Assembly (NCBI RefSeq): GCF_947489715.1
Contig: NZ_CANLER010000003.1
Coordinates: 186,001-250,000, forward strand
Length of the DNA stretch: 64,000 nucleotides
Direction of reading: 5' to 3'
From: an uncultured Roseovarius sp.
GTDB taxonomy: Bacteria; Pseudomonadota; Alphaproteobacteria; Rhodobacterales; Rhodobacteraceae
Below the pieces are notes generated by a model, which had not been told where the DNA came from, ran no database searches, and saw only the letters and a list, made by a program, of their open reading frames with translations. The position numbers and the translations under genes are program-made. Shown here piece by piece: positions 1 through 64,000 of the stretch (the first letter of the stretch is position 1; the number at the start of each line of letters is the position of its first letter).

Positions 1-1491
1 CCACCGCCCTGCCCCCAAAGTTTCAACATGGCTGCACATGTGCTGGGCCGTGCGGATACGCAGCCTGATAAGGTTGCGCTCGCGGTTCTGGGGCTGTCGG
101 GTGCTGAACGCTGGAACTTTGGCCGGTTGAAGGCGGCCGTGCTGGGCACCGCGTCCGGGCTGCTGGAGACAGGCTTGAAACCCGGTGACATCGTGCTGAT
201 GCGGCTGGGCAACACGGTTGAATTCCCCATCGCCTACCTGGCCTGCATGGCTGTCGGGCTGGTGCCGGTGCCGACCTCGTCGCAACTGACCGAACCCGAA
301 GTTGCGAACATTATCGACACGCTGGCCCCCGCCGCGATCCTGCTGGGCGAAGGCATCGCGTGTCCGGAAACCGAAACAGCAACCATCGACCAGCGCACGC
401 TTGAGGCGATGCGCGATTTACCACCTGCCGCCTATCACATGGGCGATCCCGACCGGCTGGCCTATATCATCTACACTTCGGGTACCTCGGGCGTGCCGCG
501 CGCCGTGGCCCATGCCCATCGTGCGATCTGGGCGCGGCAGATGATGTTCGACGGCTGGTATGGCCTGCGCGAGGATGACCGACTTCTGCACGCTGGCGCC
601 TTCAACTGGACCTACACGCTGGGTACCGGGCTGATGGACCCCTGGACCAAGGGTGCCACTGCCCTGATCCCGCAGCCCGGCATCGCACCCGACCAACTGC
701 CGCTGTTGATGAAACGCCACGATGCGACGATCTTTGCCGCAGCCCCTGGCGTGTTCCGCAAATTCCTGCGCGATGATACACCGCTCAGCCTGCCGAAACT
801 CCGCCACGCGCTTTCCGCAGGCGAGAAGATGTCGGACCGGGTGCGCGCCAACTGGAACGCGGCCACGGGCACGAAGGTCTACGAAGCCTACGGCATGTCC
901 GAATGTTCGACCTTCATCTCCGGCAACCCGACCCATCCCGCCGCGCCGGGCACACTGGGCCGTCCGCAGCAGGGCCGCCATGTGGCGATCATCGACGAAA
1001 ACGGCCCGGTGCCGCTGGGACAGGAAGGTACGATTGCCATCCACCGTTCCGACCCCGGCCTGATGCTGGGCTACATGCACGCCGCCGAAGACACCGCCGC
1101 GCACTTTCAGGGCGACTGGTTCGTGACCGGTGATCAGGGCAGCATGGATGCCGATGGCCAAATCACCTATCTGGGCCGCGCCGATGACATGATGAACGCA
1201 GGCGGCTACCGCGTCTCCCCGCTCGAGGTCGAGGCCGCGCTCAACTCCCATCCTGGCATCACCCAGGCCGCCGTCACCGATATCGTGGTGAAAGAGGATG
1301 CCCGCCTGATCATGGCCTTCTATACCGGCCCTGAACCCCTTCCGATCGAGACGCTTCAAGCGCACACAGCCCAAAGCCTCGCGCCTTATAAATGCCCCCG
1401 TGGGTTCTTCCACGTCGACACCCTGCCGACCGGGGCAAATGGCAAACTCCTGCGGCGCAAATTGCGCCCGATTTATGAAAGCCTGCAATGA
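1..1491 (+). CDS. Acyl/aryl-CoA synthetase (AMP-forming), 5' end outside window
   Basis: Class I adenylate-forming enzyme that activates a carboxylic acid through an acyl-AMP to the CoA thioester. Visible motifs: the phosphate loop YTSGTSGVP, the A5 motif YGMSECS, the TGD motif before the hinge, and the C-terminal catalytic lysine in TGANGKLLRR. Benzoate/2-aminobenzoate-CoA ligase-like proteins begin with a conserved FNMAAHVL-type segment. Here the frame is open upstream of the first ATG (position 28) and reads PQSFNMAAHVLGR, so I think the true start lies before base 1 and the gene is truncated by the window. The acid substrate cannot be told. The stop overlaps the start of the next gene (ATGA), so the two are probably co-transcribed. 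Confidence 0.85.
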   Translation, partial: PPPCPQSFNMAAHVLGRADTQPDKVALAVLGLSGAERWNFGRLKAAVLGTASGLLETGLKPGDIVLMRLGNTVEFPIAYLACMAVGLVPVPTSSQLTEPEVANIIDTLAPAAILLGEGIACPETETATIDQRTLEAMRDLPPAAYHMGDPDRLAYIIYTSGTSGVPRAVAHAHRAIWARQMMFDGWYGLREDDRLLHAGAFNWTYTLGTGLMDPWTKGATALIPQPGIAPDQLPLLMKRHDATIFAAAPGVFRKFLRDDTPLSLPKLRHALSAGEKMSDRVRANWNAATGTKVYEAYGMSECSTFISGNPTHPAAPGTLGRPQQGRHVAIIDENGPVPLGQEGTIAIHRSDPGLMLGYMHAAEDTAAHFQGDWFVTGDQGSMDADGQITYLGRADDMMNAGGYRVSPLEVEAALNSHPGITQAAVTDIVVKEDARLIMAFYTGPEPLPIETLQAHTAQSLAPYKCPRGFFHVDTLPTGANGKLLRRKLRPIYESLQ

Positions 1492-2132
1492 TTAAGCTTG
1501 ATATAATCTCCGATCCGATCTGCCCGTGGTGCTATATCGGCAAAACCCTGCTGGATCAGGCGCTGGCGCAACGCCCCGACCATCCCTTCGTGATCGAGTG
1601 GCACCCGTTTCAACTGAACCCGGACATGCCCGCCGAAGGCATGGACCGCCACGCGTATCTTGAAGGCAAGTTCGGTGGCAAGGACGGCGCGATCAAGGCT
1701 TATGCCCCGGTGCTGGAACGCGCCGAACAGGCAGGCCTCAAGATCGACTTTGCCGCGATCAAGCGCACCCCTAATACGATCAACGCTCACCGCCTGTTGC
1801 ATTGGGCCGGGATCGAAGAGCGGCAGGATGCGATGGCAATGGCGCTTTTCGCCGCCTATTTCGATGAGGGTCGCGATATTGGCGACGCTGAGGTGCTGGC
1901 GGATGTGGCAGATAGCCTCGACATGGATGGCGCCATGATCCAACGCCTGCTGGAAACCACCGCCGATCTGGAAGACATCCGCGCCCGAGACACGCAGTTC
2001 CGCGAGATGGGCATCACCGGCGTGCCCACTTTCATCGTCGGTGGCCAACAAGCCGTGCCCGGTTGCCAACCCGCAGAGCTATGGCTCAAAGTGATCGACG
2101 AACTGACCGCCCCGGCAGATGGTACCAGCTAG
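1488..2132 (+). CDS. DsbA-family oxidoreductase (FrnE-like)
   Basis: Thioredoxin-fold protein of 214 residues with the redox motif CPWC at about residues 13-16 (DPICPWCYIGK) and the cis-proline segment GVPTFIV near residue 180. It has no signal peptide, so it is cytoplasmic, as expected for the FrnE / 2-hydroxychromene-2-carboxylate isomerase-like branch. The family does disulfide exchange or glutathione-dependent isomerisation; the partner is unknown. It starts inside the stop codon of the CoA ligase (4-base overlap), which implies translational coupling. Confidence 0.85.
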   Translation: MIKLDIISDPICPWCYIGKTLLDQALAQRPDHPFVIEWHPFQLNPDMPAEGMDRHAYLEGKFGGKDGAIKAYAPVLERAEQAGLKIDFAAIKRTPNTINAHRLLHWAGIEERQDAMAMALFAAYFDEGRDIGDAEVLADVADSLDMDGAMIQRLLETTADLEDIRARDTQFREMGITGVPTFIVGGQQAVPGCQPAELWLKVIDELTAPADGTS

Positions 2133-2273
2133 GATCACCGCCAGCCGGGCCGCACCCGTGGCAATGCCAAACAGCTTGTCGGCCCTTAACGTGATCAACT
2201 ACCGCTGCGCTGGATCACGCTGCGCAACAAGTGTCGAACAGATGCCCGAATGACAGACCGGAAAGGGACAGGA

Positions 2274-2636
2274 ATGACCTTGCTCAGAATATTCACACTT
2301 ATCACCACCCTGCCGCTGATCATCCTCTCCGGCACCATCTTCTTTCACTATGTCGAGGGTTGGGACTGGCTTGATGCCTATTTCTTCACCGTCGTGACGC
2401 TCTCGACAGTGGGCTATGGCAACCTTGTGCCAGTCACCGCATTGGGCAAGTTCGGGACAACGATCTTTATCTTCACCGGCCTGGGCGTCTTTGCCCTTAC
2501 CATCCAGCAATTCGCCTCTTTCGCCGTGCGCAAACGCGAGCAGCATACCGAAAAACTGATGGGGCACATGACCACGAAATCACAACATGAAAGCCCGGCG
2601 AACACCGCCAACGCGGATGAAAGATCCACGCGTTGA
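2274..2636 (+). CDS. Small two-helix potassium channel
   Basis: A 120-residue membrane protein with one hydrophobic segment (LLRIFTLITTLPLIILSGTI), a pore loop carrying the K+ selectivity filter TVGYGN, and a second segment (TTIFIFTGLGVFALTI): the minimal 2TM/P Kch-type channel. There is no RCK or cyclic-nucleotide domain; the tail is short, charged and hydrophilic. I chose the ATG at 2274 over the one at 2250 because an AAAGGGA Shine-Dalgarno lies about 7 bases before it. The stop overlaps the TTG start of the downstream exporter. Confidence 0.8.
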   Translation: MTLLRIFTLITTLPLIILSGTIFFHYVEGWDWLDAYFFTVVTLSTVGYGNLVPVTALGKFGTTIFIFTGLGVFALTIQQFASFAVRKREQHTEKLMGHMTTKSQHESPANTANADERSTR

Positions 2637-3850
2637 AACAATCGCACCAAATGGGTCGGGTCGAGTTCGTGGCCCTGATGGCCATGCTGGGCGGGGTTGT
2701 CGCCTACTCGATTGATGCAATGCTACCTGCTTTGCCTCAGATCGGGGCGGAACTTTCGCCCGACGCGATCAACCGCGCACAACTGGTTGTCACCTCCTTC
2801 GTCTTTGGCATGGGGATTGGCACCTTCTTTGTCGGGCCGTTTTCAGATGCGTTCGGGCGCAAACCGGTTATTCTGGCGGGCGCCGCAATCTATGCGCTGG
2901 CAACCCTTCTGGCGCTGCTGGCCCCGTCATTGGAACTTCTGGTACTGGCCCGCATCTTGCAGGGCCTTGGCGTGTCGGCAGCGCGGATCGTGTCGATGGC
3001 CATCATCCGGGATCTCTATGCCGGGCGCGAAATGGCACGGCTGATGTCCTTTGTGACGATGGTGTTCACGCTTGTGCCCGCCATCGCGCCGCTGATCGGC
3101 AGCGGCATCATCGCCATTGCCGGATGGCGCGGCGTTTTTGCCAGTTTCCTGATTTTCGCGGCAATTTACAGCCTCTGGATGTCACTCCGCCTGAGGGAAC
3201 CCCTGCGCCTTGAAGACCGCTGCCCGTTTCATCCAGCCTCTCTCCGGCAGGCGGTGAAAGAGGTTCTGTCTGACCGGGTGGTGCTTATGTCGATCACGGT
3301 GCAGACCCTCTGCTTCGCGGCACTTTTTGCCTCTCTCAGCTCGATCCAGCAGATCATGGGCGACAGCTATGATCGCGCCGCGCAATTCCCCTACTGGTTC
3401 GCGATGATCGCCCTGATTGCCGGGGGCGCCAGCCTGATGAATGCCGCGCTGGTGATGCACTTTGGCATGCGACAGTTGATCAGCACGGCCCTTTCTGCGC
3501 AAATCCTCCTCTGCCTGCTCGCGCTTGTCCTGTTCCAGACCAATCTGTCCTCCGGTATGGGCTTTGCTGTCTACATCGCCTGGCAGGCCAGCGTTTTCTC
3601 GATGGTGTCGCTGACCCTGGGCAACCTCACCTCCCTAGCGATGGAACCGCTGGGCCATATCGCGGGCATGGCCGCCAGCGTGATCTCTGGCCTATCGACC
3701 GTCGGTTCGGTCCTGCTGGCAGTACCCATTGGGCTAAGCTTCGACGGAACACCCCTGCCGCTGATCCTGGGTGTGCTGGGCTGCATGTGTCTTGGGCGGA
3801 TACTCATGCTGCGGCTGGCTGCCCGCGAAAAACTTGCCGAGGAAGGCTAG
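2633..3850 (+). CDS. MFS drug-efflux transporter, Bcr/CflA family
   Basis: About 405 residues with twelve predicted transmembrane segments. The N-terminal block (EFVALMAMLGGVVAYSIDAM followed by LPALPQIG) and motif A (GPFSDAFGRKPVILAG) are typical of the Bcr/CflA proton-driven multidrug exporters of the inner membrane. The TTG at 2633 overlaps the upstream stop (TTGA). An ATG at 2651 is an alternative start and would give 399 residues; neither has a strong ribosome site. The substrate is unknown. Confidence 0.85.
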   Translation: MKQSHQMGRVEFVALMAMLGGVVAYSIDAMLPALPQIGAELSPDAINRAQLVVTSFVFGMGIGTFFVGPFSDAFGRKPVILAGAAIYALATLLALLAPSLELLVLARILQGLGVSAARIVSMAIIRDLYAGREMARLMSFVTMVFTLVPAIAPLIGSGIIAIAGWRGVFASFLIFAAIYSLWMSLRLREPLRLEDRCPFHPASLRQAVKEVLSDRVVLMSITVQTLCFAALFASLSSIQQIMGDSYDRAAQFPYWFAMIALIAGGASLMNAALVMHFGMRQLISTALSAQILLCLLALVLFQTNLSSGMGFAVYIAWQASVFSMVSLTLGNLTSLAMEPLGHIAGMAASVISGLSTVGSVLLAVPIGLSFDGTPLPLILGVLGCMCLGRILMLRLAAREKLAEEG

Positions 3851-3943
3851 ACATTATATGTATACTATTGCATACCGACTTTCGCGAGACAGCAAACTAC
3901 GCTAAGACACGCACAGCTTAAATCGGATCGAAAGGGTTCACTC

Positions 3944-6148
3944 ATGGCCACAACTTCCAGTCCCGACATTATCTACACCAAGGTTGACGAAGCGCCGGAA
4001 CTCGCAAGCGCGTCCCTGCTGCCAATCATCCAGCGCTTCGCCGCCGCCGCAGGCGTTTCGGTCGGCACCAAGGACATTTCGCTGGCCGGCCGCATCCTCG
4101 CGACTTTCCCCGAGAACCTCACCGAAGAACAGCGCATTCCCGATGACCTTGCCGAACTGGGCGAACTGGTGAAAACGCCCGAGGCGAACGTGATCAAGCT
4201 GCCCAACATCTCGGCCTCGGTGCCGCAACTGGTTGCCGCGATCCAGGAATTGCAGGGCAAGGGCTATGCGATACCGGACTATCCCGAATCCCCCGCCACC
4301 GACGCGGAAAAGCAGGTGCGCGCGCGCTATGACACGATCAAGGGCTCGGCGGTGAACCCGGTCCTGCGCGAAGGCAACTCGGATCGCCGCGCTGCCAAGG
4401 CCGTCAAGGCATTCGCCCAGGCCAATCCACACCGCATGGGGGACTGGTCCGCCGACAGCAAGACCCGCGTCGCCGCCATGTCGGGCAATGATTTCTACAC
4501 CAACGAAGCCTCGGCAATCCTCGACAAGGAAGCGACCGCGAAGATCGTGCTTGAAACGGCAAATGGTGAAACCGTGCTGAAGGATGGCATCAGCTATCCC
4601 GCTGGCACCGTGGTTGATGCTACCTTCATGTCGGCCCGGGCGCTCGGCAGTTTTCTGACCGAAGAGATCGAAAAGACCAAAGCCGAGGGCGTGCTCTTTT
4701 CATTGCACATGAAGGCCACGATGATGAAGGTCTCGGACCCGATCATCTTTGGCCACGCGGTCAAGGCATGGCTCGCCCCGGTCTTCGAAAAATTCGGTGA
4801 CCAGATGGCCGAACTGGGCGTGAACCCCAACTCTGGCCTGGGTGACCTGCTGGAGCGGGTGAAAGACGCGCCCGAAATCATGGCCGCCATCGACGATGTC
4901 ACCAAAGAACGCCCGCCGATGTACATGGTGAACTCCGACAAGGGCATCACCAACCTGCATATACCCTCCGATGTGATCATAGACGCCTCGATGCCAGCGC
5001 TCATTCGCGCGGGCGGCAAGGGCTGGGGCCCGGATGGCAACGAAGCGGACACTGTCTGCGTCATCCCCGATAATTCCTACGCTCCGGTCTATGACGAGGC
5101 GATCAAGTTCTTCAAAGCCAATGGCAAGCTTGATCCCGCCACCGCGGGAACCGTGCAGAACCTGGGCCTGATGGCGCAGAAGGCCGAGGAATATGGCTCG
5201 CACCCGACCACGTTCGAGATCCCCGAGGACGGCACCGTCAGGATGATCCTGGACGATGGCAGCGTGCTGCATGAACACACAGTCGAAAAGGGCGACATCT
5301 GGCGCTCGGCCTCGGCCCGCAAGGCCCCGATCGAAGACTGGATCAACCTTGCGATCGAACGGCAGAAGGCGACCGGGTATCGGGCGATCTTCTGGCTGGA
5401 CGGCTCGCGCGCCCACGACGCACAGCTGATCGACTACGTGGTTCCCCTGCTCGAGGCCAAAGGCGTCAGCGACAAGTTCGAAATCATGGCCCCGCGCGCA
5501 GCGACCCGTGCCTCGCTCGAAACCATCACCAAAGGCGAAAACACCATCGCGATTACCGGCAATGTCCTGCGCGACTACCTGACCGACCTTTTCCCGATCC
5601 TGGAACTGGCAACGTCGGCCAAGATGCTATCGATCGTGAAGCTGATGAAGGGCGGCGGCCTCTTTGAAACCGGCGCGGGCGGTTCGGCCCCCAAACACGT
5701 CCAGCAGCTTCACGCTGAAAACCATCTGCGATGGGACAGCTTGGGTGAATTCTGCGCCCTTGGCGAAAGTTTCAAATTCCTTGCTGACGTGCGCGGCAAC
5801 GCCCGTGCGCAGGTGCTGGGCGAAGCGGTCGAGGCCGCCACCCAGGGCATCCTCGATAACGGTCGCTCCCCCAGCCGCAAGGTCGGAGAGCCGGACAACC
5901 GCGACAGCCACTACTGGTTCGCCCGCTACTGGGCCGAAGCACTGGCCGCACAGACCGACGACGCGGAACTGGCGCAGGAATTCACGCCAATCGCAGCGGC
6001 GCTGGCAGAAAACGAGGCCGCGATTACCGCTGAACTTGCGGCACCACAAGGCGCGGCTGCGGACACTGGTGGCTACTACACCGCCGATCCGGACAAGCTG
6101 TCCGCCGTCATGCGACCAAGCGCCACTCTGAACGGCATCATTGGCTAA
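3944..6148 (+). CDS. icd: Isocitrate dehydrogenase (NADP+), monomeric type
   Basis: A 734-residue monomeric NADP-dependent isocitrate dehydrogenase (IDH-II type), which oxidises isocitrate to 2-oxoglutarate with NADPH formation in the TCA cycle. It is nearly co-linear with known monomeric enzymes: N-terminal [17 protein letters not shown], central [19 protein letters not shown] with substrate-binding residues, and C-terminal [17 protein letters not shown]. The length fits the family (about 735-745). It stands alone with its own upstream gap (3851-3943) and is followed by two strong hairpins. AAAGGG precedes the ATG. Confidence 0.97.
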
Positions 6149-6164
6149 CGCGTAACGCCTTTTC

Positions 6165-6234
6165 ATGGCGGTTAGCTTCGAACCGCCATCATAGATTTAG
6201 CCGGGCCGTGAAAATACGTGGCCCGGCTTTTTCG
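6165..6234 (+). terminator. Tandem hairpins downstream of icd; second is a rho-independent terminator
   Basis: First hairpin: ATGGCGGTT (6165-6173) pairs with AACCGCCAT (6181-6189). Second hairpin: GCCGGGCC (6200-6207) pairs with GGCCCGGC (6220-6227), followed at once by TTTTT. The second is a classical intrinsic terminator for icd; the first may protect the 3' end of the mRNA. The remaining bases to 6396 show nothing I recognise. Confidence 0.85.
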
Positions 6235-6396
6235 TTGGTTTTCCAGAAGTGATGCCCCTAAGCGAAACGCGCTAACAGCGCCAAGGGACAGATGAACCAG
6301 CAGCATTCCAGGGCGACCGGCACCGGGACAATGCGGAATAATCAAGCAAGCTGGTCGAGAACCCGGATGGCGCAGAAAATCTGCGCCATCCGGTAC

Positions 6397-7194
6397 TTAG
6401 GCTGCGCGTCCGTGAGTGGTTTCTTGTAAGAACGCCCGCTGCTCAACACCATCCGCCGCGAACTGGCAAATGGCCCCCTGCGGCACCGCTACCCAGCCTT
6501 GAACGTCGGAAATCAACGGCTCGGACACCACCATATATCCGCCCAGACGCTCGCAATGCCGATAATAAAGTGTCGGCGCCCGGCTATCCGACGCATAGCG
6601 CACCGCATAAAGATGAGTGCCATCGCTATAAGCCACCGACAGGCGCATATGCGGTGTGGTGCCCCGCGCCTCGGAAAGGCGTTGCATTTGTAAAACGGCC
6701 TCTTCCATCGCCTCAACTGGCCGTTCATCCAGCCCCAGCCCCAATGCCATCAGAAAAATCGCTTCGCTGTCCGTGGCTCCTTTGCGGTGCGAATAAAGGT
6801 GATCCGGCACCGCCATATCGACCTGTTTGCGGATCGTCTCAAACCCGCCGACCTGGCCGTTATGCATGAAGCTCCAGCGACCAACCGCGAAAGGATGGCA
6901 ATTATTGCGGCTGATGGCAGACCCGGTGGAGGCGCGCACATGCGCCAGGAACAGCCGCGATTTCACCTGCGCTGCGACCGCCGCCAGGTTGGGATCCGAC
7001 CAGGCAGGATAGACATCGCGATACAACCCCGGTTCGGGCTTTTGGTCGTACCAGGCCACGCCAAAACCATCAGCATTTGTTGCCGTCTTGCATTCATCCG
7101 CCTGCTGGCTCTGCACGATCAGCGAATGGTTCGGGCGGCTGACAATCTCTTCCAGAAAAACAGGTGCGCCGACCCAGGCAGCCCAGCGACACAT
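6397..7194 (-). CDS. Class II glutamine amidotransferase (YafJ/EgtC-like)
   Basis: A 265-residue Ntn-type glutaminase domain whose nucleophile cysteine follows the start methionine (MCRWAAWVG). Further family marks are NADGFGVAWY, the LAHVRASTGS segment and the FMHNGQVGGF segment with the asparagine/glycine oxyanion residues. There is no synthetase domain, as in YafJ and EgtC, the latter a gamma-glutamyl hydrolase in ergothioneine synthesis. No egtB or egtD is nearby, so the substrate stays open. It directly follows the DUF6356 gene with no gap. Confidence 0.8.
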   Translation of the reverse strand: MCRWAAWVGAPVFLEEIVSRPNHSLIVQSQQADECKTATNADGFGVAWYDQKPEPGLYRDVYPAWSDPNLAAVAAQVKSRLFLAHVRASTGSAISRNNCHPFAVGRWSFMHNGQVGGFETIRKQVDMAVPDHLYSHRKGATDSEAIFLMALGLGLDERPVEAMEEAVLQMQRLSEARGTTPHMRLSVAYSDGTHLYAVRYASDSRAPTLYYRHCERLGGYMVVSEPLISDVQGWVAVPQGAICQFAADGVEQRAFLQETTHGRAA

Positions 7195-7401
7195 CTACTG
7201 GCCCCGATTATGGGTTTTGGCATACATCTCGGCGATCATCCGGCTGGCAGTCTTCTCGAACGCACAAGGGATCACCGCGTGGACCAATGCGCAAATCCCG
7301 GCGGCAAACAGCCTGAGGCCGAATTTCCCGGCAAACGCCATATGCTCAAGATAGGTTTCATCGACGCTACGGGGATGTTCCAAAAATACGCGGCTGATCA
7401 T
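7195..7401 (-). CDS. DUF6356-like small protein
   Basis: A 68-residue protein beginning MISRVFLEHPRSVDETYLEH, with a hydrophobic middle (KFGLRLFAAGICALVHAVIPCAF) and the end KTASRMIAEM. It matches my recollection of the DUF6356 family, short alphaproteobacterial proteins of unknown function. It ends one base before the amidotransferase start, so the pair form a two-gene operon divergent from the Lrp gene. Confidence 0.65.
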   Translation of the reverse strand: MISRVFLEHPRSVDETYLEHMAFAGKFGLRLFAAGICALVHAVIPCAFEKTASRMIAEMYAKTHNRGQ

Positions 7402-7449
7402 CGGTCATATCCTTTGTGTTCGCGGTGTATTCAAAAGACTATCCCGGGA

Positions 7450-7516
7450 CAGGGTTGAAATTTTCTCAATTATTGAACAAATTTCCTTGATATTGAGATA
7501 TATTCCTATGATACTT
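7450..7516. promoter_or_regulatory. AT-rich divergent control region, probable Lrp-type operator
   Basis: A strikingly AT-rich stretch between two divergent genes in an otherwise GC-rich window. It holds the inverted pair GAAATTT (7457-7463) and AAATTTC (7479-7485). Lrp/AsnC regulators usually bind such sequences near their own promoters, so autoregulation and control of the DUF6356/amidotransferase pair is a reasonable inference. Confidence 0.45.
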
Positions 7517-7523
7517 CTAATTC

Positions 7524-8000
7524 ATGGGCGAAATTGACGATATTGACCGAAAACTGTTGACGGAGTTACAGCGCAACGCCGGTCTCCCGCTCGAAGAGTT
7601 GGGCAATCGCGTCGGCCTGTCACGCAACGCCTGCTGGCGGCGGGTACGTGCGATGGAGGCATCAGGCATCATCCGCGCCCGTGTCGCCCTGCTGGACCCG
7701 GCCAGGATCAATCTGGGGCTCGAGGTGTTCATCCAGATCAAGGCCACCGTGCATGACGCCCAATGGCTCGACAAATTCGCCCGCGCCACCCGCGCCATCC
7801 CCGAGATTACCGGCACCTATCGCATGACCGGCGACCTGGATTACCTGATCCGCGCCCGCGTGGCCGACATGGCCGATTACGACCGCCTCTATCAGACCTT
7901 GATTGCACGGGTGCCGATGGGTGATGTCTCGGCCAGCTTCGTGATGGAAGAAATCAAGGACACAACCGAATTGCCGCTACACCGCGCCGGTCAGCCATGA
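7524..8000 (+). CDS. Lrp/AsnC family transcriptional regulator
   Basis: A 158-residue regulator. The N-terminal winged HTH runs from IDDIDRKLLTELQRNAGLPLEEL to SRNACWRRVRAMEASGII; the C-terminal RAM (regulation of amino acid metabolism) domain contains GTYRMTGDLDYLIRARV. It should form dimers or octamers and respond to an amino acid. No clear ribosome site precedes the ATG. Its stop overlaps the start of the hydrolase gene (ATGA). Confidence 0.9.
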   Translation: MGEIDDIDRKLLTELQRNAGLPLEELGNRVGLSRNACWRRVRAMEASGIIRARVALLDPARINLGLEVFIQIKATVHDAQWLDKFARATRAIPEITGTYRMTGDLDYLIRARVADMADYDRLYQTLIARVPMGDVSASFVMEEIKDTTELPLHRAGQP

Positions 8001-8971
8001 ACCGTCTCAAACGCATCGTTCTGGCAGTGCTGATCGCCCTGCTGGTGCCATTGCTGGGCTTTCGCGGCGCGGCAATGCTGCGAGAGGACCAGACCGCGGC
8101 AGAGGCAAGACCAGACATCGGCCGAATGATCGAAACGGATCTGGGTGCGATCTATGTGCAGGAAGTCGGCCCCGTTGCCGGAACACCCCTGTTATTGGCT
8201 CATGGCACCGCCGCATGGTCGGGCCTATGGTCCGACACGGCGCAGGCCCTGGCCAACCAAGGCTACCGCGCTATCGCCTTTGACATGCCACCCTTTGGCT
8301 TCTCCGAACGGGTCGGGGATCGGGATTACAGTCGCCGGACCCAAGCCAAGCGCATCCTTTCCCTGACCGCTGCTATGCAGATCAAACCCATCCTCATCGC
8401 CCATTCCTTCGGCGCCGCCCCTGCGGCCGAAGCGTTGATGCTCGATCAATCCGCCTTTGCCGGGCTGGTACTGATCGACGGTGCCGTCGGTCTGGGCACC
8501 CACGAAAACCCGAAATCCCTGGCGCTGCCGCTGCGGCCGCGCTGGCTGCGTCAGGCTTTGATCTCGCTCACCGGGACCAATCCCCTGCTGACCAAGACCC
8601 TGTTGGCGCAATTGCTGCACAACAAAGACGCCGCCACGGCGCAGGTCGTCAACATCCTGCAACGCCCGATGGTGATCAAAGGCGCCACCGCCGCCTTCGC
8701 CGATTGGTTGCCCTCGCTTCTGGTCCCGCCGCAAAACGCACTCAGCACGCGTGCGGAGAATTACCAAACCCTCACCCTGCCCACCCGTCTGATCTGGGGT
8801 GACCGGGATACGGTGACGCCGCCCGATCAGGCCGACGCACTGGCGGCGCTGATCGACCAAGGCCCGCCGCACCTGCTGACAAATGTTGGCCACATCCCCC
8901 AGATTGAGGCCCCCGAGGCGTTTCAGGCCCTTCTGTTTTCCGTGCTTTCCGATATGAAGGCCGGGAACTGA
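7997..8971 (+). CDS. Alpha/beta hydrolase with N-terminal membrane anchor
   Basis: A 324-residue alpha/beta-hydrolase. Residues 5-25 are a hydrophobic signal anchor (IVLAVLIALLVPLLGF), so the enzyme is probably membrane-tethered on the periplasmic side. The oxyanion segment LLAHGTAAWSG, the nucleophile elbow AHSFGAAPA and the late histidine in NVGHIPQIEAPE give the Ser-Asp-His triad (Asp in WGDRDTVTPPDQ). The substrate is unknown. It is translationally coupled to the Lrp gene. Confidence 0.8.
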   Translation: MNRLKRIVLAVLIALLVPLLGFRGAAMLREDQTAAEARPDIGRMIETDLGAIYVQEVGPVAGTPLLLAHGTAAWSGLWSDTAQALANQGYRAIAFDMPPFGFSERVGDRDYSRRTQAKRILSLTAAMQIKPILIAHSFGAAPAAEALMLDQSAFAGLVLIDGAVGLGTHENPKSLALPLRPRWLRQALISLTGTNPLLTKTLLAQLLHNKDAATAQVVNILQRPMVIKGATAAFADWLPSLLVPPQNALSTRAENYQTLTLPTRLIWGDRDTVTPPDQADALAALIDQGPPHLLTNVGHIPQIEAPEAFQALLFSVLSDMKAGN

Positions 8972-8987
8972 TCTGACAGGAGCACCC

Positions 8988-9776
8988 ATGTCCTTCACCC
9001 TTGCCACCTGGAACATCAACTCGGTCCGCCTGCGCGCACCCATCGTCTGCAAATTGCTGACCGAAGAAGCGCCCGATGTGCTCTGCCTTCAGGAATGCAA
9101 ATCCCCGGTCGACAAGATCCCGCTCGAAGATTTCGCGGCGCTTGGCTACAGCCACATGGTTGCCCGCGGACAAAAGGGCTATAACGGCGTCGCCATCCTG
9201 TCGCGCCTGCCGATCACCGAGGTAGGCTCAGAGGATTTCGCCAGTCTGGGCCATGCCCGCCACATCGCCGGGCAGCTGGAAAACGGTGTCACGATCCACA
9301 ATTTCTATGTGCCCGCAGGTGGTGACGTGCCGGACCGCGACAAGAATGAAAAATTTGGCCAAAAGCTCGATTATCTGACCGAAATGCGCGACTGGTTCCA
9401 CTCTTACAAACCACAGAAATCGGTTCTGGTCGGCGACCTCAATATCGCGCCGCGCGAAGATGATGTGTGGTCTCATAAACAACTGCTGAAAGTGGTCAGC
9501 CACACCCCCATTGAGGTCGATCATCTGGCCGAAACACAGGAGGCCGGCAACTGGGTCGATGTGACCCGCGCCGACATTCCCGAGGGGCAGCTATATAGCT
9601 GGTGGAGCTACCGCGCCCGCGACTGGGATGCCGCCGACAAGGGTCGCAGGCTGGATCACGTCTGGGCAACACCGGACATTTCCAGCGCCGCCCATTCCAG
9701 CCGTATCCTGCGCGATGCGCGCGGTTGGGAAAAACCATCAGACCACGCCCCGGTATTCGCCACATTCGACCTCTGA
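8988..9776 (+). CDS. xth: Exodeoxyribonuclease III (AP endonuclease)
   Basis: A 262-residue endonuclease/exonuclease/phosphatase-fold enzyme of base excision repair. Motifs in order: ATWNINSVRLR, LQECKSP (metal-binding Glu), GYNGVAILSR, GDLNIAPREDDVW, SWWSYRARDWDAADKGRRLDHVW, and the terminal SDHAPV. It should cleave abasic sites and digest 3' ends of duplex DNA. The start has an AGGAG box 7-8 bases upstream. Confidence 0.93.
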   Translation: MSFTLATWNINSVRLRAPIVCKLLTEEAPDVLCLQECKSPVDKIPLEDFAALGYSHMVARGQKGYNGVAILSRLPITEVGSEDFASLGHARHIAGQLENGVTIHNFYVPAGGDVPDRDKNEKFGQKLDYLTEMRDWFHSYKPQKSVLVGDLNIAPREDDVWSHKQLLKVVSHTPIEVDHLAETQEAGNWVDVTRADIPEGQLYSWWSYRARDWDAADKGRRLDHVWATPDISSAAHSSRILRDARGWEKPSDHAPVFATFDL

Positions 9777-9932
9777 GAATCCGGTTGCATTACCGCTGAA
9801 GTCCAAAACAGGAAAAGCCTGGGTTTCATCCACCCTGCGATCGTGACTGCAACGGGTTCGATCCAACACCCGCGCGCCGGATGAAAATACACCATGGTTA
9901 TGCTATTCTGCTGCGGCAGGGAGGCGCGTGTC

Positions 9933-11090
9933 ATGCCAGCATCAACCACTATCCTCATCGGCACCACCAAGGGGGCATTTCTGTTATCCTCCCCAAACGG
10001 GCGGCAAGGCTGGGCCCTGAACGGACCGCTCTGCGATGGCTGGCCGATCAATCACATCATTGGCGATCCTGAAACCGGCACGATCTGGGCCGCAGGCGGT
10101 GGCGACTGGCAAGGCGCGGGTGTCTGGTCGTCCCGGGATAATGGCAACAACTGGACCCTAGCAAAATTCGCCCGGGGCGAGCTTGACGCCTGGGCTGCCG
10201 AAGACCCCGAACTTGCCAGGAATTTCGGATGGGAGCCGGTCGACGCCCCCTTCGATGGCGATCTCACGTCGCTCTGGTCGCTGCATTATGCCCATGGCAC
10301 GCTTTATGCCGGGGCCAAACCCGCAGCACTTTTTGCCAGCCGCGATGGCGGCACCTCATGGGCAAGAATCGACGGGCTCAGCAACCATCCGTCCCGCGAC
10401 AGCTGGAACCCCGGCGGCGCAGGGCTTGTGCTGCATACGATCGTCAGCACGCCTGAAAGCGCGGACAAACTCTGGCTCGGCATTTCAGCCGCCGGCGTAT
10501 TTGCGACCGAAGACGGCGGTATCAGTTGGGAACGCCGCAACCGGCTGTCGAATGCGGACGCCTGCGCGCATCATTTTCACCCGGCGGCACCGCGCGACGG
10601 CGAAACCGGACATTGCGTGCACAACATGGTGCGCGCGGGCACCGGCGACCTACTTTACCAACAAAACCACCACGGCACCTGGCGCAGCCCCGATGGCGGG
10701 CGCAGTTGGGAAGATATCACCGAGGGCCTGCCCTCTACCTTTGGCTTTCCCATCGCCGTGCATCCACATGACCCGCAAACCCTCTGGGTGCTGCCACTCA
10801 ATTCCGACAGTGATGGGCGCTATCCGCCAGAGGCCTCGGCCAAAGTCTGGAAATCCACCGATGGCGGTGCAAGCTGGACCGCCCGGCAAAACGGCCTCCC
10901 GGCCCAAAACTGCTTTTTCACGGTACTGAGACAGGCAATGGCAACCGACATGGCAACCCCTGCCGGGATATATTTTGGCACAAATACCGGATCCGTGTTT
11001 GCCAGCACAGACGAGGGGGACAACTGGGCCGAAATCGCCCGCCACCTGCCCACGATCCTGTCAATCGAGGTGTTGGAAGATAAAACCTAG
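9933..11090 (+). CDS. Asp-box (BNR) beta-propeller protein
   Basis: A 385-residue protein with six Asp-box repeats (S/T-x-D-x-G-x-x-W): SRDNGNNW, SRDGGTSW, TEDGGISW, SPDGGRSW, STDGGASW and STDEGDNW, spaced as in sialidase or VPS10-like propellers. Catalytic sialidase arginines are not evident, so glycosidase activity should not be assumed. There is no clear signal peptide. I chose 9933 because AGGGAGG ends 8 bases before it; the upstream ATG at 9894 has no ribosome site. Its stop overlaps that of the convergent membrane protein at a CTAG. Confidence 0.75.
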   Translation: MPASTTILIGTTKGAFLLSSPNGRQGWALNGPLCDGWPINHIIGDPETGTIWAAGGGDWQGAGVWSSRDNGNNWTLAKFARGELDAWAAEDPELARNFGWEPVDAPFDGDLTSLWSLHYAHGTLYAGAKPAALFASRDGGTSWARIDGLSNHPSRDSWNPGGAGLVLHTIVSTPESADKLWLGISAAGVFATEDGGISWERRNRLSNADACAHHFHPAAPRDGETGHCVHNMVRAGTGDLLYQQNHHGTWRSPDGGRSWEDITEGLPSTFGFPIAVHPHDPQTLWVLPLNSDSDGRYPPEASAKVWKSTDGGASWTARQNGLPAQNCFFTVLRQAMATDMATPAGIYFGTNTGSVFASTDEGDNWAEIARHLPTILSIEVLEDKT

Positions 11091-11473
11091 GCGCGCGACA
11101 TAAACCGTGGCAAATACGTGCCAATCAACGTAACGAAAAGCGCCACTGTTGCATGGTATCCCAGATACCAGACCTTCCCCGCAAACGGTTCGTAATCCGC
11201 CGAGTTGATAAAATATTGCGCCGCGTACCAGGTCACCGCCAAAGCCACCGGCAAACCCAGCATGCACAGCCAGCGCAAGGCGCGTGCCACGCCCGGCGCA
11301 CGCCCTCCCAGCCAGCACAATCCCACCGTCAGCGCCACACCGATGCCCGCCCCGATCATCGTCGCCTGCACATGCCAGAACGGATGCGACAGGCCCTGGG
11401 ATTTGATCACGCCGCTCAGGTGCAGAATCAGCACCAAACCAAGTGCGACCGCCAATGCGATGATGCGGATCAT
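11087..11473 (-). CDS. Small four-helix membrane protein, unknown function
   Basis: A 128-residue protein with four likely transmembrane segments (IIALAVALGLVLILHL, MIGAGIGVALTVGLCWL, WLCMLGLPVALAVTWYAA, GYHATVALFVTLIGTYL). The start at 11473 has AGGAGG upstream; an upstream in-frame start would swallow this site. It sits immediately downstream of the DMT transporter on the same strand and is probably co-transcribed. I do not recognise a family. Confidence 0.65.
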   Translation of the reverse strand: MIRIIALAVALGLVLILHLSGVIKSQGLSHPFWHVQATMIGAGIGVALTVGLCWLGGRAPGVARALRWLCMLGLPVALAVTWYAAQYFINSADYEPFAGKVWYLGYHATVALFVTLIGTYLPRFMSRA

Positions 11474-11483
11474 GGCTTTCCTC

Positions 11484-12362
11484 CTATCCCTTGTCGGACA
11501 AGATAATCGCCACACCGGCAATCACAATAGCACCGCCCAGCATGACCCCTGCATTCATCACCTCTCCCAGAAATACCACGCCTCCCAGCACGGCAAAGAC
11601 CGGTAATAGCAGCAGAAAAGGCGCCACGTGACTGACCGGGTTGCGCCGGATCAGCGTGTACCACAGTCCGTATCCAAAGGCGGTCATCACCAGCCCGAGA
11701 TAGAGAACCGTTCCCCAGACCACGAGACCCGCACTCTGGATCGCTTGCCAATGGCCATCCTCTACCACCAGTGACACGGCAAAAAGCTGCGGCGCGGCCA
11801 TCACCGCGATCCAGGCGGTGACCGTCAACCCGTCGATATCCTTTAACTTGCGGATCATGGCCTGCCCGATGGCCCAGACAAACGCCCCCGAAACGACCAG
11901 AAGGACAGATCCCAGCGCCGCTGAAATTCTGGGCTCTCCGGCAATCTGGTAAACCCCGAAAAACGCCAGCCCGATCCCTGCCCATTTCCGCCAGCCGGGC
12001 TTTTCACGCAGGAAAATCGCGCCGACCAGTACCAGAAACGGGACCTCCAGCTGGACGATCAGCGCGGCGACCCCCGCATCCAACCCCTTGAGGCCGGTAA
12101 AGGTCAGGCTGTATTGCAATGCCGCCGAAATCAGCGCGATCCCGAATAGGGCGGCCAGTTGCCCACGCGGTATTCGCACGAACCAGACCAGCACCAGCGC
12201 CGTGACGGTAAATCGCAATCCCATCAGAAGGATCGGTGGGAAATGCGCTATCGCAGCCTTGGAAAAGACGATCCCGAGACCCCAGGTCAGCGCCACTCCC
12301 ACACCCATGGCAATGTCGATCAGCGTCAGGCGGGTTGGGTGCAGTTTGGTCTCAAGTGACAT
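11484..12362 (-). CDS. EamA/DMT-family transporter
   Basis: About 292 residues with ten predicted transmembrane helices in two EamA repeats. The first begins at ALTWGLGIVFSKAAIAHFPP; the second at AFVWAIGQAMIRKLKDIDG and ends in FLGEVMNAGVMLGGAIVIAG. Drug/metabolite exporters of this family often export amino acids or metabolites. The start is uncertain: 12362 (MSLETKL) matches usual N-termini, but the ATG at 12401 has a slightly better ribosome site. It is divergent from the decarboxylase gene. Confidence 0.82.
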   Translation of the reverse strand: MSLETKLHPTRLTLIDIAMGVGVALTWGLGIVFSKAAIAHFPPILLMGLRFTVTALVLVWFVRIPRGQLAALFGIALISAALQYSLTFTGLKGLDAGVAALIVQLEVPFLVLVGAIFLREKPGWRKWAGIGLAFFGVYQIAGEPRISAALGSVLLVVSGAFVWAIGQAMIRKLKDIDGLTVTAWIAVMAAPQLFAVSLVVEDGHWQAIQSAGLVVWGTVLYLGLVMTAFGYGLWYTLIRRNPVSHVAPFLLLLPVFAVLGGVVFLGEVMNAGVMLGGAIVIAGVAIILSDKG

Positions 12363-12461
12363 GCCTGACACCCGATCATGCAGGGCAGAGCGCGTCTGTC
12401 CCATCCCCGACCTCTGCGTTGTCGCGAACGGCGGCGCCGCCATCCGAAGAATTCACAACGT

Positions 12462-12492
12462 TTGACAGTGCTTGCACGCCACACCTATCGTC
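12462..12492 (+). promoter_or_regulatory. Candidate sigma-70 promoter for the decarboxylase
   Basis: TTGACA (12462-12467), an 18-base spacer, then TATCGT (12486-12491), about 25 bases before the start codon at 12516. The -35 box is perfect and the -10 box weak. This is inferred from sequence only. Confidence 0.4.
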
Positions 12493-12515
12493 ATCAAAAT
12501 TTAGCTGAGGGCAAA

Positions 12516-13964
12516 ATGGATTTTGAAGCGCTCGATCCCGAAGATTGGGAACCCACCCGCAAACTGGCTCATGATCTTGTGGACGGTGCCATCGACCACA
12601 CCCGCGATGTACGCGACCGGCCGATCTGGCGGGAAATGCCCGCCGACATCCGGGCACAGTTCGAAACCGTCGCCCCGCAGGAGCCTGAACCGCTGGGCGA
12701 TATCCTGGGTGATGTGCGTGACACGCTCATGCAATACCCGATGGGCAATATCCACCCGCGGTTTCTGGCCTGGTACATGGGCACCAGCAATTTCACCGGC
12801 GCGCTGGCCGATTTCATCGCCGCGATTCAGGGCTCCAACCTGGGCGGCGGCAATCACGCGGCGGCGCTGATTGACCGGCAAGTGGTCGAATGGCTGCGCC
12901 AGATGATCGGCCTGCCCGCCGGGGCAAGCGGCACACTGGTCAGCGGCGGCTCGGTCGCCAACCTGATCGGGCTGACCGTGGCCCGCAACACCAAGGCCGG
13001 CATCGATTTGCGCGAACACGGGCTGGCGGCGCTGCCCGCTCCGATGCGGTTTTACGGCTCGGACCAATTGCACGGCTGCCATCAGCAGGCGATGGAGACA
13101 CTGGGCCTCGGCAATCGCGCCCTGATCCGGATTGCAACCCACAATGACCTGACGATAGACATCGAGGCGCTGAAACAGGCCGTCGCGACCGATCGTGCAA
13201 ATGGCATCACACCCGCCTGCGTCATCGCCACCGCCGGCACCGTCAACACCGGCGCCTTCGACGATCTGACCGCCATCGCCGATTTCTGCGCCGCCGAGGA
13301 TCTGTGGTTCCACGTCGATGGCTGCATCGGCGCGCTGATCGCCATTGCGCCCGAAAACCGCTGGCGTGTCGCGGGCATTGAACGTGCAGATTCTGTAGCA
13401 CTTGATCCGCATAAATGGCTCCACGCCCCGTTCGACGTCGGCTGCGCGCTGGTCCGCTCCAAGTCGCAACATCTTGAAACCTTCTCGCTCAGCTCCGAAT
13501 ATCTGGAAAGCACGGCGCGCGGTGTCGCCGCAGCGCCTTTTCTGCATGATTTCGGGATCCAGACGTCGCGCGGGTTCCGGGCCCTCAAAGTCTGGATGTC
13601 GCTGCGCGAACACGGCGTCCGGAAATTTGGCCGGCTGATTGATCAGGACATTGCCAAGGGAGCGTATCTCTCGCAATTGATCGAGCAATCAGACAGTCTT
13701 GCGCTGTTGTTTCCGACCAATATCAACATCGTCTGCTTCCGCTATGACCCCGGCGGGATGGACGATACCGCGCTCAAATCTCTCAATACCGAGATCATGT
13801 TGCGCCTTCAGGAGGACGGCACCGCCGTGCTGTCGGACACCACCGTGCACGGCCAGCATTGTCTGCGCGCCGCCATCAACAACCACCGCACCCGGCCCGA
13901 AGACCTTGATCTGCTGATCCGCGAAATCGAGCGTCTCGGGACGGAAATCCGGGGCAATCCCTGA
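12516..13964 (+). CDS. PLP-dependent group II decarboxylase (aromatic amino acid decarboxylase-like)
   Basis: A 482-residue fold-type I PLP enzyme. SGGSVANLIGL is the cofactor phosphate segment, FHVDGCIGA carries the Asp that contacts the pyridine nitrogen, and DPHKWLHAPFDVG holds the Schiff-base lysine. The architecture is that of aromatic-L-amino-acid, glutamate or diaminobutyrate decarboxylases; the substrate is not determined. The start at 12516 (MDFEALDPEDW) has GAGG 5 bases upstream and gives a typical N-terminus, unlike the longer arginine-rich extension. Confidence 0.85.
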   Translation: MDFEALDPEDWEPTRKLAHDLVDGAIDHTRDVRDRPIWREMPADIRAQFETVAPQEPEPLGDILGDVRDTLMQYPMGNIHPRFLAWYMGTSNFTGALADFIAAIQGSNLGGGNHAAALIDRQVVEWLRQMIGLPAGASGTLVSGGSVANLIGLTVARNTKAGIDLREHGLAALPAPMRFYGSDQLHGCHQQAMETLGLGNRALIRIATHNDLTIDIEALKQAVATDRANGITPACVIATAGTVNTGAFDDLTAIADFCAAEDLWFHVDGCIGALIAIAPENRWRVAGIERADSVALDPHKWLHAPFDVGCALVRSKSQHLETFSLSSEYLESTARGVAAAPFLHDFGIQTSRGFRALKVWMSLREHGVRKFGRLIDQDIAKGAYLSQLIEQSDSLALLFPTNINIVCFRYDPGGMDDTALKSLNTEIMLRLQEDGTAVLSDTTVHGQHCLRAAINNHRTRPEDLDLLIREIERLGTEIRGNP

Positions 13965-14116
13965 CCACGCCTTGGTGTCACTCCCCCTCGTCGTGTAAAG
14001 ACGATGCTACAGGGCAGCCGCTAGTCTCGGAGGATGAACCGGTCGACCAGCAGGTCAAATTTTGACCAAAATCCGCAGCTATTCCTTGAGATGATCCGGA
14101 CCATAACCAAGCTGTC

Positions 14117-15097
14117 ATGACCAAATCTGACCTTGTAAGACTGACATCCTACAGCACGGCTGCAATGCTATTGGTCATGGCATGTAATACGCTGTCCGCC
14201 ACCGCCAGGTTTGACAGCTTATGGTTTGCGGCAGCCACGTTGATTTCCATTTTGGCAGCGCCGTTCTTTATCTGGCTGACCAAGACCCAAAGGGGCATCG
14301 CACGTCACATACCTTTGTGGGATCTGCAAATCTTTCGACTGCTCTATTTTGCGGTTCTGTTTGTTCTGTCCCTGCTGCTGGCCATTTTCCTGCCGTTGAA
14401 ATTCAGCCTGCCGATACTGATTGTGTTCGTTCCTGCCTATACGTTCTGTTTTCTGATGCCCGGCGCGATCTATGCGCCCTATCAACACCTACGCCCAGCA
14501 CGTCCAGTGTTTCTGTCGACCTATGGTGTCGATCCAGGTTTGCGCAAAGATACCCGATTTCGGTTCGCTTGTACTTTGATGTTGCTGCTCATCCTCGCGG
14601 CATTTGTGTCGGTCGCGGCTGATGAGTTCTGGATTGCACCGCCCTGGTCTTCCGTTGTGTTCCTGAGCATTTATTCCACCCTGTCTGTATTTTTGGTGTC
14701 GTATTGCTACATGTTTTGGAGACAGCAGCGGCAACGTATCAAAAACCCCCGCCTCCACGTACTGGATTTCCTGACCTGGGGCCTTGCGCTTCTGGCGATT
14801 GGTTTCTTTTTGGGGAAATCCATAACGCACGGCATTTTTTCAGGCATTCTTCACGAACAAAGCGTTCAACTTGATGAAACACGGACCTATGAAATTCTTG
14901 GCAAGAAAAATTGCATCAAAGGCCGGTGCAAAGTAGCAGTCCAACCCCAAGACCCACTCTCCATCACTGAAGAACACAAGCTTATTCGCAGCACAATTTA
15001 TGAACGTGCCCGTGTGGGCGACACGCTTGAATTTTCCGGAACACGCAGCACATTCGGGTTCAAGCCAGAGAATGTCCGCATCATCCCGCGTGGATGA
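14117..15097 (+). CDS. Polytopic membrane protein of unknown function
   Basis: A 326-residue protein with about seven hydrophobic helices over residues 10-245, then a soluble C-terminal domain of about 80 residues. The latter includes GKKNCIKGRCKV (a CX5C pair) and GDTLEFSGTRSTFGFKPENVRII. The topology suggests the tail is periplasmic, where the two cysteines could form a disulfide. I do not recognise the family. It is monocistronic, and base composition here is somewhat more AT-rich than its neighbours. Confidence 0.6.
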   Translation: MTKSDLVRLTSYSTAAMLLVMACNTLSATARFDSLWFAAATLISILAAPFFIWLTKTQRGIARHIPLWDLQIFRLLYFAVLFVLSLLLAIFLPLKFSLPILIVFVPAYTFCFLMPGAIYAPYQHLRPARPVFLSTYGVDPGLRKDTRFRFACTLMLLLILAAFVSVAADEFWIAPPWSSVVFLSIYSTLSVFLVSYCYMFWRQQRQRIKNPRLHVLDFLTWGLALLAIGFFLGKSITHGIFSGILHEQSVQLDETRTYEILGKKNCIKGRCKVAVQPQDPLSITEEHKLIRSTIYERARVGDTLEFSGTRSTFGFKPENVRIIPRG

Positions 15098-15237
15098 CGC
15101 CCCCTAGCGACCTCCATTGCCTGAAATGATCAGGCCTTGTCCGTAAATCTGCTGAAATCCTGCACAACCTCCCCCTGCCGCTTGCACAAACCGATGACTA
15201 TCTCTTGGGGGACGTTCAACAGACAGGAAGTTCTCTC

Positions 15238-16665
15238 ATGCTACGATCCCCCGGCCTGCGGTTTTTCATCGTGGGGCTTCTCATCCTCCTCATGTTCATC
15301 CCAATCCTTTTTGTCAGCGAGATCATTAACGATCGCGCCAACTATAACCGCTCGACCCGCGACAGCGTCGGCCAGGAATGGGGCGGGCGGCAGTTGATCA
15401 GCGGCCCGGTTCTGGTGGTGCCGGTGCAGGAAACAGTGACCGTGCGCGAAAAGCGTCAGGTGCTGGATCCGCTGACCGGTGAACAAAAGCTTGATGCCGA
15501 TGACAAGCCAGTCTTTCGTCATGTCGATGTGCAAAAGACCGTCAACCGCGATCCGGTTTTCCTTTATCCCAACCAGTTCACCACCAGCATCGACACCACC
15601 ACGCAGGAACGTCACCGAGGCATCTTTACCGTCCCGGTCTATACTGCCAGCGCCGAGATGAGTTTTGATTTCCCGACCGATGCCGTGGCCGAGGCGCTCA
15701 GAGGCAAAGAAGTCGCCATCTGGGAAAAATCCGAGATCGAGCTGCATGTCACGTCCAACCGGGCGCTGCGTGGCGCGGCCGAGCTGACCACCGGCACAAC
15801 ATCGTTGCAGATGGAGCCGTTGGCCCCCAATGACAACCGCATCGGTGGTCTGCGCGCACCAACGGGCGATCCGCGCAAACATGGGGCTTACAAGATGAAG
15901 CTGGGCTTCAACGGGGCACAAACCCTGTCGATCGCCCCCGTGGGTCGCACCAGCAAAGTGTCCTTTACCAGCGACTGGGCGCACCCCTCGTTCAACGGGG
16001 CCTTTCTGCCGAATGAGTATGAGGCGTCGGAAGAGGGCTTTACCGCAAACTGGCTGATCCCGCATCTGGCCCGGCCCTTGCCGCAGGTCTCGCGCGACAA
16101 TCAGGAATACACCGCCCGGCACGAGGCCAGCTTTGGCGTCGATTTCTATCAACCCAACGATTTCTACCAGAAATCCTATCGCGCGGCGCGCTATGGCCTG
16201 ATGTTCATCGGGCTGACCTTCCTGACGATTTTCCTGATCGAAGGCCAGGCCAAACGCCCCACCCATCCGGTGCAATACCTGCTGGTGGGCCTCGCGCAAT
16301 CCACCTTCTTCCTGTTGATGCTGGCGCTGGCAGAACAACTCGGGTTCGGCGCGGCCTATCTGGTAGCGGGCGGGGCCACGGTCGCGCTGGTCACGGCTTA
16401 CGGTGCGACCGCATTGGCGCTTGGCAAACGCACCATCGTGCTGGGGCTGTTACTGACCCTGCTTTATGCCGTGCTCTACCTGATCCTGCGCAGTGCCGAC
16501 TATGCGCTTCTGGCCGGGTCGATCCTTGCGTTCGGGGCGATAGCGGGCACCATGTACGCCACGCGGAACGAAAACTGGTACGGCGAAAAACGCGAGCATT
16601 CAGGCTTTGGCTGGTTCCGCAAAGCACCGCCACCAGCACCCGAGGTGAAAAAACCGCAACACTGA
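15238..16665 (+). CDS. creD: CreD-family inner membrane protein
   Basis: A 475-residue homologue of CreD (cell-envelope integrity inner membrane protein). There is one N-terminal helix (FFIVGLLILLMFIPILFV), a large periplasmic domain carrying the RDSVGQEWGGRQLISGPVLVVP signature, then six helices from about residue 320 on (YGLMFIGLTFLTIFLIEGQAK, VQYLLVGLAQSTFFLLMLAL). I chose the ATG at 15238 because AGGAAG lies 7-8 bases upstream; the longer frame starts with a TTG. No CreBC two-component genes are adjacent. Confidence 0.88.
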   Translation: MLRSPGLRFFIVGLLILLMFIPILFVSEIINDRANYNRSTRDSVGQEWGGRQLISGPVLVVPVQETVTVREKRQVLDPLTGEQKLDADDKPVFRHVDVQKTVNRDPVFLYPNQFTTSIDTTTQERHRGIFTVPVYTASAEMSFDFPTDAVAEALRGKEVAIWEKSEIELHVTSNRALRGAAELTTGTTSLQMEPLAPNDNRIGGLRAPTGDPRKHGAYKMKLGFNGAQTLSIAPVGRTSKVSFTSDWAHPSFNGAFLPNEYEASEEGFTANWLIPHLARPLPQVSRDNQEYTARHEASFGVDFYQPNDFYQKSYRAARYGLMFIGLTFLTIFLIEGQAKRPTHPVQYLLVGLAQSTFFLLMLALAEQLGFGAAYLVAGGATVALVTAYGATALALGKRTIVLGLLLTLLYAVLYLILRSADYALLAGSILAFGAIAGTMYATRNENWYGEKREHSGFGWFRKAPPPAPEVKKPQH

Positions 16666-16686
16666 CGCCGATTTTTTCCCCAACGA

Positions 16687-16713
16687 CCCCAGCCTTTTGC
16701 TAGGCTGGGGTTA
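16687..16713 (+). terminator. Hairpin after creD
   Basis: CCCCAGCC (16687-16694) pairs with GGCTGGGG (16703-16710) around an 8-base loop, followed by TTAT. The short T tract makes it a modest intrinsic terminator. Confidence 0.6.
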
Positions 16714-16732
16714 TCTGTTTAAGGGACGTTGT

Positions 16733-18376
16733 ATGTACAAAGCCGATATTATTATCGTCGGCGGTGGTCTGGCCGGTCTTGCAGCCGCACACGAGGCCAC
16801 CAATCGGGGACGCAAAGTATTGCTGGTAGATCAGGAAGGCCCGCAATCACTCGGGGGACAGGCATTCTGGTCTCTGGGCGGTCTTTTCATGGTGAACACC
16901 CCCGAACAACGTCGCATGGGCATCCGCGACAGCCACGAGCTTGCCTTGAAAGACTGGATGGGCAGCGCCCGGTTCGACCGTCCCGAAGACGCCATGCCGC
17001 AGAAATGGGCCAACGCGTATCTTGATTTCGCAGCCGGTTCGATGCGCGGTTACCTGCGCGAGTTGGGGATGCGCTGGTTTCCGGTCGTCGGTTGGGCCGA
17101 ACGCGGCGGTGCGGCGGCCATGGGCCACGGCAATTCCGTGCCGCGCTTTCACATCACCTGGGGCACCGGCGAAGGCATCGTCGCCCCCTTCGTCCGACGC
17201 ACATTAGAGGCGATCGACATCGGCCTGCTGCGCCTTGCCTTCCGCCACAAGGTCACCACGCTTGAGATCAGCGACGGCCGCGCCACCGGCATTTCCGGTC
17301 ATATCCTGGCCGACGATTCCGCCCCGCGCGGCGCCGCCACCAATCGCAGCCGCGTCAGCGATTTCACCTATCAGGCAGAAAGCGTCCTCATCACCTCCGG
17401 CGGTATCGGCGGTGATCATCAAAAAGTCCGCGATCTCTGGCCGGTGGACCGTCTGGGCACGCCGCCCCAGAAAATGGTCGCCGGCGTGCCGGATTACGTC
17501 GACGGCCAGATGCAGGACGCCGCCAAGGCCGCCGGTGCCGATGCCATCAACGAGGATCGCATGTGGCACTATTGCGAGGGCCTGCGGAACTGGAACCCGA
17601 TCTGGCCCAATCACGGCATCCGTATCCTGCCGGGTCCGTCCGCGATTTGGCTGGACGCAATGGGCGACAGGATGCCCCCCCCCTGTTTGCCCGGCTTTGA
17701 CACGCTTTCGACGCTCAAGCGCATCCTGTCCACGGGTCACGAACATAGTTGGTTCATCCTGACGCAGAAGATCATCGAAAAGGAATTCGCGCTTTCGGGC
17801 AGCGAACAGAACCCGGACCTGACCTCGGGAAAATGGCTCAATGTGCTGCGCGAACGGCTGGGCAAGGGTGCCACCCGCGCGGTCGAGGCGTTCAAGGAGA
17901 AGGGCGAAGATTTCGTCGTGGCCGACAGTCTGGAGGCACTCGTCGCCGGTATGAACCGCCTGACGCCCGACAACCCGCTTGAGCTTGATCATATCCGGAA
18001 CCAGATCGCCGAACGGGACGCGCCGCTGACCGATCCTTCGGCCAGTGATGAACAGATCAGCGCCATCCACCATGCCCGCACCTACCGCGGCGACAAGTTG
18101 ATCCGCACCGCCAAACCGCATGCCATTCTTGATCCACAGAACGGCCCGCTGATTGCCGTGCGCCTCAATATCCTGACCCGGAAATCTCTGGGCGGTCTGC
18201 ATACCAACCTGGAATCCCAGGTCCTTCGCCCCGACGGCACCGTGTTCGACGGCCTTTACGCCGCAGGCGAAGTCGCCGGTTTCGGCGGCGGCGGCTATCA
18301 CGGCTACAACGCCCTGGAAGGCACCTTTCTGGGCGGCTGCATCTTCTCCGGGATGACGGCAGGGCAGAACGCTTGA
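16733..18376 (+). CDS. FAD-binding dehydrogenase (KstD/fumarate-reductase-like flavoprotein)
   Basis: A 547-residue flavoprotein with an N-terminal Rossmann FAD site (IIIVGGGLAGLAAAHEA...KVLLVD) and the C-terminal FAD segment GLYAAGEVAGFGGGGYHGYNALEG. The GQAFWSLGGLF motif and length match the 'FAD-binding dehydrogenase' relatives of 3-ketosteroid delta1-dehydrogenase rather than succinate dehydrogenase. No steroid genes are near, so the substrate is unknown. The start at 16733 has AAGGGA 6 bases upstream. Confidence 0.82.
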   Translation: MYKADIIIVGGGLAGLAAAHEATNRGRKVLLVDQEGPQSLGGQAFWSLGGLFMVNTPEQRRMGIRDSHELALKDWMGSARFDRPEDAMPQKWANAYLDFAAGSMRGYLRELGMRWFPVVGWAERGGAAAMGHGNSVPRFHITWGTGEGIVAPFVRRTLEAIDIGLLRLAFRHKVTTLEISDGRATGISGHILADDSAPRGAATNRSRVSDFTYQAESVLITSGGIGGDHQKVRDLWPVDRLGTPPQKMVAGVPDYVDGQMQDAAKAAGADAINEDRMWHYCEGLRNWNPIWPNHGIRILPGPSAIWLDAMGDRMPPPCLPGFDTLSTLKRILSTGHEHSWFILTQKIIEKEFALSGSEQNPDLTSGKWLNVLRERLGKGATRAVEAFKEKGEDFVVADSLEALVAGMNRLTPDNPLELDHIRNQIAERDAPLTDPSASDEQISAIHHARTYRGDKLIRTAKPHAILDPQNGPLIAVRLNILTRKSLGGLHTNLESQVLRPDGTVFDGLYAAGEVAGFGGGGYHGYNALEGTFLGGCIFSGMTAGQNA

Positions 18377-18491
18377 TCCGTGATACCGGCCAAAATCAGC
18401 TTCATCCCTCCTTTCGCTTCCAATCGCTTTCAAAGTAGAATGCGTCGGGTGCCTTTTAGCGCGCAAATTTTCAATCCGGATCGGAGCCAAT

Positions 18492-18893
18492 GTGAGCGGC
18501 GAGACAAATCTGAACAAACTCATTGCATCACTTTCGGCCGTTCTGGTCGAAGGTCTTTACGTGTTTGTGACCGTGCAAGCGGATCAACGGCCAAAAGACC
18601 TGGTGCCTCGCATGAGCTTTGAAGAAGCTGAGGGGACAACCCTTATCATATTGAAATCTCAGGCGGAAAAGCATGGATTGCCATATGAATTCCCATGTCG
18701 GATGATCACCCTGAACATTCATTCATCCCTCGAGGCGGTAGGATTCATGGCTCGTATCGCGTCGGAACTCGCCAAGCATGAGATGGGTGTGAACCCGGTT
18801 TCAGGCTTTTTCCACGATCATATTTTTGTTCCTGATGGCCGCGAGGGCGATGCCATGAAAGCATTGCAACAACTCGCGATGGCGCACCGGTAA
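18492..18893 (+). CDS. ACT-domain protein
   Basis: A 133-residue protein with a GTG start and a GGAG box 5 bases upstream. The fold pattern is two ACT-like halves: EGLYVFVTVQ ... EGTTLIILKSQAEKHGL, then CRMITLNIHSSLEAVGFMARIASELAKHEMGVNPVSGFFHDHIFVP. Such stand-alone ACT proteins (DUF2241-like) probably bind small ligands. It is separated from its neighbours by gaps of 100-170 bases, with no operon partner. Confidence 0.75.
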   Translation: MSGETNLNKLIASLSAVLVEGLYVFVTVQADQRPKDLVPRMSFEEAEGTTLIILKSQAEKHGLPYEFPCRMITLNIHSSLEAVGFMARIASELAKHEMGVNPVSGFFHDHIFVPDGREGDAMKALQQLAMAHR

Positions 18894-19059
18894 CCCAGAG
18901 GGCAGAAAAAACCGCTAAGTCGCCGTACCCCCAAAAAGCACGGTTATTTGCCTCAGGTGGCGGGCTTGCCATGCTTTGCGTCTTCTGAAACCAGCCGCTG
19001 TCCGGTCCAGGCTCAACATACATGATCCGGCGCAAAGATTTTGGGCCACTTCCCGGGTT

Positions 19060-19782
19060 CTAACGCTTTTGCCACTCCATCATCATGAGATACGGCATCC
19101 TCTCATACGCCTTGATTCTGCTCTCCAGACCGCTGGTTGGTTCCGGCTCGTCAAAATGCGTAAGTGTCAGATCATTTGCCAAAAAGGTTTTCATGTATCT
19201 CGAAAGCGGGCGATGCCAGTTCTGGACACGCAGACCGCTCCATTCAAACCAATGCTTCCCTTCCTCCAGATACAGCCCAAGGGGCCGCAATTCTTCACCG
19301 GTATCTTTGCAATAGCGCCGTCCGACCACACTGCTTGATGTCGCAAAACTGGACAGATTCGCGACAAGCAACCGCCCCCCGGGCTTCAGGACCCTCGACA
19401 TCTCGCGGACAGCATTTTCAAGCTGGTCGATATCAATGAGCGACAGGTAGGAAACAACAAGGTCAAAGGCGCTGTCCTCAAACGGCAATTCTTCCGCAAA
19501 TCCAACGGTATATCTTCCATCGGGGTGCTTTTCTCTTGCGGCGTCGATCATGGTATCGACGGGATCGACACCAAAGGTTTTCACATCGAGTTTTTCCAAC
19601 TTGCGACAAAAGCGACCCTCGCCACAACCGACATCCAGTGCGGTTATCGGCATGAATTCCCTGATCCGATCCAGCATCGGTTTGTCCAGAACATGCTGTC
19701 GCGAAAAATCACCATCATCGCCCACGCCATCTATCCAGGCCAAAGCAGAGGAGACCCATCCATTTTCGTCCGGATCACGCAT
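19060..19782 (-). CDS. Class I SAM-dependent methyltransferase
   Basis: A 240-residue protein. SAM-binding motif I is ALDVGCGEGRFCRKL, followed by FGVDPVDTMIDAA (motif II), FDLVVSYLSLIDI (motif IV) and VLKPGGRLLVANL. It resembles ubiquinone/menaquinone-type or small-molecule O/N-methyltransferases; the acceptor is unknown. I chose 19782 because GGAGAGG sits 7 bases upstream, while the longer frame begins within that site. Confidence 0.82.
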   Translation of the reverse strand: MRDPDENGWVSSALAWIDGVGDDGDFSRQHVLDKPMLDRIREFMPITALDVGCGEGRFCRKLEKLDVKTFGVDPVDTMIDAAREKHPDGRYTVGFAEELPFEDSAFDLVVSYLSLIDIDQLENAVREMSRVLKPGGRLLVANLSSFATSSSVVGRRYCKDTGEELRPLGLYLEEGKHWFEWSGLRVQNWHRPLSRYMKTFLANDLTLTHFDEPEPTSGLESRIKAYERMPYLMMMEWQKR

Positions 19783-19966
19783 TTCATCACCTCTCCCCAT
19801 TTCGCCTTAAACTCACGATCTATGCTTCATCAAAGACGGAAAGCAGACACAACAGGGAAATTTGGAAACAGCAGCAAAACCCCGCCTTCCCTCTTGCCCA
19901 TAAGGCCCGCCTAAATCGCCGCGCGAGGGTGTCAGGGAGGGCGGGTGGGACGCCCGAGCGCGGCGA

Positions 19967-21247
19967 TCACCCCGCCAGCAAATCCCGCAACGACAATGCC
20001 ATCACCTGCGCCGACTGCACCATATCCTCGATCCCGATATATTCATCCGGCTTATGTGCCAGGTCCAATATGCCCGGCCCGTAGGCGATGCAGTTCTTCA
20101 GCCGCCCGATCCGGTCGATATGTTTCTGATCGTAGGTGCCAGGGCTGACCACGTAATCCGGCTCCCGCCCGAAGGTTTGCGAAACCGCCTTCGCGACCGA
20201 CACCACCACCGGCGCGTCACGCTCGGTCATCGTCGGCAACACCCGGTGCAGTTCGCGGATGTCGTAGTCAAAGCTCTCGCGCCCCGCCCGTACCCGTTCC
20301 AGCACGGCGCGGATCTCCGCTTCGACCTCGTCAATATCCTCTTCGATCAAAAAACGCCGGTCGATCACCATCCGGCAACGGTCCGGCACACAGGGGCTTG
20401 GCAGTCCGGTATAGTCAGCCTCCTGTTCGGCTTCGCCGCCATGAATTGAATTGATGTTGAGCGTCGATTGCTTGGCCCCGTCCGGCACCACCGGCATTTC
20501 GGTGCGTTTCTCGGACAAAGCTGGAAACAGGCTTTCTTCCATCTCGGCCACCACCGCTCCCATGTGCCGCACCGCGCAATCCCCAAGAAAGGGCATTGAG
20601 CCATGGGCAATCTCGCCCTTGGTCTCGATCTCGGCCCACCAGACACCGCGATGACCCAGGCAGATGCGGTCCTTGTTCAACGGCTCTGGTATGATCACAT
20701 GCTGCACCCGGTCCGGGCTGAAATACCCTTTCTCGGCCAGATAGGCGACTCCGCCAAAACCACCGGATTCCTCGTCCGCCGTGCCGCTGATCTCGATCGC
20801 ACCCACGTAATCCGGGCAGAGGGCAATAAATGCCTCGGCGGCCACGATACTGGCGGCCAGCCCGCCCTTCATGTCACAGGATCCGCGGCCATAGATGCGC
20901 CCATCCCGCACCTCGCCGCCAAACGGATCGGTGGTCCAGCCATGCCCGACCTCGACCACGTCGATATGTGAATTGAAATGCACGCAGTCTCCGGCGCCTA
21001 CCCCCTCGCGCCGGGCCACGATGTTCCAGCGCGGATGCCGGTCGCTGTCGCCGATCGCACCCTTGGCCCGGATCAGTTCGGTATGAAACCCGGCCCGCAG
21101 CAGGCGGCGATCCAGATAATCGCAAATCTCGCGATAATTTTCCCCCGGCGGGTTCAGCGTCGGGATACGGATCAGATCCTGGGTCAGCGCCACCAGATCA
21201 TCACGCCGCGCGGCCACCTCTGCCTTGAGTTTTTCCGTCTGATCCAT
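19967..21247 (-). CDS. M20-family amidohydrolase (ArgE/DapE-like)
   Basis: A 426-residue zinc-dependent hydrolase. Metal-ligand motifs: HFNSHIDVVEVG (His), GRGSCDMKGGLAAS (Asp), GTADEESGGFGG (catalytic and metal Glu pair). The middle dimerisation domain runs from AHGSMPFLG, and the late LAHKPDEYIGIEDM supplies the last His. It acts on an N-acyl amino acid or peptide-like amide: acetylornithine deacetylase or succinyl-diaminopimelate desuccinylase in broad terms, the exact substrate undecided. GGAGG precedes the ATG. It lies downstream of rpe across an unusual repeat-filled gap. Confidence 0.82.
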   Translation of the reverse strand: MDQTEKLKAEVAARRDDLVALTQDLIRIPTLNPPGENYREICDYLDRRLLRAGFHTELIRAKGAIGDSDRHPRWNIVARREGVGAGDCVHFNSHIDVVEVGHGWTTDPFGGEVRDGRIYGRGSCDMKGGLAASIVAAEAFIALCPDYVGAIEISGTADEESGGFGGVAYLAEKGYFSPDRVQHVIIPEPLNKDRICLGHRGVWWAEIETKGEIAHGSMPFLGDCAVRHMGAVVAEMEESLFPALSEKRTEMPVVPDGAKQSTLNINSIHGGEAEQEADYTGLPSPCVPDRCRMVIDRRFLIEEDIDEVEAEIRAVLERVRAGRESFDYDIRELHRVLPTMTERDAPVVVSVAKAVSQTFGREPDYVVSPGTYDQKHIDRIGRLKNCIAYGPGILDLAHKPDEYIGIEDMVQSAQVMALSLRDLLAG

Positions 21248-21311
21248 CTCCGGCCTCCCCTGTCCGACTATGCGGCGCGGCCCGCATACGGGCAAGGATT
21301 TCCGGCCAGAA

Positions 21312-21390
21312 CGTACGTCCCGTACGCAGGTGACCCAAAAGACCCCGATTTACGTACGAAACACGCGTACGGATCGTACGTATTGTACGT
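21312..21390. repeat. Cluster of six GTACG motifs
   Basis: GTACG starts at 21313, 21322, 21354, 21367, 21376 and 21385, mostly inside the palindrome CGTACG. The last three are exactly 9 bases apart (units CGTACGGAT, CGTACGTAT, TGTACGTTT), and the first two are also 9 apart. The array fills the gap between the rpe stop and the M20 hydrolase ribosome site. Function unknown: operator array or structured mRNA spacer. Confidence 0.7.
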
Positions 21391-21393
21391 TTC

Positions 21394-22080
21394 TCAGGCG
21401 GCGTCAGTGGCGGTGCGGATGGCGCGGATGTTGTCACCGTAAGGGGCGGGATTCACGACCGAGCCGCCCTTGAACACTGCCGACCCGGCCACCAGAACAT
21501 CCGCCCCGGCCTCGGCCATCAGCGGCGCTGTTTCCGGCGTGATGCCACCGTCAATCTCGATATGGATGGGCCGATCGCCAATCATGGCGCGCAGTTTGCG
21601 GACCTTGTCGATCTGGCTGTGAATGAATTTTTGCCCGCCAAATCCGGGGTTTACGGTCATCACGCAGATCAGGTCAACCATATCCAGAAGGTAATCCAGA
21701 TCCTCGATCCCCGTCCCGGGATTTAGCGCCAGCCCGGCCTTGCACCCAGCGCCGCGAATGGCCTGCAACGTCCGGTGCACATGCGGCCCGGCCTCCAGAT
21801 GCGCGGTCAGGATGTCCGCGCCGGCGTCGGCAAAGGCGTTAATGTATTGATCTACCGGGGAAATCATCAGGTGCACATCCATCACCGTCTTGATATGCGG
21901 GCGGATTGCCGCACAAAGCGGCGGACCGAATGTGAGGTTCGGCACGAAATGCCCATCCATCACATCGACATGGATCCAATCGGCCCCCTGCGCTTCAACG
22001 CATTGAATTTCCTGACCAAAATTCGCAAAGTCGGCGGACAGGATCGACGGGGCGATCTTGATCTTGCGGTCGAAACTCAT
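21394..22080 (-). CDS. rpe: Ribulose-phosphate 3-epimerase
   Basis: A 228-residue TIM-barrel enzyme that interconverts ribulose-5-phosphate and xylulose-5-phosphate. Signatures: APSILSADFANFG, WIHVDVMDGHFVPNLTFGP (metal His/Asp), MTVNPGFGGQKFI and IEIDGGI. Length is normal. AGGAG lies 7 bases before the ATG. No cbb genes are adjacent, so it probably serves the pentose phosphate pathway. Confidence 0.96.
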   Translation of the reverse strand: MSFDRKIKIAPSILSADFANFGQEIQCVEAQGADWIHVDVMDGHFVPNLTFGPPLCAAIRPHIKTVMDVHLMISPVDQYINAFADAGADILTAHLEAGPHVHRTLQAIRGAGCKAGLALNPGTGIEDLDYLLDMVDLICVMTVNPGFGGQKFIHSQIDKVRKLRAMIGDRPIHIEIDGGITPETAPLMAEAGADVLVAGSAVFKGGSVVNPAPYGDNIRAIRTATDAA

Positions 22081-22160
22081 GGGCTTTCTCCTGATCTGGA
22101 CACGGGGCCTGATTTCTCATGCGGCCTGATGCGCACAAGGTCAAGACCCGCGCCAGACCC

Positions 22161-22204
22161 ATGTCGGTATTACGTCAGTAAAACGTCGGTATTCCGTCGG
22201 TGCC
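22161..22204. repeat. Four 11-bp tandem repeats (TACCGAC family), copy 1
   Basis: Four consecutive 11-mers on the plus strand: ATGTCGGTATT, ACGTCAGTAAA, ACGTCGGTATT, CCGTCGGTGCC. Read on the minus strand the consensus is AATACCGACGT. The same consensus recurs, in the opposite orientation, at 45242-45285. Here the array lies between the divergent rpe and phosphotransferase genes. Confidence 0.8.
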
Positions 22205-22282
22205 CAACACCGAAACCGCACAAGGCGTGCTGAGAATTGAACCCGCCCGCCACTTGTGCGACCGTCCGGCAAGGGGTGTCCG

Positions 22283-23314
22283 ATGACCGCAATGACCACC
22301 GCAGAACAGAGCGCCGTTTCCGACTGGCTGACCGACCACCTTGCAGGGGCCGGGCCGGTTCTGAGCAGCGAGAAATTCAGCGGCGGACAGTCCAACCCGA
22401 CTTACCGACTGACCACGCCCGACACGACCTATGTGCTGCGCCGCAAGCCGCCGGGGGTATTGCTGAAATCCGCCCATGCGGTCGATCGCGAGTTCCGCGT
22501 ACAACGGGCACTTGCCGGTTCCAACGTGCCCGTCGCACGAATGTATGCGCTCTGCGAAAATGACAATGTGATCGGATCGGCCTTTTACATCATGGAAGAG
22601 GTGCAGGGCCGCATATTCGACGACCCGCGCCTGCCCGAACTTGCTGCGGATCAACGCGCCGCGATCATGGATGAGATGAATTGCGTTCTGGCCGCCGTCC
22701 ACGACATCGACCTGAGTGCCACGGGACTCGCTGATTACGGCCCTACCGGCAACTACTGCCAGCGCCAGCTGGACCGCTGGACCACGCAATATCATACCAC
22801 CCAGACCGGGGATCTGCCCGCGATGACCGCGCTGATTGACTGGCTGGGCGACAACATGCCCGACGATGACGGCCAGCGCACGCTGGTGCATGGCGACTAT
22901 CGTCTGGACAACCTCCTATTCGCGCCCGAGGGCACCAACTGCCGCGCCGTGCTGGATTGGGAACTTTCCACCATCGGTCACCCGTTTGCCGATCTGGCCA
23001 GCGTGATCATGCAATGGCAGATGCCCCCCGGACGCGAGGGGCGCGGGCTGGCCGGTGTTGACCGCGCGGCGCTTGGCCTGTGGTCGGATCAACAGTTCAT
23101 CGACGCCTATTGCCAGCGCAGAGGCCTGAAACCCATCCGGAATTTCAACTTCTACCTCGCCTTTTGCTATTTCCGAATGGGGGCGATATTGCAGGGGGTG
23201 AAGAAACGCGCGCTGGATGGCAACGCCTCGGACCCGGACCGCGCGCTGAGGCTGGGCGCGCATGTGCCCGAATTTGCACGACAGGGCCTTGAGGCCGCGA
23301 AAGGTGCCGGATGA
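22283..23314 (+). CDS. Phosphotransferase-family protein (APH/ACAD10-like)
   Basis: A 343-residue protein-kinase-like fold. N-lobe: EKFSGGQSNPTYRLTT and the lysine in YVLRRKPPG. Catalytic loop: LVHGDYRLDNLLF (Brenner HxDxxxxN form); metal motif: AVLDWELSTIGHPFADLA. This is the aminoglycoside-phosphotransferase-like branch related to the N-terminal kinase of ACAD10/11, often next to acyl-CoA dehydrogenases or thioesterases, so a hydroxyacyl kinase role is possible. I chose the ATG at 22283 (AAGGGG upstream). Its stop overlaps the thioesterase start. Confidence 0.82.
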   Translation: MTAMTTAEQSAVSDWLTDHLAGAGPVLSSEKFSGGQSNPTYRLTTPDTTYVLRRKPPGVLLKSAHAVDREFRVQRALAGSNVPVARMYALCENDNVIGSAFYIMEEVQGRIFDDPRLPELAADQRAAIMDEMNCVLAAVHDIDLSATGLADYGPTGNYCQRQLDRWTTQYHTTQTGDLPAMTALIDWLGDNMPDDDGQRTLVHGDYRLDNLLFAPEGTNCRAVLDWELSTIGHPFADLASVIMQWQMPPGREGRGLAGVDRAALGLWSDQQFIDAYCQRRGLKPIRNFNFYLAFCYFRMGAILQGVKKRALDGNASDPDRALRLGAHVPEFARQGLEAAKGAG

Positions 23315-23727
23315 CCACCCCCGATCTTGACCCAAAACTTGTCGAGGACAGCTATCCGCTGCAACAGCATCTGGGCTTTCAGATGACCGCCTGGCAGCCG
23401 GATTACGCCCGGATCGAAGTGCCGCTGACCAAGGTGTTGATGAACCGTCAGGGCCTGCCGCATGGCGGGGTGCATGCCACGCTGCTCGATAGCGCGATGG
23501 GTTTTGCGGGCTGCTACACCGGTGATCCGGACCGGCGGCAAATGGCGCTGACCCTGTCGCTGACGGTGAACTATCTGGCGCAGGCCGAGGGCAGCCACCT
23601 GATCGCCGAAGGCTGGCGGGTGGGCGGCGGGCGCAAGACCTATTTCGCCGAAGGCAAGGTCAGCGACGCGCTAGGCACGGTGATCGCCACCGCCACCGGC
23701 GTTTTCCGCTATCGCAGCATGGAATGA
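23311..23727 (+). CDS. PaaI-family hotdog thioesterase
   Basis: A 138-residue single hotdog domain with the PaaI/YdiI signature GLPHGGVHATLLDSAMGFAG (catalytic Asp in the long helix) and the strands MALTLSLTVNYLAQAEG and KTYFAEGKVSDALG. It should hydrolyse an acyl-CoA. It is translationally coupled to the phosphotransferase (ATGA overlap), suggesting a shared acyl-CoA substrate pathway. Confidence 0.87.
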   Translation: MTTPDLDPKLVEDSYPLQQHLGFQMTAWQPDYARIEVPLTKVLMNRQGLPHGGVHATLLDSAMGFAGCYTGDPDRRQMALTLSLTVNYLAQAEGSHLIAEGWRVGGGRKTYFAEGKVSDALGTVIATATGVFRYRSME

Positions 23728-23736
23728 TCGCACCCC

Positions 23737-23768
23737 CTTGACCTTCCAGTGACTGGAGACCTTATCTG
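23737..23768 (+). promoter_or_regulatory. CueR-type copper-responsive promoter/operator
   Basis: TTGACC (23738-23743) and TATCTG (23763-23768) are separated by 19 bases, the overlong spacing that MerR-family activators require. The spacer holds the dyad CTTCCAGTGACTGGAG, nearly identical to the known CueR box of copA/cueO promoters. It directly controls copA and, through the operon, the CueR gene. Confidence 0.9.
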
Positions 23769-23799
23769 TATCGTGACGACTCAGATGATCGAGACCCGG

Positions 23800-26295
<2,496 letters not shown>

Positions 26296-26306
26296 AGGAG
26301 GGCAAT

Positions 26307-26693
26307 ATGAACATCGGGGACGTGGCCAAGCGCATCGACATGCCGGTCAAGACCATCCGCTATTACGAGGATATCGGTCTGATCAGCCCGCTGCGCGACA
26401 CCAATGGTTACCGCGTGTTTCGCGAAACCGACATGCACAAGCTGGCCTTTCTGGGCCGCGCCCGCGCGCTTGGTTTCTCGATCGAGGATTGCCGCACCCT
26501 GATGGCGCTGTACGAAGATGAGACCCGCGCCAGTGCCGATGTAAAGCAACTGGCGCAAGAGCATCTGAAACAGATCGAGGACAAGATCGCGCAGTTGCAA
26601 TCCATGCAGGCCACCCTGACCGAACTGGTCCATGCCTGTGCCGGGGATAACCGCCCCGATTGCCCGATCCTGAAAGACCTTGCCTCCGGTTAG
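26307..26693 (+). CDS. cueR: Copper-responsive MerR-family regulator
   Basis: A 128-residue activator. MerR HTH: MNIGDVAKRIDMPVKTIRYYEDIGLI...RDTNGYRVF; long dimerisation helix; C-terminal Cu+-binding loop with two cysteines spaced CX7C (CAGDNRPDC), the CueR/HmrR arrangement. It binds the promoter before copA and distorts the 19-bp spacer when copper is bound. I chose 26307, with AAGGAGG 5-6 bases upstream. It forms an operon with copA. Confidence 0.92.
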   Translation: MNIGDVAKRIDMPVKTIRYYEDIGLISPLRDTNGYRVFRETDMHKLAFLGRARALGFSIEDCRTLMALYEDETRASADVKQLAQEHLKQIEDKIAQLQSMQATLTELVHACAGDNRPDCPILKDLASG

Positions 26694-26699
26694 AAACGC

Positions 26700-27209
26700 C
26701 TATTTGCGTTCCAGCAGAAAGAAGAACGGGCACGCGTCAACCCGGAGATCCATCAGACCCATCAGGCGCTGATCATCGACCCGGCGGAAATGATCTATGA
26801 TCGCCTTCTGGTCATAGATCATCGCGGCGGAGCTGACGCCCTCATACGTAACCATACGCAACCGCGCCTTCGGCTTTCCGGTCCTGAAAAGCGGGCAGAT
26901 CAGATAGAAAATCTGGCGCATGAACGGCCAATGGGCAAGGTTCAGCGCCCGCATCAGCGACAAGGACATCAGGCCGGGGTTGAGGCTGATCTGGCCCATG
27001 ATGCTGCGATGAATAAGCGGGTGCACCTCCTCGGCACTGTCAAAGCGTTTTCCGACCCAGCCCGAGACCTCAAGCAGCGCATCCAGCGGGTGCCCGGTCG
27101 CAATCCCGCTGCCAGACCAGCCGCCAAGCAGATCCGCCACCTCGACCGGCGGCAGCGACGCGAAAAGCGCCGCGACCTCATCGTTTGGCATCTGCTTTGG
27201 AATATCCAT
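26700..27209 (-). CDS. GXWXG / DUF4334 domain protein
   Basis: A 169-residue protein. The N-terminal GXWXG domain (LLGGWSGSGIATGHPLDALL) and C-terminal DUF4334 domain (RMVTYEGVSSAAMIYDQKAIIDHFRRVD, then LMGLMDLR) are recognisable; the biochemical function of the family is unknown. It ends 6 bases from the convergent cueR stop and is the last gene of the 27-37 kb operon, about 40 bases after the flavoprotein. The start is uncertain (27209, with 27191 as alternative); no strong ribosome site is seen. Its membership of the operon is inferred from strand and spacing. Confidence 0.7.
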   Translation of the reverse strand: MDIPKQMPNDEVAALFASLPPVEVADLLGGWSGSGIATGHPLDALLEVSGWVGKRFDSAEEVHPLIHRSIMGQISLNPGLMSLSLMRALNLAHWPFMRQIFYLICPLFRTGKPKARLRMVTYEGVSSAAMIYDQKAIIDHFRRVDDQRLMGLMDLRVDACPFFFLLERK

Positions 27210-27251
27210 CCAGGCCACGTTAGGCAGGCAAAGCCGTGGCGTCAAACGCCG

Positions 27252-28583
27252 TCAGATTTCGCGGCCCGCCTTGTACTCGCCCCACCGCAGCACGGCCCTG
27301 GCGCCAAGGGTTGCGAAGGGTTCGGGCGGCAGGCGCGAGGGCAGTGGTTGGTCCAGCACCTGATCCAGCAGATCCGATCCGACACCCGAGGCCAGATCGG
27401 CCATCAGCATCCCGTGCAGCGTACCCTTGGCCACGCCCAGCCCGTTCTGACAGCAGGCGGAATAAAGCCCCTCGTCCACCTCGCCCAAGGCAGGCGCGCC
27501 ATTGCGGCTGAGGCACAGCCGCCCGCCCCAGCGATATTCCATCTCAACCCCTTTGAGCATCGGAAACCGCGCGGCAAACCCCTTGTCGTGATCGCACGCC
27601 ATGCGGGCCAGTTTACCCTCGCTGATCTGCATCGACGGGTCATAGCTGAACCGGTTGCGCACGATGATCCGGTCGCCGCCGGTGCCGGAAATCCGCCGCA
27701 CGGTCGAGCCCATTGGATCGGCAGGTGTCAGCCCCCATCGGCGATCACCGCCTAGCGTTTTGATTTCATCCGGTGTCAGCGCGCGGGTCATCGAGCCGTA
27801 AAGGTGGATATGCATCAACCGGCCCCTGAAATGGCCGAAGCTGTTGGCGTGGCCATTCACTCCCAGAATGACCTTGGGCGCGGTAACGGACCCGTTCGGC
27901 GTTTGCGCTGTCCAGTCACGATCCCGCTGCAACCGGATCACCGGGGCGTTTTCATAAAGGCTGACCCGGTTCGACCTCAGCCCCTTTGCCATGCTGCGGA
28001 CGAACAGGGCAGGCTGCACCAGCCCGGCCCCCGGCGTGACAAGACCGCTTTGATAGTAGGACGTGCCGGTGATCTGGTGCATCTGCGCGGCATCCAGCAT
28101 CTCGTGCGGCTCGTTCATATTCGTCAGATGCTGCGCGTATTCCAGGTTATGGGCATGGCCGTGATCCGAGGCGGCGGCGTTGATCTTGCCGGGGCGATCA
28201 AACGCCTCTTTGCTCAGGCCGAACTCTGTCGCCATCTGCGCCGTAAAGTCGATGGCCGCGCGGTTGGCGGCAGCATCCTTGCGGTCACGTTCCATCTGGC
28301 CGCCATAGCCCTCGGATGTCAGGTGATGCGGCAGGTCGATCATGAAGCCAGTATTGCGCCCGGCGGGGCCTTCGCCGATGCGTTTCGCCTCCAGCAGCAC
28401 GATGCGGGCATCCGGGTGCAGGATCGACAGACGGCGCACGGCGGCAAGCCCGGCAAAACCGCCGCCAATCACCAGCCAGTCGGCGGTGATATGATCGCTA
28501 AGCTCATCCGGTGCATCCGGCGCGGGCAGGATGGCGTTCCAGCCCGAGATGCCGGTGTCGACAGGCAGGCGTCTGATTTTCAT
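27252..28583 (-). CDS. DAO-family FAD-dependent oxidoreductase
   Basis: A 443-residue D-amino-acid oxidase/PuuB-like flavoprotein with the dinucleotide motif DWLVIGGGFAGLAAVRRL, the GRNTGFM segment typical of gamma-glutamylputrescine oxidase relatives, and the C-terminal SACCQNGLGVAKGTLHG segment. It oxidises a secondary or primary amine C-N bond. In its operon it could be the D-hydroxyproline dehydrogenase step or an N-demethylase. It starts 4 bases inside the upstream SDR gene (ATGA overlap). Confidence 0.82.
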   Translation of the reverse strand: MKIRRLPVDTGISGWNAILPAPDAPDELSDHITADWLVIGGGFAGLAAVRRLSILHPDARIVLLEAKRIGEGPAGRNTGFMIDLPHHLTSEGYGGQMERDRKDAAANRAAIDFTAQMATEFGLSKEAFDRPGKINAAASDHGHAHNLEYAQHLTNMNEPHEMLDAAQMHQITGTSYYQSGLVTPGAGLVQPALFVRSMAKGLRSNRVSLYENAPVIRLQRDRDWTAQTPNGSVTAPKVILGVNGHANSFGHFRGRLMHIHLYGSMTRALTPDEIKTLGGDRRWGLTPADPMGSTVRRISGTGGDRIIVRNRFSYDPSMQISEGKLARMACDHDKGFAARFPMLKGVEMEYRWGGRLCLSRNGAPALGEVDEGLYSACCQNGLGVAKGTLHGMLMADLASGVGSDLLDQVLDQPLPSRLPPEPFATLGARAVLRWGEYKAGREI

Positions 28584-29311
28584 GGCAGGCTCAATTGTGC
28601 GGTGCGGCCACCGTCGATGGTATAGACCTGCCCGGTGACAAAACTTGCCTCATCCGAGGCCAGCCAGCAGATCAGCTGCGCCACTTCCGCGGGCGTGCCG
28701 GTCCGGCGCACCGGATGAATACCGCCGATCTGTGCACGGAACGCCTCCGGATCGCCCAGGCTTTCGATGAAATCCACGTTGAGCGGCGTGTCGATCCAAC
28801 CCGGTGCAACAGCGTTGCAGCGCACCCCATCGGGACCATGATCGACAGCCACCGCGCGGGACAGCCCGTGCAGCCCCGCCTTTGAGGCACAATAGGCCGG
28901 GTGGCGCGGGTTCGATCCCAGCCCTTCGATCGAACCGACATTGACGATGGCTCCGCTGTTCTGCTTCAGCAATGGCATGGCGTGGCGCGTCAGCAGGAAC
29001 GGCGCGGTCAGGTTGACCTGTAGTTGCAGGTGCCAGTCGGCCTCAGAAGTTTCTTCGACCGTGCCTTCGCGCATGACGCCGGCATTGTTGATCAGGATAT
29101 CAAGCTGCCCGGCGGTCTGCGCAATGTGGTCGATCACCTGTGCCGGTGCCGTTGGGTCGGCGAAATCGGCGGCGATAGCTTCGTGATCCGCCGCGCCACG
29201 TTGCGCAGTAAAGACCCGTGCGCCCTGCTCTGCCAGTAGCCGCGCCGTGGCCTGCCCCATACCGCTGGAGGCGCCGGTAACCAGGGCGGTTTTGTTTGCA
29301 AACCGTCCCAT
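28580..29311 (-). CDS. Short-chain dehydrogenase/reductase (SDR 1 of the operon)
   Basis: A 243-residue classical SDR: TGASSGMGQATA (cofactor glycines), NNAGVM, the catalytic Ser in VNVGSIEG, YCASK (Tyr/Lys pair), and the C-terminal TGQVYTIDGG. The FTAQR segment after the second strand lacks the acidic residue typical of NAD-specific enzymes, so NADP may be preferred. The substrate is unknown. The ATG at 29311 shares one base with the previous stop (TGATG); a GTG at 29314 is an alternative. Confidence 0.85.
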   Translation of the reverse strand: MGRFANKTALVTGASSGMGQATARLLAEQGARVFTAQRGAADHEAIAADFADPTAPAQVIDHIAQTAGQLDILINNAGVMREGTVEETSEADWHLQLQVNLTAPFLLTRHAMPLLKQNSGAIVNVGSIEGLGSNPRHPAYCASKAGLHGLSRAVAVDHGPDGVRCNAVAPGWIDTPLNVDFIESLGDPEAFRAQIGGIHPVRRTGTPAEVAQLICWLASDEASFVTGQVYTIDGGRTAQLSLP

Positions 29312-30039
29312 CACGCCACCGGTTTCGCGCCGTTGACCTCGACCAGCGCGCCGCAGACATAGCGCGCCGCATCCGAGGCCAGGAAGGTGATCACGTCGAC
29401 GATGTCCTGCGGTTCAGCGATCCGGCCCAGGGGCACGCTGGCATTCAGGTCATCGACCGCCTTGTCGGGATCGAGCCCGCGAATGGCAAAGCCGGTGCGC
29501 AGCATGGGTGTGTTGACCTCATTCGGGCAGACGGCGTTGACGCGGATGCCCTGTGGCGCGTGATCGCGGGCGAGGCATTGGGTAAGCGAGGCGATCGCCG
29601 CCTTGGACATGATGTAAAGCGGATGGTTGGGGCCGGGGCTGAGGCCCCAGCAGGATGCGGTGTTGACGATGGTGCCGCCTTTGTGCGCCATGATCGGGAT
29701 GGCCGCGCGGCACAGCCGGAAAGGCGCTTCGACATTCACGCCCATGGTCAGGGCGTAATCGGCATCGGTGGCCTGGGTGATGTCACCCCGGGTGATGACA
29801 CCCGCGTTGTTGCAGAGGATATCAAGGCTGCCAAGCGCTTCGGTCACCTGCCCCGGCAGCGCATCGCAAAAGGCCTTGTCCAGCAGATCGCCATCGAAAT
29901 GCGCGTCAGCCTCGATCCCGGATGTATCGCGGTCCGTTACCGCCACCCGCGCGCCCTCGGCCCTGAGCGTGGCAACAAGCGCCTTGCCGATACCGCCGGC
30001 GGCACCGGTAACCAGTGCGGTTTTGCCTTGGAACCTCAT
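29311..30039 (-). CDS. Short-chain dehydrogenase/reductase (SDR 2 of the operon)
   Basis: A 242-residue classical SDR: TGAAGGIGKAL, VTDRD at the end of strand 2 (Asp suggests NAD preference), NNAGVI, VNTASCWGL (catalytic Ser), YIMSK, and VCGALVEVNGAKP at the C-terminus. It is paralogous to the next gene but differs in cofactor loop, so the pair may do opposite or successive alcohol/ketone steps. It overlaps the P450 gene by 4 bases. Confidence 0.85.
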   Translation of the reverse strand: MRFQGKTALVTGAAGGIGKALVATLRAEGARVAVTDRDTSGIEADAHFDGDLLDKAFCDALPGQVTEALGSLDILCNNAGVITRGDITQATDADYALTMGVNVEAPFRLCRAAIPIMAHKGGTIVNTASCWGLSPGPNHPLYIMSKAAIASLTQCLARDHAPQGIRVNAVCPNEVNTPMLRTGFAIRGLDPDKAVDDLNASVPLGRIAEPQDIVDVITFLASDAARYVCGALVEVNGAKPVA

Positions 30040-31226
30040 GGGCTTACCTCATATCTGATAGGGAGTTTGATCGCCCCGGTATTGCCACTGTCGGGCATCC
30101 AGTCGGGCGTGCCGTCATAGGCGATTGTGGCGAAAGTCTCGCGCAGGGCGGTCAGCGCCGCGGCCATGTCGGTGCGGGCCACGAAATGCCCGATGCAGTG
30201 ATGCGCCCCACCGCCAAAACCGAAATGTTGTTTACGCGGCAGGGTGATGTCGAAAGTCGGATTATCGCAGATCTCGGGATCGCGCGCCGAGGCGTGAACC
30301 AGCAGATGCAGGACAGTGCCCCTGGCAATGGTGCGGCCATTCATCTCGATCTGCTCGGTGGCCTCGCGCGTGGCCCAGGTGGTTGTCGGACGGGCACGGA
30401 TGAATTCCTCGACAGCCGCCGGGATCAGCGACGCATCGGCGCGCAACGCCTGCCATTGCACGGGGTGCTCGATGAAAAGCGACAGGCCAAGCCCAAGCAA
30501 TGCGCGGGTAGTATCAACCCCGCCGAAGATCGAGATGACGATGGTGTTGAGCAATTCTTCGTGGCTGCAATCGCCGTTGCGGTCGAATTCCGCCACCATC
30601 CGGGCGACGTAGCTGTCGGTGTCGCGCCCCTGCCGCACCCGGACCACCAGCCGCGCGGCCAGATCGAACAGGCGTTCACAGGCGGCATTGCAACGGCTCT
30701 CGTAGTGTTTGGCGGTGATGCCCATCGCCAGTCCCAGCTCCGAGGCATCATGGGCGACGCCCGGCCATTCATCCGGCGAAAGGTCCAGCAACGTGGCGAT
30801 GACCTGTCCGGTGAACGGATCGCTGAAGGCCGATTGAAATTCCGCGTGGTCGGTCTGGCGTAGCCCGGCACAGAGATCACGCGCTATGCGCAGGAAGGTG
30901 GGCGCCAATCCCGTCACATAATCCTCGCTCAGCGCGGGCACGGCGAGGGCGCGCATGCGCTGATGCGCCGGGCCTTCCTGGCCGATGACCGATTGCCGCC
31001 AGAAATCGGCGAACCTGCCGCTGATCCCCACCGTGTCGGGCCAGTTGTGACTGCCCTGCCGGAATCGTTTGTCGCGCAGGATTTTACCAACTTCACGGTA
31101 GCGCAGTACGGCCAGGCCATAGGGTGTCTCGGCACACCAATCCGCGTCGCGCGCGGCCAGAACTTGCGCCCCCCGGGTTGAAAACCCCGGATCGGCAAGG
31201 TCCAGATATGCCAGCGTGCCCGCCAT
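30036..31226 (-). CDS. Cytochrome P450
   Basis: A 396-residue soluble bacterial P450. I-helix oxygen motif GGVDTTRALL, K-helix ExxR as EEFIR, and heme-ligand loop FGGGAHHCIG with the axial cysteine. No ferredoxin or reductase gene is adjacent, so electrons must come from elsewhere. In this operon it could hydroxylate the ring or remove an N-methyl group by oxidation. Only 3 bases separate it from the epimerase gene. Confidence 0.9.
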   Translation of the reverse strand: MAGTLAYLDLADPGFSTRGAQVLAARDADWCAETPYGLAVLRYREVGKILRDKRFRQGSHNWPDTVGISGRFADFWRQSVIGQEGPAHQRMRALAVPALSEDYVTGLAPTFLRIARDLCAGLRQTDHAEFQSAFSDPFTGQVIATLLDLSPDEWPGVAHDASELGLAMGITAKHYESRCNAACERLFDLAARLVVRVRQGRDTDSYVARMVAEFDRNGDCSHEELLNTIVISIFGGVDTTRALLGLGLSLFIEHPVQWQALRADASLIPAAVEEFIRARPTTTWATREATEQIEMNGRTIARGTVLHLLVHASARDPEICDNPTFDITLPRKQHFGFGGGAHHCIGHFVARTDMAAALTALRETFATIAYDGTPDWMPDSGNTGAIKLPIRYEVSP

Positions 31227-31229
31227 CGC

Positions 31230-32336
31230 CTAGCCCCCGAAAGACGCGACAGGTGGGCCAAACTGCGTGGCATCGGGCACAACCCCAAGGCCGGGTCCCT
31301 GCGGCAAGGCGATATGGCCGCCCTTGATCGCGATGCCGTTTTCCGGGTCGTAATTGCCCTCGATATAGGGTGCTGCAAGCCAGACACCTTCCAGCAGGCG
31401 CGGGTTCACCGTGGCCCCGATATGGGTGCAGGCAGCGGCGATGATGTCCCCGCCCCAGCTATCATCGCAGGTATGCGGCAGGCTTCGGGCCTCGCAGATA
31501 TCGCGGAACGCCGCCATGCGGTGCAGCCCGCCGATCCGTGTAAGCTTCATGCCGAACCCGTCAACCAGCCCGGTGCCTGCGGCGCTGATGACCGTGCCCA
31601 GATCGACGGCGTTTTCGTCCATATAGATCGCGTGGCTGACCTGCGTGCGGATCTGGCGCAACTCATCGACGGTATTGCAGGGCTGTTCCATGATGAAGGG
31701 AATATCCGGGCATTCGCGACTGACGCGCAGCGCATCCCTTGTGGTCCAGCCACGGTTACCATCGACCGCGAGGCGTGCCTTGCCACCGATGGTTTCCCAG
31801 ACCTTGCGGATAACGGCGATATCCACTTCTACCGGGCGGCCGCCGACCTTGATTTGCAGGCGCGGATAACCTTCGGCGACTTTCTCGACGGCCAGCCGGG
31901 CGATCTCGTCGGGTTCGCCCACCCCAGTGGCGTAGTAGGAGGGCACACGTTCGGTCGCCACCCCGCCCAGCAGATCCGCGACACGCAGGCCGGTTGCCTT
32001 GCCGATCAGATCATGGGCGGCAATATCAATCGCCGCCTTGGCATAGTTGTGCCCGTTCAAAAGCCCGTTCATCACCCGGTGCAGGGTCAGCGGCGCAACC
32101 TCGGCCCCGATCAGTCCGGGCGCCATTTCCATCAGCGCCGCGCGCGCCCCTTTGGCATGCGCCTCGGCATAGGTGGGGCCGACCGGGCAGGTTTCACCCC
32201 AGCCTTCCAGACCGGTATCCGAGACCAGCCGCACCAGCGTCGTATCCAGCGCCCAAACCTGCGCGTTGGCCATGGTATATGGGCCATTCCTGACCGGCAG
32301 GTCGTGCTGGAAGATATGAACCTCGGAGATACGCAT
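31230..32336 (-). CDS. hpbD: Enolase-superfamily epimerase, 4-hydroxyproline betaine 2-epimerase (HpbD)-like
   Basis: A 368-residue member of the MLE subgroup. The second-strand lysine lies in LQIKVGG, metal ligands in AVDGNRG, MEQP and YMDENA, and the opposite catalytic lysine in GMKLTRIGG. Two lysines facing each other are the 1,1-proton-transfer (epimerase/racemase) arrangement, not the His-Asp dyad of sugar-acid dehydratases. [28 protein letters not shown] and CDDSWGGDI match my recollection of HpbD and the related cis-3-hydroxyproline dehydratases. The assignment is from memory of motifs. The ATG overlaps the MttB stop (TGATG). Confidence 0.68.
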
Positions 32337-33886
32337 CAATGATCCTGATTGAGCGCGTCTGCCGCCGGAATTTCGCGTTCGCGGCGGGCGATGTAATCCA
32401 ATAGGGCTTCGTTCACGCCTGCGTCCAGCTTGGGTTCTTCGTAGCTGCCCAGCAAATCGCGGGTGTAATTGAGCGCGCGTTCATTGATCTCGACACCGCC
32501 CTCGGCCTGCCATTGCTCGATCGAGTTATTGTCGAAAAGCTCTGGCATGAAAAACGCGCGCTGGAAGTTCTCCAGCGTGTGCGGATGGCCCAGGTAATGC
32601 CCGCCGGGGCCGATATCGCCGACCGCCGCCAAGGCCTCGTCAAAGTCATCCCAGCGGATACCCTCGGCCATGCGGTAGGCCATGGCGCATTGTTCAGCAT
32701 CGACCACGAATTTCGCCATTGAACAATGCATCCCGGCCTCGTTCCAGCCAGCGGAATGCCACATGTAATTGGTGCCCGCCATTTGCAGGGCCATCAGGGT
32801 CGTGGCGCTTTCGTATCCGGCCTGCGCGTCAAAGGTCTTGGCGCCGCCCAGCGTGTTCGAGGACCGCCACGGCACGCCATAGAACCGCGCCATCTGGCCG
32901 ATCATCAGGTTCATCAGTGATATTTCGGGCGTGCCCGCCATCGGCGCACCGGATTTCATGCTGACAGTGCTCAGGTAATGGCCATAGATCGCCGGGCAGC
33001 CCTTGCGCACGACCTGCGTATAGGCCAGCGCGCTCAGCGCCTCGGCATTCAGTTGCGCCACGGTGGGCGCGACCGAGGCGGGCGTGTTGGCCCCACCCAG
33101 CACGAAGGGCGAGCAGAGCACCGGCTGGTTGCGCTTGCAGAAAGCCCGCATCGCCCCCAGCATGGTTTCATCCCAGACCAGCGGCGAGTTGCCGTTGCAA
33201 TTGCCGGTACAGACCGGATGGGTTTCCAGATACGCCTCGCCAAAGAGAATGGCGCACATCTCCATCACATCCTCGGCATTCTTCGGGCTGGTGGTCATGC
33301 CCATGAAGGTCTTGTCGGAATGCTTCATCGACGAATAGGTGATGCGCAGATGCCGCTGGCTGATCGGATGATCGTAAGGCTCGACAATGTGATGTGCCGA
33401 GCTGTGCAGCGCGGGCAACATATGCGCAAGCTTGTGGAAGTTCGCCAGGTCTTCCATCGTCGGGTTGCGGCGCACGTCATCCAAATCGCGCAGAAAAGGC
33501 GCGCCGGTCATCGGCACGAAAATCCCGTGGTCGCGACCGAAAGGCAGGTTATTGGCCGGGTTGCGGGCGTGATAGGTAAAGGTTTCGGGGATCGTTGCAA
33601 TCAGGCCGCGCACCAATCCCCGATCCAGGAAAACCGTTTCGCCAACGATCTTGGCACCCGCTTTGCGCCAATCCTCCAACGCGATGTCATCGCGGAAATG
33701 TACACCGACATTTTCCAGGATATGCATGCTGGCCGCGTCGATCCGGTCGATCTGTTCGGCATCCATCGGCTCGGTCAATGGCAGGTTGCGTTTAAGCGCG
33801 GGCAACATGGTGAAATCCCGCGTCTGCCGTGCCGATTTGCGTGCCCCGCGTCCGCGACGGACAGTGCCTACTGCATCAACGCTCAT
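32336..33886 (-). CDS. MttB-superfamily (trimethylamine methyltransferase-like) protein, no pyrrolysine
   Basis: A 516-residue TIM-barrel corrinoid methyltransferase homologue. Recognisable parts are [22 protein letters not shown], the GAPF segment, the [24 protein letters not shown] region and [19 protein letters not shown]. The frame has no internal amber codon, so it belongs to the non-pyrrolysine branch, whose studied members (MtgB, MtpB) demethylate glycine betaine or proline betaine. It should move a methyl group from a quaternary amine to a corrinoid protein. No corrinoid protein or reactivase is in the window. It overlaps both neighbours by 1-4 bases. Confidence 0.87.
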
Positions 33887-35373
33887 CCAACGTTGTCCCC
33901 TTCGGATGGATCGCTGAGGTCGATCCAGATTGTCTTGAGTTGGGTGAACTGGTCATGGGCGTGGGCCGAATTGTCGCGCCCGCCAAACCCCGATTGCTTG
34001 AAGCCGCCAAAAGGCGTGCTGATGTCACCTTCGCCATAACAGTTGACCGTCACCGTCCCCGCCTTGATCTCGCGCGCCGCGCGGATGGCTTGCCGTGTGT
34101 TGGCGGTGAACACGCTAGCCGCGAGGCCGTAGGAGGTGTCATTGGCAAGCTGGATCGCTTCCTCGGTGCTGGCAACCTCGATCACGCTCAGGATGGGGCC
34201 AAAGATTTCCTCACGCGCCTTCTTGTCCGCCGGTTTGACCGCATAGATCGTGGGCGGCACGAAATTGCCCTCGGCCTTGCCGCCGACCAGCGCCTTGCCT
34301 TTCAGGTATGTGCCGACCTTCTTGCAGTGGTCCGCGTCGATCAGCGCGCCCAGATGGTTGGCCGGGTCCAGCGGATCGCCGGTTTTCCAGTCGCGGGTGC
34401 GGGCGATGATCCGCTCCATCAGCGGCTCCCTGACCGATTTATGCACGATCAGTCGCGACGCGGCTGAGCAGTTTTCGCCCATGTTCCAGAAGGCGGCATT
34501 GACCACATGGGCCGCCACATGATCAAGGTTTTCGGCATCTTCCAGAACAACAGCGGGGTTCTTGCCACCGCATTCCAGCGTGATTTCCTTCATGTTGCTG
34601 TCGGCGGCATAGCGCAGGAACCGCTTGCCGGTCTCGGTCGAACCGGTGAAGCTGACCATGTCGACATCCATATGCATCCCCAGCGGCTCTCCCACCGACG
34701 GGCCATCGCCGGGCAGCACCTGCAACACGCCGCGCGGCACGCCCGCCATATGGGCAATCTCGGCCAGCCGCAGCGCCGTCAGGCTGGTCTGTTCCGCCGG
34801 TTTCACGATGACCGAGTTGCCAGCCGCCAGCGCCGGGCCGATCTTCCACGCCATCATCAACAGCGGGAAGTTCCACGGCAGCACCACGCCCACGACGCCG
34901 ATGGGTTCACGCACGATCATGCTGATCGCGTCATCGCCCGACGGGCCAGTCTGGTCATAGATCTTGTCGATCAGCTCGGCATGCCATTTGATCGTGTGGA
35001 TCACCTCGGGGATGTCGATGGTTTCGCAATCAAGAATGGGCTTGCCGCTGTCGAGGCTTTCCATCACCGCCAACTCGCGACGCCGACGGGTGATCAGTTT
35101 GCACATGCGGATCAGCACATCCTTGCGCTCAGACGGGTGCAGCCGCGACCAGTGCCCCTGATCGAAAGCTTCGCGGGCCTTCTTGACCGCAAAATCAACA
35201 TCCTTGGCATTGGCGGTGCTGATCTTTGTCAACACATCGCCGGTCGCCGGGTTGATCGTGTCCATCATCGGGCCAGCGCCTTTGCGGAACTTGCCGTCGA
35301 TGAAGGGGGTCGCGGGCAGGTCGATCTCGGCGGCGATGGCACCGTATTCGTCGCTGGTCAGAAGGTCAGTCAT
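33883..35373 (-). CDS. NAD(P)-dependent aldehyde dehydrogenase (PuuC/KGSADH-like)
   Basis: A 496-residue ALDH. Catalytic Glu in TLECGGKNP, nucleophilic Cys in MGENCSAASR, GSTETGKRF cofactor loop, and the C-terminal STPFGGFKQSGFGGRD...FTQLKTIWIDL, which resembles PuuC (gamma-glutamyl-aminobutyraldehyde dehydrogenase). Beside the DHDPS-family enzyme, 2-oxoglutarate semialdehyde is a good candidate substrate, but an aminoaldehyde from amine oxidation is possible. It overlaps the DHDPS gene and the mttB-like gene by 4 bases each. Confidence 0.86.
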   Translation of the reverse strand: MTDLLTSDEYGAIAAEIDLPATPFIDGKFRKGAGPMMDTINPATGDVLTKISTANAKDVDFAVKKAREAFDQGHWSRLHPSERKDVLIRMCKLITRRRRELAVMESLDSGKPILDCETIDIPEVIHTIKWHAELIDKIYDQTGPSGDDAISMIVREPIGVVGVVLPWNFPLLMMAWKIGPALAAGNSVIVKPAEQTSLTALRLAEIAHMAGVPRGVLQVLPGDGPSVGEPLGMHMDVDMVSFTGSTETGKRFLRYAADSNMKEITLECGGKNPAVVLEDAENLDHVAAHVVNAAFWNMGENCSAASRLIVHKSVREPLMERIIARTRDWKTGDPLDPANHLGALIDADHCKKVGTYLKGKALVGGKAEGNFVPPTIYAVKPADKKAREEIFGPILSVIEVASTEEAIQLANDTSYGLAASVFTANTRQAIRAAREIKAGTVTVNCYGEGDISTPFGGFKQSGFGGRDNSAHAHDQFTQLKTIWIDLSDPSEGDNVG

Positions 35374-36278
35374 TTGGCCTCTCCTGTGATGTTGGCGACG
35401 CTGGTGTTCATCGTGCGGATGACTTCCTCAAGCGCGCGTTTGTCGTCTTTGTTCAGCGGGTGCAAAGGCTTGCGCGGCGGCCCGCCGGGGATGCCCCGCA
35501 TCGTCAGCCCATGCTTGATGCACTGAACGAATTTGCCGCCCTGTTCCAGCACGCGCATCAGTGGCAACATCGCCGACATGATCGCACGACCCTTGGTAAA
35601 ATCCCCCTCGATCACACATGCCTGATAAAGCGCGATATGCGCCTCGGGCGCGAAATTCGATCCGGCGCAGACCCAGCTGCGCGCGCCCCAGGCGAAGAAT
35701 TCCAGGGCCTGGTCGTCCATCCCGCAGCTCAGTGCGATATGCGGGTAATCCCGCGCCAGCATATGCAAACGGTTGATATCCCCGGAACTTTCCTTGATCG
35801 CGCAGAAATTCGGTGAGCGCCCCAGACGGTCGAGCGTTTCTTCGTCCATGTTCACGCCCATCCGCCCCGGATAGTTATAGAGCATCACCGGCATGTTGGC
35901 GGCACGATCGACAGCAAGGCAGTGCAACGCCACTTCGCGGCCCGTGGGACAGGAATAGGGGGGCGTGGCAATCAAAAGGGCATCTGCCCCGACTTTCCTG
36001 GCCGCCTTGGCATATTCGATGCTGTTTTCGGTGCGGATGTCACCGGTGCCCACAATCATCGGCACGCGGCCTTTGATCAGCTTATGAACGCGCTGCATCA
36101 TCCACACGCGCTCCTCGAAGGTCTGCGCGTAATATTCGCCGGTGGTGCCCGCGACGATGATGCCATGCACACCGGCACCGATCAGCAGGTCGACCGTGTC
36201 GGCAAGCGCCTTTTCGTTGACGCTGAAATCATCATGATAGGGCGTCACGATGGGCGTGTAGATGCCTTCAAAGCGCAT
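35370..36278 (-). CDS. DHDPS/NAL-family lyase (HypD-like candidate)
   Basis: A 302-residue class I aldolase-fold enzyme. Schiff-base lysine at about residue 162 (FCAIKESSGD), proton-relay Tyr at about 134 (LYNYPGRMG), substrate carboxylate loop GTTGEYY. Family members that yield 2-oxoglutarate semialdehyde include delta1-pyrroline-4-hydroxy-2-carboxylate deaminase and sugar-acid dehydratases. With an HpbD-like epimerase and an ALDH in the same operon, the hydroxyproline deaminase reading fits best. It overlaps the GntR gene by 11 bases and the ALDH by 4. Confidence 0.82.
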   Translation of the reverse strand: MRFEGIYTPIVTPYHDDFSVNEKALADTVDLLIGAGVHGIIVAGTTGEYYAQTFEERVWMMQRVHKLIKGRVPMIVGTGDIRTENSIEYAKAARKVGADALLIATPPYSCPTGREVALHCLAVDRAANMPVMLYNYPGRMGVNMDEETLDRLGRSPNFCAIKESSGDINRLHMLARDYPHIALSCGMDDQALEFFAWGARSWVCAGSNFAPEAHIALYQACVIEGDFTKGRAIMSAMLPLMRVLEQGGKFVQCIKHGLTMRGIPGGPPRKPLHPLNKDDKRALEEVIRTMNTSVANITGEAK

Positions 36279-36972
36279 GTTTATGGTCCTTCATTGCAAT
36301 CACGTCCAGCGGCAGCGGATCAGGAGAGACAAAGCGCTCCAACCGGTCACGGGACAGGTTCCAGTGGTCGATGGTCAGGTCGACGATGACCGCCGGTTCC
36401 TGACGTTCGATGGCGACGATCATGGCGTCGTGGTGGTCAATGGCGCGGGTCACCCGGTTCTGGTCATCATCCGAAGTGGGGCGATAGAATGTCTGGCTAA
36501 GCCGCGTGTGGTCGATCAGCATCCGGCCCAGGCTGGCGCGCAGGTAGGGGTTGTGGGACATGACTCCGATCTGCTCATGAAACGCATGGTTCAGCAGCGC
36601 CGATTGCCCGGTGTCACCGGCCAGAACGGCAGCGCGAAATTCTTTCTGAATGGCCTTGAGCGGCGGGATTTCATCCGAGCGGCGATTCTCGGCTGCCAGA
36701 CGTGCAACATTGGCATAGATCATCGGGGCGGTCTGAAAGAACATGCGCATCACCCCCAGGTCCATCGAGGCCACCTTGGCCCCGCGATTCTGTTCGATCC
36801 GCAGATAACCTGCGCCGCTAAGTCTTTGAAAAACCTCGCGCATTGGCGTGCGTGAGATACCGTATTGATCGCAGAGCGATGCTTCGTCCAGATCGCTGCC
36901 GGGCGCAATATCCAGCATCAGGATACGCATGCACAGGTCTTCGAGACAGGCAGTTTTCTTGTCCTTGGTCAT
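36268..36972 (-). CDS. GntR-family regulator, FCD (FadR) subfamily
   Basis: A 234-residue regulator. N-terminal winged HTH (IAPGSDLDEASLCDQYGISRTPMREVFQRLSGAGYL), C-terminal all-helical FCD ligand domain with metal-binding residues (NHAFHEQIGV, DHHDAMIVAI). It is the first gene of the operon and very probably controls it, with a pathway intermediate as ligand. Start: of two adjacent ATGs (36975, 36972), the second has better spacing from GGGAGGG. A palindrome that could be its operator lies just upstream. Confidence 0.88.
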   Translation of the reverse strand: MTKDKKTACLEDLCMRILMLDIAPGSDLDEASLCDQYGISRTPMREVFQRLSGAGYLRIEQNRGAKVASMDLGVMRMFFQTAPMIYANVARLAAENRRSDEIPPLKAIQKEFRAAVLAGDTGQSALLNHAFHEQIGVMSHNPYLRASLGRMLIDHTRLSQTFYRPTSDDDQNRVTRAIDHHDAMIVAIERQEPAVIVDLTIDHWNLSRDRLERFVSPDPLPLDVIAMKDHKHAL

Positions 36973-36987
36973 CATCCCTCCCTACTT

Positions 36988-37008
36988 GAATACAATTTGT
37001 ATACATTT
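36988..37008. promoter_or_regulatory. Candidate GntR operator
   Basis: ATACAATTTGTAT (36990-37002) is a perfect 6-1-6 dyad and overlaps the 8-base palindrome TGTATACA (36999-37006), 15-35 bases before the GntR start. AT-rich TTGTATACA-like dyads are typical of FadR-subfamily sites. The rest of the gap to 37236 shows no gene. Confidence 0.6.
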
Positions 37009-37236
37009 TGAATTTCGAGTCCAGAAAAAACCCACCGACCCGGTTTCTTTTGTGAGATACTGTCCCCGATGGTATTGCAGTGTTGGCTAAGCTCGGCGCG
37101 GGCCGCAATCAGCCGCATTCGCAGCACGAACGTTCACACGCATGCGCGTCATCCCCAACGATCATGTTGATCGGCAGGTTCGCTCTTCAAACGGGCGTTT
37201 TCCGCGCAGTTCAGCGATGTGGTGACAGACCTTTTA

Positions 37237-37827
37237 TCAGCCGTAGGCCGGGTCGGAACTGCTGTCTTTCCAGTTCGGCTCGAACCCCAGCACCTCGGTA
37301 TCGGGCGGTAGGGCCGGGTTGAACAGCTTGTTATGCGCCACCGTGGCCTGATGCAGCAGGTTGTGCTGGGCCAGACGCCAGACCTTGCAGGTCAGGTCGA
37401 ACTTCTGGGCATAGGCGTCAAAGATCAGGCGGCATTCCCCGGCCTGATGGATTTGCGCAGCCCCTTCCGATCCGGGTGGAAACGTGGCGGTCAGGATGTC
37501 CGAAAACTCCACAGCGTTCTGATAATATCCCGCCGACAGGAACCGGATCGCCGTATCGCGGCGCTGCGCCGGGTCGTTGGTCTTGGCGGACATATGCACC
37601 AGCTCCGACGTCACCGAATAGGCCGGGGATTTGCTCATCACCGTGATGATATGGCCCATCGGTTCATCCTGATCGGGCAGGATCACCGCGGGCATGATCG
37701 CGTCATCGGGCCGCCCGTCCTGATCGCGCATCGACATCTGGCGCACGCGGCATTGCCAGCGCAGGAACGCCTTGCGCAGAGGGTGGTCGGAATAGCTTTC
37801 ACCAAGTTGGGAGGCGACGGAGCTCAT
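37237..37827 (-). CDS. Conserved-looking protein of unknown function at end of mgs operon
   Basis: A 196-residue soluble protein with no signal peptide or membrane helix. Notable parts: LRKAFLRWQCRVRQMSMRD, MPAVILPDQDEPMGHIITVM, SAKTNDPAQRRDTAIRFLSAGYYQ, FSDILTATFPPGSEGA, and AYAQKFDLTCKVWRL. I do not recognise it. Its start overlaps the nitrilase-family stop (ATGA), so it is the last gene of the gmaS-mgs transcription unit and probably supports amine or amide metabolism. Confidence 0.65.
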   Translation of the reverse strand: MSSVASQLGESYSDHPLRKAFLRWQCRVRQMSMRDQDGRPDDAIMPAVILPDQDEPMGHIITVMSKSPAYSVTSELVHMSAKTNDPAQRRDTAIRFLSAGYYQNAVEFSDILTATFPPGSEGAAQIHQAGECRLIFDAYAQKFDLTCKVWRLAQHNLLHQATVAHNKLFNPALPPDTEVLGFEPNWKDSSSDPAYG

Positions 37828-38672
37828 GCAACATTCCTTTTGGTGTCAGTGGTCAGCGTGAAAGGGCGATCATGCCCAAGGCTCGGGATGCGCGCCTGTG
37901 TTTCAGCCACCTTATCCAGATCAATCCGCGCCTGCACAACCCCCGGCAGGGTTCCGCCATCGCTGATGACCTCTCCCCACGGATCGACCACCAGCGAATG
38001 GCCATAGCTTTCGCCGCCGCCGGGCACGGGGCCGATGGCGCAGGGCGAGATGACAAAGCGCGTGGTTTCGATGGCCCGGGCACGGTTAAGCACATGCCAA
38101 TGCGCCTCACCGGTCTTGCGGGTGAAGGCGGCGGGGCAGATGATGATCTCGGCCCCGGCCTTGGCGAGGCTGCGGAAGAGATCGGGAAAGCGCAGATCAT
38201 AACAGATCGTATGGCCGATCCGGGCAAAGGGCGTGTCGTGGATCACCGCCTGATTACCGGCGCTGACGCAGACGCTTTCGCGGTAAACCTCGTCCTCGGA
38301 GAGCTGGATATCAAACATGTGGATCTTGTCATAGGTGCCACGGATATTGCCGGTATCATCCAGCATGTAGCCGCGGTTGATGATCCGTCCGTCGGGGCCG
38401 TCAATGGCGATGGAGCCAAGATTGATCCAGACCTGTCTCTTGGCGGCAAATTCCTGCATCGCGTCCAGAAACGGATGCGCGCCCTCGGGCGCGGCCGGCG
38501 GCGTGACGCGCGGGCCATCCGTGGCCAGCCCGCCGCAATATTCCGGTAGAAAAAGGATATCCGCGCCCGCTGTGACCGCTGAACTGGCCAACGGCATCGC
38601 CTCGTCCAGGGCTGATGCGAAATCGGGCATCGGCCGGGTCTGTAGGCAAGCAATATCAAGCGGGCGCGGCAT
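37824..38672 (-). CDS. Carbon-nitrogen hydrolase (nitrilase superfamily, Nit1/omega-amidase-like)
   Basis: A 282-residue amidase. The Glu-Lys-Cys triad is visible: Glu44 in FLPEYCGG, Lys in GTYDKIHMFD and Cys in TICYDLRFPDLFR, as in Nit1/Nit2 and omega-amidases. It should hydrolyse a small amide, such as a 2-oxoglutaramate-like or deaminated-glutathione-like substrate. Location in the gamma-glutamylmethylamide operon makes repair or salvage of an amide side product plausible (inference). Confidence 0.83.
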   Translation of the reverse strand: MPRPLDIACLQTRPMPDFASALDEAMPLASSAVTAGADILFLPEYCGGLATDGPRVTPPAAPEGAHPFLDAMQEFAAKRQVWINLGSIAIDGPDGRIINRGYMLDDTGNIRGTYDKIHMFDIQLSEDEVYRESVCVSAGNQAVIHDTPFARIGHTICYDLRFPDLFRSLAKAGAEIIICPAAFTRKTGEAHWHVLNRARAIETTRFVISPCAIGPVPGGGESYGHSLVVDPWGEVISDGGTLPGVVQARIDLDKVAETQARIPSLGHDRPFTLTTDTKRNVA

Positions 38673-38687
38673 TTGATCGAGTCCTTT

Positions 38688-39101
38688 TCAGAACTTCATA
38701 TAGGCCTTCCGCAAGGAAACCAGCGGGTGACGGTCGGACATCTGAAACTTGATCAGAAATTCCCGGGCAATCATGTCGCGGTCCTGTTGGTTGTCAGGCA
38801 GATCATAGGATTCGGGCACGCGGACCCAGCCGTTATTGTTACGGTCAAAGACGGCGGCAGCGCCCTCTTCATAGCCCATATGAACGTCTTCCAGCCAGTT
38901 CAGATCGTCCCATCCCATGGTTTCCATGTATTTGGTCAGGAAGGGGGTGATCCGGTCATAGTCGGGCACAAGGTTCACATCATAGCGATACCCGATATGC
39001 TGACCGATTTCTTTTTCGCGTTCAGACGCAAGCCCGTCCGCATCTTTCAGGAACTGATCGACATCCTTGATTTCGGAGCCGCGGTACTGTGTTCCAGCCA
39101 T
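38688..39101 (-). CDS. Unknown protein between mgsC and the amidase
   Basis: A 137-residue acidic, soluble protein beginning MAGTQYRGSEIKDVDQF, with YDVNLVPDYDRITPFLTKYM and VFDRNNNGWVRVPESYDLPD. I do not recognise a family, and there is no membrane segment or metal motif. The ATG at 39101 has AAGGAG 8 bases upstream. It is 15 bases from the next gene and about 80 from mgsC, across a strong inverted repeat. Confidence 0.65.
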   Translation of the reverse strand: MAGTQYRGSEIKDVDQFLKDADGLASEREKEIGQHIGYRYDVNLVPDYDRITPFLTKYMETMGWDDLNWLEDVHMGYEEGAAAVFDRNNNGWVRVPESYDLPDNQQDRDMIAREFLIKFQMSDRHPLVSLRKAYMKF

Positions 39102-39125
39102 TTTCAATTCTCCTTTCCGGGGGTG

Positions 39126-39175
39126 CCGGGGTGAACCCCGGCCTACGGTTTGGGTAGGGCGGGGTTCACCCCGCC
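39126..39175. repeat. Double hairpin / long inverted repeat, REP-like
   Basis: CCGGGGTGAACCCCGG (39126-39141) and GGCGGGGTTCACCCCGCC (39158-39175) each fold alone. With the inner GCCTAC and GTAGG they also pair with each other across a GGTTTGG loop. It is transcribed between mgsC and the unknown gene and has no T tract on either strand. It looks like a dispersed intergenic palindrome common in roseobacters (recollection, not a search). Confidence 0.7.
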
Positions 39176-39181
39176 GCGCCC

Positions 39182-40546
39182 TTACAGGTGGTGATAATCT
39201 TCGACGCCGACCGTGTGGCTGGTGCCCGCAAGGGGAACACCCGCCATCGCCGAGGCTTCCATCGTGAGTGCGGCGAGATCCTCGGGCTCCAACGAGTGGA
39301 GATAGGTCTTGCCGCAGGCACGGGCAAAAAGCTGTGCCTCGATGGTGAGCGTGTGCAGGAAGTTATACACACGTTCCGCCGCCGCATCCGGGTCGAGACG
39401 CTTGCGCAGTTCCGGGTCTTGCGTGGCCACGCCAACCGGGCAACGGCCCGTGTGACAGTGATAGCAATAGCCGGGCTCTGCCAGGATCTCTTCCTGATAG
39501 TTGGCTTCGGGGATGTCCTTGTTGCAGTTCAGCGCCATCATCACCGAGTGGCCGATCGCAATCGCGTCTGCACCCAGGGCAATCGCCTTGGCCACGTCGG
39601 CACCGTTCCGGATACCGCCCGCATAGACCAGGCTGATTTCGCCACGCTTGCCAAGATCGTCAATCGCCTTGCGCGCCTGACGGATCGCGGCCATGCCCGG
39701 TACACCGGTATCTTCGGTCGCAAGGTGCGGACCAGCACCGGTGCCGCCTTCCATGCCGTCGATATAGATGCTGTCCGGGTCACATTTCACCGCCATCCGA
39801 ACGTCGTCATAGACACGGCTTGCGCCCAGCTTCAGCTGGATCGGGATCTGCCAGTCCGTCGCTTCACGGATTTCCTGGATTTTCAGCGCCAGATCGTCCG
39901 GTCCCAGCCAGTCGGGGTGACGGGCAGGTGAACGCTGGTCGATACCGGCAGGAAGTGACCGCATCTCGGCAACCTGGTCGGTCACTTTCTGACCCATCAG
40001 GTGACCGCCAAGGCCAACTTTACAGCCCTGACCGATGAAGAACTCGCATCCATCCGCCAGGATCAGGTGGTTCGGGTTGAAGCCATAGCGCGACTGAATG
40101 CACTGGTAGAACCACTTGGAGCTATAGCGACGCTCATCCGGGATCATGCCGCCCTCGCCCGAGCACGTCGCCGTACCGGCCATGGTCGCACCACGCGCCA
40201 GCGCGGTTTTCGCCTCATAGGACAGCGCCCCGAAAGACATGCCTGTCACATAGACCGGGATATCCAGTACCAGCGGGTTCTTGGCGCGCGGGCCAATCAC
40301 CGTTTGGGTCTCGCATTTCTCGCGGTAGCCTTCGATCACGAAACGCGTCAGCGTGCCGGGCAGGAAGGTCAGGTCATCCCAGTGCGGGATTTTCTTGAAC
40401 AGAGAGAACCCCCGCATCCGGTAGCGGCCAAGTTCGGACTTGATGTGGATGTCATCCATCACCGCAGGCGGGAAGATGAAGCTGTCACCGATACGGTTGG
40501 TATCGCGCGCCAGCGGTTTTTTCTTGGGCAGATCGCCGTCAGCCAT
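39182..40546 (-). CDS. mgsC: N-methylglutamate synthase subunit C (FMN glutamate-synthase domain)
   Basis: A 454-residue homologue of the FMN/Fe-S synthase domain of GltB. MSFGALSYEAKTALARGA starts the FMN barrel, IDGMEGGTGAGPHLATEDTG is the 2-oxoglutarate/FMN loop, and CYHCHTGRCPVGVATQ supplies the cluster cysteines. With MgsA and MgsB it transfers methylamine released from gamma-glutamylmethylamide to 2-oxoglutarate. I chose 40546 (AAAGGAA 7 bases upstream) over a longer frame with a non-family N-terminus. Order gmaS-mgsA-mgsB-mgsC supports the call over ordinary glutamate synthase. Confidence 0.88.
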   Translation of the reverse strand: MADGDLPKKKPLARDTNRIGDSFIFPPAVMDDIHIKSELGRYRMRGFSLFKKIPHWDDLTFLPGTLTRFVIEGYREKCETQTVIGPRAKNPLVLDIPVYVTGMSFGALSYEAKTALARGATMAGTATCSGEGGMIPDERRYSSKWFYQCIQSRYGFNPNHLILADGCEFFIGQGCKVGLGGHLMGQKVTDQVAEMRSLPAGIDQRSPARHPDWLGPDDLALKIQEIREATDWQIPIQLKLGASRVYDDVRMAVKCDPDSIYIDGMEGGTGAGPHLATEDTGVPGMAAIRQARKAIDDLGKRGEISLVYAGGIRNGADVAKAIALGADAIAIGHSVMMALNCNKDIPEANYQEEILAEPGYCYHCHTGRCPVGVATQDPELRKRLDPDAAAERVYNFLHTLTIEAQLFARACGKTYLHSLEPEDLAALTMEASAMAGVPLAGTSHTVGVEDYHHL

Positions 40547-40568
40547 TGTTTTATTCCTTTCGCTAGCT

Positions 40569-41438
40569 TTAGAGAATGAGCTTCTTCTCGTTGGGTTCCA
40601 GGTTGTCGTAATTCCAGAGCATTTTGCCCGCGACGACCTTGGTGAAATGATCAACGCCCTTGTCCGGCATCATCCCGTACTGCGTCAGCTTGCGCGTCAG
40701 CCAGGCCTTGTCGAGATCGGTCAGTTCCGCCTCGACCGCGTCCACACCATAGGATTTGGTTTCGCCACCGACAAAGATCGTGCCGTCATACATACTGTCG
40801 CCCAGGTTCTTGCCCGCATTGCCACAGATGATCATCCGCCCACGCTGCATCATGAAGCCCGTCAGCGCGCCGACATCACCACCAACGATGATCGTGCCGC
40901 CCTTCTGGTCGATGCCCGTCCGCGAACCTACCGAGCCACGGCACACCAGATCGCCACCGCGCATCGCGGCGCCAAAGGTGGAACCGGCGTTTTTCTCAAC
41001 CAGCACGGTGCCCGACATCATGTTCTCGCCGCAGGACCAGCCCACGCGACCCGTGATGCGCACATTCGGCCCGTCGATCAGACCCACGCCGAAATATCCG
41101 GTCGAGCCTTCGATGATCAGGTTGAGCTTGCTCAGGATGCCCACGCCAAGCGAGTGCTTGCCGCGCGGGTTTTGCAGAACGATGGTACCGTAGCCTTCGG
41201 CCATTTTGGCGCGAATGGCCTGGTTGACCTCGGTATTGGTCATATCGTCAGTGTCAATCTCGGTACGCTTGTTGAAATCGACATCCGGCGCCCAAGGGTA
41301 GGTAAACCGCTCTTCGGCATCGGGGTCAAACTCGACATAAAGCGATTTGCCCGTCAGCTGTTCGGTGCGCATGCCCAGGGCGGTCACCCGCTCTTCCTGG
41401 GTCATGTTCTTGAGTTCTGCGTCGCTTACGCTTGCCAT
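40569..41438 (-). CDS. mgsB: N-methylglutamate synthase subunit B (GXGXG domain)
   Basis: A 289-residue right-handed beta-helix protein corresponding to the C-terminal GXGXG domain of glutamate synthase. Repeated turns are evident: GSTGYFGVGLIDGPNVRITGRVGWSCGENMMSGTV, then GGDLVCRGSVGSRTGIDQKGGTIIVGGDVGALTG. It is a structural subunit of the synthase. It overlaps the mgsA stop by 13 bases, so the two are translationally coupled. Confidence 0.88.
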   Translation of the reverse strand: MASVSDAELKNMTQEERVTALGMRTEQLTGKSLYVEFDPDAEERFTYPWAPDVDFNKRTEIDTDDMTNTEVNQAIRAKMAEGYGTIVLQNPRGKHSLGVGILSKLNLIIEGSTGYFGVGLIDGPNVRITGRVGWSCGENMMSGTVLVEKNAGSTFGAAMRGGDLVCRGSVGSRTGIDQKGGTIIVGGDVGALTGFMMQRGRMIICGNAGKNLGDSMYDGTIFVGGETKSYGVDAVEAELTDLDKAWLTRKLTQYGMMPDKGVDHFTKVVAGKMLWNYDNLEPNEKKLIL

Positions 41439-42361
41439 ACCCGGACCTCCTCGTCGTAGGGATCAGTTGTGTCGATTTCTTGCGGCAGGATTGCGCGGAT
41501 CGCCACCTCTTCCGAGGCCATCGCGATCAGGTCGTCCGATTCGTAGAGAACCAGCGGTTTGGCGGCCATCGTATCCTTGGCCATGCCCAGCTGATCCTTG
41601 GTCGCGACCAAATAGGTGAACACGCCATCGATCTCTTGGATGGACTGGCGCAGGCTGTCTTCTAGCGACACGCCATTGGCCAGGTTATGCGCAGTATAGA
41701 CCGCCAGCAGTTCGCTGTCGCAGTTCGACATGAACCGGTGGCCCTTGCGTTCCATCTCGCGGCGCATGATCCAGTAGTTGGTGATCTGGCCGTTATGGAC
41801 AACGCTGACATCATTATAGGGGAACGCCCAGTAGGGGTGCGCCGATTTGATGTCCACGTCGGATTCCGTTGCCATCCGGGTGTGACCGATGCCATGCGTG
41901 CCGTTGAAATCGTTCAGGCCATAAGCCTCGGCCACGACCGACGCATCGCCCAAGTCCTTGATCAACTCAAGACCGTTGCCCATCGACAGGATCTCGACAC
42001 CCTCGGTTTCCTCGATATGGCTCGCCATCTCGCCGGTGTCGCCACTATGGGTCAGCACGTAGCGCAGCGAATACTCGCGCGGAGCTTCTTTGGTCTTGAT
42101 CTTGGCACCATGCTCTTCGAGAATGGTTTCAACCTCGGTAATCCGGTCAGCGATGACCTGATGGATACCGCGACCGCGTTCCATATCCTCGGCTTCGGCC
42201 ACTTTGAGGCGCATCACATAATCGCCCTCAACGGGCTCGCCATAGACCGCGTAACCGGTACTGTCCGGTCCCCGGTGCTTGAGGGCCTGGAGCATGGCGG
42301 TCATTTCAAACCCGACATTGGCGCTCTTGCCCTTGTGTATCAATCCAGCAATTCCACACAT
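41426..42361 (-). CDS. mgsA: N-methylglutamate synthase subunit A (class II amidotransferase)
   Basis: A 311-residue Ntn hydrolase with nucleophile Cys2 (MCGIAGLIHKG), GIGHTRMATESDV and SVVHNGQITNYW, as in the glutaminase part of GltB but as a separate polypeptide. It releases methylamine (rather than ammonia) from gamma-glutamylmethylamide. AAGGAGG lies 9 bases upstream. It is separated from gmaS by an 83-base gap holding a terminator-like hairpin. Confidence 0.88.
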   Translation of the reverse strand: MCGIAGLIHKGKSANVGFEMTAMLQALKHRGPDSTGYAVYGEPVEGDYVMRLKVAEAEDMERGRGIHQVIADRITEVETILEEHGAKIKTKEAPREYSLRYVLTHSGDTGEMASHIEETEGVEILSMGNGLELIKDLGDASVVAEAYGLNDFNGTHGIGHTRMATESDVDIKSAHPYWAFPYNDVSVVHNGQITNYWIMRREMERKGHRFMSNCDSELLAVYTAHNLANGVSLEDSLRQSIQEIDGVFTYLVATKDQLGMAKDTMAAKPLVLYESDDLIAMASEEVAIRAILPQEIDTTDPYDEEVRVWQA

Positions 42362-42394
42362 CTGGATATGCCTCCTTAGGTTGGCTAGGAAAAT

Positions 42395-42436
42395 TCAGAA
42401 AAGGCGGCAGGCATAGGGCACCTGCCGCCAGTTTTT
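42395..42436 (-). terminator. Terminator-like hairpin between gmaS and mgsA
   Basis: On the minus strand GGCGGCAGG (42429-42421) pairs with CCTGCCGCC (42411-42403) around a 9-base loop, followed by TTTTC. The plus strand also has a T run beyond the stem. It could end part of the gmaS transcripts, so that gmaS is made in excess over mgsABC. Confidence 0.65.
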
Positions 42437-42444
42437 GGAATGCC

Positions 42445-43920
42445 TCAGGGAAGACATTCCATATACGTGTCGTTGTCCCAATCGGTGACGGTCGCCATGA
42501 AGCGGGCGTATTCGTCATATTTGTACTCATGGAACAGACGGTACATTTCACCTGGCAGACCGCGTTGGACCACCTCACTATTTTCAAGATGATCAAGGGC
42601 TTCACCCAGCGACATCGGCAGCTTCTTGACCTGCTTACCGGCCTTGATCGCCTCGTAGATGTTGCGCTCTTCGGGCTCACCCGGATCCAGCTTGTTGTCG
42701 ATGCCGTCATCCATGGCCGCCAGCAGGGTCGATCCCATCAGATACGGGTTCACCATGGAGTCGACCGAGCGGTATTCGAACCGTCCGGGGGCCGACACAC
42801 GCAGACCGGTTGTCCGGTTCTGGAAACCCCAGTCGGCAAAGATCGGCGCCCAGAAGCCCGTATCCCAAAGCCGGCGATAAGAGTTCACGGTCGAAGACCC
42901 GATCGCCGTCAGCGCCTGCAGGTGGTGGACCACGCCGCCGATCGCCTCAAGCCCTTCTTTGCCGGGCATCTGCGGATCGTCGTCGTCAGGCATAAAGGTG
43001 TTCTCACCACCACGCACATACATGTAGTTCTCGCGCATACCCGGCAGATCATCCGGATCATTGCCGCATTTGACGAATTCATCCTCACCACCGCGCCACA
43101 GGCTCATGTTGTGGTGACAGCCTGACGCCGACACACCCATGAACGGCTTGGTCATGAAGCAGGCAAAAATCCCTTCTTCACGCGCCACCTGGGCACAGAT
43201 CTGGCGATAGGTGGTCAGACGGTCCGCGTTGCGCAGAACATCGTCGAACATCCAGTTCAGTTCCAGCTGACCGGGGGCATCCTCGTGGTCGCCCTGGATC
43301 ATGTCCAGACCCATCTGGCGGGCATATTTGATCACCTTCATCGACACCGGACGCAAGGATTCAAACTGGTCGATGTGATAGCAGTAAGGCTTCGAATAGC
43401 CGTCCTTGGGCTTGCCGTTCTCGTCGAACTTCAGCCACATCATTTCCGGCTCCGTGCCGATCCGCAGCGACCGACCGTGCTTTTCCTTGAACTGGTCATG
43501 CATGCGGCGCAGGTTGCCGCGACCATCCGAGGTCAGATATCCACCCGGATTTTCCTTTTCCTCGCGGTTGCGGAAGAGCGTGCAGTAAAAACGACCGATT
43601 TGCGGCGCCCAGGGCAGCTGCATGAAGGTTTCAGGCTCGGGGATACCGACCAGTTCGGCGGCTTCCGGACCGTAGCCCAGATAGTTGCCGGCGCGGTCAG
43701 TGAACAGGTTCACCGTGGCGCCATAGACCAACTGGAAGCCCTTCTTGGCGATGGATTCCCAGTGATCGGCGGGAATACCTTTGCCCATGATCTTGCCGGT
43801 CACGGATACGAATTGCAGATAGAGATATTCGATGCCCTTGGCATCAATCATCTCTCGCACTTGTTTGATCTTTTCGGCGCGGCCGGGGGCTTCGACGAAT
43901 TTTTCGAGATCTGTTGCCAC
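42445..43920 (-). CDS. gmaS: Gamma-glutamylmethylamide synthetase (GlnA type III-like)
   Basis: A 491-residue glutamine-synthetase-fold enzyme that ligates methylamine to glutamate with ATP. Marks include FVSVTGKIMGKGIPADHW, GTEPEMMWLKF, QLELNW (metal Glu), GCHHNMSLW, and SVDSMVNPYLMGSTLLAAMDDGI. The context (mgsABC downstream, mgdABCD 3 kb away) separates it from ordinary glutamine synthetase. It starts with GTG after GGGAG. gmaS is the entry gene of the indirect methylamine pathway and the best marker of it. Confidence 0.88.
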   Translation of the reverse strand: MATDLEKFVEAPGRAEKIKQVREMIDAKGIEYLYLQFVSVTGKIMGKGIPADHWESIAKKGFQLVYGATVNLFTDRAGNYLGYGPEAAELVGIPEPETFMQLPWAPQIGRFYCTLFRNREEKENPGGYLTSDGRGNLRRMHDQFKEKHGRSLRIGTEPEMMWLKFDENGKPKDGYSKPYCYHIDQFESLRPVSMKVIKYARQMGLDMIQGDHEDAPGQLELNWMFDDVLRNADRLTTYRQICAQVAREEGIFACFMTKPFMGVSASGCHHNMSLWRGGEDEFVKCGNDPDDLPGMRENYMYVRGGENTFMPDDDDPQMPGKEGLEAIGGVVHHLQALTAIGSSTVNSYRRLWDTGFWAPIFADWGFQNRTTGLRVSAPGRFEYRSVDSMVNPYLMGSTLLAAMDDGIDNKLDPGEPEERNIYEAIKAGKQVKKLPMSLGEALDHLENSEVVQRGLPGEMYRLFHEYKYDEYARFMATVTDWDNDTYMECLP

Positions 43921-44434
43921 TGTTTTAGTCTCCCTGAGGTTGCCGCCTTGGCCGGGTCTTGTGCCCGGCTTCGGTGGGGTGGTTCAGCCCGGTCGTTTCG
44001 GGCCGTTCAAGACCGGGCTCACATCACCAAAGGCGGACCGGTCAAATTGAATTGGTTTAAGAAAGTGCGGGTGATTGGTCGGGGTCGCGTCAATATTGGC
44101 GGATTGCACGTGACGGGTGAAAACCTGGATGGAAAAGATCCGGGCAGCGCTGCGGCTATCTCTCGAAGATGCGCCAAGCTTCCATGCAACGAGCCCACGG
44201 TGTATACCGGTATCAGTGATCACGAAATCAGCTTGATCTCTAAGCGTCATCTGAACAGGCTCCCTGGGTCTTTGATAGGTGGCTTGATGTGCAAATCGAG
44301 GCGGTGCAGCAGTTGTTAACGAAATCCTTCCCTTTGCCAAGCCAAAAGTCAACCACTTTTGGTCCAATGATTGCAAAAAGGCCAATAAACGCCCTTAATT
44401 GGTATATATTTGGTTCATCTATAGGGTGCTGCAA
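43921..44434. promoter_or_regulatory. 514-base divergent control region, gmaS / GntR
   Basis: No supportable gene; the short frames in it lack family features and ribosome sites. It must hold the promoters of gmaS (leftward) and the GntR gene (rightward). The rightward end is AT-rich with TTGGTATATATTTGG (44399-44413), about 20 bases before the GntR start, which could be its promoter and half-operator. The length leaves room for a long gmaS leader. Confidence 0.45.
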
Positions 44435-45124
44435 ATGAACGCGCCACTTGATCAGAAATTAGGCGCCTCGGACATTGCCGCCCTGCTAAGGCGCGAAATT
44501 TCCAAGGGAATTCTGCAACTTCACGACAGGTTGCCCCCCGAAAGGGTATTGGCAGACACCTATGGCACGGCCCGCGGCACGGTCCGAAAGGCGCTCAATC
44601 TGCTCGAGCAAGAGGGCTATGTCGAGATCCGCGCAGGCAGCGGTACATATGTGGTTCACATGCCAACCGATTCGTATTCTGACGCGATTGATAACGCGAC
44701 GCCGCTGGAATTGATGGACACGCGATTCGCGCTCGAACCGCATATCTGCCGGCTTGCCGTGCTGCATGGACGACGCGCCGATTTCGACAAGATGGAAGCA
44801 CTGTGCGTCCGGATGGAGGCGCTGGCCGACGACCCGGTTTCCTTCTCCGAGGTCGATACCGAGTTTCACCGGGCGCTGACGAACTCCACCCGCAACGGGC
44901 TGCTGATCTGGATCATCGACCAGATCGCCCATGTCCGCAGCCAGGATGACTGGACCCGGATGCGGCATCTGACGCTGGATGCCCGCACGATCAACCAGTA
45001 CAACGCCCAGCACCGGCAGATCCTGAACGCGATCCGCACCCGAGAGCCCGAGCGCGCCGCGAATATCATGAAGGAACATCTGGAAACCGCGCGCCTGTCC
45101 CTGACCCGCGCGGCGGAAACCTGA
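44435..45124 (+). CDS. GntR-family regulator, FCD subfamily, of the methylamine cluster
   Basis: A 229-residue regulator. HTH: LRREISKGILQLHDRLPPERVLADTYGTARGTVRKALNLLEQEGYV; FCD domain with ALEPHICRLAVLHGRRADF, DTEFHRALTNSTRN and YNAQHRQILNAI. It is divergent from gmaS and placed between the two methylamine blocks, so control of gmaS-mgs is likely; C1 or glutamate-derived ligands are guesses. The start at 44435 has AGGGTGC 7 bases upstream; the longer frame uses a TTG inside the promoter. Confidence 0.85.
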   Translation: MNAPLDQKLGASDIAALLRREISKGILQLHDRLPPERVLADTYGTARGTVRKALNLLEQEGYVEIRAGSGTYVVHMPTDSYSDAIDNATPLELMDTRFALEPHICRLAVLHGRRADFDKMEALCVRMEALADDPVSFSEVDTEFHRALTNSTRNGLLIWIIDQIAHVRSQDDWTRMRHLTLDARTINQYNAQHRQILNAIRTREPERAANIMKEHLETARLSLTRAAET

Positions 45125-45150
45125 GGCACGGAATCTGCGACCCCGCGTAG

Positions 45151-45170
45151 CTTGGGTGAAACCCACGCAC
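45151..45170. repeat. Small intergenic palindrome after the GntR gene
   Basis: TGGGT (45153-45157) pairs with ACCCA (45161-45165) around GAA, inside CTTGGGTGAAACCCACG. It lacks a T run. It resembles the other GGGTGAACCC-type hairpin at 39126, so it may be a short relative of that intergenic repeat. Confidence 0.4.
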
Positions 45171-45241
45171 CGCGCCCCGTTCGGCCCCCCGCTCCCGCTG
45201 GAACACCGCGCGCCCTGTTAACCACGCCCGCGCCGGTATCA

Positions 45242-45285
45242 AATACCGACGTAATACCGACGTTTTACCGACACGATACAGACAG
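45242..45285. repeat. Four 11-bp tandem repeats (TACCGAC family), copy 2
   Basis: Consecutive 11-mers: AATACCGACGT, AATACCGACGT, TTTACCGACAC, GATACAGACAG. The first two are identical. The array matches the one at 22161-22204 in unit length, unit number and consensus but lies in the opposite orientation, here between the 3' ends of two convergent genes. Confidence 0.85.
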
Positions 45286-45390
45286 CGGTTTTCCCTTGTT
45301 AACCAGCCTCTTACGGGGTGATTCGCGGCCCCCGGCCCGGATCACCGCCCAGATCGTTTCTGATTTGACAGGATTTGGGGCGCTGGCGCT

Positions 45391-46113
45391 CTAATGCGTT
45401 TTGGCAGTCATCTGCAACCAGTTCATGTAAAGCCGTTCCGCCATGTCGTTGAACGCGCCCATGCGGGCTGAACAATCCTGGTCGAATTTCTCGACCGCGC
45501 CCTTGCCCATGGCCTTTTCCAAGGCCCCCGCATAGGCGGGAATATCGGCCCAGTTGCGCACGGTATCGCCCTCAAGCTCCACATGAAATTGCATCGACAC
45601 GGCGCGGGTGCCCCACTTCATCGCCTGCACCGGACAGGCCGGTGAGGTCGCCAGGCATTGCGCGCCCGCAGGCATCTGTTTGACCTCGGCCGAATGCCAT
45701 TGCAGCGTCTCGAATTTTTCCGGCAGCCCGTCGAACAGCACGCCCGTGGCCCCCGCTTCGGTCAACTGCACTTCCATCACGCCGATCTCTGGCGTTTCCG
45801 AAGGGCCGACACTGCCGCCCAGCGCCTCGGCCAGGAGTTGATGGCCCAGGCAGAGGCCCAAAAACGGCAGGCCCATTTCCTCTACCGCCTTGCGAATGAA
45901 CGCTTTTTCGTCTTTCAACCAGGGGTGTTCATCCTCTTGCCAGACATCCATCGGTCCGCCCATGACCCAAAGCGCGTCATAGCCTTCAAGGTCCGGCAGG
46001 GCCTCGCCCTCGTCCAGTTCAACGGCGTCCCAGGTATGGCCGTCCTCTTTCAGGAAATCGCGAAAGATACCCGGGTGCTCGACGCTCTCATGTTGCAAAA
46101 CCAGTATGTGCAT
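45391..46113 (-). CDS. Class I (triad) glutamine amidotransferase-like protein
   Basis: A 240-residue stand-alone GATase-1 domain. Nucleophile Cys in GLCLGHQLLAEALGG, His and Glu in QFHVELEG, and the VMGGPMDVWQED loop typical of the GuaA-like YfeJ/gamma-glutamyl hydrolase group. In this neighbourhood it might hydrolyse a gamma-glutamyl amide such as gamma-glutamylmethylamide (inference). GGAGGG lies 4 bases before the ATG at 46113. Confidence 0.82.
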   Translation of the reverse strand: MHILVLQHESVEHPGIFRDFLKEDGHTWDAVELDEGEALPDLEGYDALWVMGGPMDVWQEDEHPWLKDEKAFIRKAVEEMGLPFLGLCLGHQLLAEALGGSVGPSETPEIGVMEVQLTEAGATGVLFDGLPEKFETLQWHSAEVKQMPAGAQCLATSPACPVQAMKWGTRAVSMQFHVELEGDTVRNWADIPAYAGALEKAMGKGAVEKFDQDCSARMGAFNDMAERLYMNWLQMTAKTH

Positions 46114-46170
46114 GGGGCCCTCCATTTTTCGCCGACCCTAAGCCGCAATCGGCGCGCGGCGCAAGTTCTG

Positions 46171-47127
46171 TCACCGACTTGCCGAGGGCGGTTGCCTGAA
46201 ATGCAGCGTGTAGGCGCGCGAGAAATGCGAGGAGTTGGCAAAGCCCGTCGCCAGCGCGATCTCGGTCAGCGAAAGCGGCGAATGTCTGAGTAAACTCTGC
46301 GCCTTATCCAGGCGCAGCTCGCGGTAATATCCCATCGTTGACCGGCCCAGTTTTTCGCGGAAAAGCCGGTTCAGCTGGCGCGGCGATATGCCCGCCGCCC
46401 CGGCCAGATCATCCAGCGAAATCGTCTCGGCCACGTGGCTTTCCATCGCGTCCACCGCATCAAGAATCGCCGCGTTGGTCGATCCGACCCGTTCCACCAA
46501 CCCCCCCCGCTGCGGCCCGATCGAAGGCCGGATTTCAGTATGCATAAACCAGTCACTGACCAGCCGCGCAAAAGGCGCACCGTGATGACGGGCAATCAGC
46601 GCGTGCATCAGATCAAGCGGCGCCGTGCCGCCCGCACAAGTCACCCGGTCACGGTCGATCACATAAAGGCTGCGTTCGACCATCAGATGCGGTGAAATTT
46701 CTGCCAGCGCCTCGGCATGTTCCCAATGCACGGTCATGCGCCGCCCATTCATCAGCCCGGCGCGCGCCAAGATCAGCGGCCCACCCGATACGCCTCCCAA
46801 CCGCGTGCCACTGCGCGCCATGCGAACAAGCCAGGGAATGATCGGGCGTTCATTGTAATATGCCGGGTTGCCACCGGCGACGATGAAAAGATAGTCAAGC
46901 TTGAGGTCGTCACCGATGGTTGCCTGCGGCATCACCATCGCCGCGCCGGAACTGGGAACGGGGTCCTGGGTGACGCCAATATTCACCACATCATAGAGCG
47001 TGCGGCGCCCTAGCAAATTGGCAGCACGCATCGGTTCAACCGTTGATGAATAGGACAAGAGCGCGAATCCCTTCAGCGCCAGAACGCCAATACGGCGGGT
47101 TTCAGCTATTGTACCAATTGTGTCCAT
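46171..47127 (-). CDS. GlxA-type AraC regulator (DJ-1/PfpI + AraC HTH)
   Basis: A 318-residue regulator. The N-terminal DJ-1/PfpI-like domain (IGVLALKGFALLSYSSTVEPMRAANLL ... GVSGGPLILARAGLMNGRRMTVHWEH) is non-enzymatic here. Two C-terminal HTH motifs follow (LDDLAGAAGISPRQLNRLFREKLG and LTEIALATGFANSSHFSRAY). Relatives such as GbdR and SouR sense betaine or sarcosine-type compounds. Divergent from mgdA with an 89-base gap, it is the likely activator of mgdABCD. Confidence 0.87.
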   Translation of the reverse strand: MDTIGTIAETRRIGVLALKGFALLSYSSTVEPMRAANLLGRRTLYDVVNIGVTQDPVPSSGAAMVMPQATIGDDLKLDYLFIVAGGNPAYYNERPIIPWLVRMARSGTRLGGVSGGPLILARAGLMNGRRMTVHWEHAEALAEISPHLMVERSLYVIDRDRVTCAGGTAPLDLMHALIARHHGAPFARLVSDWFMHTEIRPSIGPQRGGLVERVGSTNAAILDAVDAMESHVAETISLDDLAGAAGISPRQLNRLFREKLGRSTMGYYRELRLDKAQSLLRHSPLSLTEIALATGFANSSHFSRAYTLHFRQPPSASR

Positions 47128-47216
47128 TTTAGAAATCTAACCGTCTATTTCAGAGAAGTCGATTCGGAAGTTAACGGCGATGCTATTCCGATTGGAGTTT
47201 CGGGGATCTGTCACCA

Positions 47217-48467
47217 ATGCGCTATTCAGCCTTCAAGATATTCACCCAGGGCCTGACCGGCAACAAGGGCTGGAAACCGGTCTGGCGCGAGCCTGATCCG
47301 AAGCCGGAATATGATGTGATCATTGTCGGCGCGGGCGGGCACGGCCTGTCGACAGCGTACTATCTGGCCAAGGAATACGGCATCACCAACGTGGCGGTTC
47401 TGGAAAAAGGCTGGCTGGGTTCAGGCAATATCGGACGGAACACTACGATCATCCGCTCGAATTACATGCTGCCGGGGAATGAACCCTTCTACGAAATGTC
47501 CATGAAGTTGTGGGAAAACCTGGAGCAGGATTTCAACTACAACGCCATGATCAGCCAGCGGTCGATCCTGAACCTGATCCATTCCGACGCGCAGCGCGAT
47601 GCCTTCATCCGGCGCGGCAATGCGATGTACCTGGCCGGGGCCGACGCCGAATACGCCAGCGCCGAACAGCTGCGCCAGGAGCTGCCGTTCCTGGATTTCG
47701 ACAATGCGCGTTTCCCAATCAAGGGCGGGCTTTACCAGCGGCGCGGTGGCACGGTGCGCCACGATGCGGTCGCCTGGGGCTATGCGCGCGGCGCCGACAG
47801 CCGCGGCGTCGACATCATCCAGAATTGCGAAGTTACCGGGTTCGACATCCAAAACGGCACCTGTCGCGGCGTCGAAACCAGCCGGGGGCCAATCCGGGCC
47901 AAGAAGGTCGCGGTCTGTGTCGCCGGATCGTCGGGGCGGGTGATGGCCAAGGCGGGCATGCGCCTGCCGATCGAAAGCCACGTTTTGCAGGCCTTCGTCA
48001 CCGAAGGGCTGAAGCCGGTTATTCCCGGCGTCATCACCTTTGGCGCGGGTCACTTTTACGTCAGCCAGTCCGACAAGGGTGGGCTGGTCTTTGGTGGCGA
48101 TATCGACGGCTACAACACCTACGCGCAGCGCGGCAATCTACCTGTGGTCGAGGATGTGGCCGAGGGCGGCATGGCGATCATGCCGATCATCGGACGCGCT
48201 CGCCTGCTGCGCAGTTGGGGCGGCATCATGGACATGTCGATGGACGGATCGCCCTTTATCGACAAGACCGATATTGGCGGGCTCTATTTCAACGGCGGCT
48301 GGTGTTACGGCGGCTTCAAGGCAACGCCGGCCAGCGGATTCTGCTACGCACACTTGCTTGCCAAGGACACGCCGCATCCGGTGGCAACCGAGATGCGCCT
48401 GGACCGGTTCAAGCGCGGCCATATCATCGACGAAAAAGGTCAGGGCAATCAGCCCAACCTGCATTGA
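47217..48467 (+). CDS. mgdA: N-methylglutamate dehydrogenase subunit A (SoxB-like)
   Basis: A 416-residue flavoprotein homologous to the sarcosine oxidase beta subunit. FAD motif VIIVGAGGHGLSTAYYLAKEYG, NIGRNTTIIRSNY with the region that carries covalent FMN in SoxB, and the C-terminal FNGGWCYGGFKATPASG. With MgdBCD it oxidises N-methylglutamate to glutamate and formaldehyde or methylene-tetrahydrofolate. The alternative is true sarcosine oxidase; linkage with gmaS/mgs argues for Mgd. GGGGA precedes the ATG. Confidence 0.83.
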   Translation: MRYSAFKIFTQGLTGNKGWKPVWREPDPKPEYDVIIVGAGGHGLSTAYYLAKEYGITNVAVLEKGWLGSGNIGRNTTIIRSNYMLPGNEPFYEMSMKLWENLEQDFNYNAMISQRSILNLIHSDAQRDAFIRRGNAMYLAGADAEYASAEQLRQELPFLDFDNARFPIKGGLYQRRGGTVRHDAVAWGYARGADSRGVDIIQNCEVTGFDIQNGTCRGVETSRGPIRAKKVAVCVAGSSGRVMAKAGMRLPIESHVLQAFVTEGLKPVIPGVITFGAGHFYVSQSDKGGLVFGGDIDGYNTYAQRGNLPVVEDVAEGGMAIMPIIGRARLLRSWGGIMDMSMDGSPFIDKTDIGGLYFNGGWCYGGFKATPASGFCYAHLLAKDTPHPVATEMRLDRFKRGHIIDEKGQGNQPNLH

Positions 48468-48482
48468 TCGGAGGGACAGGAC

Positions 48483-48770
48483 ATGATCATCAACCATCCG
48501 CTGCTTGGCCCCCGCGACGCCGCTGAGTTTATCTATCTGGGCGATGCAAGCCTGATCGACAGACCCGATTGGCAGGACGAAGATGCCGACGAAAAATTCT
48601 ATGAATACGGGTATTTGCGCGACAACCCCGCCGGTGAACACCAAGAGCTTTGGTATCACGAACAGGGGGATCGTTCGTGGCTCCTGGTCACGCGCAACAC
48701 GCTGACCCATGAGATTTCCAAGGTGGAGCTGGCCCGCGACATGGCCCGTGCGCGGGGGCGCAGCAAATGA
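48483..48770 (+). CDS. mgdB: N-methylglutamate dehydrogenase subunit B (SoxD-like, no zinc cysteines)
   Basis: A 95-residue small subunit. It aligns with the sarcosine oxidase delta subunit through GPRDAAEFIYLGDA, FYEYGYLRDNPAGEHQELWYHEQGDRSWLLVTRNTLTHEI. SoxD uses an N-terminal CxxC plus further ligands to bind zinc. Here the matching segment reads NHPLLGPR, and the protein has no cysteine at all. That supports MgdB over SoxD. GGAGG lies upstream; the stop overlaps mgdC (ATGA). Confidence 0.83.
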   Translation: MIINHPLLGPRDAAEFIYLGDASLIDRPDWQDEDADEKFYEYGYLRDNPAGEHQELWYHEQGDRSWLLVTRNTLTHEISKVELARDMARARGRSK

Positions 48771-51715
48771 CACAAGTGAACCGATTGACAGGCGGCCAGG
48801 TCGACCGCTCTCAGACGCTGAACTTCACTTTCAACGGCAAGGCGATGCAGGGCCATCCCGGCGACACGCTGGCCTCGGCGCTTCTGGCCAACGGTCAGCG
48901 TCTGGTGGGACGGTCGTTCAAATATCACCGCCCGCGCGGCATTCTGACCAGCGGCTCGGAAGAACCGAACGCACTGGTGCAATTGCGCAGCGGCGCCCAT
49001 CAGGAGCCGAACACCCGCGCCACGGTGACCGAGCTGTTCGACGGGTTGACCGCCACCAGCCAGAACCATCGCGGATCGCTCGAACATGACTTGATGGCGG
49101 TGACCGATCTGATGGCGCCGTTCCTCAGCGCGGGCTTCTACTACAAGACATTCATGTGGCCCAAGGCGTTCTGGGAAAAACTGTATGAACCGGCAATCCG
49201 CAAATCCGCCGGTCTCGGTCGACTGTCGATGCAGGACGATCCCGACAGCTATGACAAAGGCTTTTTGCATTGCGATCTGCTGGTCATCGGTGCGGGTCCT
49301 GCGGGCCTTAGCGCGGCACTGGCTGCCGGACGCAGCGGCGCACGCGTCATTCTGGCGGATGAGGATTTCGCCCCCGGCGGACGCCTGAATGCCGAGACGC
49401 TGGAAGTCGACGGGATGAGCGGCGCGGACTGGGCCGCCGCGGCAATCGCCGAACTAAGCGCCATGGACAACGTGCGCCTGATGACCCGCACAACCGTTTA
49501 TGGTGCCTACGACCACGGCATCTATGGCGCGCTGGAACGCCGCACCGACCACCTTGCCACATCCGATGGCAAGCCCCGGCAAGTGCTGTGGCGGATCTAC
49601 TCGAAACGTGCAGTTCTGGCGGCAGGCTCGACCGAACGCCCGATCGCCTTTGGCAACAACGACCGCCCCGGCATCATGCTTGCGGGCGCGGTGCGGACCT
49701 ATGTGAACCGCTACGGCGTGACACCCGGCCAGCAGGTTGCGGTCTTCACCAATAACGATGACGGCTGGCGCACCGCCGCCGATCTGGCTGCTAATGGCGT
49801 CGCGGTGACCAACATCATCGACACCCGCGACGCGCCCGCGGTCTGCGACGTGCCCGGTGCGCGGCACATCCGCAACGCGGCGGTGATGGACACGGTGGGC
49901 CGTAAGGGCCTGAAATCGGTCACACTGACCAGCGGTCAGGTCATCCCTGCGGATTGTCTGGCTGTCTCGGGCGGATGGAACCCGAACGTGCACCTGACCT
50001 GCCACCAACGTGGCCGCCCGACCTGGCGTGAAGATATCCACGCCTTCGTGCCCGGCGGCGATCTACCCCCCGGCATGGCCGTGGCCGGTGCCGCGAACGG
50101 ATCGCTGACCCTTGCCGCCGCGCTGGCCGAAGGCCGGAACGTGGCCAATGCGCAGATCAAGGATCTGGGCTTCACCGCCTCTCGCAAGGCCGCCCCCAAG
50201 GCCGAGGATGAACCAAGCGACGGCATGGCAATCTGGCATATTCCGGAAAGCAAGAATCGCGCCTGGGTCGATCAGCAAAACGATGTGACCGTTAAGGACA
50301 TCAAGCAAAGCTACCGCGAAGGCTTCCGCTCGGTCGAGCATCTGAAACGTTACACCACGCTGGGCATGGCCACCGATCAGGGCAAGACCGCCAACATCCC
50401 GGCGCTGGCGATCATGGCCGAATGCACCGGCAAATCGCTTCAGGATACCGGCACAACGATCTTCCGTCCGCCTTATACGCCGATACCCATGGGCGCCTTG
50501 GCGGGACGGGCGCGCGGCAAGGATTTCCGCCCCTTCCGCCTGACGCCAAGCCACGACTGGGCCTCGAAAAACGGCGCCACTTTTGTCGAAGTGGGCAATT
50601 GGCTGCGGGCGCAGTGGTTTGCCCGCCCCGGCGAACAAGGCTGGCGCGACAGCGTCGACCGCGAGGTCGAGATGACCCGCGGCTCGGTCGGCATCTGCGA
50701 TGTGACCACGCTGGGCAAGATCGACATCCAGGGCAAGGACGCCGCTGATTTCCTCAACTTCGTCTACGCCAACGCCTTTGGCAAACTGCCCGTCGGCAAG
50801 GTCCGGTATGGCCTGATGCTGCGCGAGGATGGTATCTGTTATGACGATGGCACCACCGCGCGGATGAGCGAGAACCATTTCGTGATGACCACCACCACCG
50901 CCAACGCGGTGCTGGTCTTCCGCCGGATGGAATTTGTTCGCCAGTGCCTCTGCCCGGACATGGACGTGCATCTGATTTCGACCACTGATGGCTGGGCACA
51001 GTTCGCCGTAGCCGGACCCAACGCGCGCAACCTCCTGCGCAAGGTGGTGGACGAGGCGCATGACATCTCGAACGAAGGGTTCCCCTTCATGGCCTGTGGC
51101 GAGGTCACGGTTTGCGGCGGCACGCCTGCCCGGCTGTTCCGGATCTCCTTCTCAGGCGAGCTGGCCTACGAGGTCGCCGTGCCCGCGCGCTACGGTAACT
51201 CGATGATCGAAGCGCTGATGAAAGCGGGAGAGGAGTTTGATGCCGTGCCCTACGGGACCGAGGCGCTTGGCGTCATGCGGATCGAAAAGGGACACGCGGC
51301 GGGCAACGAACTGAACGGGCAGACAACCGCGCTGAACCTTGGGCTCGGCGGCATGGTTTCGTCCAAGAAGGACTGCATCGGCAAGACGCTGGCTGCCCGT
51401 CCCGAGATGAACCGCGACGATGCGATCCGCCTGGTCGGCTTCCGGCCCGTGGATCGGAGTGTGAAACTGATCGCCGGGTCGCATTTCATCAACAAGGGTG
51501 ACGATGCGACCATGGCCAACGATCAGGGCTGGATGACCTCGGTCGCCTATTCGCCCAGCCTGGGGCATTCAATCGGGCTTGGTTTCATCAAGGAAGGCCA
51601 TAACCGCAAGGGCGAGATCGTCCGCGCCGTCAGCCCGATCCACGACACCGAGATGGAGGTCGAGATCGTCTCGGCGCATTTCATCGACCCCGAAGGAGAA
51701 CGTCTCCGTGCTTGA
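48767..51715 (+). CDS. mgdC: N-methylglutamate dehydrogenase subunit C (SoxA-like)
   Basis: A 982-residue subunit. Order: N-terminal ferredoxin-like segment (TFNGKAMQGHPGDTLASALLANG), NAD/FAD-binding domain with LLVIGAGPAGLSAALAAGRSGARV, the GSTERPIAFGNNDRPGIM segment, then a GcvT-like tetrahydrofolate domain from about residue 600 (RGSVGICDVTTLGKIDIQGKDAADFL ... IEKGHAAGNELNGQTTALNLGLG). The last domain would capture the C1 unit as methylene-tetrahydrofolate. Length matches the alpha subunits of heterotetrameric sarcosine oxidases. Confidence 0.85.
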   Translation: MTQVNRLTGGQVDRSQTLNFTFNGKAMQGHPGDTLASALLANGQRLVGRSFKYHRPRGILTSGSEEPNALVQLRSGAHQEPNTRATVTELFDGLTATSQNHRGSLEHDLMAVTDLMAPFLSAGFYYKTFMWPKAFWEKLYEPAIRKSAGLGRLSMQDDPDSYDKGFLHCDLLVIGAGPAGLSAALAAGRSGARVILADEDFAPGGRLNAETLEVDGMSGADWAAAAIAELSAMDNVRLMTRTTVYGAYDHGIYGALERRTDHLATSDGKPRQVLWRIYSKRAVLAAGSTERPIAFGNNDRPGIMLAGAVRTYVNRYGVTPGQQVAVFTNNDDGWRTAADLAANGVAVTNIIDTRDAPAVCDVPGARHIRNAAVMDTVGRKGLKSVTLTSGQVIPADCLAVSGGWNPNVHLTCHQRGRPTWREDIHAFVPGGDLPPGMAVAGAANGSLTLAAALAEGRNVANAQIKDLGFTASRKAAPKAEDEPSDGMAIWHIPESKNRAWVDQQNDVTVKDIKQSYREGFRSVEHLKRYTTLGMATDQGKTANIPALAIMAECTGKSLQDTGTTIFRPPYTPIPMGALAGRARGKDFRPFRLTPSHDWASKNGATFVEVGNWLRAQWFARPGEQGWRDSVDREVEMTRGSVGICDVTTLGKIDIQGKDAADFLNFVYANAFGKLPVGKVRYGLMLREDGICYDDGTTARMSENHFVMTTTTANAVLVFRRMEFVRQCLCPDMDVHLISTTDGWAQFAVAGPNARNLLRKVVDEAHDISNEGFPFMACGEVTVCGGTPARLFRISFSGELAYEVAVPARYGNSMIEALMKAGEEFDAVPYGTEALGVMRIEKGHAAGNELNGQTTALNLGLGGMVSSKKDCIGKTLAARPEMNRDDAIRLVGFRPVDRSVKLIAGSHFINKGDDATMANDQGWMTSVAYSPSLGHSIGLGFIKEGHNRKGEIVRAVSPIHDTEMEVEIVSAHFIDPEGERLRA

Positions 51716-52277
51716 GTTCAATCTTGTCTCCGCCCCGCCGCTGGCGGGCTACGATCAACGCTTCGACGGCGTGAACCTCACGGCGCCCACAGATCTGGCG
51801 ATCGTCTCGCTAGCCCTGCCGCTTGGCGGCGAAGCCGCAGCCGAAAAATCCGTGAAAGCCGCCTATGGCGCGGCCTTGCCCGGTATCGGCAAATCGGCGC
51901 TGTCCAAGGATGGCAGCGCACGGCTGGTACGCCTATCGCCGGACGCGGCATTCGTGATCTTCACCCATACGACGCCCGATGCCGAGCCCTTCGTGGCGAA
52001 GAAAATCAAAGGCGCGGCCTACACAACCGACCAGACGGATGTGTGGACCGGGCTTGAAATTGCTGGCCCCCGCGCCCGCACCGCACTGGAACGCATCTGC
52101 CCGATCGACCTGCATCCCGCCAGTTTCGCAACCGGCGACGCGGCCCGCACCACGATGGAACATCTGGGCACGCTGATTATCCGCACCGGCGATGACGCCT
52201 TTCTGCTGCTGTCGGGCAGCTCTTCGGCCAAATCGTTCCTGCACGCCATTGAAACCTCGATCCACAACACCGCTTAA
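51708..52277 (+). CDS. mgdD: N-methylglutamate dehydrogenase subunit D (SoxG-like)
   Basis: A 189-residue subunit similar to sarcosine oxidase gamma (DVWTGLEIAGPRARTALERICPIDLHPASFATGDAARTTMEHLGTLIIRTGDDAFLLLSGSSSAKSFLHAI). The true start is the GTG at 51708 (VLEFNLVSAPPL), with AAGGAG 9 bases upstream and an 8-base overlap with mgdC. A longer frame from 51579 reads an arginine-rich out-of-frame shadow of mgdC and is rejected. Confidence 0.82.
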   Translation: MLEFNLVSAPPLAGYDQRFDGVNLTAPTDLAIVSLALPLGGEAAAEKSVKAAYGAALPGIGKSALSKDGSARLVRLSPDAAFVIFTHTTPDAEPFVAKKIKGAAYTTDQTDVWTGLEIAGPRARTALERICPIDLHPASFATGDAARTTMEHLGTLIIRTGDDAFLLLSGSSSAKSFLHAIETSIHNTA

Positions 52278-52321
52278 CCGCTTGAACCCAATCCCCACGA
52301 TGCCGGAGAAGGAAATTCGCG

Positions 52322-53314
52322 ATGTATCTTGAAACTCTGGAAACAACACGATCCCCTACTCCTGCCGTGATGCATTGCCGTCGCAGCCTGTCGGGCGATT
52401 TTGTGTTCCTGTCACAGGATGACCGTGTGGCCTATGCCGCCGAGGCCTGTATCGACGTATTGCGCTCGGCCAATCGTCTGACTGGCGAGGACGGCTATAG
52501 CTGGACGCATTACACCGGCGAAGAATGCCTTGAGGATGGCCCGATCTGTGGACCTGATCAGACCCTGGTACTGGTGGGTGGCGTTGAAAACCCGTGGCGC
52601 CCGTCCGAAGAATACCTGCGTGATCTGCGCGCCTGTATTCGCAATGCGGCACGTGTCTGCGTGGTTGGATCAGCCGTTTTCGTACCGCTGACCGCCGGTG
52701 TTCTGGGCACCAAGCAGTTATCGGTGCATCCGAATTTCCGACCCGGCGTACGCGAGACCGGCCGCATGCTGGAATTGTCTGAAAGTGCGACCTGCCATCA
52801 CAAGGCACTAAGCAGCGCGGTCAGCCCAACCGCGGCAATCCGCATGATGGTCGAACTGGTCGGCGCGCGCGACGGTGAGTTCACCCGCGCCACGCTGGCG
52901 AAATATCTGGGCCTCAGCGATCCCGACGAAGACACCGGAATGGCTGAACATTGGCGTTACAAGCGTCTGGCGCAGGGCAACCTGGTGATCAGCGAAGCGC
53001 TGAAGATCATGCAGGACCACCTGGAAGACACGCTGAGCGTGGGCCAGATTGCCGATATCCTGGACGTATCGCCACGCAAGCTGGAACGCGGTTTCCGCGA
53101 TCTGCTGGATCAGACGCCGCTGAAGGTTTACCGCGACCTGCGGCTGGACCGGGCGCGCAGCCTGCTGGCGCAGACATCCCTGCCGCTTAACGAAGTTTCG
53201 GTCGCCTGCGGGTTTTCCAATGTCACGCTGATGAAAAAATGGTTCATCGAAAAATACGGAGAGCTTCCCGGACAGGTCCGTCAGCACGCCTTTGGTGGCA
53301 TGCTTCGCGCGTGA
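52322..53314 (+). CDS. AraC-family regulator with GlxA-like N-terminus, downstream of mgd
   Basis: A 330-residue regulator. The C-terminal AraC domain has two HTHs (LSVGQIADILDVSPRKLERGFRDLLDQ and LNEVSVACGFSNVTLMKKWF). The N-terminal part (TLVLVGGVENPW, RVCVVGSAVFVPLTAGVLG) is a divergent DJ-1/PfpI-like fold. It follows mgdD by 44 bases on the same strand with a good ribosome site, so it may be co-transcribed with mgd and give feedback control. It is a second GlxA-type regulator flanking the same enzyme genes. Confidence 0.82.
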   Translation: MYLETLETTRSPTPAVMHCRRSLSGDFVFLSQDDRVAYAAEACIDVLRSANRLTGEDGYSWTHYTGEECLEDGPICGPDQTLVLVGGVENPWRPSEEYLRDLRACIRNAARVCVVGSAVFVPLTAGVLGTKQLSVHPNFRPGVRETGRMLELSESATCHHKALSSAVSPTAAIRMMVELVGARDGEFTRATLAKYLGLSDPDEDTGMAEHWRYKRLAQGNLVISEALKIMQDHLEDTLSVGQIADILDVSPRKLERGFRDLLDQTPLKVYRDLRLDRARSLLAQTSLPLNEVSVACGFSNVTLMKKWFIEKYGELPGQVRQHAFGGMLRA

Positions 53315-53351
53315 TTTGACCCTGATGGGCCGGCTTGCCATGCTGTAGCTT

Positions 53352-54125
53352 ATGATACGTGGCTTACTTCTTGATCTGGCGGGCGTGCTCTATGATGGTG
53401 GGCGGGCGATCGACGGCTCGGTCGACGCCATTGCACGGCTTGTTGACGCGGGATTGCCCATTCGCGTCATTACCAATTCCACCCGCAAACCAAGACGACT
53501 GTTGTTGCAGCGCCTGGCAGAAATGGGCTTTGAGATCGACGCCGATCAGCTTTTTACCCCTGCCAGTGCCGCGCGCGCCGTTCTGGCGGAAAGCGGGCGG
53601 GCCGCACATTTACTGATTCATCCCGATCTGGTCGAGGATTTCGCCGATATACCCCAAAGCGGGGCAGAAATATCAGTCGTTGTCGGGGATGCGGCAGAAT
53701 ATTTCACGTATGACGCAATGAATGCTGCCTTTCGCGCCCTGGACGCCGGCGCAAACCTGCTGGCACTGGCCAATAACCGCAGCTTCAGCGATGCCGACGG
53801 GGCGCTCAGCATCGACATGGGTGCCTATGTAGCGGCGCTCGAATATGCCAGTGGTCAGACCGCGACCGTGCTGGGCAAGCCCGCTCCGGGATTTTTCAAA
53901 GCAGCTCTTGCAAGCATGGGTATTTCAGCCGCCGAAGCGGTGATGATCGGTGACGATGCCGAAGCGGATGTGGCCGGCGCCCTTTCTGCCGGTTTCGGTC
54001 AGGCGATTCTGGTTCGAACTGGCAAATATCGCGACGGTGATGAGAGCAACGTGACCCCTGCCCCCGATTTCATTGCCGCTGATCTGGTTGAAGCGGTTGA
54101 GCGGGTTTTAGCGGGCAGGAGTTGA
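53352..54125 (+). CDS. HAD-superfamily phosphatase (class IIA, NagD/LHPP-like)
   Basis: A 257-residue HAD hydrolase. Motif I is DLAGVLYDGG at the N-terminus, where the usual second Asp of DxD is replaced by Ala; motif II ITNSTRKP, motif III GKPAPGFFKAAL, motif IV MIGDDAEADV. A class IIA cap lies between motifs II and III. The DxSGVLY-type motif I is typical of the LHPP branch, so small-molecule phosphatase activity is plausible. No strong ribosome site; it ends just before a terminator. Confidence 0.78.
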   Translation: MIRGLLLDLAGVLYDGGRAIDGSVDAIARLVDAGLPIRVITNSTRKPRRLLLQRLAEMGFEIDADQLFTPASAARAVLAESGRAAHLLIHPDLVEDFADIPQSGAEISVVVGDAAEYFTYDAMNAAFRALDAGANLLALANNRSFSDADGALSIDMGAYVAALEYASGQTATVLGKPAPGFFKAALASMGISAAEAVMIGDDAEADVAGALSAGFGQAILVRTGKYRDGDESNVTPAPDFIAADLVEAVERVLAGRS

Positions 54126-54147
54126 CGGCAGATCGCCATATCTCAAA

Positions 54148-54192
54148 ATAAAACCCCCGGAAAGTTACCTGTCCCGGGGTTTTGTTTTATCT
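54148..54192. terminator. Bidirectional rho-independent terminator
   Basis: AATAAAACCCCCGG (54147-54160) pairs with CCGGGGTTTTGTTTT (54174-54188) around a loop of about 14 bases, giving a GC stem flanked by A and T runs. It serves both the HAD phosphatase (plus) and the acidic protein gene (minus), which converge here. Confidence 0.88.
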
Positions 54193-54202
54193 TTACAAGG
54201 TG

Positions 54203-56797
54203 TTACCCGGCATGCCGCGTCTCATCCCGGAAATCGGTTTCTTCGGTCACGGTAAAGCGTCCGCCCTTGATTTTCTGAATCTTACCCTCGCGCAGAAGCT
54301 GGCCAAAAGAGCGCAGACCGTCCTCACGGGCGAAATTCTCTTTCTCCACCTCTTGGATCTTATGCATCAGCATCGGCCGCGAGAATTGTTCCCGGCCTTC
54401 AACATCCGAAATGTAGGCTGCCGCAGCCTCCAACAGGTCAGGCAGTTGGGTTGCGCCCATCTGGCGGGCATAATCGCTGAAATTGCTACCACTTTCGACA
54501 CCGGTGTTTTTAGTGTCTTCGACCAATTCCGTCGCCGAGACACGGCGCGGGCGGATCGGCGCGCGTTCCATGTCAACGCGCTGCTCGGCAACCAGTTTCA
54601 ACGGTGCCGGTCGTCCTTCGACCGGGCGTTGTGAACGGGTCCCCTCGCTGGCACTGGGACGACGCGGGCGCACCACGCTGGCAAGATCGCTGCGATAGGG
54701 TGTATCGTCGACGTTCTTTTGCAGATCCGCGCCGGCCTTCTTTTCGGCCCGGGTGGCGGCAACCGCCGCACGCAGATGCTGAATAGCGCTGCGACGCTGA
54801 TTGGATTCTGGCTTTTCAAGCTGGCTATCGGCTTCGTCAAAAATCCGTTCGATATCGGACTGATCGCCCGCGCTTTCCAGTTTGTGCCGACCGTCGCGTG
54901 AAGCTGCATGATGCTCTATCTCTTCTGAAGCATCATCGGAATTTTCCTCAGCAACATCAGGAGCATGCATCTCTTCTTCATCTGCAACTGCCAGGTCAGC
55001 TTCAACCTCGGCAAGCGCACGCTGCAAATCTTCTTCCTGTTCAGGGCTCAGGACCTGCTCAGCATCCGCCATCTCAACATCGGCATCACCGTCCGTGTCA
55101 TCGTCGGCCCATGCCGTTTCGACAAAGTCTTCGGCCTGGTCATCTTCCGACAGACCATCAGCGATGGCGGCATCGAAATCTTCGCGAGTGACCTTGAGCA
55201 CACGGGCATTCAACTGCGCGCGTGTCTCATCATCGTCGCTCATCTCCGACACGTTCTCCGCGTCATCCGAGATTTCAACCGTTTCATCCTCGACCATTGC
55301 ATCCGGCAAATCGAAATCAACCATTTCTTCGGCGACTTCGTTTTGCGTTTCGATTTCGGTCAGGTCTTCTGCTTCAGATGTTTCTCCGTCGGTAATCGAA
55401 TCCGCCAGCAATTGCGACAGCGTGTCTTCGAAATCGTCTTCGTCGTCTGTCGCGGTCGCCGCAGCCTTCGAGCTGGCTTCTTCCTCATCAATCTGTTGCG
55501 CACGTTTGCTGGCCAGCGATGCAAGCAATTCCACATCGGACATGCCGGTCTCGACAGGCTCAGCCTGCTCAATCTCAGCCGCGTCATCTTCGGCCAGGGC
55601 GGCATCCAATTCAGCAGCGGCTTCGTTCAGGAAATCCTGTGCATGCTCGTCTTCGCTGTAATCGTCCTGCTCGTAAGGCTGATCTTTCTGCGACACGACC
55701 GAACGAATTCGGCTCAGCCGGTCTGCAACAGAATCGGCATCTGGCACCGAGACCGGAGCGTCCACCATCTCGGTTTCGTAATGATCTGCTACGTCAGGCT
55801 CTGGTGAATTCTCAAAGAATGCCTCAGCCGTTTCGACATAGTCATCGATTGCAGCTTCGTCTTCCACGGCAATCTCGGCGGCGAAATTTTCGGCGGCGGC
55901 CTCAACCGCAACCTCTTCTTCGACAGCCTCTGATAGCTCTTCGTCGATAAACTGCTCAACCGGGGTATCATCTTCAGAGTGAATTTCTTCGGTGACGGTC
56001 TCTTCAACCGACGCGTCCGATGTCGCTTCAACCGTCTCAGCAGGCTCTTGCGCGATCGGTTCTTCCGGCATTTCTTCGACAACCGTTTCAGCGGCCTGCT
56101 CTTCCGCAACAAACGATTCAGTCTGCGCTGTAACAACGGGGGCTTCCAAAAGATCGTCCGCCGCAGGCGTGTCTTCAACCGTTGCGACAGGCTCTTCTTC
56201 AATGGCTTCTTCGGCCGCTTCAATGACCTCTTCGGCCACGTCTTCGTCGGCAGGCGCTACTTCGGATGCAACCTCGGTCGTTTCCGCAGGCACGCCCACT
56301 TCTTCTGTGGTGGCTTCCTCGACAGGTGCCTCTTCGGACGAAACATCCTCGTCCTGCAACGCCGCGGAAATTGCGGGGGCAAGCTCCTCGACATCATTCT
56401 CAGATGTATCAGCAGCCACATCATCGGCAGCATCAACCACCTCTTCAGGCTGGGTTTCTTCTACGCTGGGCGCCTCTGCCTCAGCGTGTTGATCCTCAGC
56501 GGCCATATCCGTTGCTGCGACAGCAGCCAGCGCGGCTGGTGCGTCGCCTGCGCGCAGGACGATCTTGCCCTGCTCTTCGTGCGCCTCAACCCGGCGGGCG
56601 ATTTCGCGTTCCGCGATCCGCGCCAGCATGTCGGCATCCGGTGTCGGCGGTTCGGCCCCGAAGTAACGATCATCCGCAGCCAGATCGCGGAAATATTCTG
56701 CAATCGCCTTCATCGTATCGAATGAGTCATCAAACCCTTCCAGCGTACACGAGAAGGTTCCGTAAGAGACCGTTAGAATTTTACTTGTATTAACCAT
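54203..56797 (-). CDS. Large acidic low-complexity protein of unknown function
   Basis: An 864-residue protein in three parts. The N-terminal ~100 residues (ILTVSYGTFSCTLEGFDDSFDTMKAIAEYFRDLAADDRYFG, ARIAEREIARRVEA) look like a compact domain. About 550 residues follow that are dominated by Glu, Asp, Ala and Val, plainly disordered. The C-terminal ~110 residues (YARQMGATQLPDLLEAAAAYISDVEG...RPMLMHKIQEVEKENFAREDGLRSFGQLLREGKIQKIKGGRF) look like a folded winged-helix-like domain. I do not recognise it. I chose 56797 because its N-terminus fits; 56842 is possible. It is divergent from the thiamine pyrophosphokinase gene. Confidence 0.75.
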   Translation of the reverse strand: MVNTSKILTVSYGTFSCTLEGFDDSFDTMKAIAEYFRDLAADDRYFGAEPPTPDADMLARIAEREIARRVEAHEEQGKIVLRAGDAPAALAAVAATDMAAEDQHAEAEAPSVEETQPEEVVDAADDVAADTSENDVEELAPAISAALQDEDVSSEEAPVEEATTEEVGVPAETTEVASEVAPADEDVAEEVIEAAEEAIEEEPVATVEDTPAADDLLEAPVVTAQTESFVAEEQAAETVVEEMPEEPIAQEPAETVEATSDASVEETVTEEIHSEDDTPVEQFIDEELSEAVEEEVAVEAAAENFAAEIAVEDEAAIDDYVETAEAFFENSPEPDVADHYETEMVDAPVSVPDADSVADRLSRIRSVVSQKDQPYEQDDYSEDEHAQDFLNEAAAELDAALAEDDAAEIEQAEPVETGMSDVELLASLASKRAQQIDEEEASSKAAATATDDEDDFEDTLSQLLADSITDGETSEAEDLTEIETQNEVAEEMVDFDLPDAMVEDETVEISDDAENVSEMSDDDETRAQLNARVLKVTREDFDAAIADGLSEDDQAEDFVETAWADDDTDGDADVEMADAEQVLSPEQEEDLQRALAEVEADLAVADEEEMHAPDVAEENSDDASEEIEHHAASRDGRHKLESAGDQSDIERIFDEADSQLEKPESNQRRSAIQHLRAAVAATRAEKKAGADLQKNVDDTPYRSDLASVVRPRRPSASEGTRSQRPVEGRPAPLKLVAEQRVDMERAPIRPRRVSATELVEDTKNTGVESGSNFSDYARQMGATQLPDLLEAAAAYISDVEGREQFSRPMLMHKIQEVEKENFAREDGLRSFGQLLREGKIQKIKGGRFTVTEETDFRDETRHAG

Positions 56798-56943
56798 TTT
56801 AATCGCTCGCTTTGCTTTGCCTGCAAAGTCCGTGTTTACCATGCCCGAGAGGACGAAAGACGCCCGATTCTTGGAACTTTAACGTACCATTTTGTGGCGA
56901 GAATGTGTTCTCTTCCATAACTTGACGTTAATCCGGGGAAAAA

Positions 56944-57612
56944 ATGATCGTTCAACAATCCCAGTCTGTGACGCTAATTGGTGGCGCAAAGGTAGACAAT
57001 CAAAGGCTTAGACGCGCTTTGGCACTGGCGCCACACCTGGTTGCGGCAGATGGTGGCGCAGATACCGCGCTGCTCGAAGGCCTGATGCCGGATGCCGTAA
57101 TTGGCGATTTTGATTCGATGAGCGAATCAGCCAGGGACTGCATCCCATCCGACCGTCTGCATGAGATTTCCGAGCAGGACAGCACCGATTTCGATAAATG
57201 CCTGAGCAACATCCATGCCCCGCTGATCATCGGTGTGGGTTTTTCCGGGGCGCGCCAGGATCATCAACTGGCCGCGTATAATACACTGGTGCGGCATCCC
57301 GATCAGCGCTGCATTCTTCTGGGCCGTGACGAGCTGGTGTTTCTTTGCCCGCCGTCGCTGCGTTTGGATTTGCCTGTCGGGACGCGAGTATCACTGTTTC
57401 CGATGGGTGCGGTCGAGGGTGTGTCAGACGGGTTGAAATGGCCCATCGCCGGGCTGAACTTTGCGCCGGACGGGCGCGTCGGCACATCGAACCTATCAAC
57501 CGGCACTGTACATCTGAACCTGACCGCGCCAAAAATGCTGGTCATTTTGCCAGCGATGGCGTTGGAAGCGGTCGCCGAAGCCCTGCAACAGGTTGTCGGC
57601 AGTTGGGCGTGA
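56944..57612 (+). CDS. thiN: Thiamine pyrophosphokinase
   Basis: A 222-residue enzyme that converts thiamine to thiamine diphosphate with ATP. Family signatures: VAADGGADTALLEGLMPDAVIGDFDSM and QDSTDFDKCL at the active site, GARQDHQL, and the C-terminal beta-sandwich with GLKWPIAGLNF. Ribosome site GGGGA just upstream. The gap to the next gene (57613-57762) shows nothing I can name. Confidence 0.92.
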   Translation: MIVQQSQSVTLIGGAKVDNQRLRRALALAPHLVAADGGADTALLEGLMPDAVIGDFDSMSESARDCIPSDRLHEISEQDSTDFDKCLSNIHAPLIIGVGFSGARQDHQLAAYNTLVRHPDQRCILLGRDELVFLCPPSLRLDLPVGTRVSLFPMGAVEGVSDGLKWPIAGLNFAPDGRVGTSNLSTGTVHLNLTAPKMLVILPAMALEAVAEALQQVVGSWA

Positions 57613-57762
57613 CAGGCATATCAAAGCTCTTGATGATTATTCTCTACCCCAATTGGCATCAAAGCCCACACAGATCGGACGCAAGGTAGAAGATAGCGAT
57701 GCGCGATCACCGTGAACGACATCCAGATCCGCAAACAAGCGTTCGGGCATCAACAAGCTGCG

Positions 57763-58410
57763 TTAACTAAACGGCCAGCTATCGGGCACTTTGTCGGGGC
57801 CTTTGTTATCTTCCAGAATCTTCCGATAATTCTCCATCGAATGATCCATACCGAAATTGGCTTCGGGCGGTTCAAGGAATTTGGCTTGACCCAAATGGCT
57901 GAAATTCGGCGCCATCGCGCATACCGTGTCATCCACCCGGCAGACCGACAGGCATTTGCCATCGTGTTGCACCCGCCGACTGCCTTTCTTGGGCCGGGGC
58001 GAGGCAAAACCGATACCGTGCACATTATAGCTTTTCGACAGGATCTGCGTGGCCGCTGCGCCCAAAGAGTGACCGATGATCAGACGCGGCCGGCGGTTCC
58101 CCAACCAGTTGAACACCATACGGGAATAAACCAGAAAGCCCTGATGCCAGCGCGTACCACTGGCACCACGTTCTGTTGTGCTATCCGCCAATCGAAATTT
58201 CTTGTGCCCCACATTGAAGACCCTCAGATTGAAATGCACGAAATCCAATACGGAATTGCTGCCGGGCAGAAGCAGGATACCGTTGTCGGTCAAATGCGCC
58301 TGCACCCCCGATTTATCCAGACTATCAACAACCCGGGGTGACTTTAGCTCACTGACTTTGTAACTCGCCTGCGCCAAGGTGGCGGCGTCGCGCATCCTGA
58401 TCCGTGTCAT
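57763..58410 (-). CDS. Lipase-class-3-like hydrolase
   Basis: A 215-residue alpha/beta-hydrolase of the fungal-lipase-like (class 3) type. Nucleophile elbow RLIIGHSLGAAATQI, catalytic Asp probably in CRVDDTVCAM, and a late His in GMDHSMENY. There is no signal peptide from the chosen start at 58410, which has AGGAGG 8 bases upstream; the longer frame is not supported. The substrate is unknown. Confidence 0.75.
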   Translation of the reverse strand: MTRIRMRDAATLAQASYKVSELKSPRVVDSLDKSGVQAHLTDNGILLLPGSNSVLDFVHFNLRVFNVGHKKFRLADSTTERGASGTRWHQGFLVYSRMVFNWLGNRRPRLIIGHSLGAAATQILSKSYNVHGIGFASPRPKKGSRRVQHDGKCLSVCRVDDTVCAMAPNFSHLGQAKFLEPPEANFGMDHSMENYRKILEDNKGPDKVPDSWPFS

Positions 58411-58498
58411 TGGAAAATCCTCCTGAAAATATACAGGCAGTTTTCCACGGTCATGCCGCGCTGCAAAGTCATTTAAACCTGACCCTGCGCGGCAGTGC

Positions 58499-59407
58499 CT
58501 AAGGAGCGGGCGTTGGCCGGCGCTGCAGGGCGCGTTCGCGCACAAAGACATAAAGGCCCGAGCCCACGATCAGGGCAATCCCGACAAAGGTCAGCGCATC
58601 GGGCAGATCGCCGAATATGTAGAAACCAAAGAAGGTGGCGCCGACGATCTCGATATATTGCAGCGGTGCCAGAACCGAGGCGGGTGCCAGCGACAGCGCG
58701 AAACTGATGCAGACATGGCTGATTGTGGCGACAATCCCGAGCGCCGCCAGCAGTTTCAATTCGCGTGCCTCCGGCCAGACCGGATCAAGCGGGCCGACGC
58801 CACTGCCATTAAACGCCCAGAGCACCGGCACAGCGATTACCAACGCCGCCAGACCGGTATATACCTGCAATGTGATCGGGTGCATCTGCGTTGCCATACG
58901 GCGTGTCAGGATCATGTAGAAGGCAAAACAAAGCGCCGTGACCAGCGGCAGAAACGCCACGCCGCCAAGCTCCTGAAAACTGGGCTGAATGATCAAAAGC
59001 GCCCCGCCAAAGCCCACGGCACAGGCAATATAGCGGCGCGGGCCGACCTGTTCGCCCAACAGCCATCCGCCCAGCAACGTCAGGATGAACGGTTCGACAA
59101 AAAAGATCGCGATGGCATCGGCAATCGGCATGTAGCGCACGGCAGTAAAGAAAAACGCGGTGGCCACCATCAACAGAACCGATCGCGCCAGATGCAATCC
59201 GATCTCGGCCCGTCCGGGCCGGTGCATCCATCCCATCAGCGCCGCCAACGGCAACAAAAGCGCGCTTTGAACCGCAAACCGTGTGGCCGCGATCTGCCCC
59301 ACGGCGACCGCATCACCGATCAGCTTGGCAAAACTGTCCATAAGCGGGGCAATCAATGAAAACCCCACCATCAGAAGAATGCCGAATAAGGTGCGATCCT
59401 TGCCCAT
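58499..59407 (-). CDS. EamA/DMT-family transporter
   Basis: A 302-residue ten-helix exporter with two EamA repeats, the first from LLMVGFSLIAPLMDSFAKLIG and the second from VAFLPLVTALCFAFYMILTRRMA. It resembles the RhtA/YdcZ-like metabolite exporters. The stop is about 90 bases from the lipase-like gene start; the two may be co-transcribed. The substrate is unknown. Confidence 0.83.
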   Translation of the reverse strand: MGKDRTLFGILLMVGFSLIAPLMDSFAKLIGDAVAVGQIAATRFAVQSALLLPLAALMGWMHRPGRAEIGLHLARSVLLMVATAFFFTAVRYMPIADAIAIFFVEPFILTLLGGWLLGEQVGPRRYIACAVGFGGALLIIQPSFQELGGVAFLPLVTALCFAFYMILTRRMATQMHPITLQVYTGLAALVIAVPVLWAFNGSGVGPLDPVWPEARELKLLAALGIVATISHVCISFALSLAPASVLAPLQYIEIVGATFFGFYIFGDLPDALTFVGIALIVGSGLYVFVRERALQRRPTPAP

Positions 59408-59483
59408 GACGCGACGCTAGGGGCGCATCATGAAATTGGCAATCCGCCTTCGGCCAGAAGACGTCAGAAACAGTCAGCAGGCG

Positions 59484-61004
59484 TCAGCGCGCGGTTGGGC
59501 GCCTTGCATCCATCGCCAGTCTCTCAAAGGGATCGGGGCGACCGGCAAATGCCTTGGGTTCGCGCTCGGCAGGGACAAGCTTTGCCATGAAAAGCTGGAT
59601 TTTCTCGCCCATGCCCAATTTCTGCTCGGTATCATCCGGGGTGAAAAGCGTGGCCGACTGAAACGCGTCCTTGCGTCTCGGCGCCCGGGTAACAGGGCGT
59701 GTCTTGGCAGCACCATCATCCGTTTCACCGGATTTATGACGCCGACCGGGCAGCGCAAATTTGAAACCACGTTTTGGTTCTTTCGGCTCAGGTGCGGCAG
59801 TCGCATCAACTGCGGCAGCCGCGTCATCGCTTTCATCCTTGGCCTTACGCCCAAGCCCCGGCAGGGACAGCTTGAAGCCGCGCTTGGGTGCCTCAGCCTC
59901 GGACGTCTGCTCCACCGGCGCTACCAACGCTGGCTCGTCCTGGAAACTCGTCGCGTTTTGCACGTCAGCCATAACCTCTTCATCGCTCTTTTTGGCGCCC
60001 GGCAACCCAAGACCCAAACGCGCTAGCCCGCCGGTGATCACATTCTTGGTTTTCCGGACGGCAAACATCTGCAAGGCAACAATCGCGGCAATCGCGGCAT
60101 AGATCAGCGCATAGGTAAATTGACCGGTATAGATCAGGAAACCGGCCACCCCGATTAGCGACAGTGCCTTTACCGACAGCGGAATTCTGTTCCAAAGCTT
60201 GTCTTCGACTGTTTCGCGAGCGGGGGCGGGCTCTGCCTCGGGCTGCGCAGGTGCATCGGCATACGCCATCACGGGCGCGGTATGTTCTGGCGCGGCGGGT
60301 GCGTCCTCTGAATTTGCCAGCCGCTTCTTGCGACGACGCAACGCGAATTTGATCAGGCCGATCAGGGCCACGGCAAGACCAACACCGCGAATGATGTTGC
60401 GCATGTCATCCGCAGACACCGTGGGCGTCAGCCCGGCAACCCGGCCATCCAGAAACGGTTCGATATAGATGAAATCATCGGATTGGATAAGGCTCTGTTC
60501 GGCAAACGCATCACTGACAAGCGACGACAGATCCGAACTGTTCCTGGCCTGCCCGTTAAACGTGATGACGCTGACAAACCCGTCCTCGCCAATCCCGATC
60601 TCCGAGTTTTTGTCGAAATATTCGTTGATGAACTTGTCTTTTTCCGCCTGCGACAGAACCAGCGCACTCCGCGCCACCTTACTGCCTTCCGGGTCGGACG
60701 CATCAAACAGCACATACATGAAGCGCGTCGTATCGGGGCCTTTGCGCTTTTTCGTCAGTTCGTAATTATAGCTGGGGTCAATCACACCCTGAACCGATAT
60801 TTCATCGGCGAGACCAACATCATCGCTGCGCGAAAACTCAGCCAGACTGACAGTTTCCGGCGGCGACCCGGCAAGGGCGCGCTTCATCTCCTGGTTTTGG
60901 GCCAGCGTGTCGCGGTGGCTCAGTTCACCCAGATAGAACAGGCCCCCAGCGGCGGCCAGAAACACCCAAAAGGGCATCTGAAATACTGCAAAAATCAAAC
61001 GCAT
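59484..61004 (-). CDS. Membrane protein with internal PKRGFK repeats, unknown function
   Basis: A 506-residue protein. Helix 1 at residues 2-24 (LIFAVFQMPFWVFLAAAGGLFYL), an extracytoplasmic domain of about 180 residues (SLAEFSRSDDVGLADEISVQG, FMYVLFDASDPEG), helix 2 (IIRGVGLAVALIGLIKFAL), then two more helices (LIGVAGFLIYTGQFTYALIYAAIAAIVAL). The charged C-terminal tail has a repeated motif: PKRGFKLSLPGLGRKAKDESDD and PKRGFKFALPGRRHKSGETDD. I do not recognise a family. I chose the ATG at 61004 over the TTG at 61025. Confidence 0.7.
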   Translation of the reverse strand: MRLIFAVFQMPFWVFLAAAGGLFYLGELSHRDTLAQNQEMKRALAGSPPETVSLAEFSRSDDVGLADEISVQGVIDPSYNYELTKKRKGPDTTRFMYVLFDASDPEGSKVARSALVLSQAEKDKFINEYFDKNSEIGIGEDGFVSVITFNGQARNSSDLSSLVSDAFAEQSLIQSDDFIYIEPFLDGRVAGLTPTVSADDMRNIIRGVGLAVALIGLIKFALRRRKKRLANSEDAPAAPEHTAPVMAYADAPAQPEAEPAPARETVEDKLWNRIPLSVKALSLIGVAGFLIYTGQFTYALIYAAIAAIVALQMFAVRKTKNVITGGLARLGLGLPGAKKSDEEVMADVQNATSFQDEPALVAPVEQTSEAEAPKRGFKLSLPGLGRKAKDESDDAAAAVDATAAPEPKEPKRGFKFALPGRRHKSGETDDGAAKTRPVTRAPRRKDAFQSATLFTPDDTEQKLGMGEKIQLFMAKLVPAEREPKAFAGRPDPFERLAMDARRPTAR

Positions 61005-61108
61005 GATGCGGATTTCCTGATTCAATTCAAACTTGAATCAAGGATCATCCAAATTTCCGGGCAAAAATTTGGCGCCCCCGTGGAAATTTCACGGAACCGC
61101 TAGAATAA

Positions 61109-62482
61109 TCAGCAGTTTGGCACGTTTACGGCCAATCCACCCAGCGACGTTTCCTTGTATTTTTCGCTCATATCCGCACCAGTTTGGCGCATTGTTTCGA
61201 TACAGGCATCCAATGGCACCAGATGCGTGCCATCCCCGCGCAGCGCCAGCGACGCCGCCGAGACAGCCTTGATCGCCCCCAGACCGTTGCGTTCGATGCA
61301 CGGCACCTGCACCAATCCTTTGACCGGATCGCAGGTCATGCCCAGATGATGTTCCAGCGCGATCTCGGCCGCGTTTTCGATCTGTGCGGGCGTGCCCCCC
61401 AGGACGGCTGCCAATCCGGCTGCCCCCATAGCAGATGCGCTGCCCACTTCGGCCTGGCAACCTGCTTCGGCGCCGCTGATCGAGGCGTTGAACTTGACCA
61501 GCCCGCCAATCGCAGCAGCGGTCAGCAGGAAATCCTCGATCTGCGTCTCGCTGGCCCCCGGCACATGCTCAAGCCAGTATTTGATGACCGAAGGCACGAC
61601 ACCCGCCGCGCCATTGGTGGGCGCTGTCACCACCTGCCCGCCAGCCGCGTTTTCCTCGTTGACGGCCATGGCGTAGACACTCATCCAGTCATTGATCTTG
61701 TGCGGCGCATTCAGATTGGTGCCACGTTCGGCAATCAGCGCATCCCGGATACCCTTGGCACGGCGTTTGACATTCAGACCGCCGGGCAGGATCCCTTCGG
61801 CATTCATCCCGCGCTCGATGCAGTCGTTCATCACCTGCCAGATTTGCGCCACGCCCGATTTCAGGCTTTCCGGCCCGCCGCGCGCATGTTCGTTGGCCTT
61901 TTTCATCTCGGCAATGCTCTTGCCGCTGGTTTCAGCCATTTCCAGCATTTCAGCGGCAGATTTGAACGGATAAGGCACCGGATCGCCTTCGTCGGTATTC
62001 CGCCCCGCCGCCAACTCTCCCTCGGTCATCACGAACCCGCCGCCGATGGAATAATAGGTCTCCTGCAGGATCACATCGCCCTGCTTGTCGGTGGCCATCA
62101 GGATCATGCCATTGGCGTGGCCGGGCAGGTTGGGGCCGAAATCAAACTGCAGGTCTTCTTTGGGGTTAAACGCTAAGACCGGCAGACCGTCGGGCGAGAC
62201 GGTATGGGTCTCGCGGATCTGGTCCAGCGTCGCTTCAGCTTTGTCATTGTCATAGGTTTCGGGCACATATCCGGCCAGGCCCAGAATGGTTGCCCGGTCA
62301 CTGGCATGGCCCACGCCGGTAAACGCCAGCGAGCCGTGCAATGATCCCTTGACGCCGTGGCATTCAAACGGGGCCGCGCGCATCTTGTCCAGAAACCGCG
62401 CTGCCGCCACCATCGGCCCCATGGTATGGGACGAGGACGGGCCAATGCCCACTTTGAACATATCGAAGACAGACAGGAACAT
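61109..62482 (-). CDS. sdaA: L-serine ammonia-lyase (single-chain, Fe-S)
   Basis: A 457-residue iron-sulfur L-serine dehydratase that makes pyruvate and ammonia. Beta domain: KVGIGPSSSHTMGPMVAA. Alpha domain: three cluster cysteines in GCQAEVGSASAMGAAGL, MTCDPVKGLVQ and PCIERNGLGAIKA, with the usual late MRQTGADMSEKYKETSLGGLAVN. Full length for the SdaA/SdaB type. It shares one base with the upstream GST stop (TGATG), so the two form an operon. Confidence 0.95.
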   Translation of the reverse strand: MFLSVFDMFKVGIGPSSSHTMGPMVAAARFLDKMRAAPFECHGVKGSLHGSLAFTGVGHASDRATILGLAGYVPETYDNDKAEATLDQIRETHTVSPDGLPVLAFNPKEDLQFDFGPNLPGHANGMILMATDKQGDVILQETYYSIGGGFVMTEGELAAGRNTDEGDPVPYPFKSAAEMLEMAETSGKSIAEMKKANEHARGGPESLKSGVAQIWQVMNDCIERGMNAEGILPGGLNVKRRAKGIRDALIAERGTNLNAPHKINDWMSVYAMAVNEENAAGGQVVTAPTNGAAGVVPSVIKYWLEHVPGASETQIEDFLLTAAAIGGLVKFNASISGAEAGCQAEVGSASAMGAAGLAAVLGGTPAQIENAAEIALEHHLGMTCDPVKGLVQVPCIERNGLGAIKAVSAASLALRGDGTHLVPLDACIETMRQTGADMSEKYKETSLGGLAVNVPNC

Positions 62483-63186
62483 CAGGTGGCACTCCCTTCC
62501 GGTGGCCTAGCGTATTGCGGGGCGGTAAAGGGCGTCGGCCCAAGACCCTCGGCATCTATGGCAGATTGCACACTCCCGCAAGGCTCAAGACGCGCCGCCA
62601 TTGCCTTTAAATGCGGCCAGTTACCGATCGAAAACCACCCTGACCCCTCTTGCGGGTATAGCACCATCCAACGCATCAGGCACGCCACATAGAAATCCAG
62701 GACCGAAGGGGACGTTGCGCCGAACCAACCGGGCTGCTGCGCCGCCATCTCTTCGAGGGCGTCCAGATGCTGCGGCAACACTCCCTGCATATGGCAGCGC
62801 AAGGCGCGCTGAAGCTGCGTATCCGGGCCGATATACTGATCCGGATAAAAGGTCATACGCATCGCGACATGCACGGTATTGGCGGTGAAAAACAGCCATT
62901 TCAGGAACGGCGCGCGTTCGGGAGTACCCACCAGCGGTGCAAGCGCCCCATGCCGATCCGCCAGCCAAAGCAGGATCGCGCCGGTTTCGAAAACCGGCCC
63001 GTCAGGCGTTTCCAGAACCGGGATCAGGCCCTGCGGGTTCAGCCGCAGATAATCGGGCGACTTATGGGCGCGTTGCTTACGATCAACCAGCACGGTCTTA
63101 TAGGGCTGCCCCAGTTCCTCCAGCACCAACCGGATGATCAAAGAGGCGTTGTCGGGGGCGTAATGCAGGCGGTAACGAGTTGTCAT
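62482..63186 (-). CDS. Glutathione S-transferase family protein
   Basis: A 234-residue two-domain GST. Thioredoxin-like N-domain with LYYAPDNASL-type start (RLHYAPDNASLIIRLVLEELG), the cis-Pro segment GLIPVLETPDGPVFETGAILLWLAD (Glu-Thr glutathione site), and a helical C-domain. It is translationally coupled to sdaA. The role is unknown; a detoxification or dehydratase-protecting function is only a guess. Confidence 0.87.
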   Translation of the reverse strand: MTTRYRLHYAPDNASLIIRLVLEELGQPYKTVLVDRKQRAHKSPDYLRLNPQGLIPVLETPDGPVFETGAILLWLADRHGALAPLVGTPERAPFLKWLFFTANTVHVAMRMTFYPDQYIGPDTQLQRALRCHMQGVLPQHLDALEEMAAQQPGWFGATSPSVLDFYVACLMRWMVLYPQEGSGWFSIGNWPHLKAMAARLEPCGSVQSAIDAEGLGPTPFTAPQYARPPEGSAT

Positions 63187-63436
63187 GGCCTCAATCTACT
63201 TCAGGCCGGAACTCCGACGCGCCAGGAAACGACAGTTTTCAACCAAAAAGGCTTGTCCGCATTGCGGGCTTTGCTTTCATACGTAATAGTTGCACCAATG
63301 TCTGATTTTACAACTTATTAGTGATCAGTATTGTCCCTATTGGCCTTTTTTTGAGTGTTTTAGCAAAGACATGAAAGTCTGACAGGTTCGGCGGGTACCT
63401 CGTAGGATTCTCATTTTTTATGAAAGGAATAGTATT
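63187..63436. other. 250-base gap with a change to lower GC
   Basis: No gene is supportable. From about 63280 the sequence becomes clearly more AT-rich than the rest of the window (for example CCTTTTTTTGAGTG and CTCATTTTTTATG). The end carries the AAAGGA ribosome site of the next gene. This may be the edge of a region of different origin. Confidence 0.5.
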
Positions 63437-64000
63437 TTGCGGTTCTTCACTGATGCCAACGGCAATTTCAACTGGGCAGCAATCGGTGGCATTTGTGCGA
63501 CCATTGGTTCAGTCTTGGCACTTTTGGCTTTCTTTACGTCCGACAAAACCGCGGATGCAACGGCTAAAAATATTGAAACGGTGATCGGCGACTACGTGAT
63601 TGGCGATAAAGTCGAAGGGATTACACTTGAGCAGTATGAAAGCGGTCTAAAACGTCGGGAAGAAGAGATACTGGCGCGGCTTGATTCCGGTGACATCACC
63701 GGTCAAGACGCAGCGGGATTACGAGACGCCCTGCAACAGATTGATGCGCGTCAATCAGACCTGCAAAAGTCTTATGCCGAAGTCGCTTTGCTCACCGCCG
63801 ATATTCGGGCCTTTTACGAAAGCGTCGCTGACAAGGAGCTTTTGAACGAGGCTGTGCTTGAGATCTTTGATGGTAACAGCGCAGGCGCCGCAACGAAGGC
63901 TATTGCTGCAGGAATACCTGTCGAAGGAGTAGGGACTATTGAGAATCTTTCAACTATCTTTCAGCCAGTGCGAACCCGCGCAGATTTCTTGCAGCACGTA
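63437..64000 (+). CDS. Membrane-anchored coiled-coil protein, unknown, 3' end outside window
   Basis: An open frame of 188 codons to the window end, starting with TTG at 63437 (LRFFTDANGNFNW) after AAAGGAAT at 8-base spacing. One hydrophobic helix (AAIGGICATIGSVLALLAFF) is followed by NIETVIGDYVIGDKVEGITLEQYESGLKRREEEIL, then charged helices likely to coil (QQIDARQSDLQKSYAEVALL). The GDYVIGDK...LEQYESGLKRRE pattern recalls linkers before TPR or signalling domains in large bacterial effector or defence proteins, but the rest is missing. I do not recognise a family. Confidence 0.7.
   Translation, partial: MRFFTDANGNFNWAAIGGICATIGSVLALLAFFTSDKTADATAKNIETVIGDYVIGDKVEGITLEQYESGLKRREEEILARLDSGDITGQDAAGLRDALQQIDARQSDLQKSYAEVALLTADIRAFYESVADKELLNEAVLEIFDGNSAGAATKAIAAGIPVEGVGTIENLSTIFQPVRTRADFLQHV

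What the first reader, a model, noticed from the sequence alone, without database searches (positions are those of the whole stretch)
26700..36972. Overlap-coupled operon joining MttB, an HpbD-like epimerase, a P450, HypD-like lyase and ALDH: possible new betaine catabolic route
Nine genes from the GntR regulator (36972) to the flavoprotein (27252) are linked by 1-11 base overlaps or a 3-base gap; the GXWXG/DUF4334 gene follows 42 bases later. The enzyme set can be read as one pathway: 2-epimerisation of a hydroxyproline-betaine-like compound (HpbD-like), demethylation (MttB, P450 or flavoprotein), oxidation of the free D-amino acid (DAO-like), deamination to 2-oxoglutarate semialdehyde (DHDPS family), and oxidation to 2-oxoglutarate (ALDH). 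The hydroxyproline-betaine pathways I know use Rieske demethylases, which are absent here, while MttB, a P450 and two SDRs are present. The combination is new to me. The substrate is inference.
Basis: partly seen in the sequence, partly recalled or inferred. Interest (0 to 1): 0.85.

Follow-up and report, generated by a model that had tools for sequence, protein, structure and literature searches.

The report
B12-type route for hydroxyproline betaine
This gene set, conserved in many marine bacteria, likely breaks down ring-shaped betaines related to proline, and its MttB-family methyltransferase, predicted to use vitamin B12, would do the first methyl removal that some relatives appear to leave to an unrelated oxygen-using enzyme.

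Summary
The nine-gene operon is real and conserved. Its MLE protein falls in the HpbD clade (73% identical to the Paracoccus denitrificans enzyme, both catalytic lysines kept). MttB, HpbD-like epimerase, two SDRs, DAO, ALDH, DHDPS-family protein and GntR recur together: 46 of 80 HpbD-anchored loci hold all, and so does Cereibacter sphaeroides 2.4.1 plasmid pB. Three Paracoccus loci carry the same module with a GbcA-like Rieske oxygenase, and their genomes have no MttB-family match: the best evidence that MttB does the Rieske enzyme's job. The P450 is a local part (3 of 80 loci, plus one further genome); in Roseovarius albus an HpbA-like flavoenzyme sits in its place. Among 20 loci drawn on MttB alone, only 3 have HpbD nearby, while 16-17 keep DAO, ALDH and DHDPS. 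Likely reading: a modular (hydroxy)proline-betaine pathway in which MttB replaces the Rieske demethylase. Substrate, order of reactions, cobalamin use and P450 role are inferred.

The parts
36268..36975 (-). GntR/FCD regulator, first gene of the operon
   Evidence: Pfam PF00392 and PF07729; ortholog at 40% identity or more in 50 of 80 related loci
35370..36278 (-). DHDPS-family protein; predicted to act on a pyrroline-hydroxy-carboxylate (HypD-like), untested
   Evidence: PF00701; in 50 of 80 HpbD-anchored and 16 of 20 MttB-anchored loci
33883..35373 (-). Aldehyde dehydrogenase; predicted to make 2-oxoglutarate, untested
   Evidence: PF00171; best NCBIfam model PuuC, under cut-off; in 54 of 80 and 17 of 20 loci
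32336..33886 (-). MttB-family methyltransferase without in-frame stop; predicted first N-demethylation
   Evidence: PF06253, 709 bits; 358 bits to a solved glycine betaine methyltransferase, 9YCE; no internal stop; ortholog in 95 of 394 family genomes
31230..32336 (-). HpbD-like enolase-superfamily epimerase
30036..31226 (-). Cytochrome P450, no reductase domain; likely removes the second N-methyl group (inferred)
   Evidence: PF00067; FGFGGGAHHCIG at residue 335 and GGVDTT at 235; same slot holds an HpbA-like OYE in L004
29311..30039 (-). SDR1; role at the ring hydroxyl is a guess
   Evidence: PF13561/PF00106; 370 bits to PDB 3UXY, next best 132; in 62 of 80 related loci
28580..29314 (-). SDR2; role at the ring hydroxyl is a guess
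   Evidence: PF13561/PF00106; in 63 of 80 related loci
27252..28583 (-). DAO-family FAD oxidoreductase; predicted to oxidise the demethylated ring amino acid

Best explanation
This operon likely encodes a pathway for (hydroxy)proline betaines in which the HpbD-like epimerase and the two SDRs would set the stereochemistry, MttB would remove the first N-methyl group, the P450 would likely remove the second, and the DAO, DHDPS-family and aldehyde dehydrogenase proteins would carry the ring to 2-oxoglutarate. Shown: the genes, their families, their joint conservation, the HpbD membership of the MLE protein by sequence and fold, and the exchange of MttB for a GbcA-like Rieske oxygenase in three Paracoccus loci. 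Inferred: the MttB methyl group goes to a corrinoid protein shared with methionine synthesis, as shown for glycine betaine in Ruegeria pomeroyi (PMC12478193); the genome has one B12-binding protein with both needed domains. Inferred too: the substrate, the order of steps, SDR action at the ring hydroxyl, and P450 demethylation. MttB-DAO-ALDH-DHDPS-GntR is the core; HpbD, the SDRs and the P450 are exchangeable front-end parts.
For: MLE is HpbD by sequence, tree, catalytic lysines and fold. All seven partner genes in 46 of 80 HpbD-anchored loci. Full set with betaine-type ABC genes on C. sphaeroides 2.4.1 plasmid pB and no Rieske gene among the 26 annotated features. Of 65 loci with both SDRs, 56 have MttB only, 3 the Rieske only, 1 both, 5 neither; the genomes of the 3 Rieske-only loci have no PF06253 match. 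HpbA-like OYE in the P450 slot of R. albus; the window's own genome has no OYE of that class (best 34%). A pyrroline-5-carboxylate reductase-like gene in or near the core in 6 of 20 MttB-anchored loci. One B12-binding and one pterin-binding candidate partner in the genome. Hydroxyproline betaine or betonicine occurs in marine organisms (passages).
Against: From the MttB side HpbD is near in only 3 of 20 loci. The Rieske-only loci all belong to one genus, and L071 has both enzymes. Three of five P450 genomes also hold an OYE at 46-49%, and three genomes without the P450 lack this OYE class, so neither second demethylase is a strict need. ALDH is far under the KGSA dehydrogenase cut-off. No corrinoid protein or P450 redox partner is in the operon. 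13 PF00848 Rieske matches elsewhere in the genome could include a demethylase. In the divergent operon of L130 the MLE has changed fast (50% identity).
Confidence: 0.55

Rival explanations
1. The MttB-DAO-ALDH-DHDPS-GntR core serves a different, non-proline quaternary amine; HpbD and the SDRs were added in some lineages for a second substrate that only shares the MttB step.
For: HpbD is near MttB in 3 of 20 MttB-anchored loci while DAO, ALDH and DHDPS stay in 16-17; a Yoonia plasmid has the core without HpbD; ALDH and DHDPS match no curated hydroxyproline model.
Against: From the HpbD side the core is the regular partner (46 of 80 loci with all parts); the core sits with HpbD and a Rieske betaine oxygenase in Paracoccus; a pyrroline-carboxylate reductase-like gene lies in some HpbD-less cores. 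HpbD elsewhere in the HpbD-less genomes was not looked for.
Confidence: 0.22
2. The substrate is plain proline betaine, and the P450 hydroxylates its ring rather than removing a methyl group, so that the product enters the hydroxyproline branch.
For: HpbD enzymes are said to act on proline betaine too (recalled); a passage of PMC11337228 says that proline betaine breakdown was worked out in P. denitrificans and R. sphaeroides; bacterial P450s often hydroxylate (recalled).
Against: The same module occurs without any P450 in most loci (P450 in 3 of 80); an HpbA-like demethylase, not a hydroxylase, fills the slot in R. albus.
Confidence: 0.13
3. MttB is not the demethylase of this pathway; a Rieske oxygenase encoded elsewhere does the step and MttB serves another amine from the same operon.
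For: 13 PF00848 Rieske matches and 13 MttB homologs in the genome; L071 has both enzymes in one locus.
Against: MttB overlaps ALDH by 4 bases and HpbD by 1; it is a line of its own (44% at best to the 11 of 12 paralogs compared); the Rieske-only versions of the module lack MttB genome-wide.
Confidence: 0.1

Closest known systems
Hpb pathway of Paracoccus denitrificans and Pelagibaca bermudensis (Zhao 2013, Kumar 2014; both recalled, papers not held)
   Same: HpbD epimerase of the same clade; betaine-type transport genes; in three Paracoccus loci the same SDR-DAO-ALDH module
   Different: MttB in place of the Rieske oxygenase, a P450 in place of HpbA, and two SDRs plus DHDPS and ALDH in one operon; the P. 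denitrificans-type loci L154-L158 have neither the SDR pair nor the DHDPS/ALDH module at the thresholds used
MtgBCD glycine betaine demethylation of Ruegeria pomeroyi (PMC12478193: abstract, passages, Discussion)
   Same: PF06253 methyltransferase in an aerobic roseobacter-type genome with a separate corrinoid and pterin protein
   Different: Other gene setting (epimerase, SDRs, P450, ring-degrading enzymes); the corrinoid link of this MttB is not shown and the proteins were not compared in sequence
MtpB proline betaine methyltransferase of Eubacterium limosum (told in passages of PMC8604678 and in PMC12478193)
   Same: MttB superfamily member acting on a proline-type betaine, sharing one corrinoid protein with its paralogs
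   Different: Anaerobic acetogen; sequence not compared; no epimerase or ring degradation mentioned in the passages seen
HpbA, N-methyl-L-proline N-demethylase (annotated in P. pantotrophus)
   Same: A 677-aa OYE at 47% identity holds the P450's slot in R. albus
   Different: The window has an unrelated P450 there and no OYE of this class in its genome (best 34%)

Membership tests
HpbD (4-hydroxyproline betaine 2-epimerase) | Sequence clade with the solved HpbD enzymes | tested here: met
   85-row clade at SH-aLRT 100 holding 2PMQ and 4E8G, quick tree; 73.2% and 63.4% identity
HpbD (4-hydroxyproline betaine 2-epimerase) | Catalytic lysines 163 and 265 (PMC4532418, passage) | tested here: met
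   K164 and K265 in the window protein
HpbD (4-hydroxyproline betaine 2-epimerase) | Epimerisation of hydroxyproline betaine | not testable with these tools
   Needs an enzyme assay
Hpb pathway | Rieske quaternary-amine demethylase in the cluster | tested here: not met
   No PF00848 match in the window; Rieske beside HpbD in L154-L158
Hpb pathway | HpbA-type OYE demethylase | tested here: not met
   Best OYE in the genome 34% to the L004 and L031 OYEs
Hydroxyproline branch (HypD, KGSA dehydrogenase) | Curated models for the two enzymes | tested here: inconclusive
   KGSA dehydrogenase model 325 of 770 bits; no HypD model among the DHDPS hits
Non-pyrrolysine MttB superfamily | Full-length PF06253 without in-frame amber | tested here: met
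   Residues 10-507 match profile 2-500; no internal stop
Non-pyrrolysine MttB superfamily | Separate corrinoid protein and methyl-acceptor enzyme | tested here: inconclusive
   Candidates with the right domains elsewhere in the genome; none in the operon; interaction untested
Cytochrome P450 | Heme cysteine motif and I-helix threonine motif (motifs recalled) | tested here: met
   FGFGGGAHHCIG at 335 and GGVDTT at 235

The most novel reading that the evidence does not exclude
A modular osmolyte pathway of aerobic marine bacteria in which both N-demethylations of cyclic betaines exist as interchangeable, unrelated enzymes: a cobalamin-linked MttB swaps with an oxygen-using Rieske enzyme for the first methyl, and a P450 swaps with a flavoenzyme (HpbA) for the second. 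The MttB version sends a methyl group of hydroxyproline betaine straight into the methionine and one-carbon pool without oxygen.
Probability: 0.42. Interest if true: 0.68.

Novelty: new variant of a known kind. Interest (0 to 1): 0.52.

Why it matters
PMC12478193 suggests that the extra PF06253 proteins of marine bacteria demethylate other compounds, without assigning them in the Discussion as read. This operon gives one of them a likely substrate class and a full pathway. It can be tested in Cereibacter sphaeroides 2.4.1, a laboratory strain that carries the module on plasmid pB. If true, B12 supply would bear on the use of proline-type osmolytes in the sea; an ortholog of this MttB is in 95 of 394 genomes of the family.

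Tried and rejected
The GXWXG/DUF4334 gene as an operon part: rejected, 0 of 80 loci. The P450 as a core part: rejected (3 of 80 loci; of 23 other family genomes with a P450 match at 1e-60, only G109 shows MLE and SDR hits in the short locus). P450-for-HpbA as a strict rule: not upheld. HpbD as a core part: rejected after the MttB-anchored sample. HypD or KGSA dehydrogenase by curated models: inconclusive; a plasmid search for named HypD relatives gave mostly generic names among the 40 of 1215 records listed. Solved-structure searches of the SDRs gave no substrate. Papers: no paper of the library holds both 'hydroxyproline betaine' and 'MttB' (ordered by terms held, first row has one); others (3 papers; 2 papers; 30 of 107 listed) showed none that assigns an MttB to this pathway, seen as listings. 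Zhao 2013, Kumar 2014 and the MtpB paper are not held, so a mention there is not excluded.
Full report
Observation. The window holds nine minus-strand genes from GntR (36975) to the DAO flavoprotein (27252), joined by overlaps of 1-11 bases and one 3-base gap. Pfam gives GntR/FCD, DHDPS, Aldedh, MTTB (709 bits), MR_MLE, p450, two SDRs and DAO. The window is G000:C3:186001-250000 of a 5.03-Mb genome. The best named match of its MLE protein is Roseovarius aestuarii (94%).

Conservation from the HpbD side. A scan of genome contigs with the MLE protein kept the best 80 of 213 relatives. Of the 80, 59 have MttB (74-96% identity), 62 SDR1, 63 SDR2, 55 DAO, 54 ALDH, 50 DHDPS, 50 GntR; 46 have all seven; 3 have the P450; none has DUF4334. 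Of these 46, six have the whole set on one strand as in the window (L001-L004, L048, L072) and 38 have MttB-MLE-SDR-SDR on one strand and the other four genes on the opposite one. AraC/DJ-1 regulators, BCCT and ProU-type transport genes lie beside many; by the three representatives used, 34 of 80 loci have such a transporter, 30 of them with MttB. Plasmid pB of C. sphaeroides 2.4.1 has the full set with glycine betaine/proline-type ABC genes and a GlxA-family regulator, and no Rieske gene among the 26 features annotated in 29 kb. A passage of the review PMC11337228 says that proline betaine breakdown was worked out in P. denitrificans and R. sphaeroides; it names no genes there.

MttB against Rieske. 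The genome whose HpbD is 100% identical to 4E8G (G422) has a Rieske oxygenase beside it and, at the thresholds used, no MttB, SDR pair or DHDPS/ALDH module in the 20 kb read. Its Rieske protein and those of L065 and L160 match NCBIfam's GbcA model at 486-511 bits, under the cut-off of 670. The annotated P. pantotrophus plasmid shows hpbD with hpbA, a Rieske gene, an NAD(P)-dependent oxidoreductase and ABC genes. Three Paracoccus loci (L065, L159, L160) combine HpbD, both SDRs, DAO and ALDH with that Rieske type; L159 and L160 also have DHDPS and GntR. Their genomes G394, G452 and G456 have no PF06253 match, nor do 9 others of the 15 HpbD-bearing genomes of that genus; 3 of the 15 have one or two. 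Over the 88 loci examined, 65 have both SDRs: 56 MttB only, 3 Rieske only, 1 both (L071), 5 neither, of which L038 and L051 begin close to the MLE gene. Fisher's p of 0.005 ignores kinship, and the three Rieske-only loci share one genus.

The second methyl group. A passage of PMC8604678 reports that MtyB had no detectable activity on the tertiary amine product of its quaternary substrate, though it had low activity on a secondary one; so a further demethylase is expected here, without proof. In R. albus (L004) a 677-aa OYE lies between MLE and SDR1, where the window has the P450. It is 47% identical to the protein annotated as HpbA in P. pantotrophus. In 28 genomes searched with an OYE of this class (L031), the window's own and G109, both with the P450 operon, reach only 34% and 33%; the genomes of L001-L003, also with the P450, have one at 46-49%; 4 of 4 with such an OYE in the locus and 16 of the other 19 have one at 47% or more; G531, G532 and G538 have none. 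The P450 may stand in for HpbA in two genomes; the rule is not strict. P450 relatives at 41-54% lie beside gmaS-like genes in 4 of 23 short loci, which fits small amines but proves nothing.

Methyl acceptor. The genome has 13 MttB homologs, one B12-binding_2 protein and two pterin-binding proteins; one candidate pair has PF02310+PF02607 and Pterin_bind/CdhD. PMC12478193 (abstract, passages and Discussion) reports that R. pomeroyi MtgC and MtgD serve both glycine betaine demethylation and methionine synthesis, and that up to seven PF06253 ORFs suggest further substrates. The link of this MttB to such a corrinoid protein is inferred.

Substrate in nature. Betonicine was isolated from a sea anemone and, as the (+) form, from a red alga (PMC10056678, passages); betonicine and proline betaine are listed among minor compatible solutes in Antarctic samples (PMC10579395, passage); hydroxyproline betaine was found in radiolarian holobionts (PMC11965087, passages). 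More than one stereoisomer would give the epimerase and the SDRs work to do; this is inference.

Verdict. As far as the searches show, it is a new variant of the Hpb pathway. The operon in the window is one assembly of a modular system: a conserved MttB-DAO-ALDH-DHDPS-GntR core, an HpbD-SDR-SDR front end, and a lineage-specific P450.

Noticed in passing
Window genome G000: 13 PF06253 (MttB) proteins with only one B12-binding_2 protein; PMC12478193 speaks of up to seven such ORFs.
   Followed up: partly
39182-52277: Next to the operon: glutamate-synthase-like, GXGXG, GATase and glutamine-synthetase-like genes, then DAO and sarcosine-oxidase-alpha-like genes; looks like an N-methylglutamate methylamine pathway (recalled).
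   Followed up: no
L130 10368-11474: In G109 the same P450 operon keeps its other parts at 69-85% identity, but the MLE is only 50% identical and has Arg where the window has Trp295; it may be losing or changing its function.
   Followed up: partly
L136-L139: Relatives of the P450 (41-54%) lie beside gmaS-like genes, up to 85% identical to the window's gmaS-like gene.
   Followed up: partly
26700-27245: GXWXG/DUF4334 gene follows the operon but is in 0 of 80 related loci.
   Followed up: yes
L003, L167, L171, L174: A pyrroline-5-carboxylate reductase-like gene stands between ALDH and MttB; the window lacks it.
   Followed up: yes
L080 7786-10004 and other HpbD loci: A zinc alcohol dehydrogenase and a second MLE protein form another recurring pair: 21 and 13 of 80 loci.
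   Followed up: no
L161 15116-15850: SDR1 of the C. sphaeroides cluster matches PDB 3UXY over its full length (519.7 bits over 244 residues): a solved SDR whose entry gives only the generic name.
   Followed up: no
L163: A Yoonia plasmid carries the MttB core with a BCCT gene and no HpbD, between transposase genes, its GntR annotated in two overlapping pieces.
   Followed up: no
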